NCBI GenBank assembly: GCA_025769875.1
Contig: JAGFNK010000014.1
Location: forward strand, 1-64,000
Direction of reading: 5' to 3'
Length of the DNA: 64,000 nt
Origin: Russula earlei
Lineage: Eukaryota > Basidiomycota > Agaricomycetes > Russulales > Russulaceae
Shown: one piece after another, positions 1 through 64,000 of the stretch
How positions within the stretch are numbered: position 1 is the first letter of the stretch
Layout of the letters: each line of letters begins with the position of its first letter
Position numbers and translations under genes: made by a program
The notes under the pieces: generated by a model
Told to the model about the DNA's origin: nothing
Seen by the model: only the letters and a program-made list of their open reading frames with translations
Database searches by the model: none

Positions 1-70
1 GAGACTATGTCGGCTTGTTTAATACAAATACTCTTACTGACGACCTCTAAGCCCTCTTCTAACAGCTACA

Positions 71-982
71 ATGTCGTCGTCTCAACCCTCTGCCCCTGTT
101 GTCCCCATCCTCGATGGTGCTATCTATGGTATTTGGTCAAAGGCTATGAAAGCCTACCTCATGTCCGTTGGACTGTGGGGTTATTGCAATGGCACTTTTG
201 AACTGCCTGCCATCCCTGCCCTTCCTCAGGCGCCTCTTCCCAAAGAGATTGCTGCCCAGGCTGTCGCTCTGGCAGCTGTGAAAGAATGGAACAAAGGGAA
301 TGATATGGCAGTCGGTCATATGGTCCTTAGATCAAGCATCGTGATCCAACAAGATCTTACATCTTTGGATAACGCTGAGACCATCTGGAATTGCCTAGAT
401 ACCCTTTATGGTATGGCGACTACCACCAGTATCTATAAGGACTTTAAAGAAGCCATCTCCATCCGCATTAACCTGAGCCAGCATCCTGGCCCACAAATGG
501 ATCAGATACACGCTGCATTCCAGCGCCTTACCACATCCTCCCTTATCATTCCTGATGCCTTACAGGCGCTCATCATGCTTGCAGCCATTCCCCCGAAATG
601 GGAAATGCTTGTCCACATCGTCACCCAGAACTATGAACTAGACGATCTTAGTCCAAAACATGTGCGAGAGGCTATTGTCTCTCAATATCAAACTGAGATC
701 AATCGTGGAACAAACAAAAAGCACAGCACACAAAAGCTCTCAGCTGTCAAGCGCAAGCACGGTGACCCCTCCTTCTCCAATCAGCAGCAGGGCAATAAGC
801 CCAAGTGCGATGAAGATAAGGACAAGCGCCAGCGTGGCAAGCACAGCAGCAAAGGAAAAGGGAAAGGCAAGGAGAAGGCTGATAACAGCCATGGTCCCGG
901 ACACTCCCACATTGCGGACGTTGCCGCACTCCCACTCCCGACCATTACCACCATCGCCCATCTGGGTCCTTCGGGGATCTAA
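71..982 (+). CDS. Copia-A Gag protein
   Basis: 303-residue open frame starting at the first ATG after the leader. Residues about 10-210 match the UBN2-type Gag seen in copia elements (an early W-S-K-A-M-K motif, then a helical core). The C-terminal third is strongly basic, with Lys/Gly-rich runs at about residues 240-275. I see no CCHC zinc knuckle, so RNA binding probably relies on the basic tail. The frame ends at TAA 980-982 but stays open immediately after it through the protease, so the stop is either a single inactivating mutation or a readthrough site. Confidence 0.85.
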   Translation: MSSSQPSAPVVPILDGAIYGIWSKAMKAYLMSVGLWGYCNGTFELPAIPALPQAPLPKEIAAQAVALAAVKEWNKGNDMAVGHMVLRSSIVIQQDLTSLDNAETIWNCLDTLYGMATTTSIYKDFKEAISIRINLSQHPGPQMDQIHAAFQRLTTSSLIIPDALQALIMLAAIPPKWEMLVHIVTQNYELDDLSPKHVREAIVSQYQTEINRGTNKKHSTQKLSAVKRKHGDPSFSNQQQGNKPKCDEDKDKRQRGKHSSKGKGKGKEKADNSHGPGHSHIADVAALPLPTITTIAHLGPSGI

Positions 983-3900
983 CAATGTACCGTCCCGACT
1001 GCGACTGACCCTCGCAAACGCACTCACGGCCCTTACAAGGCCTTAAACAAAGCACTTGATCTTGCTGACGATCTTGGGGTAACTCCCACTATACAGACAG
1101 TCAAGACCCTCGAGCAGCGGATCTCGACTCAATCCACTGCCTCGACAAGTGCAGTCAAACTTCCGTCGCCCGTCCCTGACCCCATGGACCAGGACGATAG
1201 CGACTTTGCGCAAACAAACATGTCAGATTTATTCGACATATATGACGGTATCCCAGAAGGTGCTGCCACCCCTGAGCGTGCTCCGACTCCGTCGGATGAA
1301 GCGCTTGATTGGGGCAGCGACCCCAAAGATAACGAAGCATGCGTGCGCCTCCCTCTCTCCTTTCACTCGCTAAAGAACCTATTAGCATCTCCCCAGCCCC
1401 AAAGCGGGCTAGATATGTTTAATAAGTGTTTGCTTGTATCATACAATGTACAAATTAGCGAAGGGACTACTTCCCTTCAAAGTGGATGTAACAAAAATTG
1501 TTCGAGATGTAGAGGAAAGCACGACTTGAGTAAAATGGGATCCTTATGGCTCCTTGACTCTGGCGCATCCGCACACTTCACCTTCGAAATAAAAGACTTT
1601 ATAGAGTATACGCTGGCTTTGCCGCACGAAAGATCCCCTGTTAAAACTGCCGATAACACTATATATGTGGAAGGCAAAGGCGCTGTGTTGCTTTGGCACA
1701 CTGTCAACTCTAAAACGGTTGTCACGTGCATTTCTCCTGTTCTCTATATTCCGAAAATTAACACTCGGATATTATCTATGGGGGAGTTTTTACAACAAGG
1801 GATGCATGCATTAGGGAATAGAAATCATATTTCCCTACGAGAGGACGGACGTATAATCCTGTCCTCTTACCCCTTATTCCTGGGTCAAACCACGTATTGG
1901 TTAGATGCCTCAATTGAAAGCGCGCAAGCGCATTCTCTTATCTACGTGGTAGATTATGATGTCATACACCGACGCCTTGGCCACCCATCTAAGGATGTTG
2001 TAACACATGCTAAGACACATACCAAGGGTCTCCCTGAAGACCTGAAAATCCCTCAGGAACAGCCGGTATGTCCTGGCTGTGCGCAAGGCAAGATGCCTGC
2101 ATCTGCGCACCCCCCTTCTGAAACTCGTGCTTCTGCACCATTCGAGCGTATCCACTTGGACCTGAAGAGTTTCCCTGTGAAGTCGTATCATAAGTACGAA
2201 TATTTCATCAGCTTCATTGACGATTATTCCTCCTATGCATGGATCACACTCTTAAAAAATAAAAAGTCGACCATAATGGCCGTCAAGCAATTCCTTGCTA
2301 TGGTGAAAAACCAATACAAAGCAGGAATCAAAGAGTGGATGTCCGATGCTGGCGGAGAATACAAGTCCGAGGCCTTTGATAACGTCCTGAAGGACGAAGG
2401 AATTAAAATCCTGCAAAGTGCCCCATACACTCCACAACAGAATGGACGCGCAGAGCGCTTTATGCGCACTGTAATGGACAAAGCTCAGGCAATGCACCTT
2501 GAAGCTTGTCTACCTCCTTCCTGGTGGGAATTTGCAGTGAATCATGGGACACACTGTTACAATAGGACACCTGCCAGACGCCTTCAATGGCGTACACCCT
2601 ACGAAGTCCTAAGAAACGAGGTCCCTGATATCTCACACCTCAGAGTATTTGGTTGCGGTGCATATGTGCACATTCCAGAAAAAGCGTCGAGTCAATAAGC
2701 TTTCGCCTAAAAGCGAGCTTATGATCTACCTTGGTCACACTGAGGGGATCAAAGCCTCACTCTTCATGAGGCTCCCAAATAATACGCTTTACACTAATGC
2801 TACCACCCTGTACGATGAGACCCTGTACCCCAAATGCGACAAAGCGCACACTAAAGGTACCATGCAGATAAATGAACCGTGTGAGGAACTACTGCAACAA
2901 CCTGTCGAAGACACCATTCCTGGTGTTGACGACCCATTCCCTACAATTAAAAGTGAGGACAATGAGCAGCCTATACAGGCGCCAGAAGAAGAGGAACGCG
3001 AGCAAATGCCCGTCCCTCCTACACCGTCCCCTCCTCCTGTTGAAGAGCCTGTACCTCTTCGAAGGTCTCAGTGGTTGAGGAAAGTACCTACCCGTCCAGG
3101 CAACGTCTATGGTGAACGCAGACACCCCACAGAAGTGGAAAAAGACGTTCGGCGCACACGCACATGGAGAACAATGACAGAAAACCAACCAGGTAGCTCC
3201 GGTGAGGGTAGTACGTCAGGATCGGCCGCGCCAGGCCCTTACCCTCCTGTCGTCCTTGACGATCAACCGCCGCAAGCCTCTGAGGATGAGGTAGAAGACA
3301 TTCTACATCTAGCAAGGGAAGGGGGAGTCAAATTTCTGAACTATCTGCTCGCCCAAGCAGTTCCACTGAGTTCAGATCCACCTGATACTGCGAAGATTTG
3401 TGAATGGACCTTTAGGGACATTCTGCGAATGCCAAGTGAACTCCAAAAGGAGTGGAAAGATGCTTGTCGCGAGGAGTTGGAATCCCTCTGCAGACGCAAA
3501 GTCTTCGAACTAGTTGATCCTCCCAAGGATCACAAAATAATTAAAAATAGATGGGTATTTGACCTTAAGTCTGATGGTCGTAAAAAAGCCAGACTAGTCA
3601 CCAAAGGCTTCTCCCAAGTAGAAGGCATTGACTATGACGAAATATTCTCACCCGTGGTACGGTTTGAGACAGTCCGCCTGATGATTGCGCTCGCAGCGCT
3701 CAAAAATTGGCACATTAGTGGACTAGACGTCAAGACTGCCTTTCTCTACGGTGAGCTCGATGAAGAGCTCTATATGGAGCAACCTGAGGGCTTCAAAATA
3801 AAAGGACAAGAGTGCAAAGTCATGCGCCTTAAACGCGCAATATATGGACTCAAGCAAGCGGCACTTGCTTGGTGGAAAGCCCTTGACAAGTCCATGGCCT

Positions 3901-4925
3901 CGCTCGGCCTTATTCGCCTTATGTCTGACTCTGGGCTCTTTGTTAGTAAAGACAAGAGCATCATAGCCATTGTCTATGTTGATGATGTGCTCTTCTTTGG
4001 AGCAGACAAAAAACAAATCAATAAAACAAAGGAGCGCTTCATGAAGCTCTGGGAATGTCGAGATCTGGGCGATGCCCAAGAATTTCTACGCATGCGCATC
4101 ATACGCAAGTCTGGGCAAATACATCTGGACCAGACTGAGTATCTAAGGAAAGTGCTGCAGCGTTTCGACTTGCTTAATGCAAACCCTGCTCCTACTCCGC
4201 TACCAGAGGGCTATCACCCCTCTCCCAACACTTCCACTGCTGACCCAGCCTTGCGGTCAAAATTCCAGCAGGTTATAGGATCACTCCTATACATAATGCT
4301 TGGAACGCGTCCAGACATAGCCTTTGCTGTCACAAAGTTGTCGCAACATGCTGCCAATCCCTCAGAGGATCATTTAAATCGTGCATACTATATTTGCCGA
4401 TACCTCCTGGGAACCGCCAATTATGCCTTGGTCTATGATGGACCATCTAATGGCGGTCTAATGGCATATGCTGACTCTGACTGGGCTTCTGATCCGACTA
4501 ATCGGAAGTCCACTACAGGCTATATGGTGAACCTGGCTGGAGCAATATTTTCATGGAACTCACAAGCGCAGAAAACAGTCGCGCTCTCCTCCACTGAAGC
4601 CGAGTACATGTCGCTCTCTGACACGAGCAGACAGTTAGTTTGGATTAAATCCTTACTAACAGAACTTGGCATCAAACTTGCTCCCATCCCACTGTTCGGT
4701 GATAACCAAGGCTCAATATTCTTAGCCTCCAACCCTGTGCAAGAAAAGCGCATCAAACACATTGATTTGCACTATCACTTCATTCGTGAAGTCATACAAA
4801 ATAAACAGGTGGAGCTATTCTTTATTGAAGGGGCTAACAACCCAGCCGACATGTTCACCAAGAACCTTGGTCGCATCAAGTTCCTCAAATTCAGGGAGCA
4901 ACTAGGACTAACATTCTACCCCTGA
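983..4925 (+). pseudogene. Copia-A Pol (protease, integrase, RT, RNase H), one frameshift
   Basis: The frame continues from Gag without an ATG. It carries the protease (LLDSGASAHF, near 1550), the GAG pre-integrase zinc-binding segment (H...H...CPGC, near 1970-2085), and the integrase core with DDYSSYAW, SDAGGEYKS and NGRAERF. At the A run 2679-2683 the reading moves to another frame (open to 4925). That frame holds the RT (RLVTKGFSQVEGIDY, then YVDD near 3980) and the RNase H (YADSDWASD, STEAEYMS, DNQGS). Domain order and spacing are normal for copia. All catalytic motifs are visible, so only the stop at 980 and the A-run indel separate this copy from a full polyprotein. Confidence 0.9.
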
Positions 4926-4962
4926 ATGTGGGAAAATGCTCACGGCATCTACCGATGCACTT

Positions 4963-4974
4963 AGCAAGGGGGAG
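4963..4974 (+). other. Polypurine tract of Copia-A
   Basis: Purine run AGCAAGGGGGAG directly abutting the TGTTG start of the 3' LTR, the expected site for plus-strand priming. Confidence 0.75.
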
Positions 4975-5359
4975 TGTTGAACCAGAACCCGAACGGATCA
5001 AAGAAGGCGAAGACCTTCATACAAGGTTCAAGATCCACTCATAGATGTTACATGTTAGACAGAACTTTGGTATATGTGCTTATGGCAATAGGGTTACGCA
5101 TAGTACGCTATCTATCACAAGATGCAGCCTTATGCTGCGTCTAGAACGTTTCCACATCACGCGTCACTTAATGCACGATATAGTGGACACCTGTAGTCAC
5201 CTCTTTTGGACTTAGGAACAGCCCTGGGTCATAGAGGTATAAATACCATACTTGTAGACAAGTATACACATCGCTCTACACCCCAATATCACTTGAGCAT
5301 TAGCACAACCTCTAAGGTGGGTTGCTTGGCCTGTTAGCTGCGCTCTATGCTGCGCAACA
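4975..5359 (+). repeat. 3' LTR of Copia-A (385 bp)
   Basis: Bounded by the short inverted repeat TGTTG...CAACA. It begins immediately after the polypurine tract and carries a TATA-like box at 5238-5245 (TATAAATA), consistent with the U3 promoter. The partner LTR is off the left edge, so divergence cannot be judged. Confidence 0.85.
5238..5245 (+). promoter_or_regulatory. TATA-like box in Copia-A LTR
   Basis: TATAAATA inside the LTR, about 120 bp before its 3' end; the likely U3 core promoter element. Confidence 0.5.
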
Positions 5360-5483
5360 GAATTGACTCAGCTCAGATTACAAAACAAAATATTTTTAAA
5401 CAATTGATTGATTTGTTGCCCTCTCCTCATGCATCACATTATTGTAAATATGTCAACCCAAACAATTAGAAATTAGGTGAATG

Positions 5484-7220
5484 CTTACTGTCGTTTTCAC
5501 GTGACCTTGCACTTGCCATTTTTGGATGTCATTTCGAGTGCAAAAATAAAACTGCTATATCTCAACAGTTTCTCAACAGATTGCCTTGAAACTTTGACAG
5601 TAGAACCTTATATGCTGTATCTAGGTGCAGCTAAAATATGGGAGCCTAATATTTAGTTCTTGAAATGTCGATTTTCAGGTGGTGACATGAGTGCAAAACT
5701 TTGAACTGCCATATCTCAACTGTTTCTGAACCAATTGACTTGAAACTTCAACAGTGGGATCCCATGTACTGTATCTAGGTGCAGCCCAAGAGTTGGGGTC
5801 TGATTCTTAGTTTTTGAAGTTTCGGTTTTTGGGTGTGATCTGAGTTCAAAATTTTGATCTGCCATATCTCAACCATTTCTCAATAGATTGCCTTGAAACG
5901 TGGACAGTGGGACCTTATATACTGTATCTGGGTGCAGCGAAAATATGGGAGCCTAATATTCAGTTTTTGAAGTTTCAATTTTTGGGTGCTGAGCTGCATG
6001 CAAAATTTCGTACTGCCATGTCTCAACCATTTCTCAATGGATTGTCTTGAAACTTGGACAGTGGAACCTCATGCACTGTAGCTAGATGTTTCACTCGTTG
6101 GATGTTCACGTTTTTGGGTGCCAACCCCAAGCATGATAATATTACATTATCCCTACAGCTGAATCCATCCATGATATGATATGACTATTACAACTGTACT
6201 GGGCGAGAAGGGTACACTTAAGTTCATGGGGCTGGACAAGGACTGAGGGAAGAGTGAAAGAGACAAAATTGAAATGATGATGCAAGGCGTGCGTCAAGGC
6301 AGCAATAGGCATCGGCACAGGTACATGTGCATGTAGCTTCTTCAGTGAGTCTTCAGCCTCGTGCGCGCGTGGTCACATCATCACAAAGGGGGGTGTGCAC
6401 GTTCTGAGGTGTTGCAATGCGTTGGAACGTGGGCACAGTGCTGGGAAGCAGGAGGGAGGAGTGTGCTTGCATCGTGTGTCAAATGTGTCGTCACGACATG
6501 GTGTTGCCAGGCGTCGGCCGTGTTGCTGATATTGGTGCTGCTGCTGTTGTTGTTGTTGATCCTGGTGCTGCTGTCATGGCAGAGGCTGAGGCATGGTCAT
6601 TTGAGGCAATGGGGTGGCGAGAGGCAAGGGTGTAGGCGATGGCGTTATGGAAAGGCGTGAGCATCTGAGGGGGTGACTTGCATGTTGCTCGTGCTGTCAT
6701 CTTGTGGGCGCGGCGACAAGGTCTTCGCCACTGCAGGTGATGGCAGCGCTTGTGGGTGAGGTTGTACGTATGGATGGGGATGCGGTGGAAGGGGAGGAGT
6801 GGTGCGGCGTGGTGCTTGCATCGGTGACTTCTCCTGTGGCGACATCATGGTGGCGGCTGGTGATCTTTCTGTGGGGCGGCATCGAGGTAATGATGGGCGA
6901 TGCTGGATGTGTGGGAACCGCAGGGACAACAGGAGCAGGTGATGTGAAAGGATGACATTTCAGCAACCGTACCCACTGTTATGGGGCAGGGTGGGGAATG
7001 TGGTGGTGTGGGCTTTGCCTGGAGTCGCATAGAAGTGCGGCTGTGTGTGCGCATACATTGGGCAGCAGAGAGGTGATGTCATGCCGGGTGGGAGAGCGGG
7101 TAAACGCGTGCATGCACCGAGGGGGTCCAGGGGGCGTGATCCATTCGTTGTGAAGGGAAGTAGGATGTTCACATCCTCAGAAAGCACCGAAGAGTGTCCT
7201 GCCGGTGAGAAGGGACGAGC
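5484..7220 (+). repeat. Left arm of the giant inverted repeat (1737 bp)
   Basis: Pairs with 7622-9361 in reverse complement along its whole length. The outer ~0.75 kb includes four 154-bp subrepeats. The inner ~0.9 kb is GC-richer and includes a CTG-rich run near 6535-6570, mirrored by a CAG-rich run near 8270-8305. Confidence 0.9.
5551..6100 (+). repeat. Four ~154-bp tandem subrepeats in the left arm
   Basis: The phrase CTGCCATATCTCAAC and its variants recur at 5551, 5705, 5858 and 6012, each followed by a TTGAAAC segment, an ACAGT segment and (in the first three) a TATCTAGGTGCAGC-like segment. The spacing is 153-154 bp. Units differ from each other more than the two arms do, so the tandem array is older than the arm-to-arm match or has been homogenised with it. 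Confidence 0.85.
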
Positions 7221-7621
7221 ATGACATGTCCACAGCAATGTCGCTCAGAGGTGCCTTGGACTCCGATGTTGAGGATGCAAGAAGTAGACCTGTCTCTTCA
7301 AAGGTCTCCCAGATTGCCATCATTTGATACAAATCATCCTGCTTCCTGTTGCGGTTGCCTCCAGGAGAGACCTGGGTGATACAGGCTGGGTGGGATCAGC
7401 CAAAGGTACACGCACAATGTCACCACCACTTGGATAAGCAATATGTAGATTCAAATAGTGTGAGAATGTGTGAGTAAGCACTCCAGTGCTAGTGCTAGCA
7501 TGCACAAGTGGAAATCTGGAACCACGATTGTGAATACAAGATTACAGATAGGAAAACAAGAGAGAGAAGAGACAAGCAATCTGACTTATTCCTACATAGG
7601 TCTCCTGGTGCTTTTCTTATA
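7221..7621. other. Unique loop between the inverted-repeat arms
   Basis: About 400 bp with no counterpart in either arm and no supported gene. It is the single-stranded loop if the arms pair as DNA or RNA. Confidence 0.7.
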
Positions 7622-9361
7622 GCTCATCCCTTCTCACCGGCAGGACACTCTTCGGCGCTTTCTGAGGATGTGAACATCCTACTTCCCTTCACAACGAATG
7701 GATCACACCCCCTGGACCCCCTCGGTGCATGTGCGCATTTACCCGCTCTCCCACCCGGCATGACATCACCTCTCTGCTGCCCAATGTATGCACACACACA
7801 GCCGCACTTCTATGCGACTCCAGGCAAAACCCACACCACCGCATTCCCCACCCTGCCCCGTAACAGTGGGTATGGTTGCTGAAATGTCATGCCTTCACAT
7901 CACCTGCTCCCATCGTCCCTGCAGTTCCCACACATCCAGCATTGCCCATCATTACCTTGACGCCGCCCCACAGAAAGATCACCAGCCGCCACCATGATGT
8001 CGCCACAGGAGAAGTCACCAATGCAATCACCACGCCACACCACTCCTCCCCTTCCACCGCATCCCCATCCATACGTACAACCTCACCCACAAGCGCTGCC
8101 ATCACCTGCAGTGGCGAAGACCTCATCACTGCGCCCACAAGATGACAGCACAAGCAACATGCAAGTCACCCCCTCAGATGCTCACGCCTTTCCATAACGC
8201 CATCGCCTATGCCCTTGCCTCTCGCCACCCCATTGCCTCAAATGACCACGCCTCAGCCTCTGCCATGACAGCAGCACCAGGATCAATGACAACAACAGCA
8301 GCAGCAGCACCAATATCAGCAACACAGCTGACACCTGGCAACACCACGTTGCAATGACACATTTGACACACAACACAAGCACACTCCTCCCTCCTGCTTC
8401 CTAGCACTGTGCCCGCATTCCAACGCATTGCAACACCTCAGAACATGCACACCCCCCTTTGTGATGATGTGACCATGCACACGCGAGGCCGAAGACTCAC
8501 TGAAGAAGCTACACACACATGTACCCGTGCCAATGCCTATTGCTGCCTTGACGCACGCCTCGCGTCATCATTTCAATTTTGTCTCTTTCACTCTTCCCTC
8601 AGTCCTTGTCCAGCCCCATGAACTTAAGTGTGCCCTTCTCACGCGGTACAGTTGTAATAGTCATATCATATCATGGATGGATTCAGCTGTAGGGATAATG
8701 TAATATTATCATGCTTGGGGTTGGCACCCCAAAACATGAACATCCAACAAGTGAAACATCTAGCTACAGTGCATGAGGTTCCACTGTCCAAGTTTCAAGA
8801 CAATCCATTGAGAAATGGATGAGACATGGCAGTACAAAATTTCACACGCAGCTCGGCACCCAAAAATTGAAACTTCAAAAACTGAATATTAGGCTCCCAT
8901 ATTTTCGCTGCACCCAGATACAGTATATAAGGTCCCACTGTCCACGTTTCAAGGCAATCTATTGAGAAACGGTTGAGATATGGCAGATCGAAATTTTGAA
9001 CTCAGATCACACCCAAAAACTGAAACTTCAAAAACTAAGAATCAGACCCCAACTCTTGGGCTGCACCTAGATACAGTACATGGGATCCCACTGTTGAAGT
9101 TTCAAGTCAATTGGTTCAGAAACAGTTGAGATATGGCAGTTCAAAGTTTTGCACTCATGTCACCACCTGAAAATCGACATTTCAAGAACTAAATATTAGG
9201 CTCCCATATTTTAGCTGCACCTAGATACAGCATATAAGGTTCTACTGTCAAAGTTTCAAGGCAATCTGTTGAGAAACTGTTGAGATATAGCAGTTTTATT
9301 TTCGCACTCAAAATGACATCCAAAAATGGCAAGTGCAAGGTCACGTGAAAACGACAGTAAG
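7622..9361 (-). repeat. Right arm of the giant inverted repeat (1740 bp)
   Basis: Reverse complement of 5484-7220. Small length differences and scattered substitutions separate the arms, including substitutions that change the mirrored open frames. This suggests the arms have drifted since they formed. Confidence 0.9.
8750..9297 (-). repeat. Four ~154-bp tandem subrepeats in the right arm
   Basis: Mirror image of the left-arm array, read on the minus strand, with the same unit order from the outside inward. Confidence 0.85.
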
Positions 9362-9424
9362 TAAGCTGCACGGTGGTGGGTCGGTGACAGTACAAGCTGG
9401 CCAGTCCCTGTTGCCATATACCTC

Positions 9425-9575
9425 GGCTCAGGTATGGCTCAGGCTTGGCTCCAGGTGGTTTCCAACCTAAGCCGGTGCCAACACTTGCCGCGAGCCGTTG
9501 AACGGCTTACCGCTCAGATACGGCTCAGGCTCGGCTCCAAGCGGTTTCGAGCCGAAGCCGGTGAAAGCACTAAGT
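9425..9575 (+). repeat. Two ~87-bp tandem copies of a GGCTCAGG-rich unit
   Basis: The segment GCTCAGGTATGGCTCAGGC at about 9427 reappears with a few changes at about 9513, followed in both by a GGCTCCA..GGTTT..AAGCCGGTG..AGCACT-like tail. Function unknown. Confidence 0.7.
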
Positions 9576-9710
9576 TCTGTGCGCAAGGTTCTGTTCCATT
9601 TACATTATTGTTCCGTCATGATTTAATGGATGGATAAACCCACTCATCGTGATCGTGATCCTTATCCTGCACTGAGGGACAAAGGGTACTAGTAGGTGGA
9701 CACGCCCCCG

Positions 9711-9717
9711 TATAAAG
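9711..9717 (+). promoter_or_regulatory. TATA box of SSP copy 1
   Basis: TATAAAG followed by a CAATGCCT segment. The same pair precedes the other three SSP copies (minus strand, at 30136-30142, 41361-41367 and 43168-43174), 120-165 bp upstream of each start codon. Confidence 0.65.
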
Positions 9718-9835
9718 TCAATGCCTGCAATTACAGTTGTACCCCCAACATACTACCAGGTACTGGCTACCGAAAGTCTTCCCAAATCTTCTACCCCGCT
9801 ATCTTGTTTACACCCCGACAACATATTCACTAACA

Positions 9836-10022
9836 ATGCGAACCTCTGCCGTTGCGATATTCTGCCTCACCGTTGGCATCACTCTGTCATTCGCGCTTCC
9901 ATCAGGGTACGCCAATCTCTTTAACTCCTCTTTCTCCCCTGAAATCGACATTACCTTGCAAAAATAGAAATGTGAATTCCGGCCTGGCAAAACCTTACTT
10001 CACCAAAGGATCTCCCACCTGA
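9836..10022 (+). CDS. Small secreted protein family, copy 1 (truncated)
   Basis: Model join(9836..9906, 9968..10022), 41 residues. Exon 1 encodes a signal peptide that starts MRTSAVAIFCLTVG and ends near FALPSG. The intron 9907-9967 begins GTACGC, as in the three other copies of this family (29977, 41201 and 43007, minus strand). Its 3' end AAAATAG differs from the TTGCAG/TTGTAG of the others. The second exon is short and stops at 10020, whereas the others encode 59-108 residues there. No cysteines remain after cleavage. Homology of exon 1, intron start and promoter is clear; function is unknown. A downstream open frame (10009-10380) may be part of the same transcript through another splice. 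Confidence 0.6.
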
Positions 10023-10380
10023 TATACGGCGCAAGCTGGATGATGAAATATATGCGCCTTTGTCCGTGGCCAACCATAATATATTTGTCGCCGCACACAC
10101 CCATGGACCTCATTCCATAGAATTTTCGAAAGCGCGAATGGATCATTTCATAGCCTCGCGACCTTTGGAGATGTTGCTGAAGGAAATCAACCAACAGACT
10201 CCGACCAAGAAGGGTATAATTGCGTTGGACTTCCTGGACGAAGTGCGGCTCATGAGTCACGACGAGTTAAAGGAGATGCGAAAGACATGTCCCGAGAAGA
10301 CACTGACTGTGTTAGCCATTACTTCGTCTGGCATACTACTATACCTGTGCCCTCAGGCAAATTGGCCAAGACATGTCTAG
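10009..10380 (+). CDS. Hypothetical open frame downstream of SSP copy 1
   Basis: About 123 codons open from DLPPDIRRKLDDE to a TAG at 10378. It has no ATG near its 5' end, so if expressed it is probably a later exon of the gene starting at 9836. The composition is that of an ordinary soluble protein: mixed charge, a helical stretch around FIASRPLEMLLKEINQQ, a hydrophobic C-terminus. I recognise no family. Confidence 0.3.
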   Translation, partial: DLPPDIRRKLDDEIYAPLSVANHNIFVAAHTHGPHSIEFSKARMDHFIASRPLEMLLKEINQQTPTKKGIIALDFLDEVRLMSHDELKEMRKTCPEKTLTVLAITSSGILLYLCPQANWPRHV

Positions 10381-11509
10381 TATGGATAGCCATGCCATGA
10401 CCATCTGCATTTGTGGCTACTGTGCTCCTGGCCACTGCTAGCTAGAAGTAGGTTCACAAAAGAGCTGCCACCGTCATTGACTCCATGTCCCTCTCACAAG
10501 TATATGGATTGTCCCAGCAAGGACCAACCATTGAAAACTGTCAGGGTCATTGTATCATGCATTCAGCAAATTCATGGTGTGGGTTGCATCCTGATGCAAA
10601 CCTGAAAACATCAACATCGATGTAATGTGAACCCACTCGCAGCTAGCCGAACTGCGGAAACGCTAGTTCACACAATCGATTAGTTGATTGATGTCATCAA
10701 CATTTTGAATCACAGTCTTGGAGTATGGTTACAATTAGTTGGTTTCTCGCTAATTGGTGTGGCATAGATTACCTTGACAATGTCAACTTGAAGGAATCCA
10801 CCCAAAGCCACTTTGATGATGGAAGCTGTCAGCTCTGACAGTCTTTTCGAGGACCATGAGAGAGCTAATCAATCCGTTGAAAGCACTCGCATCGGGCTCT
10901 TTCACGTTGCTTCATGTTGATGTGAGCGAGAGAAAGTATTTCTTGACATAGGATGTTAGCAGATGAGGGTTTTAGTCAGCGGAACGGCTTGGGGTGACCA
11001 GGCGGGGTTCAACTGGGAGATGCTTGAATCCCCTCCCTCTAGTACGACTACTCCAATGGCGCTGACACGCCGGCGCTCATTAGAAAACAACTCGTCCCAT
11101 TTTTGTCAAACACCGAGCGAAAGATTTCTGATCCGTCGAACTCACTCATGATCTGTAGACGATGTAACCTTAATCGACCGATGACTTGACTATGAGCGTA
11201 AGCGGACTGTCCGTCCTATGTAGAGCCCGGACGAACTACAATTGGAGCTCTCTTTGCCGTACAGAGGGGCATCCCAACACCAGCACTAAACCGACTTGGA
11301 AACAAGTACCCTCCGCTTCACGCATTGCTGACCAGCCCATGCATTACCGCTCTCAACAAAGTCGTCAACGCTCTGGACATTGTCATTAGTGAATCAAGTG
11401 CTAGTGTAAAGCTGAGGGTCTCGCTTCTAAAATTTGGCTGTGAAGATGAGCATACGAAAGGCAGGTTCTCACAGATAGGGAGCCTTTCGTCCACCCACCG
11501 AGTCTATCT
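10381..11509. other. No gene recognised
   Basis: Only short, unconserved open frames; this is the spacer up to the 3' end of the MEF1 gene. Confidence 0.5.
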
Positions 11510-14403
<2,894 letters not shown>

Positions 14404-16071
14404 CGACGAACGACACGGCCAAGCAAAATCTCGGTCGTCTTTGTCCCGGCGGAAAATGCCGGACGTGAGGTGATGGGTTCACCATGGCTCAATCACTTGC
14501 CGTAGAGGCCACAAGCCGTGACGTTCACGAGCCTGAAGAAAGCGGAACGATTTCGCACGTACTCAATCACTAACGGGGTTTGTATGTAGTGACTCGCCCA
14601 CACCGAGGACACTTCTTCCTGTAGCGATAAGATCGCGCTCAGTCTGTGGAATCAAGACTGAGGTGCTGGAGAGAATTCGTTCACCAAACGTGCGTATGTG
14701 GACCTCGGAGCCCAGAGCTCGGTCCTGCTCGGACTTCCGACCTGGTGTTGTCGTCGTCGCTGTTACAGTGGCTGCAACTTCGACACTTCCCCGACTGCTC
14801 GTAGAGTTTCAACGCATCTTGCCCAGAAGCGTTCGAACCTCGATGATTTTTTTATTCCGTTTTGCAAACACATCCTCGGACGCGTTCAAGGACGAGACTT
14901 TCCCACTCGTCGCTTTTGATATCTCTTCTCGTCGAGCCGTGTCGAAGCACATCGTCACACACCCTTTCAGTATCCGGATTTTCCAAACCGTGTGTCGTGG
15001 GGCCGAATCATCGTAGGATCATCACAAAAATGACGAAATTTCCATCTGGGGACCTCGGATGGGCCACGTCGTCTCGCCTTCAGGAACAATCGCTTGCAGG
15101 CGATTGCGAGGGGGTTGAACCAGACGAACGAGCGGCCGTCGTTGCTTGAACGGCACGTGTGGTTCGCCCCTGGCCCTTGAAACGTGCGTGGTCAACGTCG
15201 CTAGCGGGCGGGATCAAGGCCCTGCACCCTAGTCAAGACGCGCCGGAAGTCGATGGCGAAAACGCAAAGCCCCCGTAGGTGAAGGAGAGACTCTGACCGA
15301 AACAAGGGGTTCCTGAGGACGTTGCCCGGGCACATGGTTGGGGTTTGTTGAACTATCGTCGCAGTGGCGTAGGGACATAGATGTCCAACGCGCCGTGCAA
15401 ACTTTTGGCGAGGACAACTTTCTTGATCCTATCCACCTTGACTGTTCGCGTCCCGGTGAGAGAAATGTCCAATGTTCAAGAGGGTGACTGCGAGCAGCAT
15501 CTTGTGGCCTTTCCCATCTTATCATCAAAGGTGAAAAAGCAACAGTTACAACTCTCCCTGTCCAGGTGCACAGCGGCGATCGCCGTTCTGTCCTCTCAAA
15601 TCTGCCACGGGTGCAGATGCCACGTCCACGTCGTTGCCATTGTTCCCAAGGGCAGAGCGACGACAGTGTGCGTGAACCACGGACGGATCCGTCGCTCGCT
15701 TAACCCGGGAGTCGGCACACTCCCTTGATCTGGTCTGCCAACCAAATCCCGCGGGCCACGAAACGGCCCACGCCCCACATCAATGGTGGTACTTGACCAC
15801 GGAGCTAATAAGCTTTCATCATACCTCGAGGTATTGGGATGGTGGATTGACACTCTACATCTGGGAGAAAACAAGTACGAAAGCAAACAAAAGAGTGTAG
15901 CCATAGCATGGAGAACATCGTAGACCGTGACGATTGCAAACATGAAGAAGAGTTTGTGATGTCCATAAAAGCGTCTCATTTATATCGTGTTGGAACCAAA
16001 ACCAGAAAAGTAAGGAAAGAGTCATTCAGAGGCACAAAAAAACGAGTTCATCCGTTGAAGCGGAGGGTTCA
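14404..16071. other. Intergenic, no supported gene
   Basis: Several open frames of 60-127 codons overlap on both strands without conserved motifs, introns or a credible start context. One minus-strand frame ends with a short string resembling the glutamyl-tRNA synthetase signature (see rejected items). Confidence 0.5.
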
Positions 16072-17932
16072 TCACAGCCCTAGTCCGAAAAGAAGCATCG
16101 CAGCGGCAGACAGGAACGTCCAGCAGGTACTGAACGCCTTGGCGGTAGATACAGACGAGTTCTTGTTGCTAGGACTTGAGCTTGAGCTTGGGGTGGAGCT
16201 CGAGCTAGAACTAGAACTAGAGCCTGTGGAGGGGCCTGTCGCCGAATTCGAAATGTTACCGGCGACGGTGACCTGACCGGAGATATCTGAAGACAGAGCG
16301 TGCATAAGTCCATGGCCAGATTGAAGTGTGACCCGACATCAAGACGTACACTGCTGGAAAGTGGGCAAAGAGTAGTTCGTCTCCTTGTACGGTTGTGTCT
16401 TGTTGAGGGCAACACCGACGGGAACCAAGTACTAGCACAAGGGATATGATATCGATCAGAGTAAGCGTTGCATCATACGTGGGATCGTACCGAAAACGAC
16501 GACTTTAGCTGCGGATAGAAATTGATTGCTTCCTGCATCGTAAAGTTGTTCAACTCGTGTGTGAGCAAGATGCTCCCGACATTGTTGAACAAGCCTGTTG
16601 TCGAGTTGTTGATGAACAGGCGGTAAGCATTGTCGACATCAGCGGCGGTGACATTGTTCAGCCCAACGCGCCAATCGTTCGAGTCGTACTGCCATAAGAT
16701 AGTCTGCAGGCCTAGAGCATTGGCAATTGCGCGAATGCGGTCCTATACGGAGAGAAAAGGGTTGGGAATTTTCCAGTAGACAGGCATACGAGACGGACAT
16801 CAACATCGCCATAGGGGGGACGCCAACAGGTGGGTGTGACGCCGGTGACTACCTTGATAGCTTGCATCTAAACGAGAAACGGTGGGCCAATCCTTTTCTG
16901 GAGGTATGGGGTTCGGATAGATTGCTTACGGAATACCAGAGCTCAGCAAACGCGTCTTGGCTTGCGAATGCTGTCACTACGTGAAAGACATGAGCATCAG
17001 ATGCTGCCGTCACATCTAGGACAAACTTACTGTAACGATGTGACCAAGTGTCTGTCACGCGATCATGACTTCAACAAGTTGTTGAGAAGATGGAGAGATA
17101 GAGGCAAGGCTTACGAACGCAAATCTCGTGACCATCGGCAAGAGCGCGCTGCGCCTCCAGAGGCCAGTCGAGAACGTTGCTCCCGATGTAAAACATGGTC
17201 GCCTTTTGATTCTGGCTCGCAAGGTAATTGTAAAACACGTTATGTGTGCAATTCGGGCCGTCATCGAAACCATAGCCCATTGACTTGGGTTCAGGTATGT
17301 TAAACACGTCTGGCGGCAATCCTGCGAGCTTCGGGGTAACGCAGTGTTTGGCCGTCCACCCTGTCCGGAAGACAGAAAATGGTTAGGTACGAGTTCAACT
17401 TTGCGAAAAGGGGCGGGGAAAGAGCTGCTTCGGGAGGTCCCACGCAGAGACCTCGCTGAAGCCGCGCGACTTGAGCATGTCCATCATGTGGACCTCAGAA
17501 TACCAGCGCGACTCGCGATCCTCGACTTTGTGGTGAGGGGGGCAGGAATGCGACTTACAGCAGTCTGGGTCATTCACGATATCGTAAGTTTCGTTGATGG
17601 TGCTCCCATTGAGTTGACCCTTGGGGGGGATGTTCGGAATGCTACCGGCAATTTTTGACCACAAAGCTTGACCAGGAGCGTCGCTTGCGAGCAGTGTCGC
17701 AGGCTGCCATACGGTGGGGAAGCTGCTCCTGTACTGAGCCGACGGCGGATACGAATAGGGAGTGCACTCGGCATTCGGGTCTGCGGGCAGTGAAGTTGGC
17801 TTGAAAGAAATAAGGACGGAAGTGATTGTGCACACCGGTGATCTGGGCCTCGGATTGCTCGGAACTATGATCCTGAGCAAGGACTGGGATGGCAAGGAAT
17901 GCAGCGAGGAGCTTAAAGGTGCGCAAGTTCAT
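16072..17932 (-). CDS. GPI-anchored chitin deacetylase (CE4)
   Basis: Removes acetyl groups from cell-wall chitin at the cell surface. Nine exons: 17932-17836, 17780-17559, 17360-17115, 17051-17031, 16976-16930, 16867-16799, 16742-16491, 16431-16350, 16286-16072. They total 1251 nt, 416 residues, in frame. Signal peptide MNLRTFKLLAAFLAIPVLAQ. CE4 motifs: GFDDGPNC (catalytic base and metal Asp), HTWSHRYMT (two metal His), RPPYGDVDDR, WQYDSNDW, and LTHELNN with the catalytic His. Typical fungal landmarks are DPDCWWTAKHC and PNIPPKG. The last exon gives a Ser-rich stalk and a hydrophobic tail ending MLLFGLGL, a GPI-attachment signal. The 198-nt second intron is longer than the rest. All active-site residues are present. 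Confidence 0.95.
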
Positions 17933-18749
17933 GATGATGACAGACGCCAGGCCTAAAGGAAGGGATAGGGGCCAAGGAGGAAAGGCAACCGGCGGCAGAA
18001 CGATACTCGAACAGGGGGGTGACCGAGCACCGTCCGAGGAGGAGAGAGAGACACTTGCGGGTTGTTGACCACGATGGCCATGAGGCAGTGCAAACACTTC
18101 TTCGGGTCAGATGACATGGAAAACGATGCCCGTTTGGTGTTCTGCCTTCTCTTTGCGGACGGACACACGTGTAGAGAACTCCGAGGGCGCACGGCGGTTC
18201 GAAACATGACGCGATTTGAATCACGGAAGCAGCCCGTGTCACGTAAAAACAGTTTACCAGTTCTGGGAAAGAAGAGCTTAGATGGAGGATAAGCTGTGGT
18301 CACACTCTTGTCACAACCGGTCACGAATGTCTTCTCAAGATCTCCTCGGTACCTGCTGCTCCATCGCCCTCGTAGCCTGTCTCGACCTGTGCACCGCCAT
18401 ATGCATCGACTTTGCGTCCATCCGTGCGTCTCACCCTACTCATCGCGCTCGCCTGGAACACATCCCCCGCTACAGGACATGCATTTACAGAGACAATGTT
18501 CAAATGTCCAACCCGTCCGCGATCTGAGCACTTGCAAGGCGGCGGCGAGCGTGCACGCTTAATACAGCAGACTCAGCCTGCGCCATCAACGCCCATGGTC
18601 CCCGATGGTCGCTAGCGTATTTCGTAATCACTCAGTAGTCGATGTGGTCATCTTTTTAGGGGAGACATCCTTGAACTGTATTCTTAATGTGATTCGGTGC
18701 GGATGCGGATATAATCCTATTGTGAGCGCCGCCGCGGGCATCCCCTCGG
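17933..18749. other. Divergent promoter region of chitin deacetylase and (before Copia-B) RAD10
   Basis: No supported gene. It lies upstream of the chitin deacetylase on the minus strand and, before the Copia-B insertion, would have been directly upstream of RAD10 on the plus strand. The two genes therefore originally shared an ~840-bp divergent intergenic region. Confidence 0.6.
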
Positions 18750-18995
18750 TGTTGGACGTGCAGCCGCTAAGTGCCGCGCGAACGGACAATCCGGACCGTA
18801 CGTGTAAATAATTCGAATTTAGTTATCGTTCGTTTTCCTCAGTCTTTTACACACAAGACTGAGGTCAGTACTACACCTTCCTTTACATTCCTTTATAGCT
18901 AATACTGTACATAGCCCTTATTCCATAGGTTAGCATACTAACCTGAATACAGTCTTTTACACACAAGACTGAGCCCTTATTCCATAGCTCCAACA
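18750..18995 (+). repeat. 5' LTR of Copia-B (246 bp)
   Basis: Identical by eye to 22864-23109. It contains two internal copies of CAGTCTTTTACACACAAGAC, each the core of a short hairpin with AGTCTT / AAGACT arms, and two copies of CCCTTATTCCATAG. Confidence 0.95.
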
Positions 18996-19010
18996 GATTA
19001 TGAGACCTGG
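18996..19010 (+). other. Primer-binding site of Copia-B, complementary to a tRNA-Met anticodon arm
   Basis: GATTATGAGACCTGG starts right after the LTR end CAACA. Its complement, CCAGGTCTCATAATC, contains the CAT anticodon in a CUCAUAA loop typical of tRNA-Met. Copia of Drosophila and Ty5 are known to prime from an internal tRNA-Met fragment instead of the 3' end; this site fits that mode. Confidence 0.6.
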
Positions 19011-19064
19011 TCGTCCCTGACATCACGAACTCCCAGCAGCTTCCACATCGCATAACGAAACGCC

Positions 19065-22000
19065 ATGAGCGCCCCCACAGCAACCGCAAACGTCGCGCCC
19101 TCGAGAGGCAGCCACGCTCCCACCGTAGGAGCCGCGGGAAAAACTTACATGGGCGGCCAACACGGTTATGACGGACCACTCTTCGAAGGTGGCACGGTCG
19201 CGTACACACAATGGAAAGCTGAAATAGAGGCAGTATTCAAAACAAACGGCCTGATGGAAATCATAAGAGGGACATACTCAAAACCGGACCCCAGCAATGA
19301 CCCGAGCGGCTTCGCCGACTGGGAGCAGAAAGATCGCGAAGCACACGCCCACATTTTACTCACGTTAAAAGGGCACGCTCTCGACACTGCCCTAGGCATT
19401 GCTGGAGCCAAACATACTTGGGACACACTCGAAAAACATTTTGCAGGGAAGGGCGAGCAACGCGTCGCACATTTACTTATGGACCTATACCGGGTCACGT
19501 TCTCCGAAACTGAACCCATGGCTCCTCAAATAATCCGACAGTTGCACGCCGCCCGAGCCCTCGAAAAATTCGGATACCCCATCGACGAGAAAACCCTCAT
19601 ATGGATGCTAATTCTCGCGCTACCGGAAAACATGGCCAAACTCAAGGCCACTCTTCACTCGACGCCGCCCAACCTGCTTACAGCCGAGCACGTCACAGAC
19701 CGCATCCTCCATGAGGAGCGTCGGATCCGACCGACCGGTGACGCGGCTACGACTCACATTGCAAAGGCGACCCAAATGAGAAAGAGCCGGGAAACGCAAA
19801 GCGAGAAAGGCACAACATCACAGTGCACTCACTGCAGACGCAGGGGGCACAATACACACAAATGCTGGAAAATTCACGGAAAACTGGAGGACAAAGCAGC
19901 AGCAGCTAGGACTGGCACGGGTGCGCACAACGCAGCGACGCCCACGACCACTGGGACCGGCACAAGCGCGCACATCGCAGCGACGCCCACGCCCGCAATG
20001 ACTGGCACGGGTGCGCACAACGCAGCGACGCCCACGACCACTGGGACTGGCACAAGCGCGCACATCGTGGCGACGCCTGTAGCTCAGCTACCAGCCAGCG
20101 CTGCCATCGCATACGTCCCCACATCCGATAACAGCATTTCATTACATCTGGCAGTCGAAGATGAGCCAATCCGTGCGTCCACGACCCGAGAGCAACTCCG
20201 AGCCGCCAATCTCAGAAACGGCTGGCTCCTCGACTCCGGAGCCTCAAGAATCATGACTCCCCACTCAAATTGGTTCACACATCTCACCCCGCTCGCATCG
20301 CCCATTCAAGTCGCCTTAGGCGACGATAGCGCAATAACCGCCACCGGAACCGGACAAGTGCTAGTCCGGATGCGCGCACGCGGCGTGTGGAGTACTGCGA
20401 TACTCCGCGACGTCCTGCACGTACCGGACCTCAATGGAAACCTCTTATCGGTTTCTCACCTCGCTCAACGCGGGGCGGAAGTGCGCTTCCAGGGGCAGAC
20501 TTGCGGGATATACAATAAAGCAAACAAATTGATTTGTGAGGGAACATTACATGACAACTTATACATTATGGCCATCGAAATGCCAACACTCGAGTCGGCG
20601 CGCACAACAATGCCACACCAACCTCTCGCGGAAGGTGGCCACAAAACCGAAGCCGCGCTTACCACGCGCACGACGATCTTCCGGGCCTCCTCGGACACAT
20701 GCTCCGAACAGGTTGCGACCCGGACAGACGATAAACCACAGGAACGCGCCAGCGGGCTGAAGCGCAAATCAGAAGCGCCCCAGCACCTCCAACCGCACAC
20801 CGCGCGCGTTGAGCCCACAACCGGGCAACACTTGAAGACCTCCTGTATGAATGGAGGGGGCAAACACACCGGGCAGGCATTGCAAACATCCCTAGCAGAA
20901 AAGGAAATTAAGCACCAGACCACCAACCCGGATATGCCACATCTCACCGACGTCGCCGAACGCGCGACCCGGACACCTCTTAATAGGGTCCGGGCGACGC
21001 GTACAGACACAAAACCGTCCACGCGCGCCTTGGACGACTTGACGCTCGAAGAGGCACGGAGCGGGGACAACCCCGACCCCTCTCAGCCGCACGTCCTCGG
21101 AACGCGCGCGTCTGCACACGCCCCGGAGAAGAGACCCACCACGCTGACCCGAAGGTCGCTGGTGCACACGTTCCCGGGCCACGCATATCACCAGCAGGCA
21201 TACAAGCCTGCACATCTCCCCACCCCCCGCACCCTTCAACCCCGCGCCGTCATATCCGACGAAGGGGGCCCCACATCGCGCATCAAGCGCGTGATCCTCG
21301 AATTCGACGACGCAGTCGAAAGAGTCGAAAAAGGGGAAATGAGAATGAAGTCAAGGGGGCGGCGAAGACGGAACCAGCGGACAACGCGGAACAACCGCCG
21401 CACGCAAAGCCGCAAGGCGTCGGAGCAGAGGACCCCCTGCCCGCTCAGCCTGAAACAGGCAGACAACGCGGAGCAGGCGCCGCGCACCGAACCGCAGGGC
21501 GTCATAGTGGATGCGATTCCACCTGCTCAGCCTGAAACACCACAAAGTCAGCTCACAATTCACAAGGCAGAAGACTCACCTGCGCAATCCGCCACGGGAC
21601 CACCAAAGCGCATCACACGCGCGCTCACACCCGACCAAGGCGACGAAGCGGAGGAGCCGAATGAAGAAGAAGCGGAAAAGGCATCGCATGCCAAACCGCA
21701 AGACACACAGCTGCAACGCGATAACAACGCACCTGAGGACCAAGCTTCCTCACAACCTGAAATGCGCCCAAAACGCGCCACTCGCACACCCGTCCATGAC
21801 AAGGACGCTCGCCATTCCCCCATCCCGCATGAGCACCGAATGAAACATACCGAGCAGGGAAACGCGGCACACAAAAATGTAGCCATTAACCCCAAGTCCT
21901 ATGCTGAGGCGACAACCCATGCAGATTCTACCGAACGGGCAAAGGCGTGCAACAAAGAGAAACGCGTGTCCGAAAACACGGGCATTCTCAAAAGTGTGCC

Positions 22001-22856
22001 ACGCCCGCAGAACGGAGACGCAGTGGGGAAGCGAAGAGACCTTCCTAATAAAGAGGGGGTCAAACCACAAAAACCAAAAATGCAAGGCCCGCGTCATCAC
22101 GCAGGGACTCACCTAAGTCGAGGACAACGACCCCGACGACATCGTGCCGCCAGAGAACTGGCACTCCCTTGCAACACCCTGGGCCTCGCCGCAGAACGAA
22201 GTCGAGAAGTCCATCAGACGGACATCAAGTCCACCTACCTAGACGGAGAGCAGATGGACAAGATCTTCATGGAAATGTGCCCAGGGAATAACCACCAATA
22301 CATGCGCAACCGCGCGACCCAGTACGCCCGAGGTACGAGCGACCACCGCCCGACCTTCCAGCGCGACTCCGGCATCCAGCCGATCTTGGTCAGACATGTC
22401 GACCCCGATTGGACCAGCAAAGCCCATTCTGGACTTCATATTCATGTTGACAGGCAGAGCCATAAACTGGAGCCAAAAGAAGCAAGCCCCGGTTGCACCC
22501 TTGAGCACCGAGGCAGAGCACACTGCGGGCGCACGCGCCGCCGAAGAAGCCGCCAGGCTGAGGCAACCACTCACTGGATTGGGCCAGAAGACCCATCTCC
22601 TCACAATCCCTCATGTTCATGTCGACAACCAGCCGACCATCGCCAGTACCAGGAACCCCGAGTTCCACAACTGCACCAGAACACACCGAGGTGTGACACC
22701 ATTATCTTGCAGCAGAATGTCGACTTGCAGGGGACCAATCTTGCCTACACTCCATCAGAAGAGCCAGTAGCCAATGTATTGAAAAAGGGTCCCAGCTGCG
22801 AGAAGCACAAAGGTCTCGCGATGGAAATGGGAGAGAACGCGCGCCACCCGGGCTGA
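19065..22856 (+). CDS. Copia-B Gag-protease polyprotein with degenerate Pol tail
   Basis: 1263 codons open without interruption. Residues ~25-225 are copia Gag (YDGPLFEGGTVAYTQWKAEI at the start). A CCHC zinc knuckle CTHCRRRGHNTHKC is at ~254-267. Two 90-bp repeats of Thr/Gly/Ala-rich sequence follow. The protease motif WLLDSGASRIMTPH is at ~387, then the start of the pre-integrase segment (CGIYNKANKLICEGTLHDNLY). From ~residue 510 to ~1040 the sequence is Arg/Lys/Thr/Pro-rich and looks disordered. No integrase DDE and no YVDD are present. An RT scrap (VHQTDIKSTYLDGEQMDKIF) appears at ~1047, and an RNase H scrap sits in another frame (22396-22770). The stop lies in the polypurine tract, 7 nt from the 3' LTR. 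Confidence 0.85.
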   Translation: MSAPTATANVAPSRGSHAPTVGAAGKTYMGGQHGYDGPLFEGGTVAYTQWKAEIEAVFKTNGLMEIIRGTYSKPDPSNDPSGFADWEQKDREAHAHILLTLKGHALDTALGIAGAKHTWDTLEKHFAGKGEQRVAHLLMDLYRVTFSETEPMAPQIIRQLHAARALEKFGYPIDEKTLIWMLILALPENMAKLKATLHSTPPNLLTAEHVTDRILHEERRIRPTGDAATTHIAKATQMRKSRETQSEKGTTSQCTHCRRRGHNTHKCWKIHGKLEDKAAAARTGTGAHNAATPTTTGTGTSAHIAATPTPAMTGTGAHNAATPTTTGTGTSAHIVATPVAQLPASAAIAYVPTSDNSISLHLAVEDEPIRASTTREQLRAANLRNGWLLDSGASRIMTPHSNWFTHLTPLASPIQVALGDDSAITATGTGQVLVRMRARGVWSTAILRDVLHVPDLNGNLLSVSHLAQRGAEVRFQGQTCGIYNKANKLICEGTLHDNLYIMAIEMPTLESARTTMPHQPLAEGGHKTEAALTTRTTIFRASSDTCSEQVATRTDDKPQERASGLKRKSEAPQHLQPHTARVEPTTGQHLKTSCMNGGGKHTGQALQTSLAEKEIKHQTTNPDMPHLTDVAERATRTPLNRVRATRTDTKPSTRALDDLTLEEARSGDNPDPSQPHVLGTRASAHAPEKRPTTLTRRSLVHTFPGHAYHQQAYKPAHLPTPRTLQPRAVISDEGGPTSRIKRVILEFDDAVERVEKGEMRMKSRGRRRRNQRTTRNNRRTQSRKASEQRTPCPLSLKQADNAEQAPRTEPQGVIVDAIPPAQPETPQSQLTIHKAEDSPAQSATGPPKRITRALTPDQGDEAEEPNEEEAEKASHAKPQDTQLQRDNNAPEDQASSQPEMRPKRATRTPVHDKDARHSPIPHEHRMKHTEQGNAAHKNVAINPKSYAEATTHADSTERAKACNKEKRVSENTGILKSVPRPQNGDAVGKRRDLPNKEGVKPQKPKMQGPRHHAGTHLSRGQRPRRHRAARELALPCNTLGLAAERSREVHQTDIKSTYLDGEQMDKIFMEMCPGNNHQYMRNRATQYARGTSDHRPTFQRDSGIQPILVRHVDPDWTSKAHSGLHIHVDRQSHKLEPKEASPGCTLEHRGRAHCGRTRRRRSRQAEATTHWIGPEDPSPHNPSCSCRQPADHRQYQEPRVPQLHQNTPRCDTIILQQNVDLQGTNLAYTPSEEPVANVLKKGPSCEKHKGLAMEMGENARHPG
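19911..20090 (+). repeat. Two 90-bp tandem repeats inside Copia-B gag
   Basis: ACTGGCACGGGTGCGCACAA occurs at 19911 and again at 20001. Each 90-bp unit is itself two related ~45-bp halves, encoding alternating GTGAHNAATPTT and GTSAHIAATPT-like segments. It links the zinc knuckle and the protease. Confidence 0.85.
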
Positions 22857-22863
22857 GGGGGCG

Positions 22864-23109
22864 TGTTGGACGTGCAGCCGCTAAGTGCCGCGCGAACGGA
22901 CAATCCGGACCGTACGTGTAAATAATTCGAATTTAGTTATCGTTCGTTTTCCTCAGTCTTTTACACACAAGACTGAGGTCAGTACTACACCTTCCTTTAC
23001 ATTCCTTTATAGCTAATACTGTACATAGCCCTTATTCCATAGGTTAGCATACTAACCTGAATACAGTCTTTTACACACAAGACTGAGCCCTTATTCCATA
23101 GCTCCAACA
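22864..23109 (+). repeat. 3' LTR of Copia-B (246 bp)
   Basis: Same sequence as the 5' LTR. It ends 17 bp before the ATG of RAD10, so transcripts started in this LTR would run directly into that gene. Confidence 0.95.
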
Positions 23110-23126
23110 CTCGGCTCACCTCTCTT

Positions 23127-24546
23127 ATGGCGCGGCAACCACCTGTGATACAACCAGCCTCAGGAAAGTCCATCATCATCAACCCATGTCAGCGCCTGAA
23201 CCCCGTCGTCGAATGCATTCGCAACGTTCCCAAGGAGTTCGCTGACATCCCAACCGACTATCAAGTCGGCAGAACCACCGGTGTCCTCTTCCTCAGGTCC
23301 CTTTACCTCCTGTCCCTCTCGTCCCGTTCGCAACGGACAGCTGACCGTTTTCTGCAATCGCAGCTTGAGATACCATCGTCTTCACCCCGAGTACATCCAC
23401 CAGCGCATCGAGCGTCTCGGCCACTCCTACAACCTTCGCATCCTCCTCCTCATGTGCGACATCGTGCGTCCCCCCCCTCCTTCTCTCCTGCACCTCCTCA
23501 GCCATCTTCAGTCAGAACACCAAGAGCCCATCCGAGAGCTCACAAGGATCTGCCTGTTGAACAACATCACCGTCGTCGTAGCTTGGTCGTGAGCCCCGCC
23601 CTTCCCTCCGCTCCCCAGATGAGTGATTCATTCGTTCACAAAAACGCATACGACGCCGCCACGCCACCCGCCGAATAAAAAACACCCCGCAGCGCGGACG
23701 AGGCCGGCCAGTACCTCGCCGCCTACAAGCTGTCCGAGCACCGTCCGCCAACGCTCATCCGCGAGCGCGTGGACAAAACGCCCGCGGCGCTCCTGCGCAC
23801 CGCGCTCACCAGCATCCCGCGCGTGAACAAGACGGACGTCGAGACCCTCCGCACCTCCTTCGGCGTGCGTATCCTCCTCCTCCTCCTTCACACCGTACAC
23901 CCACAAACCAACGATCACCCACGCATCCACGTCCACTTAGAGCTTCGCGAGGATCGCCCGCGCAGACGCCGCGCAGATCGCTCGGCTCCCAGGCTTCGGC
24001 CCGAAAAAGGTCGCGCGGCTCAAAGACGCGTTCGAGCGTCCGTTCCGCACAGGAACGACGAGCGCGCTCGCGCTCGCGACCGTGACCGCCCCGCCGCCGC
24101 CGCCGCCGCACACGGATCCTTCCTCCTCCTCATCATCATCCGCCGCCGGCGCCGAGGCCGCACCTCCTCCGGCAACCATAGAGCACCCCGGCAGCCGAAG
24201 CGGGGCCGAGCCGAGCCAGCCGAACCCGACGGGCGACGACGGCCGGCGCGCGCTGGGCTCCCCGGCGTGGGACATCGAGCTCGACCTCAACTCCCCCTCC
24301 CCCTCCCCGCCTTCGGCCGAAGAAGGCCCGCCGCGCCTGCCGTCGTCGTCAACGGGACCATCATTGTCCAAGCGCGTGCGCGAGGAGAGCCCGCCGTGGG
24401 ACATCGAGGAGGTCGGCCCGGCGCTGGAGCCACAGGCCCAGGACGACGACCACGACGAACCCAGCTCGGATCTGGAGGTGCATGCGGATGCGGACGTGGA
24501 CGTGGACCCGGCACCTGCGCTGCGCGCTAAGCGGCGACGCGCATGA
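23127..24546 (+). CDS. RAD10: ERCC1/Rad10 nucleotide excision repair subunit
   Basis: Non-catalytic partner of the XPF/Rad1 nuclease, which cuts 5' of DNA lesions. Exons 23127-23296, 23364-23463, 23512-23588, 23693-23864, 23941-24546; 1125 nt, 374 residues, in frame. The central domain shows VVECIRNVPKEFADI, SLRYHRLHPEYIHQR and RELTRICLLNNITVVVAWS. The tandem helix-hairpin-helix region shows IPRVNKTDVETLRTSFGS and LPGFGPKKVARLKDAFERPF, as in ERCC1. The last ~150 residues are a Pro/Ser/Asp-rich extension absent from the compact human protein. It contains the related motifs SPAWDIELD and SPPWDIEEV and ends in a basic KRRRA. The start ATG at 23127 is only 17 bp after the 3' LTR of Copia-B. Confidence 0.93.
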
Positions 24547-24957
24547 TGTCGTTTCAGTTTTTTTTTTTTTTTCGAACCGTCGTGCGAGTTGATGATGATG
24601 ATCGCAGGGGTGGCGGTTTCGGCCAACAGATTTCGTTACTTTTACCCGCCGGCATCGGCACGACAAGCGCTCCAATGGATGATCCTCCCGAAATCGATCA
24701 AACGAATAAAAATACAGTACATCCGTCTCCAAAGATCAGTTTTACCCTCTCAACTGCGCCATGTCATCAGGACGGTACCATGTATCAGAACTATTAATAG
24801 CGAGCTCTACCCTCCTCGCGGGGGTCAGCCTCATGCGGGCATAGGACATGTCGTCATATGGTGGACGACAACAACAAAAATAAAAGGTATGATAAATTAG
24901 CTTGCAAAAAATCCAAAGAGTGTCAGTGCAGTGATTGCGAAACGAAAGCAAACAAAC
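24547..24957. other. Convergent 3' region between RAD10 and the membrane-protein gene
   Basis: No gene. It has a T run at 24558-24571 just after the RAD10 stop. Both neighbouring genes end here. Confidence 0.5.
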
Positions 24958-26166
24958 TCATGATCGGGAGTGAGACGCCGAGCTATACGGCGGGGGGAGG
25001 ACGTCCGAATCGCCGTCCCAATTCTGTTGCCGTTTGGGACCAAAACCGAACCCAAACAGCGAATGTTGTTGCTGGCCCTGTTGGGGCGATGGTGGCTCCG
25101 GCTGGGGACGTCGATTCGGCCGCAGCGCAACCACCGGCTGCCGTGGTGGCGGTGGCGGTGGCGGTGAGGATGGAAGGGTTCGGGGAAAGGACATCGACTG
25201 CGACGAGGACATTTGCGCCGACGTGGGGGGAGACGTGGGAGACAGGGATGACGACTGAGCGTGTCCCGACGGTCGCGACGACAGTGGCGACGAGGCGACG
25301 ACAGGGTGTTGCGTTTCGGCAGCGGCGGGAGCGGGCGCACCCTCGTCCTCTTCCTCTCCAACTCACGCGGCCATCCCTTGGTCTTCACCGCGTTCGCAAA
25401 CATCGGCGGGATCGGCGGCACCGGCGGGGGAGGCGGTGGGAGGGGCGACCTCGGCGGCGGGGACTGCGGTGGGGGCACCGAAGCCAGGATGGTCGTCCCC
25501 TGGCGCCGTCCCGTGACCGCGCGGCGGCAGCGACGGCACTGGGGGCGAGGAGGGCATCTCCGGGGGCGGAGGACGACGCGGCGCGAACATGTCGTCCGAG
25601 TTGAACCGGAAATGCGGTGACCGCGGTAGCACCGGGTCTGCGCGGCTGCGCCTTCGTCCGCGGCGACCCATTTTGCCCCCTCCCGAGCTCCCGCCGCTGC
25701 CTGCGCTCGAAGGACGCCCGCCGCCGCTGAGACGGCCGACAAAGGCGGCCACGCTGTTGGGCAAGCGCAAGTTGTTGTTTGGGGACGAGGTCAGGCTGGA
25801 CGACTGGCGCGGCGTGGCGGGTTGACTTTTGGGATGCGTGGCCGAGGTGCGGGTGGACATCGGGGAGATCGTGACCAGTCCTCCTGCCATTGCAAGGGGC
25901 GTGGAGGAATCGAGCGGGGGCGAGAGGGGGGGTTCCGTGTCCAGGTTATCGGGTCGACGCTTTGCCTCGAGGTCGAGGTCGGGAGGTGGCACGACGACGC
26001 GCTCTCGCGTCCGACGCCGGGACCACCACAGCAAGGAAAATACGGCAGCGAGGCAGACGGAAAACATCACTGGCGGGACGATGGCGGCAACAAGCATGGA
26101 GCTGCGGGAACTGCTGGTGGGATCAACGGGAGAATGATTTATAACGCGAGTCAGCGCGGTTCGCGG
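24958..26166 (-). CDS. Single-pass membrane protein with long Pro/Ser-rich cytoplasmic tail (partial model)
   Basis: The open frame from 26166 (after a CTGACAG acceptor) gives a short Ser-rich outer segment (DPTSSSRSS) and one transmembrane helix (MLVAAIVPPVMFSVCLAAVF). A stop-transfer run WWSRRRTRER follows, then a Pro/Ser/Gly-rich tail. The frame has a TGA at 25363-25365. Beyond it the same frame stays open (VGEEEDEGAPAPAAAETQ...) to a TAG-type end at 24958, finishing DVLPPPYSSASHSRS with a PPxY motif. Either a short intron removes the TGA or the gene is broken; I could not decide. The outer N-terminal exons (about 26170-26450) are unresolved. This layout is common for uncharacterised mid-length membrane proteins in Agaricomycetes; I assign no function. 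Confidence 0.5.
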
Positions 26167-27082
26167 CTGTCAGGGAGGGACGGTGACGACGCACGCGTAT
26201 GATTTGGTGTCTGCCACGTTCCTTGGCTTGACACCTCCGCGGAGGCTCAGGCGAGGTGACACGCTCATTTGGGTGCCTATGGGTGATATTGGAAGGCTCC
26301 ACGACCTTGTGAGAGTGCGAGCGGAAGATGGTGGTGGTGGCGGGGGGGATGATCGTAGTATGGAGGAAGGCCCAGCGGAAGAAGAGAAGGCAGGTGACCC
26401 TTGAGCTTGATGATGGCTTGCACGGGCCGAGCGTTTATCATCAACGCGATACGTAACGATGAACACTGCCTGAGGAAGAGAACCACGCGGTAGCGCAAGT
26501 CGTTAGCTTTCAGGTCGAAACACGGACAATCGCCCTACTGACACGTCCTTGGGCCTTGGCGCATTTCTGCACAAGACATCCTTGAAGGTTTACCCACCAA
26601 AATGGACTACATGCCGTGATGAAGGGACGGCTGAGGAGACGGCTGACACAGCCGGATTGATGGGATATCAAAATCACCAAATCAAAACAACACAGTGGGT
26701 AGAGAGTTGCGCCCTGATCGGATTTGACCGGTCCCGTCAGGGTCGAAGGCAAGATGAGCCGTAAAACTTTGGTCTAGAAACGTCGCTGGTCATTCAATCG
26801 GGAAAGGCAGGGCAAGCACGATGAAGCTTCGGACAGCGCAGATGAACCAGGCGTCATTCAAGCTTTGATTATGACAATATTGCATCGTATTGATTTCCCA
26901 CGTTGGGAGCTGTGGTGGGACAGTTCCCCACGTAAAGCATAAGAGTAAGAGGTTTTGATGCAATATACGGCAGGCGAGCTGTATAGGGAGCAGAAGGAGA
27001 CAAGAAAATGCATCGCCCGCGGGCTCCTCTCGATGATTGTGTGTTATGGTCGTGATCGGCAGCCATCAGCATCGGGCAGATG
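26167..27082. other. Upstream region of the membrane-protein gene and 3' flank of OMA1
   Basis: It probably contains the first exon(s) of the membrane-protein gene at 26170-26450 on the minus strand. I see no other gene. Confidence 0.4.
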
Positions 27083-28739
27083 CTACGTCACAGTAGCGGT
27101 GATCTCACTCCACGCCCTAAGCCTGCCGCGTCTCCAAAGTCGCCCAGATAGTCCGACATCCCCCCACATGCGGAGGCTCGCACGGTGAACGCTTCCGGGA
27201 GCAGAGCTTGAAGTTGCTAAAGCAATATTAGCCTCTGGGGATCGCGACTCGGGGGAAGGGTATACTTTGACGCGCTCGTCCGAGGCGGGGTGCGTATTGA
27301 GGAACGATACGTTCAGGCCACCACCAGATCTCTCGAGTGAGCCGAGACGCTTGAACATCCTTGATGATCGAAGCGTAAGCAAAGGGTGATGAGCAGAGAA
27401 AGAACGCACTCTGGTGCCGCGGTGGGGTCGAAACATGCCCTGGCGGAGAGGTTCAAGCCAATTTTGTCAGCTACAAGAATGAAAGGGCTTGTCAGGGCAC
27501 AGTGTACAGGAGTGGAAGGAGCCACAAACCCTCATACTCCTGCTTTCGCGAGTGGGGAAGCTCCATCAGTAAAGTTGTCATTATTTCACCAACGCCAAAA
27601 GGGAGACCGATGAGATCTGCAAGCCATGCGAGGGCGATCAAGACCTTCGAGTAGGAGTAACGCTCCGCCGCATGGCGCGCAACTAGGTAATGATGATTGA
27701 GGGTCCAAAGTTAAGCAATCCCCTCGATCGACTTACCCACATGGCCTATCTCTAGACACCACGTCAAACCCACCATAGGCCAAAAGGACTCATCACTCAC
27801 CATGGCCAAGAATTGCGGCAAGACCTTGTTCGTCCCTCGCAACGGGGAGTATCCCGGTGAAAACGACGATCGGTGCCTCATCAGACGTCGCCAGAATTAC
27901 ACTTGCGTCGTTGAAAGACTCGGAATGTGCCAACACACCTGGTGCAGCCATCGCGTTGACGACCTTCTCGTCGTTGACCACCAGCAAGTTCCACTCCCTC
28001 CTGCTAGCAGTGCCACTTACAGCACCGTGCCCTGTGGCATCTGGATCCCACAAGTCTGGTGGTCCTTCATCGCCACCACCGTCGGTAAAACCAAAGCTGG
28101 GTTGTGGCACAGCTCGTGTCGGAGGTGGCGTCCGCTGGTCGCCACGAAGTGTGCCGAGGTCGTTCGCTTCTAGGATACGCGAGACGATGCGGTGCACTTG
28201 TTGCGTGATGACATGCGAGGGCGGGAGGAGCTTTCCGAGAAACTGATTGGAGAGGTCTGTATAGGACGCCTCCCATAGCTGTGAAAGTTTCACAAGGGAT
28301 GATGTAAATGATAGGAACAGTGTTGGAAAGGACTCGAAACTCACGGAGGCTTCGAACCTCGCGCTCACGTCCATAAAGCGCCACCGACCCGTCTCCGGAA
28401 CTTGTTCGAGGCTTTTTGAAGATTGGGAGACGTCGCCGCGAGACATAAACGATGTACACACTGAAAGATGTAATATACGATAGATCCCACTCCTAACGTG
28501 TAAATGATGACGTCGCGTTTCTGGAGCCCTGTAGGGGGCCGCGGGCGGTTCGGATTATCGTCGAAGCGCGAATATTGTGCTCGACGAGGCGTGGATATGG
28601 ATAGGTTCCTATGCGACGCCAGGAGGAGATGTTTCCTCTCGAAATGACGCACCAGATTGCTGCGAATAGAATGACGATGACATGTCGGGCCACGGAGAAC
28701 AGCTTGAAGGAACGGCGTGTATGCCCGAGTGAGATGCAT
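27083..28739 (-). CDS. OMA1: OMA1 mitochondrial inner-membrane metalloprotease
   Basis: M48-family zinc protease of inner-membrane quality control. Exons 28739-28462, 28411-28345, 28278-27937, 27876-27801, 27751-27737, 27682-27530, 27470-27410, 27359-27083; 1269 nt, 422 residues, in frame. An Arg-rich presequence (MHLTRAYTPFLQAVLRG...) is followed by one hydrophobic span (DVIIYTLGVGSIVYYIF) and the family phrase HLEQVPETGRWRFMD. The body has WNLLVVNDEKVVNA and VVFTGILPVARDEQGLA. The zinc motif HEIGH is split over exons 4-6 through a 15-nt exon 5. It is followed by HSRKQEYEADKIGL, which gives the third ligand (Glu), and NVSFLNTHPASDERV. I chose ATG 28739 over 28829 because it gives a clean presequence. 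Confidence 0.93.
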
Positions 28740-29670
28740 TTGACCGAGCAAAGGAAAGTGAGAATCCAGGGCAGCTGCAGGCACGCGGAAGTCACACTGG
28801 CATGACGACGACCATTCTAAAGTAGTCACAAGCGTCGGTGTTCCACCAGAACCCCAGAGACGTGCGGCTACTCACGAAGAGCGAGTCCTGTGCCCAGGTC
28901 ATGCAGATAGTGACCTGATAGGTCTCTAATGAATAACTGCCTGGAATTTGCAAGGATAACATGGACGTTCGCATTCACCACTCCACAGCCTGTATGGACC
29001 TTTGATGAACTCATTCTTGGGGAATACGAACAAAACACATATAGACCAGGAGAGAACGAATTCCCTACGAAACCTCAGAAATCCTCCAACTTCTGGGCTA
29101 ACTACTAAGAGTGAGCGCATGATGTGCCAATCGCTCGTGGCCCCGCTTTCATTTTCCCCGGAGTCCGACCCAGAAAGCCGGGGCTTTCAGGCAGAGCCGG
29201 GCCGGGACATCTGTCACCGCCGTCGGGTCAGACGATGATTGATTAGATCCGTTGAGTGTTTGATGGTAGAGTTAACTGGTAGTCAGACAGTTAATGAGAA
29301 GAAAGGAATCGATTGTCTGGTAACTAGACAGGAGATTCGACTTGGACTCTTAGTGAGTCTTTCGTACGGTTTATATACCTGCGAGAATACCTAGAACTTG
29401 TTGGTACATTCGAGAGCGAGAATCTGCGAGAATCGTATGGAAAGCTAGAGACTGGTCGATGCGTAGGAGGAAAAGACAAGTGGCTTCGACGCGTGACCGG
29501 AAGATTCGAAAATTTACCATACGCGGTTCTTCCCCTTACGCCCTGCTGAACACGGTATCAACATCACTAGTTTGCGGCGTTCCCAAGTTGGGTGAGTCCT
29601 CACTATTCATTCCTTTCGTTCACTTTCCTTGAATCTGCAATCACCTGCAGGAGACTCGTAGCTCTGCTTA
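28740..29670. other. Intergenic, no supported gene
   Basis: Only short open frames without motifs. It contains the OMA1 promoter side and the 3' flank of SSP copy 2. Confidence 0.5.
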
Positions 29671-29977
29671 TCATTGGAACTGCCGTCCTTCGGCAACTGC
29701 GGCCGCCCCTTGTTGCTTTCTCTGTACTTGCCGGTCCGCCCATGACGGCAACTGCCGCTGTACTCGTTCCTGAGTCGAGGGCTGTCCTGAATGCTGCGCG
29801 TGCTTCATGTTTTTGGAAGGGCCTGCAAGATTTCTGGACGTCACATCTCTGCAAGGTAAAGTAAACTTTGAGGAGGAAAGAGGACTTGAAGAGGTGGGCA
29901 TACCCTCCAGGAAGTGCGAACGATGGAATGATGCCAACGGCGAGCCAGAATATTGCGATAACAGTGTTGGTGCGCAT
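29671..29977 (-). CDS. Small secreted protein family, copy 2
   Basis: Model: exon 29977-29904, intron 29903-29849 (GTATGC...TTGCAG), exon 29848-29671; 252 nt, 83 residues. Exon 1 encodes the family signal peptide (MRTNTVIAIFWLAVGIIPSF, then ALPGG). The mature part starts DVTSRNLAGPSKNMKHAQ and is rich in Gln, Arg, Ser and Ala, with no cysteine and no known domain. A second ATG 6 nt upstream (29983) would add two residues. The upstream 170 bp match the promoters of copies 3 and 4, including TATAAAG. The function is not recognised; small, secreted and basic is all the sequence shows. Confidence 0.65.
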
Positions 29978-30150
29978 TGTCACTTATGCGTTGGACTGGA
30001 ATTTTGAATTGAAGCTTGTCAAAAATGGATGAGACCGCGGCGTACAAAATGTAGAAAGATTTGTGGTAACGAGTACCTGCTCGTATGGAGTGAATGTGAG
30101 CACAGCTGGAGAGAATCATTTTCTGTAGCCATTGGCTTTATAGTGATCCA
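29978..30150 (-). promoter_or_regulatory. Conserved promoter block of SSP copy 2
   Basis: Closely matches 41202-41375 and 43008-43182. Shared points on the minus strand are TATAAAG with CCAATGCC, a GAGCAGGTACTCGTTACC-like segment, and AGCTTCA about 40 bp before the ATG. Confidence 0.65.
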
Positions 30151-31149
30151 AGACAGTTGTCTTGGTCCAAGAGCAAGGGAAGGGAAGAGAGGGAGAAGGG
30201 AGAAGACAGGTGAGATGACTTGCATGTGGTCATTTTGGGCTGACAGATACTAGGAGACACAAGGGGACTGTATTATTATTTGTACTAGTTAGTGCTTTCA
30301 TGTCAGGTCACATTGACTGCAAAAAACTGCTTGACTGAACCTGACCTGACTGATCATGACTGAACTTTCAGTCAAGGTCAAACTGGTTTGTAGAATTGCC
30401 AGTCACAGTCACATCAACTTTCAAACAAGATAAAAACTGGTTATGACTGGTCATGACTGGTGTGCCTGGTGCCTGGTGTGCCTGGTGTGCCTGGGATTTC
30501 TGTCAAAATTTCATGGCTTTGAAAATTATGGTCACAGCTTTAGGCAAGCTCTAAACCACCAGTGTGGTGTGTCCAGGGATGCATGAGTGTGAAAGAGTGG
30601 GGCTGTTAGACCAGTAAGTGGACATTGACTGAGGAACCAGAGGTGGGAGCAAGAAGGGGAGAGAGGAGCTGGTATCACAGGCATGGTTGTTGTTCAAAGT
30701 TCTTCATTTGAGCAGAGGCAGATGTCAAAGGAAAGGGGATATTATTCTTCTCTCTCTTTACTACAGAGTAACTAAGGGTTTTATATACATGGGGGGAAAT
30801 ACAAAGAGTAGAAGATAATGAAAGGAAATGGAATGGTGAAAGGGAATCAGAGGATCGGGACCGGGCAAGGCAGTCAAGGCCATGGTGAAAGGTTTGAGAT
30901 GCAAACACATCGCCTGAGCCAGGGTGTGATGTGCATGTGTGGTCAGTGGGGAGGGGTGGGCGATGTGGTGGAGGTCTTGACATTGGGTGCGAGGTGGTAG
31001 TGTGGGCATGTGGTCAGTGGTGAAGGATAAAAGGGATGGAGCATCACATCATGATTGTCCATCGCAGTTCTGCATGTGATTCCATGACCAGTCGTGATTC
31101 ACCTAACAACAGATGACTGGTCATAACCTGTCATAATGTGAACCTCTTC
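30151..31149. other. Low-complexity and repeat-like spacer
   Basis: It has many TGACTGGTCATGACTGG-type segments at 30290-30500 and again near 31080-31140, plus a short TGCCTGGTG microsatellite near 30460-30495. No gene. Confidence 0.5.
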
Positions 31150-32289
31150 CTATACCTAGAGGTTCTGTGTGTGTTCAAGGCAGAGGTGGAGACAAGGTGA
31201 GATGATGTGAGGGAGGAGACATGGCGGTGATGGGCTGTGACACATGGGCACGAGATGAACACGAACACATGAAAATGCAGCCTGCAAAGCAGAATGAATC
31301 AGAAAGCTGTGAAAACAAAAGAAAGAGGGGAAAAAAAAAAAACACACATGGCTCAATGCATGAAAATCATGCATGCAGGAAAAGATGCATTGCATGCCAT
31401 CAGGATTTTGAGTTAGGGATTGGCTGTGTAGCCTGCCAGAATGGGCACGTGTAGTCCGTGGGACTTGATCTGAGGGCAGGTACAGACTAGGGACAAGCTG
31501 AAAGCAAGGTTGTGCCCCAGACCAATGCTCAATGCTCCGGAGGAGCACATACACGAGAGAGTGTGTGTGTGTTTGTGTGTGTTCTTGAGAGAATTGTTCA
31601 TGCAGGTGAATGAGGAGAGGGCAAACATGGGTGTGATAGATTGCAAGAAACTGCAAAACTCAACTCTTATTTGAGACTGTGGCTAGTAGCCTTAAATACT
31701 GTAGCAAAAAGTAAGAGAGAGTCAGGTAATCCAAGACATGAATGAGGAGACAACTACATGAGAATCCTATTCCTTCAACTGCAAGTCTGCAAGCGCAAGG
31801 CAGTGCGGCGAGGACAAATGGGTGAGGCACTGTGGGCAACGAGCCCTCAGATTGAGTGACAATGATGACGGCGAATGCATCAATGGGGTCTGTGCGTAGT
31901 TGTGTGATGGGTGCGAGGACGACGATTTGTGAATGATGATGGAGAGGTGAGAGTGAAATGAAAGGGAATTGACAACGGGTGAGAGCGATATGACAAAAAG
32001 ATGGGGAGCATGAGGCAGACAAAGTGACTGGTGGCGCAAGGGATGGATGTGGATGGGGGAGTGCAAGGCACGGGCAAATGGGTGACATTGGAGGTGATTG
32101 GGTTGAGCTGCTGTCACTGTTCCCAGGTGCAGAGTGGGGAACACGGTGGTGACGTTGAAAAATTGGCACAAGAGGGAAGGAGAATATGAAATAAAAAGAG
32201 TGGCAGCAGCTGGATGGGGAGTGGAGAGATGACGCGTGGGAGGTGGGGGCGAGTGTGAGTTTCCTGGTCAGCGGGCTCAGACACCTTAC
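31150..32289 (-). repeat. Unclassified repeat, family 2, copy 1
   Basis: On the minus strand it aligns in patches with the plus strand of 35113-36290. Both begin near TAAGGTGT and share CAGTATTTAAGG with a CTACAGTCTCAAATGA-like run. Later both share CCTCAGATCAAGTCCCA. The TATTTAAG segment could be a TATA box, so this may be an LTR of another element. No coding capacity was recognised. Confidence 0.55.
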
Positions 32290-33226
32290 TGTCATGAACC
32301 ATTCTCCAGAGAGGGCCCTTAAAGGACCCTTCTTTATGAGAGGAAACCCAGCCTCTATGGTGTCACCCTGTTCACATGAGCAAAAGGGGTGAGTAGAGGT
32401 GTCCACAATATCATGTGCGCATTGTCATGCGAGCAATTCTCAGCACAATCAACATACAGCAAGCCCCACTTAATGGAAACCCCTTTTAGCAATAAAGGAC
32501 AGTATTAGGGCCTTCCTAAGGACCCTTTAGGATGACTCTAGGTGCCCTACAATAAGCACTGACACAGTATCAAAGACCCTACAATGTGTTATTAGACTAA
32601 CTCTAATAACTATAGAACAAACTACGAGGCAATACTAAGGACCTTAATAGAAGTATTAGGGTCGACTCTAAGGACCCTAATAGAACTATATAAGGGGCCT
32701 TATAAGATAACACTATTCCCTAAAGCAAACTACAAGTCCTCAAATGACCGGCCCTAAACTAACTAACAGAAAATGAATCAGGTGCTTGCACATGTACTAA
32801 AGCAGTGAACATGTGGACAGTGAAAGCTCTTACTCAGCAGCTTACTGAGCATGACTGAGCATGCTCAGTAAGCGCACTCCGACTTCTTACTCATCACTCT
32901 TTTGTGCTTGATAACAAGGTTATGACTTGTTCCCTATTTAGCAGTTCTCCTGTAGTATATAAGCGCTCCATAAAGTAGTGGACAGTCCTCAGACTGTCCA
33001 TTTGTTTATGGCATTCTCTATCCCTAGGATACTCCTTTCAGGACCATCCCCTTGTGACCATTCTGGCCTCTTCCCTGCATACCTGCTCAACTCTACCAGT
33101 AACTATACCTCTTTGGTATTTGTTACTGCTTTGGACTCTACTTCTTGCCCATGCCATCTTGGACATCTATTGACTCATCTTTGAACTAACCCCTCACTCT
33201 TGAACTGGATTGTTCAACAGTGAGTC
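32290..33226 (+). repeat. Solo-LTR family 1, copy A (3' end lost)
   Basis: Starts TGTCATGAACC and runs to TTCAACAGTGAGTC, but lacks the terminal TTGACA found in copies B-D. It contains a TATATAAG promoter-like box near 32957. It faces copy B tail to tail across 185 bp. Confidence 0.8.
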
Positions 33227-33411
33227 ACTCTGTAGTAGAAAGAGTTCAGAATAGGACCCCTCTTTGCAACCCACTCCTCTCTGTCTGTGAAAAACAAGAA
33301 GGATGGTCAGAATGGAGAGGCAAGAGGGGTGATGAGTGGCTGGCCGTGACTCCGATTGCACTGGAAACAATGTTGCACACCACAACACTTGAGTCAAAAA
33401 CACTATGGGGC

Positions 33412-34353
33412 TGTCAAGACTCACTGTTGAACAATCCAGTTCAAGAGCGAGGGGTTAGTTCAAAGACGAGTCAATAGACATCCAAGATGGCATGGGCAAG
33501 GAGTAGGGTCCAGAGTAGTAACAAATACCAAAGGGGTATAGTTACTGGTAAGGTTGAGCAGGTACACAGAGAGGAGGCCAGGATAGTCACAAGGGGACAG
33601 TCCTTAAAGGAGTATCCCAGGAATGGAGAGTGCTGTAAACAAATGGACAGTCTGAGGACTGTCCGTTACTTTATTGAGCACTTATATACTACAAGAGAAC
33701 TGCTAAATAAGGAACAAGTCATAACCTTGTTATCAAGCACAATAGAGTGATGAGTAAGAAGTCGGAGTGCGCTTACTGAGCATGCTTAGTCATGCTCAGT
33801 AAGCTGCTGAGTAAGAGCTTTCACTGTCCACGTGTTCACTGCTTTAGTACATGTGCAAGCACCTGATTCATTTTCTGTTAGTTAGTTTAGGGCCAGTCAT
33901 TTGAGGACTTGTAGTTTGCTTTAGGGAATAGTGTTATCTTATAAGGCCCCTTATATAGTTCTATTAGGGTCCTTAGAGTCAACCCTGATACTTCTATTAA
34001 GGTCCTTAGTATTGCCTCATAGTTTGTTCTATAGTTATTAGAGTTAGTCTAATAACACATTGTAGGGTCTTTGATACTGTGTCAGTGCTTATTGTAGGGC
34101 ACCTAGAGTCGTCCTAAAGGGTCCTTAGGAAGGCCCTAATACTGTCCTTTATTGCTAAAAGGGTTTCCATTAAGTGGGGCTTGCTGTATGTTGATTGTGC
34201 TGAGAATTGCTCGCACGACAATGCGCGCACGATATTGTGGACACCTCTACTCACCCCTTTTGCTTGTGTGAACAGGGTGACACCATAGAGGCTGGGTTTC
34301 CTCTCATAAGGAAGGGTCCTTCAAGGGCCCTCTCTGGAGAATGGTTCATGACA
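33412..34353 (-). repeat. Solo-LTR family 1, copy B
   Basis: Complete 942-bp copy in minus orientation, ends TGTCA/TGACA. It is flanked by the direct repeat GGGGC at 33407-33411 and 34354-34358, so it is an independent insertion that left a solo LTR. Confidence 0.88.
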
Positions 34354-35112
34354 GGGGCTGCCTCAAGACAGCCCATGGGTACAACATGAGGGAAAAATAA
34401 TAGATATAGACCACGATTTTGAGTTGTAATTCATCTAATACACATGTGGAGGTGGCTTGAGTCCAGCTCCACCAATTCTCACTCAAATCTCATGAAAACA
34501 ATGGGGCTGCCTAGCCCTCATTTAGGCGATTCAGGGACAATGAATTTCATATGAATTGAAGCTGTTTTGAGGGAGATATTTATCCCGCATGTTTGAGGGG
34601 GTTTCTGTGCTGATTTGGGTGGAATTCAAGCTCCGCTGAGTGCGCTGAAAATGGCAATAATATAATTTAACACATACTGATTGAACCAGAACATCTTGCC
34701 AAAGACTGGACTGCACCAATTTATGGTTTTTTTGCTCCTCACCCATCCATAAAAATCATTGATGACCAGCAGTGCTGTCATGAATTCCAATGTGGAGCTA
34801 CCCACTGTAAAGGGAAAGGCTGAAATGCATGGATAGTTCGATACTTCTTGAACATGGAAGATCAGAAGTTGACAAGCAACCTGCATAAACATGCTATACA
34901 TTGCTGGGGCATTGACATCATCAAAGAAGTATATGAAGCTGTGGAGAACAAGGATGTTGGTATTGACAACATTTGGAAAGACCTTGCGGCCACAAAAACA
35001 CAAAGGACAGCTCAATTACTGCTGTGTTTGAATGGCAAGGAACAGGGAAGCATACCTATTCTACACATCCCCATACCTATATAGAAACTCAGTAAGATTC
35101 AGTCTCCAAACT

Positions 35113-36290
35113 CTTGTAAGGTGTGTGAGTCTGCTGACCCAAAACCTCATGTGACTTGTATCAGCACCTTGCACCTCCCACGCTTCGCATCCTCACACAC
35201 ACACTCTCTGGTCTTTCATCCCTTGTCCCACTCCTTCCAACTATCATCACTCCTTTCTCCCTCTTTCTCCCTCCATCTTGTGTTCCCCTTTCAACGTCAT
35301 TCCCTTGCATTGCCCACTCTACACCCAGCAACAGCAACAATGGCTCAGTTTGATTGCCTCCGACATCACTCACCTCGCCACTCAATGCCTTCCTTGTTGG
35401 TCTTGAAGTTGGAGCTCGGCTCCTCCAAGCATCGACCTATGGCACAACATCATCACTGTTTGCCCGTGTCTCACCCTCCTTTGTTGTCATCCATCCCCTC
35501 TGCCACTAGTCTCCTCCACCTGTGTCACTCTTCCCTTCCCCTCATCATTATGCTCTTGCCCCTCATTGAACCCCTTTCATTGGGTGCTTGCTCCTCTGCA
35601 AAAAGGCTATGAATCACTCTCCTCACCCCTGCCTCGCGTCTATGCATGGACCAGTATGACATCTTCATCTTCATCATCACCACTCTACCCAAGGGCTTGC
35701 TGCCCATAGCATCTTGCCCCCTTCATCATCATCACACCACCCCACGCTTGTGGACTCACAGTCAGAGGGATAGGATCTTGGTATGCTCTTGACTGGTATA
35801 CTGTACTGCTACCAATTCCCATCCTGCTTCGTTTACTTACCCTCCAATTTCACTAAACATTGCCTCATTCCAGTTAGTGTAGAATGTCTTATGCCTTGAT
35901 TCTGGTTTGTGTTCCATTGTGACATCATACTCGCCTACTTACTCATCTTGTCTCACATCCTCTATCCCTCTGCTTGCTTGATTACCTGCTTTTCCTCTGC
36001 CTTTGCTGCAGTATTTAAGGACTGGTAGCTACAGTCTCAAATGACAGTTAGTGGGCAGTCTTCTGCTCCCCTTTTGCCCCCTTTGTCTGTCAGTGAGAAC
36101 AACTCCTCACTTGAAAGCCCCTTTCACCTTTCAAAACTTCTCTTCATGCACATGAAGTATCCAGTGCTCATGCCCGAGGGACAGCTCTACTCTTGGTCAA
36201 TCTCAGTTCCTCCCCACCCTCAGATCAAGTCCCAAGAACCTCACATGCCCCATGGTGGCTCACTTCACTCTGCAGCAGGGCTGACTAATG
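35113..36290 (+). repeat. Unclassified repeat, family 2, copy 2 (inside the hAT relic)
   Basis: Homologous in patches to 31150-32289 (opposite strand). It separates two parts of the hAT N-terminal coding sequence. Confidence 0.5.
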
Positions 36291-36709
36291 GGATTAGTAT
36301 TGAATGTGTCAAATGGGTGTCAAAGAATTTGAGAAGCTTCCACATCATTGAGGATGAGGAGTTCATTTGTATGATGAAGACAGGGCAACTGAGTTATCGG
36401 ATTCCAAATACAAAGATGGTGGAAAATGATGTTCTCATCATCTTTCATCATGTTAAGGATTGCATAGCTGAAATGGTGCAGGTCAGTGTCAATTCCTTTT
36501 TTGAATTTGTTTGATAACTCATGATGATCCAGAACTATGACAGCTGCTTGAACTTTGCTACAGATGCATGGATGTCACCAAACAACCAAGCATTTATTGC
36601 TCTGTCTGTCCACTTTGAAAATAAAGGCATACCAATGTGCCTGCTTCTGGATGTTGTAGAGCTCCTGATATCCCACACTGGACTGATTCTTGCTACTGCA
36701 TTTGCAAGG

Positions 36710-37677
36710 TGTCATGAACCATTTCCCAGAGAGGGCCCTTGAAGGACCCTTCCTTATGAGAGGAAACCTAGCCTCTATGGTGTCACCCTGTTCACACAGA
36801 CAAAAGGGGTGAGTAGAGGTGTCCACAATATCGCGCGCACATTGTCGCATGAGCAATTCTCGGCACAATCGACATACAGCAAGCCCCACTTAATGGCAAC
36901 CCTTTTAGCAATAAAGGACAGTACTATAGCCCCCCTAAGGACCCTTTAGGATGACCCTAAGTGCCCTACAATAGGCACTGATACAATACTAAAAACCCTA
37001 CAATGTGTTATTAGACCGACTCTAATAACTATAGAACGAATCATAAAGCAACACTAAGGATCTTAGTAGGAGTATTAGGGTCGACTCTAAGGACCCTAAT
37101 AGAACTATATAAAGGGCCTTATAGACGACTCTATTCCTTGGACCAAACTACAAGTCCTCAAATGACCAGCCCTAAACTAACTAACAGCAAATGAATCAGG
37201 TGCTTTGCACATGTACTAAAGCAGTGAACATGTGGTCAGTAAGGGCTCTTACTCATCAAGAGAAGCCTTCTTACTCAGCAGCTTAATGAGCATGACTGAG
37301 CATGCTCAGTAAGTGCACCCCAACTTCTTACTCATCACTCTATTGTGCTTGATAACAAGGTTATGACTTGTTCCCTATTTAGCAGTTCTCTTGTAGTATA
37401 TAAGCACTCAATAAAGTAACGGACAGTCCTCAGACTGTCCATTTGTTTATGGCACTCTCCTTCTCTGGGATACTCCTTTAAGGACCATCCATCCCCTTGT
37501 GACCATCCTGGCCTCTTCCCTGCGTGCCTGCTCAACTTTACCAGTAACCATACCACTTTGGCATTTGGTACTACTCTGGACTCTACTCCTTGCGCACATG
37601 GTCTTGGATGTCTATCGACTTGTCTTTGAGCTAATCCCTTGCTCTTGAACTGGATAGTTCAACAGTGAGTCCTGACA
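36710..37677 (+). repeat. Solo-LTR family 1, copy C
   Basis: 968 bp, TGTCA...TGACA, flanked by CAAGG at 36705-36709 and 37678-37682. It lies within the hAT core: coding sequence stops at ATAFA and resumes with LDEFG directly after it. Confidence 0.92.
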
Positions 37678-39334
37678 CAAGGGTTCTTGATGAGTTTGGC
37701 ATTTCAGACAAGGCATTTATTTCATTGGATATCTGATTCAGTCAAATCTCATGGCAGATCACAATAGATTCTATGTGTCACATGTGATAATGTAAGCACA
37801 AACAATGCCATGGTGTCAGCCCTGGCAGACATTATTACTGTGGTCCAGTTGATCGCATGTGATGTCTTGCTCACATCATCAATCTGGTAGTACAAGTCAT
37901 CCTGCATCAATTTGATAAGCCAAAAAAGAAAAAGAAGCACACCAACCAAAAGCAACAAAGTGAGAAAGCTCATGAACAGCATCAGGAGCTGGAATATGAC
38001 TCAGATACTGAGAAGGAGGGCAATGAAGAGGAGGAGGGTGAGATGGACAAGATGGGTATCGGGGATGGGGATGATGACATGGTGGATGGTATGGAAGCTG
38101 CCATGAAACAAGACAAGGTGTTGGCAGATGAACACATCAAGTCAATAAGACAAGCCTTATCAAAGGTAAGTTCATGGCCACCTTATCTCCTCCACCTTAA
38201 CATGACTCAACTTGACTCTGTCATTGTTTGGGGTATTGCATCATGCCAATGATGTTCAGCTTCACCAACTCTCAAACCAAATCAAAAACTCATCAATGTT
38301 GATCCTCCCTCATTGGAAAGAGGCCATCAAAGAGCTCACACCAACATCAGACAAGAACCTCACAGTTCACAAGATGCCTCGGGATGTATGCACATGGTGG
38401 AATTCAATGTACAATATGCTAAAGTTTGCATACAAGTATCAGGAAGTAGTCACCAAGATCACTAGCAAATGGAGTCTCAAGCTTTGGAAGTATGAACTAT
38501 CAGAGGGTGAGTGGGATTTGGTGAAGGAGCTCCAGGACTGCCTCAAGGTACAGGCAAGTGATTATGTGCTTTGACTACTATGCTAATGGCAGTATGGTGT
38601 GCTTAGGTCTTTAAATCACTAACACTGGTGTTTTCAAGTGACATGCCCTGCCTCACAATTGTCATCCCTGCCATGGACCATATGCATTCTGAGCTACAGT
38701 CTATGAATTCTAGCTACAAAAAACATGGACCAGCACTTTGCATGATGCTCACACTTGGTTTAAACTTGCTTGACAAGTACAACTCCTTGATGGACCATTC
38801 AGAGGTCTATCAGATTGCAATCAGTATGTTGTCTTATCTTACACACATAAATTTTGACTTCCAATATTATAGTCCTCCATCCACATTACAAATTATGGTA
38901 CTTTGAAAAGCATGAATGAGATGAGGAGTGGATTAGAGCAGCTAAGAGGATTATCCATGATGAGTTCAAAAGTACATATAGCAACTATATAATCCTCAAG
39001 ACATCAGCAGCTCACCCATCCAAAAAATCCAAGTTGAAGGTTTGTGACACATATTCAGTATGACCTATTTGATGAGTATCTAATACTATCACCCCTCTGC
39101 AGTGCAAGAACATTGACAGTGACTCAGATGAGGATGGTCAGAGCTCAGCCATGAGTTCCTCAGAGGAGGAAGACTTCATGACTGAAGTAGATTGATACCT
39201 TTTGATGGCACAAGTCAAGGATGTTGATGACCCACTATCTTGGTGGTATGAGAACCGAGGAACATATCCCTGTTTATGGCACATGGCAAGGGACTATCTC
39301 ACCATCCCTGGTTTGTCAAATCTTTGACAGTAAT

Positions 39335-40296
39335 TGTCATGAACCATTTCCCAGAGAGGGCCCTAGAAGGACCCTTCCTTATTAGAGGAAACCCAGCCTC
39401 TATGATTCCACCCTGTTCACATGGACAAAAGGGGTGAGTAGAGGTGTCCACAATATCATGCACACATTGTCGCACAATTCATTCTAGGCACAATCAACAT
39501 ACAGCAAGCCCTACTTAGTGACAACCCTTCTAGCAATATAAGACAGTTTCATAGGCTCCCTAAAGACCCTTTATGACAACCCAAAGTGCTCTACAATAGA
39601 CACTAACAGAGATACTATAGGCCCTATAACACATTATTAGACTAACTCTAATAACCTTAGAACAAACTATAATGCAATACTAAGGACCTTAATAGAAGTA
39701 TTAGGGTTGACTCTAAGGACCCTAATAGAACTATATAAGGGGCCTTATGGACAACTCTACTCCCTGAACCAAACTACAAGTCCTCAGATGACCAGCCCTA
39801 AACTAACTAACAGTAAATGAATCGGGTGCTTTGCACATGTACTCTAACCTATAAACATGTGGACACTAAAGGCTCTTACTCATCAAATGAGCCTTCTTAC
39901 TCAGCAGCTTACTGAGCATGACTGAGCATGCTCAGTAAGCATACTCAGACTTCTTACTCATCCAACAAGTGTGCTTGATAACAAGGTGATGACTTGTTCC
40001 TTATTTAGCAGTTCTCTTGTAGTATATAAGCACTCAATAAAGTATCAGACAGTCTTCAGATTGTCCATTTGAATTGCGGCACTCTATTATGGAGGGTACT
40101 CCTTTAGGACCACCCTATCTAGCACACTCTGGCTCTCTCTTCATGATCACCTCTCACAACCCATACCAGTTCCTCTCTGGTACTTGTTACTCGTTTGGAC
40201 TATACTCTTTGCTAACTTCATCTTGGAACTCAGTCAACTCATCTCTGAGTTCTTACCTTGCTCTTGAACAGGATTGTTCAACAGTGAGTCTTGACA
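39335..40296 (+). repeat. Solo-LTR family 1, copy D
   Basis: 962 bp, TGTCA...TGACA. The flanks GTAAT and GTAGC agree only in three of five bases, so the duplication has mutated or the copy arose by recombination. It lies at the truncated 3' end of the hAT relic. Confidence 0.85.
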
Positions 40297-40804
40297 GTAG
40301 CATGGCAAACCCATACCCTTACACCAAGGGTACAGGTATAAACAGGTACAGGTCAGGGTCCTTGGATTTTTACCTGTGGGTTACCCATGGCAAACACCAG
40401 GCCAGTGATGATGAAGCAGCCTGTAGCTGCTGCTCATACATATGGTCTAATTGGTCTTGTACTGGCCAACTTGACTGCCTGTAACATGGCCTGATGGTGA
40501 TGGACCAGATCTAGTTGATTGTTTCTACAAGTCTATGCTCTCAAACATTCAACCTCTGCCCTCTGCCATGACAGAAGGTGTGATGCAGGCATGACCCCCA
40601 GCTAAAATATTCCTCAAAAATGACTTGACAGACCTCCATTTTTTTTAATAGAATGGCATTAATGGCACTCAATAGTATAAATACAAAGTTTTAAATGGAG
40701 TTGTTCAAGCAGATACAGTGGAAAATGAAATTAGCAAGATGGTGATCAATTGGCAAGTTCCTGATCTTCAATCTTCACCTGCAGTATATTGGCATCTTTA
40801 CAGG
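40297..40804. other. No gene recognised
   Basis: AT-rich spacer between solo LTR D and SSP copy 3; it includes a short GGTACAGGTATAAACAGG-type repeat near 40329. Confidence 0.5.
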
Positions 40805-41201
40805 TCACGGCCCGGCATTCTTTTCACCCTTGGTGGTACTTTCTGGTCGAACCGGGCCGAGATAGATGAAAATCAGCTTCTGGAGTCGTTGTTTCTTCGT
40901 CATCATGTTTCGTTTTCTATCATGATCCCTAAACGCCTCTTGCCGCTGCGCCCATGACGGCGACGGCGGCTTCGATATTACTCGTTCCTGAGTCGAGGGC
41001 CCTCCTGAATCCGACTGCGCGTGCTTCGAGTCTTTGAAAGGGCCTGCAGGACTTCCGGACGTTCCATCTCCTCTACAAGGTAAAGTAAACTTTGAAGAGG
41101 AAAGAGGATTTGAAGAGGTGGGCGTACCCTCCAGGAAGTGCGAACGATGGAATGATGCCAACGGCGAGCCAGAATATTGCGAATACGGTGCTGGTACGCA
41201 T
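40805..41201 (-). CDS. Small secreted protein family, copy 3
   Basis: Model: exon 41201-41128, intron 41127-41073 (GTACGC...TTGTAG), exon 41072-40805; 342 nt, 113 residues. The signal peptide begins MRTSTVFAIFWLAVGI and ends ALPGG. The mature protein begins DGTSGSPAGPFKDSKHAQ and continues Ser/Gln/Arg/Lys-rich with a basic RKRNMMTKKQRLQK segment and no cysteine. Its 5' half is nearly identical to copy 4, while the C-terminal half is different. Unspliced, the frame hits a stop at the intron's 3' end, so the intron is required. No function is recognised. Confidence 0.68.
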
Positions 41202-42510
41202 TTTTACTTATGCGTTGGACTGTGGATTTATGAACTGAAGCTTGTCAAAGATGGATGAGACCGCGGCGTATAAATGTAGAGAGATTCACGGCAACGAGTA
41301 CCTGCTCGTATGATGTGAATGTGAGCACAGCTGGAGCGAATCATTTTCTGTAGGCATTGGCTTTATACTCTGGTGAGCCCCTGCCCTCTTTGCAAATTCC
41401 GGATCAGAATTGGTGGAGCAACATTCAATCCGCATCAAGTCGCATCATGATCATCTAGTGTTGATATATAACTGATGCTTGGAAGAAATGAGTGGGCGCG
41501 TAGAAGCCTTGAAATAATCGATCATCAAGTGGTTGAACCTCATTTAGTCTAAAGACCGTGGACTTCAAATCTGCGATGTTCGTGTATCAAACGGGGCAGG
41601 CGACCATCGGCGCTTTATAGTCAGTTGTCTCCCGAGGATGTAATCGCAGCGCCTGGTAAGTCAAGTCTTTATATGAAACGAATGGTGTATCTTCGGCTCA
41701 ATTTACAATGCTAGTCGGTCTTCGTGCACACGAAAGCGACATACGTATCCCAGTGCTTCCCGTTCATGAGGCGTCAGAACGCCAGGACGGTTGGATGTCC
41801 AGGTTGGGATTCGGTTTCCGTCGTTGGTCAGGCCGTCGCGGAAAAAGCAACGTCTGTGCAACTCCATTCCCGAAGAACGTGCCGTCGTATGTTTACTGTT
41901 GTAGCGCGCCCGGAAGGGGGAACGCTTGGGTTCGTGATGCAAGACCGAGGGCAGAGGATAGATGAAAGGTTAGCGATGAGGGATCCAAAGCAAGTGGTTC
42001 ACAGGCCGAGAACGCGGGGTAAACCGAGGATTGAATCGTGGACGAGGGAGGCTTTTACAAAGGGGAGACGAAACTAACGAGCGAGTACGAAGGCGAGGCG
42101 AAAACAGAGGCGATATTTGAGGCGAATACAAAGGCTGTTGTCGAGGGAGCTTTCCGAAGGTGATATCGAAGGCGATGATGAGGGTGGACGCGGGAGAGGA
42201 GACAGTTCAGCAAGAACGTCCGCGAGAAACTCACCGTCGCTCGAACAGCACGCTCAAACAAGAGTCGGAGAGAGGAAGACAAACCTAGTATTTCAGAGGC
42301 AATTCGTAGTTCTTATATACCGAACCGAAGGAAGTAGATGAGCTACTCGACGAACGGTGGAATGGGGAGACGGGAACGGGGGATAACAGAGAGAGGAATG
42401 CATACGATGGGACCGGAAGACAAAGGAAACGCGTATCGCGTACCAAAGGCAAGCGGCAGCGGAAGTATAGTATGAGATACATAGGGCAAACGAGGCGGGC
42501 GTATGAATGG
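40940..42510. repeat. Tandem duplication, unit 1
   Basis: Matches 42750-44350 in the same orientation at an offset of about 1806-1812 bp. It includes SSP copy 3 exon 1, its promoter, and the following ~1.1 kb of purine-rich DNA. Confidence 0.85.
41202..41375 (-). promoter_or_regulatory. Conserved promoter block of SSP copy 3
   Basis: TATAAAG at 41361-41367 on the minus strand, 160 bp from the ATG; the block is nearly identical in copies 2 and 4. Confidence 0.65.
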
Positions 42511-42552
42511 AAAATTGAAACTGGGAGATCGTACCAGTGAATCCGACACCAT

Positions 42553-43007
42553 CTACAAGAAGTCCGCGACGCGGGGGTGGAAGAGACGTCGGCGAATTGG
42601 CAGCCTTCGGCCCAGCTTGCAGCTCACGGCCCGGTATTCTTTTTCGGTCGCCACCGAGCCCAATCCGGAACCTTCGGACTTTGCACGTACACTTCGCACG
42701 AGAAACTGACTCCTGAATTTCTTCTTCTTCGGATTCCTAACCGGCTCTTGCTCCTCCGCCCGTGACGGCGACTGCAGCTTCAAATTTGCTCGTTCCTGAG
42801 AGGGCCCTCCTGAACCCGACTGCGCGTGCTTCGAGTCTCCGAAAGGGCCTGCAGGATTTCCGGACGTTCCATCTCCTCTGCAAGGTAAAGTAAACTTTGA
42901 GCAGGGAGAGAGGACTTGAAGAGGTGGGCGTACCCTCCAGGAAGTGCGAACGATGGAATGATGCCAACGGCGAGCCAGAATATTGCGAATACGGTGCTGG
43001 TGCGCAT
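42553..43007 (-). CDS. Small secreted protein family, copy 4
   Basis: Model: exon 43007-42934, intron 42933-42878 (GTACGC...TTGCAG), exon 42877-42553; 399 nt, 132 residues. Signal peptide as in copy 3. The mature part begins DGTSGNPAGPFGDSKHAQ and is rich in Ser, Arg, Lys and Glu. A dibasic-rich segment PVRNPKKKKFRSQF and a C-terminus RRLPIRRRLFHPRVADFL make it strongly basic. No cysteines and no known domain. It is the longest of the four members. Secretion is inferred from the signal peptide; nothing else about function can be said. Confidence 0.68.
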
Positions 43008-44350
43008 TTTTACTTATGCGTTGGACTGTGGATTTATGAACTGAAGCTTGTCAAAGATGGATGAGACCTGCGGCGTATAAATGTAGAGAGATTCACGGCA
43101 ACGAGTACCTGCTCGTATGATGTGAATGTGAGCACAGCTGGAGCCAATCATTTTCTGTAGGCATTGGCTTTATACTCTGGTGAGCTCCTGCCCTCTTGCA
43201 AATTCCGGATCAGAATCGGTGGAGCATATCCCATCCCCATCAAGTCGCATCATCTAGTTTTGATATACAACTGCTGATGCTTGCAAGAAATGAGTGAGCG
43301 CGTAGAAGCCCTTGAAATAATCGATCATCAAGTGGTTGAACACCGTTCAGTCTAAAGAGACCGTGCATTTCAAATCTGCGATGTTCGTGTATCAGGGGCA
43401 CCGCGACCATCGGCGCTTCATAGTCAGTTGTCTCCCAAGGATGTAATCGTAGCGACTAGTGAGTCAAGTCTTTATATGAAACGAACGATGTATTCTCGGC
43501 TCGATTTACATGCTAGCCGGTCTTCGTGCACACGAAAGCGACATACGTATCCCAGGTGCTTCCCGTTCATGAGGCGTCATAGGGCCAGGACGGTTGGACG
43601 TCCAGGTTGAGATTCGGTGCCCGTCATTGGTCAGGCCATCGCGGAAAAAGCAACGTCTGTGCAATTCCATTCCGAGTCCCAAAGAAAGTGCCGTCGTAAG
43701 TTTACTGTTGTAGCGTACCCCGGGGAACGCTTGAGTTCGTGATGCAAGACCGAGGGCAGAGGATAACTGAAAGGTTAGCAACGAGGGATCCAAAGCAAGT
43801 GGTTCGCAGGCGGCAAAAGCGAGAACGCGGGGGAGACCGAGGATAAAATCGTGGACGAGGGAGGCTTTACAAGGGGAAGACGAGACTAACGAGCGAGTAC
43901 GAAGGCGAGACGACAACAGAGGCGATAGCCGAGGCGAATACAAAGGTGTTGTCGAGGGTGCTTTCCGACGGTGATATCGAAGGCGATGAGAGGGCGGACG
44001 CGGGAGAAGAGACAGTACAGCAAGGACGTCCGTGAGAAACACACTGTCGCTCGAACAGCACGCTCAAACAAGAGTCGGAGAGAGGAAGACAAACCTAGTA
44101 TTTCAGAGGCAATTCGTAAGTCCTTACATATCGAACCGAAGGAAGTAGATGAGCTACTCGACGAACGGTGGAATGGGGAGACGGGAACGGGGGATAACAG
44201 AGAGAGGAATGCATACGATGAGACCGAAGACAAAGGAAACGCGTATCAAACCTATCGTGGGGTGAAACCGATCAATGGTATCAAAGGCAAGCAGGAGCGG
44301 AAGTATAGTATGAAATACATAGGGCAAACGAGGCGGGCGTATGAAATGGG
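42750..44350. repeat. Tandem duplication, unit 2
   Basis: Second copy of 40940-42510, with small indels. It carries SSP copy 4, its promoter (TATAAAG at 43168-43174, minus strand) and the same purine-rich tract. Confidence 0.85.
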
Positions 44351-46677
44351 TGGACGAGGCGAGGGCGAAGGGTGCTTACTCCGAATAGCAACGGCGATGG
44401 CGATCAAGGAGCCAGTGTCAGGTGGACAGGGGCGAGGTTGTGCGATGAAAGGAGACCCAAGACTGGGCAAGATGGTCAAGGCTCAGTCAAAGGCAGCGGG
44501 AGATGATGGTGATGGTGAAAGAGGACACAAGGTAAATGGGCACAATAAGGCAAAGGATGAAAGTTGAGGGCGCAGGAGACGTTGTGTGGCCAAAGACAGG
44601 AAACGAAAGCCCCTATGCTGGCCCAATCATGCAGATGCCATCAGTATATACACAAAGCTTAAAACAAGATCTACCACGATCTTATCTCCTCACACTGCGC
44701 GTTTTAACACCTTCATACTTAAACGTCCAGCACATATCATGCCACGGATATCTAGGCCGTTTTTAGTATTGACGAAAAGTTATGATTCATAGATTTCTTG
44801 AACGCCTCGTAACAGACAATTCGCCCCCTGCTATTGTCCAGCGGATTCATACAATCATACTCTCCCTTAGACGTAGAGCGGGGCGATGCACCACAGAGAG
44901 ATGCGCATACACGACAGTCGGTGTGGCAGGAAAGCGCAAGTTCCGGGTGACAGGAATCTGTGCAGGAAACGTCGTCGAGCAGCCTACCAACGGAATGCCT
45001 GGACATCACCTTGGCATCGACAGCATTTTGACCGAGAACACGCGTGGCGATCGCCTCTGCTATTAGGCTGTGGCTCCGTTCCTTGTATCGTTTGTCCTCT
45101 TGAACGACGAGCAGGAGTCATTGTCACCACGACACAGACATCGATGGTGAGCGGGATGCCCGCTCGCGTGCGTGTCATCCTGGTTCGAGACAACCCAACA
45201 ACGTTAACAAGCAGACGGCAAAATCGTTCACCGCCGACTCCTCCGCTGGCACCGCATCCATCGCCAAAACGCACAAGCTTGAACTTCCAGTCGATCATCA
45301 TATCCAGTCTTGTAAACGAGCACCCGCTGTAGGTGCTTGTTTCCCCAGCAACTCGTTCCAACCGAGCTCTAAATGCAGCTCTTCGTCAGATGCTCGTTAG
45401 CATATTCGTAGAATCTCGCCAGGCATGCCGAGCAACTTGGTTTGTCCTGCCTTTCTTAGCAGGAGTCGTGCATTCCTGCAATCGCTTCTTAGGGCCGTCC
45501 ACAGCCTGTCGGCACATGTCCTATCCACTCGCTTCCACCACAATATTCTCTTTCACTTCTGTTGCTTCAGTCGAAGGATCCGCGCTGGAGCGTGTCCGGG
45601 GACGCGCGTATGAGTTCGTGATGCTGGCTGGGCCAAGAGAAGAGAAGAGAGGGAGGGAGCAAACCCAACGACAAGTTGGGCACCGACGTAACGCGCGAAG
45701 CGAAGGACAAGGGAGGAGGGAGCGTCAGGGGCGACATTGACGATGTGGCTTTCACGCGGGCTTTCTCCGATAGAAGGGAACAGGACAGGAACAAGGAACG
45801 AAGCGATCGAACCAAGAACAGAAGCCGCTCTGTTCAGAGCGTTGTAGGAACTCATCACATCCTGCTAAACAAGGCAGGGACGCTGCAGGACGGCGATTGA
45901 GGGTCGCATACATCGGCGCGCAGGGAGGACCGGGACGTGGGCGGAAGGAGATGATGCTGTGATTGCGTCAGTGGATGAGCGGTGTTGCGTAGTCGAGAGC
46001 GGACGTGTGAGATAAGGCAACGCGACCAGCCAATTGCAACCACCCGTTCATTCTATCAGAAACGACTATATTGTATTGCCAATAGGCCCAATATCCACTG
46101 TTGAGTAACGTTTTGCCCTTATTACTGTATGATTTCGCTGGGTGTTGTCTCCCACAGTCGTACCGTCGATTCCGTAGACCGAGTGGCGATTCTCGAGCGA
46201 ACGTTGCGGACACAGCTTGACGAGAATGTCCCTTGAAGGTGGCAATGTGAGCAACCATCTTGGACAGAAAAACGCGAACGGGCCCCACAAACTCTAATAC
46301 ACGTGGATCCACCAGTGCCTTGGTTCTCGTTCTCGTTCTCAGGCTATCATCCACGCCTACTACTCTTACTCCCATGTTTTCTCATTGGGAGCTTTATCCA
46401 TGCAGGGAGCACCGGCCATAGCATGGGTCCGGCATGCGATATGTGCTGGCCAAGTGGTTGTATTTGAAAGGCGGGCCCTCTCAGTGCCTTTTCACGTCCG
46501 TAACTGGCGATTGCCGCTCACCACTGAGAGTACCTGGGCCCGTGTGTATACAGGTATGTGTCATGACCCTGTGGATGCTCATAAAGAGCGCGGGCGCAAG
46601 TGTGAGGCACAGTGTTTCCCTCTGCCCTTTTATTCTCGGGACACCAGCTGAGGTCGTGGCTGCAACACCCGACGAGG
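44351..46677. other. No supported gene
   Basis: Many overlapping open frames on both strands but none with motifs, spliceable structure or similarity I recognise. The 3' part is upstream of alpha-amylase 1. Confidence 0.45.
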
Positions 46678-49423
46678 ATGACGCTGTCTCTTTTCACCAT
46701 TCTCGCGTTCGCCGCGCTCGCGCACTGCATGCCCTTCGAGCCCGCAAGCAAAGGTAGAGATTCGAGACAACCGCGTCCGACGGAAATGCTCACTGCCTCG
46801 GCGATAAGTCGTGATCGCCCAGATGTTCGAGTGGACCTGGGATAGCCTCGCTGCGGAGTGCACTAAATTTCTTGGCCCCGCCGGCTATGGGTTCGTCCAA
46901 GGTGAGCCATCGACATCAACCTTGCTCCGAGTCGTACATTTTCGACCTTTCCCTAGTGAGCCCTCCACAGGAGCACATCCAGGGCGATCAGTGGTGGACA
47001 GATTATCAGCCCGTCTCGTACTTCCTCACGTCCAAACGCGGTAACCGAACGCAGTTCGAGAACATGGTCAATACATGCCACGTATCTGGCGTCAAAGTCA
47101 TAGCCGGTCAGTTGTTGTACAAAGACTTCGCTGAATTCATTCATATCAAAGCGACGGCGTTCCCACCCAGATACGTTATGGAACCACATGTCAGGCGCAG
47201 CTTCCGGGTTCGGCGTTGGGGGAAGCAGTTCGTGACGTAACATCTGCGCTCGCCTTACGTTCTGATCGATTTGCGACCAGGCTTTACCCATTACGACTAT
47301 CCTGGCATCTATCAGTTGCAAGATTTCCATCATTGCGGCCTCAATCCGCGCGATAACATCGAACATTATGACAACGCACATGAAGTCTGGACCTGCCAGC
47401 TCGATGGCCTTGCTGAGTATGGATGACCTTTTGACACGTCGCGGTTCAATTCTCATCATCACTCGCCAGCTTGGCAACAGACACGGAATATGTTCGCTGG
47501 CGGCTCGCGGAGTACTCGAATGATCTCATCTCTCTGGGAGTCGATGGTCTACGATTGGACGCGTCGAAGCGTATGTCCCGGGAAAAGATTTCTGGAATAA
47601 CGTCTTGCCAATTCATGCGATATGTCTGTAAGATATTCACCCGGACGACATTGCCAATATCTCGTCAAGATTGACGATCCGACCGTACATCACACAGGAG
47701 GTGAGGCCCTTGAACTGATAGCCTTTGATACTTGACCAATTGCCGTGGAGGTCATCTGGGGCGATAACAATGCAGTCACGCCAGACATGTACACGAAAAA
47801 TGGCGATGTACAAGAGTAGGCAACTCGATCCTATATGATCCTGCATCCAATTCAGCCTTGAACCGCAGATTCCGCTTCACCTATACCGTAAAATATGCGT
47901 TTCTTCGAGATGGTATAGCATCACTGCAGGACTTCGATAACCGAGGCTGGGTAGCTGGTTGGGGTGCAAATAATTTTGTCGCCAACCATGATACCGAGCG
48001 GGTACGACCATTCTGACTGACAGCTCTTTTTCATCGGTGACACCCTGTGTAGAGTGGCGACTCTCTCAATGTTTACTCGCCTTCGAACATCTACACGTTG
48101 GCCACCGTCTTCTCCCTGTATGCACTCATCTCCGAGTCCTACTCGTTTAGGCATCGTTTCTGACAACGACTGGTCATATCCACTTCCGTGTAGCGCTCAT
48201 CCATATGGTACACCGACAATCTTGTCCAGTTACAGTTTCTCTGACATAAAATCTGGATCACCAAACGGCGGTGCGATTCTGTGTGTCATTTGTTCTCTTC
48301 ACACACTCACACGGTCCCTTCGTTAGGCTATGGAAGTTGCTGGGAAAGTGCCAAAATTAGCAGATGGTAAGCGCAAGTCTATTGACGCTGACTGCGACCA
48401 CTGGACAAAAATATCCACAGGTTCTGCCAGCATCGTTGGCCTGCTATTGCCGGCATGGTTGGCTTCCGGAATAACGTAGGCAATGCTCCGCTTACCGGCT
48501 GGATCTCGCCATCGTCCCAGCAGATTGCCTTTGCCCGGGGTATATATACATGCAACTTTTTCTCATTAAGCAGAACAACTCACGTGCAACGTTGCAGGCG
48601 ACCTTGGCTTTGTCGCCATCAATAACCAGGACAATCAGTGGGCCGGGCCATTCGCGACGGGCCTGCCCACTGGGTGGTACTGCAACGTCATCGATGGCCC
48701 GTCCAGTATGGGCAACTGTAGCGGAACTGCGTACGTTGAGAAAAAATGTCTTTGTCCTCGCTTTTCATCATATGGCGCTCATTTTCGTTTCCCCAGATTC
48801 TGGGTCGGATCGGATGGCCGCCTGACGGCGACCATCGGTCAGCGGCAGGCGATCGCGCTGCATACGGGTGCGTTGGGTACTGCGAATCCGACTCCGGATC
48901 CTGCCCCACAGGTATCGGTGCTGTTCTCCGAGACTGCGACGACCACGAACGGTGAGGTGAGTGCGCTTAGTTTCGCGGGCTTTGGTCCCGGCGCTGTGTG
49001 TAGGCCGTGGCGCCGAGTGGTTGAAATCGCGTGATAGAACATCTTCGTGGCGGGCAACGTGCCACAGCTCGGTCAATGGGATCCGTCCAACGCGGTGCGT
49101 ACTCCATCGTATCGTATAATGGACGGGGCAATCCGTGGCTGACCAGGGGCACGCAGATCCGACTGGACCCGACCTCTTACCCGGTGTGGGGTGCGACGGT
49201 GTACTTGCCGCCGAATATAACATTCGAGTACAAGTTCCTCCGCAAAGAGGCCAACGGCAATGTACGCCATTTCTGTTCCATTTTTGCTTGCTTTCTTTCG
49301 ACATTGACATTGCTTGCACGTTGTGGCTGGATTTTGGGACAGTTTGTGTGGGAATCGGATCCGAACCGGCAGGCCACGACACCCTTATCAGGAGTGTTCC
49401 CGATCGTGACGAACTGGCGTTGA
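46678..49423 (+). CDS. Secreted alpha-amylase (GH13 with CBM20), gene 1
   Basis: Hydrolyses internal alpha-1,4 bonds of starch outside the cell. Eighteen exons close in frame to 571 residues: 46678-46753, 46809-46901, 46957-47106, 47171-47227, 47281-47416, 47470-47570, 47633-47700, 47751-47815, 47869-48001, 48053-48117, 48194-48270, 48327-48366, 48421-48539, 48598-48730, 48797-48956, 49038-49094, 49157-49261, 49343-49423. Signal peptide [19 protein letters not shown]13 regions: [22 protein letters not shown] (nucleophile Asp), III ITQEVIWG (acid Glu), [11 protein letters not shown]. The start [13 protein letters not shown] fits subfamily GH13_32. The last ~110 residues are a CBM20 starch-binding domain ([45 protein letters not shown]). 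All catalytic residues are present. Confidence 0.95.
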
Positions 49424-50009
49424 ACGATGTTTGGTTTGTTCTTTATCGAAAAGAGTGCAGTGCACTATACACGGACCACTGGCATCTAACGAATGAGTAG
49501 TATGTGACTGTTTCGCAGATATGAGAAGTCGCTTGATGTAACATAATGTTGATTGCTGCCTTCTATCTACCCCATGATGACCCGATACAATTAAAACCCT
49601 CTGCTCAAAAAAAAAGCACGGAGACTGGCAAGCGGCGAGCCGACCGTAGTTGGAAGATGACGTCATGCGATCGGTGGAGCGTGGAGCCTCGCTAGTAGCT
49701 TCGCTAGTGCCGCAACCACCGCCGCCTGGTTCGGGTTTCGCTTCGGTTAGCCCCGTCGGTGGATTACATGCCTCCATGTTTATCCCCCATAGCGAGAATG
49801 CAATGCAACGCATTTGTGACCCGAACGAATCCCACACTGTCAGCCGCCATGGCATCCGAACAACGCCGATCTGTACGGTCTAGACAGCCCCGTCTTAAGG
49901 TGGACGGGTGCCAGCGAGGCTCGCGGTCCCTCCTCTCTTCCTTTCCACGTTATCATATCTCTTGGGCCGACCCGCTCGTGCTCGTAGCAGATCGTCGGAG
50001 ATCTAAACG
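49424..50009. other. Intergenic region between the two amylase genes
   Basis: Contains the 3' flank of gene 1 (AATTAAAA-type signal near 49590, A run at 49606-49614) and the promoter of gene 2. No other gene. Confidence 0.5.
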
Positions 50010-52785
50010 ATGCCGCCGTCCCTTCTTCCCGTGATTCTCGCATTCGCCACGCTCGCCCTGCTCGCTCACTGCATGCCCTTGGTGGAGCTCGACCAACTCT
50101 CCAGCGAGAACGAAGGGAAAGGTGAGCCGGGCACTTCCCCTCGTCGCGACGGAACGGAGATTCACGCACGCACGCACGCGCGGCCCTGGCGAGCAGCCGT
50201 GATCGCGCAGATGTTCGAGTGGACTTGGGACAGCGTCGCCGCGGAATGCACCGACTTTCTTGGGCCGAGCGGCTACGGCTTCGTTCAAGGTGCGCCGGTC
50301 CAGCAATCGGCCCCTCGCTCGAGTCGAGTCGCCGCGTCTGTCCGGCCCTGCTGACCGCTCCGCCAGTGAGCCCTGCGCAGGAACACGTCCGAGGCCACGA
50401 ATGGTGGACGGACTATCAGCCGGTATCGTACATACTGACGTCCAAACGCGGCGACCGGATCCAATACAGGAATATGATCAAGACTTGTCACGCGGCTGGG
50501 GTCAACGTCATAGCGGGTCAGTAGAGTCTTCACGTCCTTACTCCATCTTGTATGAGGCTCCTCGACGTTTCTCGCCCTCAGACACTATATGGAACCACAT
50601 GACCGCGCGAGATCACGGGGTCGGCGTTGCGGGAAGCAGTTCGTATAACACATGGCTGCCCTTTGCCTCGCTTTCTGAACCGATTACGACCAGGATATAC
50701 CCATTATGAGTATCCTGGCATCTACGGCTTTCGAAATTTCCATCATTGTGGCCTGGAACCGAATGACACCATCGTCAACTATAACAACTCGACGGAAGTG
50801 TGGACTTGCGAACTCGGTGGCCTTGCGGAGTACGGGATTTGCTTGCCACGCCCCGCATTTCTCCTTTTGTTGATCGTTGCGCCAGCTTGGCAACGGATAC
50901 GGACTATGTTCGCTGGCGACTCGCGGAGTACACGAATGATCTCATCTATTTAGGAATCGATGGTATACGTCTGGACGCGGCCAAGCGTGCGTCCCCAGGT
51001 TCCCTGTGTCGAGGTCTATCGAACATCCATGCGGTATGCCCATAGATATCAAGCCAGACGACATTGCCGACATCTTGTCGAGGCTGGAGAGACGACTGTT
51101 TATCACGCAGGAGGTGAGATCCCTCCTTTTGATGTCCTTTGATTCCACACCAGCTGCCCCGTAGGTTATTTGGGGCTCTGGAGAGGCAGTCACGCCTGAT
51201 ATGTACGTCAACAACGGCCATGTCCAAGAGTAAGAGACATGATTCTACTCGATCTATCTTACAGCTCATTCAGCCTTGCGCCGCAGGTTCCGATATACCA
51301 CTACTCTGAGGGACGCGTTCCTTCGAGATGGTATAGCGTCGTTGCAAGACTTCAATAACCGAGGTTGGGTGGCGGGATCGCTCGCAAATGCTTTCGTCGC
51401 CAACCACGATACGGAGCGGGTATGGTCATTTTGATGGGCCACTCTTTTCATCATCGATGACAGATCGCCTAGAACGGCAACTCTCTCAACGCTTACTCGC
51501 CTTCAAACTCGTACATATTGGCCACCGTGTTCTCGCTGTATGGTCCACTATTACCGTCTCAGTACTGGATTCTCATGACGGATTTGTCTGCTTGCATGTA
51601 GCGCTCATCCGTATGGCACGGTTTCCGTCTTGTCGAGTTACAGCAACTTTTATGACACGAACGCTGGAGGACCGAACGGCGGTACGGCTTGTGTTTCTCA
51701 TTTGCGTCAGTCCTCTTGCTCACACACGAACGCCTTTTTCGCCAGGCGCAGGAAACTGTTCCGACTCTGCCGCCGTGAACAGGTGGTACGTACAAGTTGA
51801 TACGAGTTGGGACTGATTGGCCGAACGGAGATAAAACCGTTTCAGGTTTTGCCAGCATCGCTGGCCTGCCATTGCCGGCATGGTCGGCTTCCGGAATCAC
51901 GTAGGCAGAGCTTCGCTCACCGGCTGGACTTCGCGATCCTCCCAGCAGATTGCCTTTGGCCGCGGTATTCTAGCTTTGCGCTCCTTTCCTCGTAAGCGGA
52001 ACCGCGACGGCTGATGCTCGGTCTGTACAGGTTCTTCCGGTTTTGTAGCCATCAACAATGAGGACGTCCCATGGAACGCAATATTCGCGACGGGCTTACC
52101 CGCCGGGTCATACTGCAATGTCTTTGAAGGTGGCCCGTCCAGCACGGGAATTTGTAGTGGAAATGCGTACGCAGGTGAAATTCATGTGATTATCAGGTAC
52201 CCATGTTTGCTTCGCAGGGTCTTGGTTACGGTTGGTGGCAGCATGGCCATCACCATCGGTCCACGACAGGCAATCGCCGTGCACACGGGCGCGATGGGGG
52301 TCGGGGTGGACATTGCGAAGGAGAAAGAGCAGGTGTCGGTGCTATTCTCCGAGACAGCGACGACCTCGTTTGGCGAGGTGAGTGTGCACCGTATTCGATG
52401 TTGGGGGGGCAGACGTTGTCAACGTATGTGATAGAATATCCTGGTGGTGGGCAGCTTACCGGAGCTCGGTAATTGGGATCCTTCCAACGCGGTGGGTGTA
52501 TTATCGTATTTTTTCAGAGCAATCGTCACTGACGAGCGCACGCAGATCCCACTAGATCCGGCTCATTTCCCTGTGTGGGGAGCGACTGTGTACTTGCCAC
52601 CGAGTACGAAGTTCGAGTACAAGTTCATTCGCAAAGAACCGAACGGCAAGGTATTGTTCCAGTTCTTCTCTTTTGCCAAAATGATAACACTATATGGGCA
52701 GATCGTATGGGAATCAGGGGCGAGCAGGGAGGACACGACGCCCGCGTGGGGAGTGCAGTCGATTGTGACAAGCTGGGAGCAATGA
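50010..52785 (+). CDS. Secreted alpha-amylase (GH13 with CBM20), gene 2
   Basis: Tandem paralogue of gene 1 with the same 18-exon structure, 586 residues: 50010-50121, 50197-50289, 50367-50516, 50582-50638, 50694-50829, 50886-50986, 51046-51113, 51165-51229, 51287-51419, 51473-51537, 51602-51681, 51746-51785, 51846-51964, 52031-52166, 52218-52377, 52435-52491, 52546-52650, 52702-52785. Signal peptide MPPSLLPVILAFATLALLAHC. GH13 regions: DTIWNHM, GIDGIRLDAAKH, FITQEVIWG and [12 protein letters not shown]20 with [24 protein letters not shown] and EYKFIRKEPNGK. Fourteen of 18 exons have the same length as in gene 1. Both enzymes look functional, so this is an expansion of extracellular starch breakdown rather than gene replacement. 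Confidence 0.95.
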
Positions 52786-53212
52786 TGGCCTCTCGTTTGA
52801 TTGATTGGTGAATTGTATACTGTACGGTAGGTAGTACGTACTGTAATTACTGCGTTGCCAGTCAGTTGATACCCACTTATGAGCGTGCGACCGTTGGCTG
52901 CCCACGATGACAGCCGTTGCCAGAACGACTGGCACCGTTTAGTCCATTTTCGACTGTCCTCGAGTCCCACACCGTTCACGCTGCTCCTCGTCTTGCACAA
53001 GAACTATCGAGATGGGTGAGCACAAGGCAAATGCGGGTAAAGATATCCAACTTTTGCTCCACTCACGCCACGTTCCCATTCAATTGTAAATCCCGTACCG
53101 CATGTCCTCCTCCGTTCTATACAATTCCCGCCTTAGTCTCAGCGAGGCAGCGTCCGCTTAGGTCCATTCATCCCCTCCTCTCTCTGCTCCTCCACCACCG
53201 TCCCGCCCAAGC
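52786..53212. other. Intergenic, upstream of the F-box gene
   Basis: No gene; CT-rich in its last ~100 bp, as is common upstream of fungal start codons. Confidence 0.5.
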
Positions 53213-54968
53213 ATGCCCTCTTTTATTCGCCGGGCCTTCCCGCTCTCTCAAAATCTCGATGTCGTCAACGACACCCCCAGCCTCAAGCACTCGCCCTCTA
53301 CCATCTCCTCCGCTTCCCGGTCGTCCATATCCATATTCTTCCGTGACCGCGTGTCCAGCTTGGCTTCCAAGTTCCATCTGCGCAGGGGCCGCCCCTCCTC
53401 CAAGTGCGCCGCCGTCGAACACCTCTCCAACATACCATGGTCCCAGTCCCGCACTCCCAGCCTGTCGCCGCCCCCCCCTTCTCCGGATATCCGCCCTCCA
53501 AGCGGCCTGGGCCGACGTGCCAGCAGTATTTCCGATCTGGCGACGCTCGCTCTGGACTCTCCCGTCTCTCCGCGGTTCTCCTTCTTCCGCAAATCCCCCG
53601 CCCCTTCTCCAACGTCCCCCATATTCCGGACCAACTCGTCGGCAAGTCCTCTTACGTCATACTACCAAGCACGGCGCGTACGCACGCTCAGCTTGCCCGC
53701 GCTCCTGGGACCCCTCACCGAAACCGAATCTCCGCCAGTCCTACCACCATCACCACCATCACCACCCCCCCCTACCCGACCGCGGCGCCACTCTCCTCTC
53801 CGCCCCACCGAAAAAACGCGAGCTGCGCAGCCCCCGCCTCGCGCGTCAACACGCGCGGCAAAACCCGCCCATCCCGCTCTCCCTCGTCCTGGAGCACGTC
53901 CCGCGCGCCCAGCTCCCCGTGCTCGCCCTTGTCTCCAAACGCTTCCTTTCCGCGGCCCAGCTCGCGCTCTACTGCACCCTCGTCCTCTCCGACGCAGACG
54001 CAGACGCGTGCGTCGCGCGCCTCGCCGCCGCACCGCACCTCGCAGCGCTCGTGACATCCCTATCGCTTCCTGCATATACGCCCGCGCACGGCGCGTCCTT
54101 CCACCTCGCGCTGTCCCTCGCGCTGCGCGCCATGCGCGCACTCGCCGCGCTGACGCTCCCCGCGTTCGACGCCGACCTCCTCGCCGCAGCGCCCTCGTCG
54201 ATCACATGCTTGACGCTGAGGGCTGACACGCTCCCCTTTGCCTTCTTCGATCGGTTCCTCCCCGCCCGCCCACAGATCGTCCACCTCGCCCTCCCAGACT
54301 TCGTCGGCGTCCCTCCCGCCGCGGGCGACGTGCCCCCGACGGCGGTGCCCCACCTCGCCGCGCTCGACGCCAGCCCCGGTCTCGTCGTCGCTCTGGCGCA
54401 GGGCGGCGGCAGGCCGCTGCGCCGCGTGACGTTGCGCGTCGCGAGCACGCTGTACGACGGCCTGCGTCCCGCCGCGCTTTTCAATGCGCTGGGGAGTCAG
54501 CTGAGGGAGCTCGTGCTAGTGCTGGCGCCGGACGTGGACGTGCGCACGCGAGGGCGGTTGCTGCGCGCGCTGGCAAAGACGGGTGCGGGGCTCGAGGTGC
54601 TCGAGGTGCGGCTGGAAGGCAAGTCGGACGAGGTTCGTTACGTTTTTTCTTTTTCTTTTTTTCAGCGCCGATTTGTGTCTGAGTTCGGGGCTCCCTCCCT
54701 CCCTCTCTCTCTCTCTCTTCAGGTCGCGCTGCAGGCGCTGTACAGGCAAGTGGGCACGCTGCTGCCCAATCTGCGGGCCCTCCACACGCTTCGTTTATGG
54801 GCTGTGCGGACCGCTGCTGCCATCGCCGCCGGAACTGCAACAGAGGGTCCGTCTCGGCTCGAGGTGCGGACGCGATCGTTTCCGTTGGGTTCGACGTTGC
54901 GCTCCATCGTGTTTCCTTCGGGCTCTCGTTGGAACCTTGAGCGTGGGGAGTGGGCCCGCGTCGACTAG
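53213..54968 (+). CDS. F-box domain protein with Pro/Ser-rich N-terminus
   Basis: Model join(53213..53737, 53823..54632, 54723..54968), 1581 nt, 526 residues, in frame. Residues 1-175 are low-complexity Ser/Pro/Arg-rich. From about residue 188 comes an F-box-like segment IPLSLVLEHVPRAQLPVLAL, then VSKRFLSAAQLALY. Beyond it, Leu/Ala-rich repeats resemble the degenerate LRR-like tail of Agaricomycete F-box proteins (LAALVTSLSLPAY, ITCLTLRADTLPF, LRELVLVLAPDV). Such proteins usually bring substrates to SCF ubiquitin ligases; that role is inferred from the family. The second intron (54633-54722, with a long CT tract) is clear. The first (53738-53822, donor GTCCTA) is the best frame-consistent choice but less certain. 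GC content is very high in exon 2. Confidence 0.72.
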
Positions 54969-55327
54969 AAAACCAAGAGGGACCCCCCTGTCCTTGCTTC
55001 GATTCGGTTTCTTTTTTTTTTTTTTTTCTTTCTGAACGTTGTATCGTACGCGCTGTCTTGTTCATCACTCATTACTACTTGCAGGGAAGAAGAGCAGAGT
55101 GGACGTTCCTACATCACGGCAGCGGGACATTCAGTTGGAAAAGTCTGCCTTTCAATGCTAATAAAACTTTTTATCGTGTTGCTACATAGTACGTTGTAAT
55201 GAGAAGAGTCCTGATGGTAACCTAAATCACAGTACTTTGACGTTGTCATGGGTCACATAAAGGGGAAATGACGTCAGGCGGGCATTTAATCTTTGCGTTG
55301 ATTGATTGCCCTGCAACCACTACTATA
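54969..55327. other. 3' flank of the F-box gene
   Basis: No gene; T run at 55012-55027. Confidence 0.5.
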
Positions 55328-55615
55328 TTACCCTGTACATTCGTCACCCCCGGTCATTCGTCACTTTTGAAATATCTCACCTCAGAGGCCTTCCAGTGAC
55401 CTGGTACTGTGCACACCATCTATTATATGATATCTAAAGGTGTCCAGCCATTTTCACAATGAGATATTGATTATTGAAGGAGTCCCTTCTGAGAGGGGAT
55501 TTTGTGTGTGATGTCACGCCTGCCAGTTCCTGCCGAGCGGAGCTTGAAGCCGTACACATTTTTCGTCAGTCGTCCATCGTCAGTATTTACGCGCAGGTCA
55601 CTCCTTGATGCGCCG

Positions 55616-57427
55616 ATGTTATCGATGGAATGTCTAGAAAAATCCTCTCGTTGCTCTCAGGATCCACGTTATGAACAACGCATGCAAAAGGCCCTTTGCA
55701 GCCTAAATAATGGAACCTACAAGACTCTAGCAGCTGCTGCCAGAGCTCATGGTGTTTGTGACGCTGCATGTACCATTTTATGATGCATATCCATTATCTT
55801 TGTTCTTTAGGTTAGGCGAACCACGTTGGGAGACAGGTTTCGTAACCGTCATCAAAGCCAAAAAACAGCTGCAGCCGACTGCCAACTGGTGGACACCGAA
55901 CAGGAAAAGGTGTTGCTAGAATGGATTGATCATTCTGCGATATCTGGCGAGCCTTTCCATGCTGGTGGTCTTTGTGCGCGTGCAAGGGATCTTTCAGGAA
56001 AACACCCTGGTCGACATTGGCATGAGCGCTTCAAACAGCATCATGCTGACATTCTCGTCGCCGCGAAGGCTACCAGTCTTGACCCTGCGCAGGGTAAAAA
56101 CTTCAACAAATCGAATGTCTTGCATCTCACCAGTTTAATTGTCGAGCTGATCAAGACCTATGGCTTCATCCCACCCAAGCACCTCTGGAATACAGACGAG
56201 AAGGGGGTCCAGATGGGTGGGGGTCGCAAGGCTGGAAGGGCAACTGTATTACTACCTCAGGAAGCGGAGGTATCAATACCGTAAACATAGTGATAACCTT
56301 GAGCTAGTGACCGTTATCGAAGTGGTGAATGCAGCTGGTAGGGCTGCTCCACCATATTTTGTACTCTCAGAAGGCCCAATGCCCGACATCCAACAGGTAC
56401 CAGGTGAGATAGGCGGGTTTGTTGCCATCCATAAATATTCAATTAGAGAAGAGAATGACTTACGAAGCCCTGCAGTGTTGCTCGCTCAAGCAGTGGTTGG
56501 ACAGATCGCGAGATCGGCGAGCACTGGATGTCCAAGTGCTTTATTCCATTTGCGCTCTCGAAATGTGTTGATCACACAAAGCCAATTGTCTTGTTCCTTG
56601 ATGGACATGATTCCCATGAAACGCCTGGTATCAAGTCGGCCGTCTACCAGTTTTATGACCAATGCAAGATCATCCTTATTGCACTGCCTTCAAAGACCAC
56701 CCATAAACTCCAGCCGCTTGATGTTGGCATCTTCAATCATGTACAGACCGCTTGGGTGAAGAATTGCGACGAGCTTCTTGGTCTCAATGAAAGAATCGAC
56801 CGGTACAATGTTATTGATGAGTACATGAAGGTACACAATAAAGTCATGAAGCCGGAACTGATCCAAAGCACGTTCAAGAACGCTGGCCTCCATCCCTTGA
56901 ATCCAGACATCTTCACTGAGGAGGACTTTGCCCCCAGCAATGCATACTCGACCCAAGCAAATGTCCCAGCCTCCTATCCCACAGATGTACCCTCTTCAGA
57001 CCCGATCAAGTTCTCTTCCGACTCAGACTCAGACTATTGCCCCGACGATGACGACACGGAGATGGCAGTGGATGACGAATGGGAGGAGGAAGAAATGGAG
57101 GCCAATAATCACAAGTGGGAAGAGGATCTGGAATTTAATTGGTGGCAGAACTTGGACTTGACCGGTGCGAGCATCGGTACTGACAGCACACATCAGGGTG
57201 ACAGTGACAATGACATCCACATGGCTGGTATGAATGCCGACCAATGCTCCCCTCATCCCTCCCACTCCCCATTGTCCCCCTCATGTTCGACACCAGCAGC
57301 TAACACTAGCCCCGTCACACGCTGTTCCCCACTGGACACCTCTTCATTGACAACCCATTCATCTTCCAAACAAGCCCGTACCATCCTTGACAGTCCATGC
57401 ACCCAGGCCACACTTGCGCAGGACTAA
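55616..57427 (+). pseudogene. pogo-like transposase, probable single frameshift
   Basis: Exon 1 (to 55753) has a psq-type helix-turn-helix (YEQRMQKALCSLNNGTYKTL, then AAAARAHG). An intron 55754-55810 follows. Exon 2 has a CENP-B-like HTH (EQEKVLLEWIDHSAISGEPF) and the first DDE block LWNTDEKGVQMGGG. The frame then changes near 56210-56265 (RKRRYQYRKHSDNLELVTVI), and I found no frame-correct intron there. A GT-AG intron 56417-56475 links to GWTDREIGEHWMSK, the second block LFLDGHDSHET, and THKLQPLDVGIFNHVQTAW. The C-terminal ~170 residues are acidic and Ser-rich. The ends and TA duplication suggest fairly recent activity. Confidence 0.82.
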
Positions 57428-57680
57428 GACAAAGGGCCGAGACGAGCTTCTTGAGGAGCTTCGTGGCTTTCGATCACAAACCTTTGTACTGAAGCAAATG
57501 ATTCAGATGAAAGACTCTGAAATTGCTGCTTTGAACGCACACTGCACACTTGCCTGGCATCAGTTGGGAGAAGCACAAACAAAGATCGTTAACCTCTCCA
57601 AAAAGCGATCTCATGGTTCAACAAAGATCAAGGCTCGTTTCATTACCGCGCCAGAGCTTAGGGCTGCAATTCGAGACTGA
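57387..57680 (+). CDS. Coiled-coil open frame inside the pogo-like element
   Basis: 97 codons overlapping the last 41 nt of the transposase frame. They encode a basic start and a heptad-like helix (DELLEELRGFRSQTFVLKQM, then IQMKDSEIAALNAH...). It may be the true C-terminal exon of the transposase joined by splicing rather than a separate gene. Confidence 0.4.
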   Translation: MTVHAPRPHLRRTKTKGRDELLEELRGFRSQTFVLKQMIQMKDSEIAALNAHCTLAWHQLGEAQTKIVNLSKKRSHGSTKIKARFITAPELRAAIRD

Positions 57681-57806
57681 GGAGGTCGAACAGGAAAGCA
57701 CAGGAGAGGGCTGAGGCTGAGCGAGATGCTTGAAGGATTGCTGATGTGGCTGCACTGAAATGCCAGGATTGTCGACGATGTGCAATCCCGTACGTTCAAT
57801 GTACCC

Positions 57807-58142
57807 ATGTCACGGTACAAAAAGGACGATCTCCTTGCACTTGCTGGAGCACTCCAAATCTCAACGGAGGGGAATATGAAGGATCTCGTCATTTGCATCA
57901 AAGAACACCTTCGTGACCATCCAGAACTGAAGGAAAATCCACGCTTCGTTGGCCTTTTCCCCGGACCCTCTCGACATGGCCAGGCGACAAGTTCTGCCCC
58001 GAGCCATCCAACACACACCAACACTGCTCACACAACATTCTCCGCTCACAAGCTGCCATCCCCAAGCATGCCCAACCACTTCGCAGTCCCGCATCCATAT
58101 TTTCCCTATGGATACCCACTGTACAATCCACACACTCCTTAG
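57807..58142 (+). CDS. SAP-like motif open frame inside the pogo-like element
   Basis: 111 codons: MSRYKKDDLLALAGALQIS, then a helix-loop-helix (NMKDLVICIKEHLRDHPEL). This resembles a SAP DNA-binding motif and is followed by a His/Pro/Ser-rich tail. It lies between the transposase and the right TIR. Either a distal exon or an accessory protein; splicing to the upstream frames was not resolved. Confidence 0.4.
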   Translation: MSRYKKDDLLALAGALQISTEGNMKDLVICIKEHLRDHPELKENPRFVGLFPGPSRHGQATSSAPSHPTHTNTAHTTFSAHKLPSPSMPNHFAVPHPYFPYGYPLYNPHTP

Positions 58143-58442
58143 TACTGGCTTAGATTCTTCACTTAATGGTTGTGAGTGTGATATTTTAGGTCTATACATA
58201 CATAAAACACAGTATGTAGCCTAAAAGACTTTGCCCGCTGCCTCAACCGTCTTCACGGATTCACAGGGACGAATCGGACTTTGAAAACGGCACTGTGACT
58301 GATGTGACCTGAGAGTACCTGACGAATGACCGGGGGTGACGAATGTACAGGGTAATATAATATCATGCCCTCGAAACTCGAGAGTTTGGTTTGTCTTCGA
58401 TGCTAAGAAAAACCCGTTGGAGATGTCGCCTCTGTTCCCATC

Positions 58443-59985
58443 TTGAGCAGCGCACCAGTTGAATATCTATGTGAGAAGATCAAGGATAAGAGATCGAACA
58501 CCCTTGCCTTTAACGACTTCGCCATGCTCGAGGCGTGGAAATGCGACGACGGAAATGTGTCCGCAGACAAAGTAACTGAAGAACTGGTGCCCATCATTGG
58601 CGCCATCGAACTCTCCCCACTTCTTCTTCGCTTGATGATGGTGCGTCGTAATGAACTGTACTATCCCGTTGTTCTAAATACTCATCTGGTCAGAAACTGT
58701 CCTTGGCAAAGGATCTCATTCTGTAGTGTTGACGCCCTGGATTCTGTCCAGGATCTCAAACTCGCTAAGACTGCGCCATCCGTGTTCCATCAATACAGAG
58801 GCAACAGATCTTGGACGACCGTCCCCCTATCTGATTCGATCCCCCCTGCTTCCCTCCAATATGACGGCTTCGGTCACTCTCCATGGACGTCTTCAATTGT
58901 CCCGATGATGCACTCGACGCGGATATGGTGCGGAAAGATCTGTAGGGCCGTTGATTCCTTCGCCAGAAAGATGACTGGTTTTTACCGAAATGAGGCCGAC
59001 CGGAAGGCAGAGGGCCTAGACGCCTTGAACAATATTGTGACCGTGGTGGTCCAATACTTATTTCGGCCGTCATTGGTGTTCGGATGGTCACGATGACCGA
59101 CCACACGGCGCAGCATCGCGCATTGTGGAGTTCACAAACGAGCTCACCAACGTCAGGTCGATACCCGTGGTTGAACTCACCAGTTACGCTGCCCATCCAT
59201 AAAAACAACCAATGGAACGTCACAAGAACGTGATTATTGGCTGGTGAGTGCTGTGCCTCGGCCTGACGATTGTTCGTGAGCTGGATATCTTGTGGTCTTC
59301 GTATGAGTTTGACATGGATATGAGGCCCATATGTGACGTTTTGTGCAATCATTTTCCTTGACCGTTGGCGCGTTGTCAGCCTCACTCCTCGGCTGTCGTG
59401 TATCTCATCCGTTCACAGGTAACGATCGGGCTCTATACTGCCTTTTTTGGCGCATTGGTTCATTTGCGTCGCATTGGTGATGATGCAAGTCGCTTCATCC
59501 GTGAATTGCCCACGATCGAGCATGCAGACCGCAGATTTTCCATATATCTCAGCATTACCCAGGTAAAACGCTACTGGCGAGTTTCAATCTTCGGATTCTT
59601 AGGCGCCATCCCGACGTGCAGGAGTACCGCCTCCTGTACATTGCTGAAACCTCAGGCAAAGAAATCATTGTGAAGCTTGCGCAGATGAACTGTACGAATT
59701 TCGTGCCAAACTAGGACATGTGCCAAGGATGCTCGGCTATAGGCGACTCCCAAGGTTGGTCTGTCATTGCAATATCATAATATCTCGATCATCAAAGCTT
59801 GCTGCCAGTCATTGTGACAAGCTTTTTGGTGACCTACGGACGCTCATGGAATCACTCCACAGTGATGGTTTGGTTCACGGAGACCTACGTGATCCAGACG
59901 TCGTTTGCGAAGAAGAGATGATGGCACTAGATTTTGATTGGGGGAGGCATCATGCCGGGTTAAGCAGTCCAGCTGGATAATCTCA
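58443..59985 (+). pseudogene. Agaricomycete protein-kinase-like gene, decayed
   Basis: The 5' part (58443-59096) has NTLAFNDFAMLEAWKCDDG and IELSPLLLRLMMVRRNELYY. A later part (59700-59980) has LMESLHSDGLVHGDLRDPDV and LDFDWG. The last two correspond to the catalytic loop HGDLRxxN (here Asp replaces Asn) and the metal-binding DFDWGG of PK-like proteins that are expanded in mushrooms. The pieces lie in different frames separated by stops and unrelated DNA, and the sequence ends right after DFDWG. I judge it non-functional. Confidence 0.5.
59000..59345 (-). repeat. Inverted repeat copy, left of the MEF1 pseudogene
   Basis: Read on the minus strand it matches the plus strand of 62326-62690 (shared points: ATGGGC..CGTATACATGTC-like start, CCAGCCAATAA, GTGTGGTC, CCGAACACC/ACGAACGTC). 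No known element. Confidence 0.6.
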
Positions 59986-60329
59986 TATTATTCAATTGGA
60001 CTGCTTGACCCCAAGTTGACGGATGGGCAAAAGTGCCCTAATGTGATGATAGGCAGGTGTTGGAGAATACGTTGAGTAAAACTTAGTATGTAGCTAACTC
60101 GACGTTGGCGGTGGAGACATTTAAACTTGAGCTCGAGCATTCTCATACATATATTATTCATTGAATTATAACCCATGAGTTAGAAAAAGTATTAACGTAG
60201 AGGCAAAGGCCTTTACAAAATTCATGGCTAAGCGAACAAAGGCAGGGAAAGAATGTCTTTGAGATCGTCCGGTACGCGCAGAAACAGAGAAGGGTCCATT
60301 CGTCCGCCCCACCTAGTCTACGTGTCCTG
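59986..60329. other. No gene recognised
   Basis: AT-rich spacer between the kinase-like relic and the MEF1 pseudogene. Confidence 0.5.
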
Positions 60330-62275
60330 CTTTTTGCTGTTCTGCGGTAGGCATTCGTGACACGCTTCCACACAGGCATGTGCGTCAACCGTCGAGTGTC
60401 GTTGAATTGCATCCGACACGTTCAAGGAACATGCTCTGTATTTCATGTTAAACTCACCATCGCCCTGCGTCGCACTGTGAAGCTGGCTTGAACACATGTC
60501 ATTCAACGCGACTTCGACGACAGCCGTAGATTCATCGCGAACCTTGCTATTGAAAATCGTCCCACGACGGGCGTGTCACCACGCCTCTCATAGCGTTCCA
60601 AACTCAGCACAGGGATGATGATGGAGAAAGACGTACTCTGGAACTCGACCGGTGCGACGACTTCCACCGTCATGATCGGGTCCATGACCACGATTAGGCT
60701 TTGTCTTGAGGTATGCCTCGCGAAAAGCCTCGATAGCGGCGAGACGGAACGCTTGCTCGGATGAGTCGAGCGCATGGAATGCGCCGTGACGCAGTACCAT
60801 GCGGACACCAGAGACCGGTTTATCAGACTGCGTGCCTTTCTTGAGAGCCTTCCTGGACGACCGGGATGCAGCTGCTCGGCATGTTCCCACCAGTGACAAT
60901 TGCCCTCCAACGCAGCGTCATCCCCGAACTCGACATCATCGGCCCGACGTGACGCGCTTACTGCCACACGTCACCAGTTTGCTTCTTTATGTGTGTACGC
61001 AAACCCTACGCGTTCTGTCACCCCCCTTACGGAGCGCGACCTGCGGGTGGCATATCGCGCAGCCGACGTCATATTCTGCTACATCCGTTCAACGTGAATC
61101 TCAAGATGTAACTCTTCAACGCTCGAGATGATCATCTGCTATGAAGCTATCCGTTCAGGTAACAGGGACGAACGTACCTCCTCGGTTTCGTGGTAAACAT
61201 GTACTCTAAATGTAGGATATTCCTTCCGTAGCAGTTGGTTGCACGAGAAAAACTCGCGGTCCCCAGTACCAACAGGCTTGATGACCAAAGACATGACTGG
61301 GTCGGTCGGGTACGAACATATAGGTCTGACAATAATGGGTGTCGGAAATCCCATAATACACAAATACACAGATTGGCTAGCACACCATTGAATTATTCGA
61401 GGTTCCGTCCGTGAAGGTGTCCTCAGACGCGCACTCGACGACGCCAAGAATCGCGTCAATCTTGCCAGGCCCAGTCTCGTCCATGCCTAATAAGGTACGT
61501 TAAACCTCACGACGAGGCCGCAGCATGGTGTCACCCAACGCACCTCCATCATTTCTGTGCATGCGCACCAACTTGTATACCTTGATGTTATTTCCAGAGC
61601 GTCCACGGAAGATGAACTGTCTTCTTTTCAAGCCACACCCCGCATATAGGTGAGCTGACCAAAGTGTCCCACCCGAGTTTGAATGCCAGAGCAACAAGAG
61701 ATGCTGCCGCCTCTGGGAGGGCTCCACCTGCCGCGCGGTCACAGACTGTCGTATCATACGCGACAAGTTCGCGCCATACTGGCCTGGCGAACTCGGCGCA
61801 CGCACCGTCGATTGGCATTTACATTGCCGTGTTCTTCATCGTGGAGCACAGAAAGACAGGTGAGAACACTAAGGAGACGGTGTGCGCCGGGTCGCTTCGG
61901 GGAGTTGTGCGTTCAAATGGATGCATTTTCAGCGATTTCGTCACCAACCGAATATTCTCGATGTCCAGCTGTTATAACGTCTTCCCGAGTTTATATGTGC
62001 GGACACTCCAATCTTGCACCGGTACTTTGACCAGCGGCGGTCAACATCTGAGAGGGGTATCGCGGAGCTTGGGGCGAGCACCCGAGTATCGCCTGCTACT
62101 TGTGGCGAAGGCTTTACCACCGCGGCTACTAAACGGGTCCTGGCAGCACACAAAATGGATAGTAGGGTGACAAAATTGCACGAGGCAGAGGAGACGTCTG
62201 TCCTCTCGGGTTCCATATGTCGGCGCTTGGGGCAGTGAGAGGGAACGAGACGAGAGGTCAGGGTACAGTAGCACA
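60330..62275 (-). pseudogene. Decayed duplicate of the mitochondrial EF-G gene
   Basis: Runs parallel to the intact gene at 11510-14403. From the 5' end it has the P-loop region (KIGVSAHINSG), then a large internal gap that removes most of the GTPase domain. After that come domain II pieces, the FRVHVYHETEE and SRATNCYGRNI region, [30 protein letters not shown], and the C-terminal exon up to FNMKYRA. Stops and frameshifts are frequent. Introns at homologous positions remain (for example after the NDG/NEME segment), so it arose by DNA duplication, not from an mRNA. Confidence 0.88.
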
Positions 62276-62325
62276 CCTCCATCTGCAACCATCATCATAC
62301 GTGCCAATGGTGAAGGAAATTATCA

Positions 62326-62690
62326 CATATGGGCTTCGTATACATGTCAGACTCATAAGAGGGCCAGGAGACACCAAGAACTGTCAGACCGAGGCAAGGC
62401 ATCGCCCAGCCAATAAAGACCTTCCTGCATTTCTTCATTGCTTCATTTTGGCGAATGGGCGGTGTACCTAGCGAGCTCGACTACCCTGGTTGAGCTCACC
62501 AGGTACGTCATGACTGGTATTGAGTTGATATCCGCGAGCTTGTTTGAACTGTCCAACGCACAGTGCCGTGCAGTGTGGTCCATCATAGAGACCATACGAA
62601 CGTCACTACTAATGGCGGTCATCATAAGTACCATAGGACAAAGGACATACGATTCTGACAACGTAGATAATGCTTTCCCTTTAAAAAGTC
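62326..62690 (+). repeat. Inverted repeat copy, right of the MEF1 pseudogene
   Basis: Partner of 59000-59345 in opposite orientation. It encodes an open stretch ending SIIETIRTSLLMAVI with no recognised family. Confidence 0.6.
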
Positions 62691-62833
62691 CGGAGGATCC
62701 GTCCATCGATGCCGACGAGTAGGAAGTGAGCGAAGGTGAAGGGATGTAAACCTACCCCTAACCCTGAATTCCATCCTAGGACAGTGTCCTCACTCACTCC
62801 TCAACTACCGTCCTCCCGCCCATCTTCTCAGTG

Positions 62834-64000
62834 ATGAGTCACCCATCACAATCCGCCTCGCCGTTCCAATCACTCTTCAACGCTGCATTGCGGGACTACG
62901 AAGAGAAGACAAAGACGAGACTAGCTGATCATCCTCTTTACAAGGTAATCGAAAAGTGCAACTCTGTGAATACTATTGTCGCCATCCTTCAAAGGCAGAC
63001 ACGTTCTCTTAGTCAATATCGAGGGGACGATGGAAGGGTCATGAAATCGGTCAAATGTTCCGTCCAGGTCTTGTACACGCTTTCCACCAGGACCGTTATT
63101 GGTGAGGGTATTGGTATGGTATGACAAAGTACCATCGAAATTCTTGTGCCTGATGCCCATTCTGCAGTCTGTCCCGGCTGCGAAGGCAGTCTTTGCTGGG
63201 ATCGGTATCTTGCTCGGGGTAGGCCCCAGTTTCGGTCCTATAGCTGTCTCTGATATGAAGGCGTTTCAGGCGGTCAAAGATATTAGTGCAAGTTACGATT
63301 GCACTCCTCGGCCTGCTCGAGAATTTCTTCGCTAGACTTGAGATATATACACGACTCCCTTCTAACGACGCAGCAGCATTGGGAAACATTCTTGTGGAGA
63401 TAATGGTGGACTTTCTCTCTGACCTCGCTCTAGCCACGAAAGAAGTCAAGGAAGGACGTTTGAGTGAGTCGATCCTTGCTTGTTGTGGTGGGTGACTAAC
63501 GCAATGCAGATAAATTTTGGAGTACAATTCTCGTAGAGAATAAGATCGAGGGAACGCTACAGAAACTGGATAGGCTTACGCAGGATGAAGGTCGAATTAC
63601 TGCAGCGCACACTCTCCAGATTGTTCATGGTCCCACGCAAATAAGACGGTGGAGATGGACGGTAAGAAATGCTGCTCAGGTTGTGCACTCGTTCGCCGCT
63701 GAATACCTTTACACTCAGACTTGGCTAAAAAGGGATCACCAACCGCCGGTGAAAACCGTGAGGGAAGTGACCAAGACAGAACGTGGGGTTTATTTCCTAT
63801 TTAACATATTCGCAAAGCCGATGAGAATTTCTGAAACCTCTCTGCCGGTGCAGGCGATAAGCTTCGGAAAGACGTTCACAATGGCTCTCTCCTCCGGATC
63901 CTTTTAAAAATCACAAAATCGCTTGTGAATCGAAGCATGACAAAACGTCAGCTTGGTGGATTCACGGTGACACTTACGCAAATTGGAAATCATCGGGTCC
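62834..64000 (+). pseudogene. NLR-like STAND NTPase with Goodbye N-terminal domain, decayed, runs off the window
   Basis: Starts MSHPSQSASPFQSLFNAALR. The fungal Goodbye domain follows: DYEEKTKTRLADHPLYKVIE, VLYTLSTRTVIGEGIG, then after an intron VPAAKAVFAGIGILLG, after another AVKDISASYD, then LLGLLENFFARLEIYTRL, LALATKEVKEGRL, and LQKLDRLTQDEGR. Near the edge WLSPPDPFKNHKIACESKHD and WWIHGDTYAKWKSSG lead into the expected NACHT domain, which lies outside. Reading through needs at least three frame corrections (near 63300, near 63635 and near 63878), so this copy is probably dead. Such proteins act as intracellular immune or incompatibility receptors in fungi; that is family knowledge. Confidence 0.78.

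Follow-up and report, generated by a model that had tools for sequence, protein, structure and literature searches.

A giant inverted repeat of 3.9 kb lies within the window, i.e. the whole stretch of 64,000 nucleotides of Russula earlei DNA that was analysed. What kind of element is it, and how could it have moved without a transposase of its own? Alignment resolved the repeat into two inverted blocks in collinear order, 5484-6573/8272-9361 (1090 nt, 95%) and 6533-7220/7622-8309 (688 nt, 95%). An earlier note, made from the sequence alone, had described two arms of ~1.74 kb around a 401-bp loop, and the alignment bore this out for 5485-9360. The ends of the element were set at 5485 and 9360 by comparison with other copies, and its tip begins TTACTGTCG. 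The second base of the aligned repeat was the start of 32 of the 40 full-length end matches; because these matches start one base later, the C/G pair at 5484/9361 is for the most part a chance pairing. The element is composed as follows.

5485..9360, no strand: whole foldback element with its TTA/TAA boundary bases (3876 bp; from the inverted-repeat alignment and other copies)
5485..7220, + strand: left arm (1736 bp)
7622..9360, - strand: right arm (1739 bp; 95.6% identical to the left arm)
7221..7621, no strand: loop (401 bp; kept among copies)
5485..6230, + strand: outer domain of the left arm (common to the inverted repeats of a transposase-bearing relative, 86-87%)
8615..9360, - strand: outer domain of the right arm (mirrors the left; inner limit approximate)
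6231..7220, + strand: inner domain of the left arm (counterpart in the transposase-bearing relative not found)
7622..8614, - strand: inner domain of the right arm (outer limit approximate)
5536..6085, + strand: tandem subrepeats of the left outer arm (154-bp period, 3.6 copies)
8760..9295, - strand: tandem subrepeats of the right outer arm (154-bp period, 3.5 copies)
5485..5505, + strand: left tip, the probe used genome-wide (contains the palindrome TCACGTGA)
9340..9360, - strand: right tip (from the tip search and end comparison with other copies)
5486..5487, no strand: left TA, presumed target duplication (target TTAA = T at 5485, TA, and A at 9360)
9358..9359, no strand: right TA, presumed target duplication (from empty sites of other copies)

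The assignment of the TA duplication in the window copy rests on the empty sites of other copies, not on one of its own. The arms had been described as a close but imperfect match, partly built from tandem subrepeats. Both properties were confirmed: the arms are unlike at 77 of the 1736 aligned positions, and each carries repeats with the 154-bp period. Long inverted arms that make up the bulk of the element on either side of a central loop, subrepeats within these arms and further inverted-pair copies in the genome together support the assignment to the foldback type. Of the open reading frames of at least 100 aa, five lie wholly inside the element and none had a Pfam match (E 0.1); a sixth, which crosses the right end, was excluded. 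As far as these five frames go, the claim that there is no transposase stands for the window copy, but not for a relative with the same tips that carries a Tc1/mariner transposase.

We searched the genome (66.6 Mb, 1374 contigs) for further copies. With at most three mismatches the 21-bp tip gave 437 matches, versus 2 for the reversed pattern, and a 24-bp word from the loop gave 75 matches versus none in the control. Loop identity between copies was 90-100% (best 40 of 81 candidates). The 217-bp end was present in 40 full-length copies at 98-100% identity, in 29 places (best 40 of 622 candidates), and at 11 of these 29 places both ends were already visible. At least 30 of the 75 loops had an inward-facing tip at 1838-2095 bp, where 0.3 would be expected; this number is a lower bound, as the pairing used the 100 listed tips of the 437.

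In total, 21 loci were examined, comprising the window copy and 20 of the 28 other places (all ten with both ends, and ten with one). Complete copies of 3856-4384 bp with a match to the loop were found at 14 of these 21 loci. The remainder consisted of L018 and L021, which have both ends and insertions inside, L020, which meets the contig end within an arm, and L019, L023, L024 and L026, which are truncated or broken. In 12 of the 14 complete copies both arms measured 1736-1749 bp; the arms of L012 were longer (1993-1995 bp), and in L028 one arm was mis-cut because only part of the loop matched. Variation in arm length between copies, which is usual but not obligatory in foldback elements, was not the pattern among the 14 copies. 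Large insertions disrupted one arm only in L018, L021 and L037, and the flanks differed from copy to copy. The outer end thus occurs in inverted pairs elsewhere in the genome, and single arms are not universal there. These copies form a high-copy foldback family in which no gene is recognisable.

The best of 150 scored matches to PF13358 (DDE_3; 408 candidates), at C1:152322-152678, was flanked by two tips that face inward, one at C1:148819 and the other at C1:154569. The element between these tips (L059) is 5751 bp long and has the same TTA/TAA ends as the foldback. Its inverted repeats, 721 bp in length and 99.3% alike, align at 86-87% identity, together with their subrepeats, to the window arm over its outer 720-750 bp. 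Neither the inner arm domain nor the loop had a match in L059, and no source for them was found there or in the rest of the window. Hence, the foldback has kept the ends of this relative and differs in its contents.

Inside L059 lies a Tc1-like transposase with two DDE_3 pieces (E 7e-9 and 6e-8), together with matches to HTH_Tnp_Tc3_2 (E 2.6e-6; 28.1 bits, under the cut-off of 31.5), HTH_33 (E 1.2e-4; 22 bits versus a cut-off of 25) and HTH_23 (E 0.11); for a piece of 22 aa no Pfam match was found. In this copy, the sole one whose transposase was read, the pieces do not share a reading frame and are separated by stops; introns may explain part of these breaks. Transposase DNA was found in at least 40 places at 88-100% identity (best 40 of 81 candidates), and at least eight of these 40 had an inward-facing tip within 8 kb (100 of the 437 tips used). 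Tips on the C-terminal side lay at 1717, 1722, 1850, 1870 and 2140 bp. Distances on the N-terminal side were not constant (2780 bp in C1, 3623 bp in C111, 3763 bp in C239 and 5252 bp in C320), with 2808 bp in C85. Two partner copies, C1 and C12, showed both tips; in the latter, the far end was predicted at ~287890 from the length of L059 and observed at 287900. The far arm is also present in C186, where it ends at ~78088 and its tip falls outside the 5-mismatch pattern.

The opposite strand of L059 carries an acetyl-CoA-synthetase-like fragment (AMP-binding, E 6e-9; best solved relative 5ifi, E 9e-45). In 14 of the 40 transposase places (best 40 of 81 candidates) this fragment is found again, 774-814 bp 5' of the transposase, and nine further pairs of fragment and transposase on the same contig have other spacings, of 693-8239 bp. 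To a second acetyl-CoA-synthetase-like group, ~80% identical, belong two inverted pairs, at C33 and at C366. A second PF13358 match between tips, at C571:14342-14776, lies in a copy that contains the foldback loop and has one arm longer by 1.6 kb. From these features, it looks like a later insertion of an abundant Tc1 class; a DDE_3 gene between tips is therefore not necessarily the partner.

We consider the window feature to be a copy of a high-copy non-autonomous foldback, derived from and most likely moved in trans by the Tc1/mariner element of ~5.75 kb, with a probability of roughly 0.86. This reading builds on the family and its tips, the TTAA target described below, the outer 720 bp that both elements share, and the transposase-bearing relative itself.

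Target sites were read from empty sites, i.e. unfilled copies of host repeats among the fetched flanks, which were aligned by eye. The filled site of L022 reads ...TATA-TTA[element]TAA-GGTCC, and its own flank holds an unfilled copy of the repeat, TATA-TTAAG-GTCC. On the opposite strand of L026 an unfilled relative of this site reads CTTAA-TATA, another in L013 reads CTTAG, and the unfilled relatives of L016 and L010 read TTGA and TCAA. On these alignments, every empty site is compatible with insertion into TTAA if the unfilled copy is allowed no more than one change. Because TTAA is palindromic, a doubling of its central TA is indistinguishable from a clean insertion between TT and AA with no duplication, and the two would fit equally well. 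The earlier note had looked to empty sites for the target duplication; comparison of repeats within the same genome revealed the TTAA target, whereas the duplication is ambiguous (TA or none).

Several other classes of element were rejected on the following grounds. Direct repeats of 3-9 bases were not seen by eye beside the ends of the copies, and the target duplication of ~7-9 bp of the Mutator and Galileo/P types is likewise absent beside the ends (by eye). In piggyBac and Kolobok elements the whole TTAA would stand on both sides; here the ends read TTAC...GTAA, or single-base variants thereof. Members of the Tc4 family would have a CTNAG target with TNA duplicated, and TTAA was found here. 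A MITE would be short (well under 1 kb) and non-coding, and this element spans 3.9 kb.

Most of the divergence among the arms is CpG decay. Compared with the majority base, the 28 arms had 1520 substitutions, among them 1419 transitions and 1192 C-to-T changes at CpG. The C-to-T rate was 0.18 per CpG site and arm, versus 0.002-0.006 for other C. The base preceding CG was nearly irrelevant (NCG contexts 0.167-0.207), and TCG mutation of the Microbotryum type was rejected on this basis; the available text of PMC4352252 reports a TpCpG preference in Microbotryum, and connects CpG signatures in basidiomycetes with enzymes like Masc2 and with methyl-C deamination. The observed/expected ratio of CpG was 0.96 in L013 and L014, 0.75 in L012, 0.66 in L059, 0.51 in the window copy and 0.45 in L017. 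The background of the window was ~0.8-1.3 per kb outside 1-11, 30-41 and 56-58 kb, and the ratio fell to 0.05-0.42 at 30-41 kb. Matches to DNA methylases occurred on three contigs, the best one with three stops in frame, and matches to Piwi on six contigs of the genome.

The heavy CpG decay of the copies, these Piwi and DNA-methylase matches and the 86-87% identity to the partner across the outer 720-750 bp would also be expected if the palindrome were mainly a silencing locus, whose long double-stranded RNA is diced and silences the partner by way of the 720-bp repeats that both carry. Mu killer of maize is the model for such hairpin silencing. We regard this as unlikely, since low CpG ratios are not peculiar to the element but extend to 30-41 kb of the window, and since 75 dispersed loops resemble a mobile family rather than a single regulatory locus. 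For the mobile foldback that we prefer, it is plausible that a hairpin RNA, the putative substrate of Dicer and quelling in the earlier note, would match the repeats of the partner and contribute to silencing.

Other transposases and tip variants were also considered. The pogo class (PF03184) gave 151 matches (best 150 of 238 candidates scored) and was rejected as partner, as the 20 loci read had no good tip at up to six mismatches; the only tip-like match near this class was one poor single match in L047. Transposases within the long copies L018 and L037 were rejected as well, for they are part of a PIF/Harbinger insertion that brings separate ends (TIR GGCCCATG..., with TAA on both sides in L018). 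This assignment comes from Pfam searches on pieces of L018 only, to which the DNA of L037 is 97-99% identical. Membership of the foldback itself in PIF/Harbinger was dismissed, as the TAA/TTA duplication and DDE_Tnp_4 were seen only in these later arm insertions. A script search for TA-flanked inverted ends found them only around the window's own pogo element.

Tips with different neighbouring sequence occurred in 12 places in a first search (control 2) and in 40 places in a second (control 20, so that about half may be chance). Among the places listed in either search, no two faced each other. Three places from the first search (C106, C256 and C1297) and one from the second (C162) have a listed loop at ~2 kb, a spacing that marks them as ordinary decayed foldbacks. 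At C279 (L058), the sole such place read, an insert of ~400 bp that is palindromic by eye lies within an ordinary tip.

These searches bear on the alternative that the DDE_3 transposase is itself a passenger, a Tc1-like gene that sits in an amplified founder, and that an enzyme of another kind moves the tips (e.g. a TTAA inserter without duplication). The ambiguous reading of the target, the acetyl-CoA-synthetase-like fragment as another passenger in 14 of 40 places, and the DDE_3 gene of the abundant class within the foldback copy of C571 leave room for such a scenario. However, a TTAA target fits a TA-inserting superfamily, four copies agree closely in the spacing between the transposase and the tip on its C-terminal side, and neither the loop nor the inner arms of the foldback occur in L059; moreover, the 20 pogo loci read showed no good tip, and the places listed in the searches for tips with altered neighbours included no two that face each other. 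Hence, we consider a passenger transposase quite improbable.

An assembly artefact, in which the assembler wrongly mirrored one arm, is extremely improbable, for although palindromes assemble poorly, L020 terminates with its contig inside an arm and the arms of L012, L013 and L014 are 99.5-99.9% alike, the 77 differences between the window arms, the different flanks on both sides of 14 copies and the insertions in one arm only argue against it.

The two arms of a copy have changed in concert. Identity between the arms within a copy was 95.5-99.9%. In trees based on all columns and on non-CpG columns, the arms were sisters in 13 of the 14 copies, with L013 as the exception in both; on non-CpG columns the support was weak for L027 (0.44) and L028 (0.52). 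Non-CpG variants present in exactly two of the 28 arms fell within the arm pair of one copy in 26 of 32 cases, where 1.2 would be expected, and both arms of L012 contain an identical internal duplication of ~245 bp. CpG columns decayed in both arms exceeded independence in 13 of 14 copies, most strongly in L012 (arms 99.8% alike), in which 32 columns had decayed in both arms (4.9 expected) and 4 in one; in L013 none had decayed in both. These shared variants and shared CpG damage imply that a founder palindrome without exchange is insufficient, and that gene conversion or arm-templated repair fits. Continuous exchange is countered by 53 private non-CpG variants that are confined to one arm. 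Where the arms are nearly identical, their collapse by the assembler could imitate this pattern; where they have many differences, it hardly could.

It is possible, though on balance doubtful, that the element rewrites itself, in that one arm is copied from the other via the hairpin at each transposition or earlier and new copies are near-perfect palindromes regardless of how the parent copy looks. The arms of L012, alike and yet jointly decayed, fit this reading, in which damage would be copied along rather than repaired; its 32 doubly decayed CpG columns contradict the idea that new copies begin with undamaged CpG.

For the foldback moved in trans, these observations suggest the following course. 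The putative DDE_3 transposase of the partner would recognise the foldback tips and cut and paste the foldback, and the central TA of TTAA would presumably be doubled upon insertion. The inserted copy would then decay chiefly by C-to-T changes at CpG, as expected of methylated DNA, and sequence may pass between its arms, through gene conversion or through repair templated by the other arm, when a new copy arises or earlier.

A fungal genome is now available with both a foldback family and a candidate partner. Its copies span the range from near-identical, scarcely decayed arms (L013, L014) to diverged, decayed arms (L017 and the window copy), and one genome therefore suffices to study arm-to-arm copying, decay by methylation and a possible effect of hairpin RNA on the partner. 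Such elements could be overlooked in automated annotation that relies on a transposase or on short ends.

Among known systems, Tc4 of Caenorhabditis elegans comprises short foldback copies plus a longer transposase-bearing variant, Tc4v, and differs in its DDD enzyme and its arms of ~0.77 kb (versus 1.74 kb here). Tc4 is classed with Tc1/mariner, is called fold-back in a title cited in the same source, and has a palindromic target of which only the centre is duplicated; this target is CTNAG, with TNA duplicated, in contrast to TTAA here (PMC11071193, available text). According to that text, consensus sequences had been deposited only from nematodes and arthropods, to which tardigrades were added (PMC11071193). 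Tetris of Drosophila virilis is likewise an apparently non-autonomous foldback, with inverted repeats of up to 1,735 bp and tandem repeats of ~220 bp, and has ends in common with another element, one autonomous mover being thought to serve both (PMC4079207). Unlike the family described here, it is from an insect, its number of tandem repeats and middle domain are variable, three structurally complete copies are reported, and the autonomous partner is not named in the available text (PMC4079207). Tm1 of root-knot nematodes has foldback-like composite inverted repeats, and transposase-bearing as well as other members, but is Mutator-like with a 9-bp target duplication (PMC3169594, available text). 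The LTIR mariner-like elements of aphids are Tc1/mariner elements with inverted repeats of ~460 bp; these are insect elements with repeats below 720 bp, and the word foldback is absent from that paper (PMC5490172).

The earlier note knew of no well-described fungal foldback family, which agrees with a search of the open-access literature, where no such family stood among the papers listed; the available texts of PMC4079207, PMC4352252, PMC5490172, PMC3411680, PMC11071193, PMC6829131 and PMC3169594 describe no such family. As Tc4 demonstrates that foldbacks of the Tc1 group exist, the kind of element is already known; the host, the target, the make-up of the arms and the partner are new here.

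The following features lay in or beside copies of the 3.9-kb palindromic foldback element, in the window, on contig C571 and in the fetched loci L018, L027 and L037:

L018, 4667-8653: PIF/Harbinger element within foldback arms, with a DDE_Tnp_4 match (Pfam, applied to L018 alone)
L037, 391-3809: PIF/Harbinger element within foldback arms
C571, 13809-19301: foldback copy with a DDE_3 match in one arm
L027, 1953-7013: complete foldback copy, then the left end of a second copy 510 bp further
Window, 41-4925: Copia-like retrotransposon frames, named by eye
Window, ~4973-5360: stretch after these frames, recurring next to other foldback copies

The PIF/Harbinger insert has GGCCCATGATACCAACCGAG as its ends and is flanked by TAA on both sides in L018. 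The DDE_3 match inside the C571 arm belongs to the abundant Tc1 class and apparently was inserted later than the foldback. In L058 a foldback tip holds a separate insert of ~400 bp, palindromic by eye. The stretch following the Copia-like frames also adjoins the foldback copies in L009 (90%) and L016 (97%), and is perhaps the terminal repeat of that retrotransposon, an element named by eye.

L059, the probable Tc1/mariner-type partner element, contains one further fragment:

L059, 1540-2103, minus strand: acetyl-CoA-synthetase-like fragment

Among the 40 places with the transposase (40 of 81 candidates scored), 14 have this fragment at a distance of 774-814 bp from it. A second, ~80% identical group is seen at C33:72800/75158 and at C366:25878/27641, each time as an inverted pair; this may be a further foldback lineage.

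Elsewhere in the window, further features were found:

Window, 19909-20077: tandem array, 3.8 copies of 45-bp units
Window, 55324-58359 (approximate): pogo-type element, a DDE_1 transposase piece between inverted ends

CpG was strongly depleted across positions 30001-41000 (observed/expected 0.05-0.42), which are probably old, silenced mobile DNA. The inverted ends of the pogo-type element match perfectly and contain TATTACCCTGTACATTCGTC, and its DDE_1 match (Pfam, E 4e-14) lies at 56462-56872.
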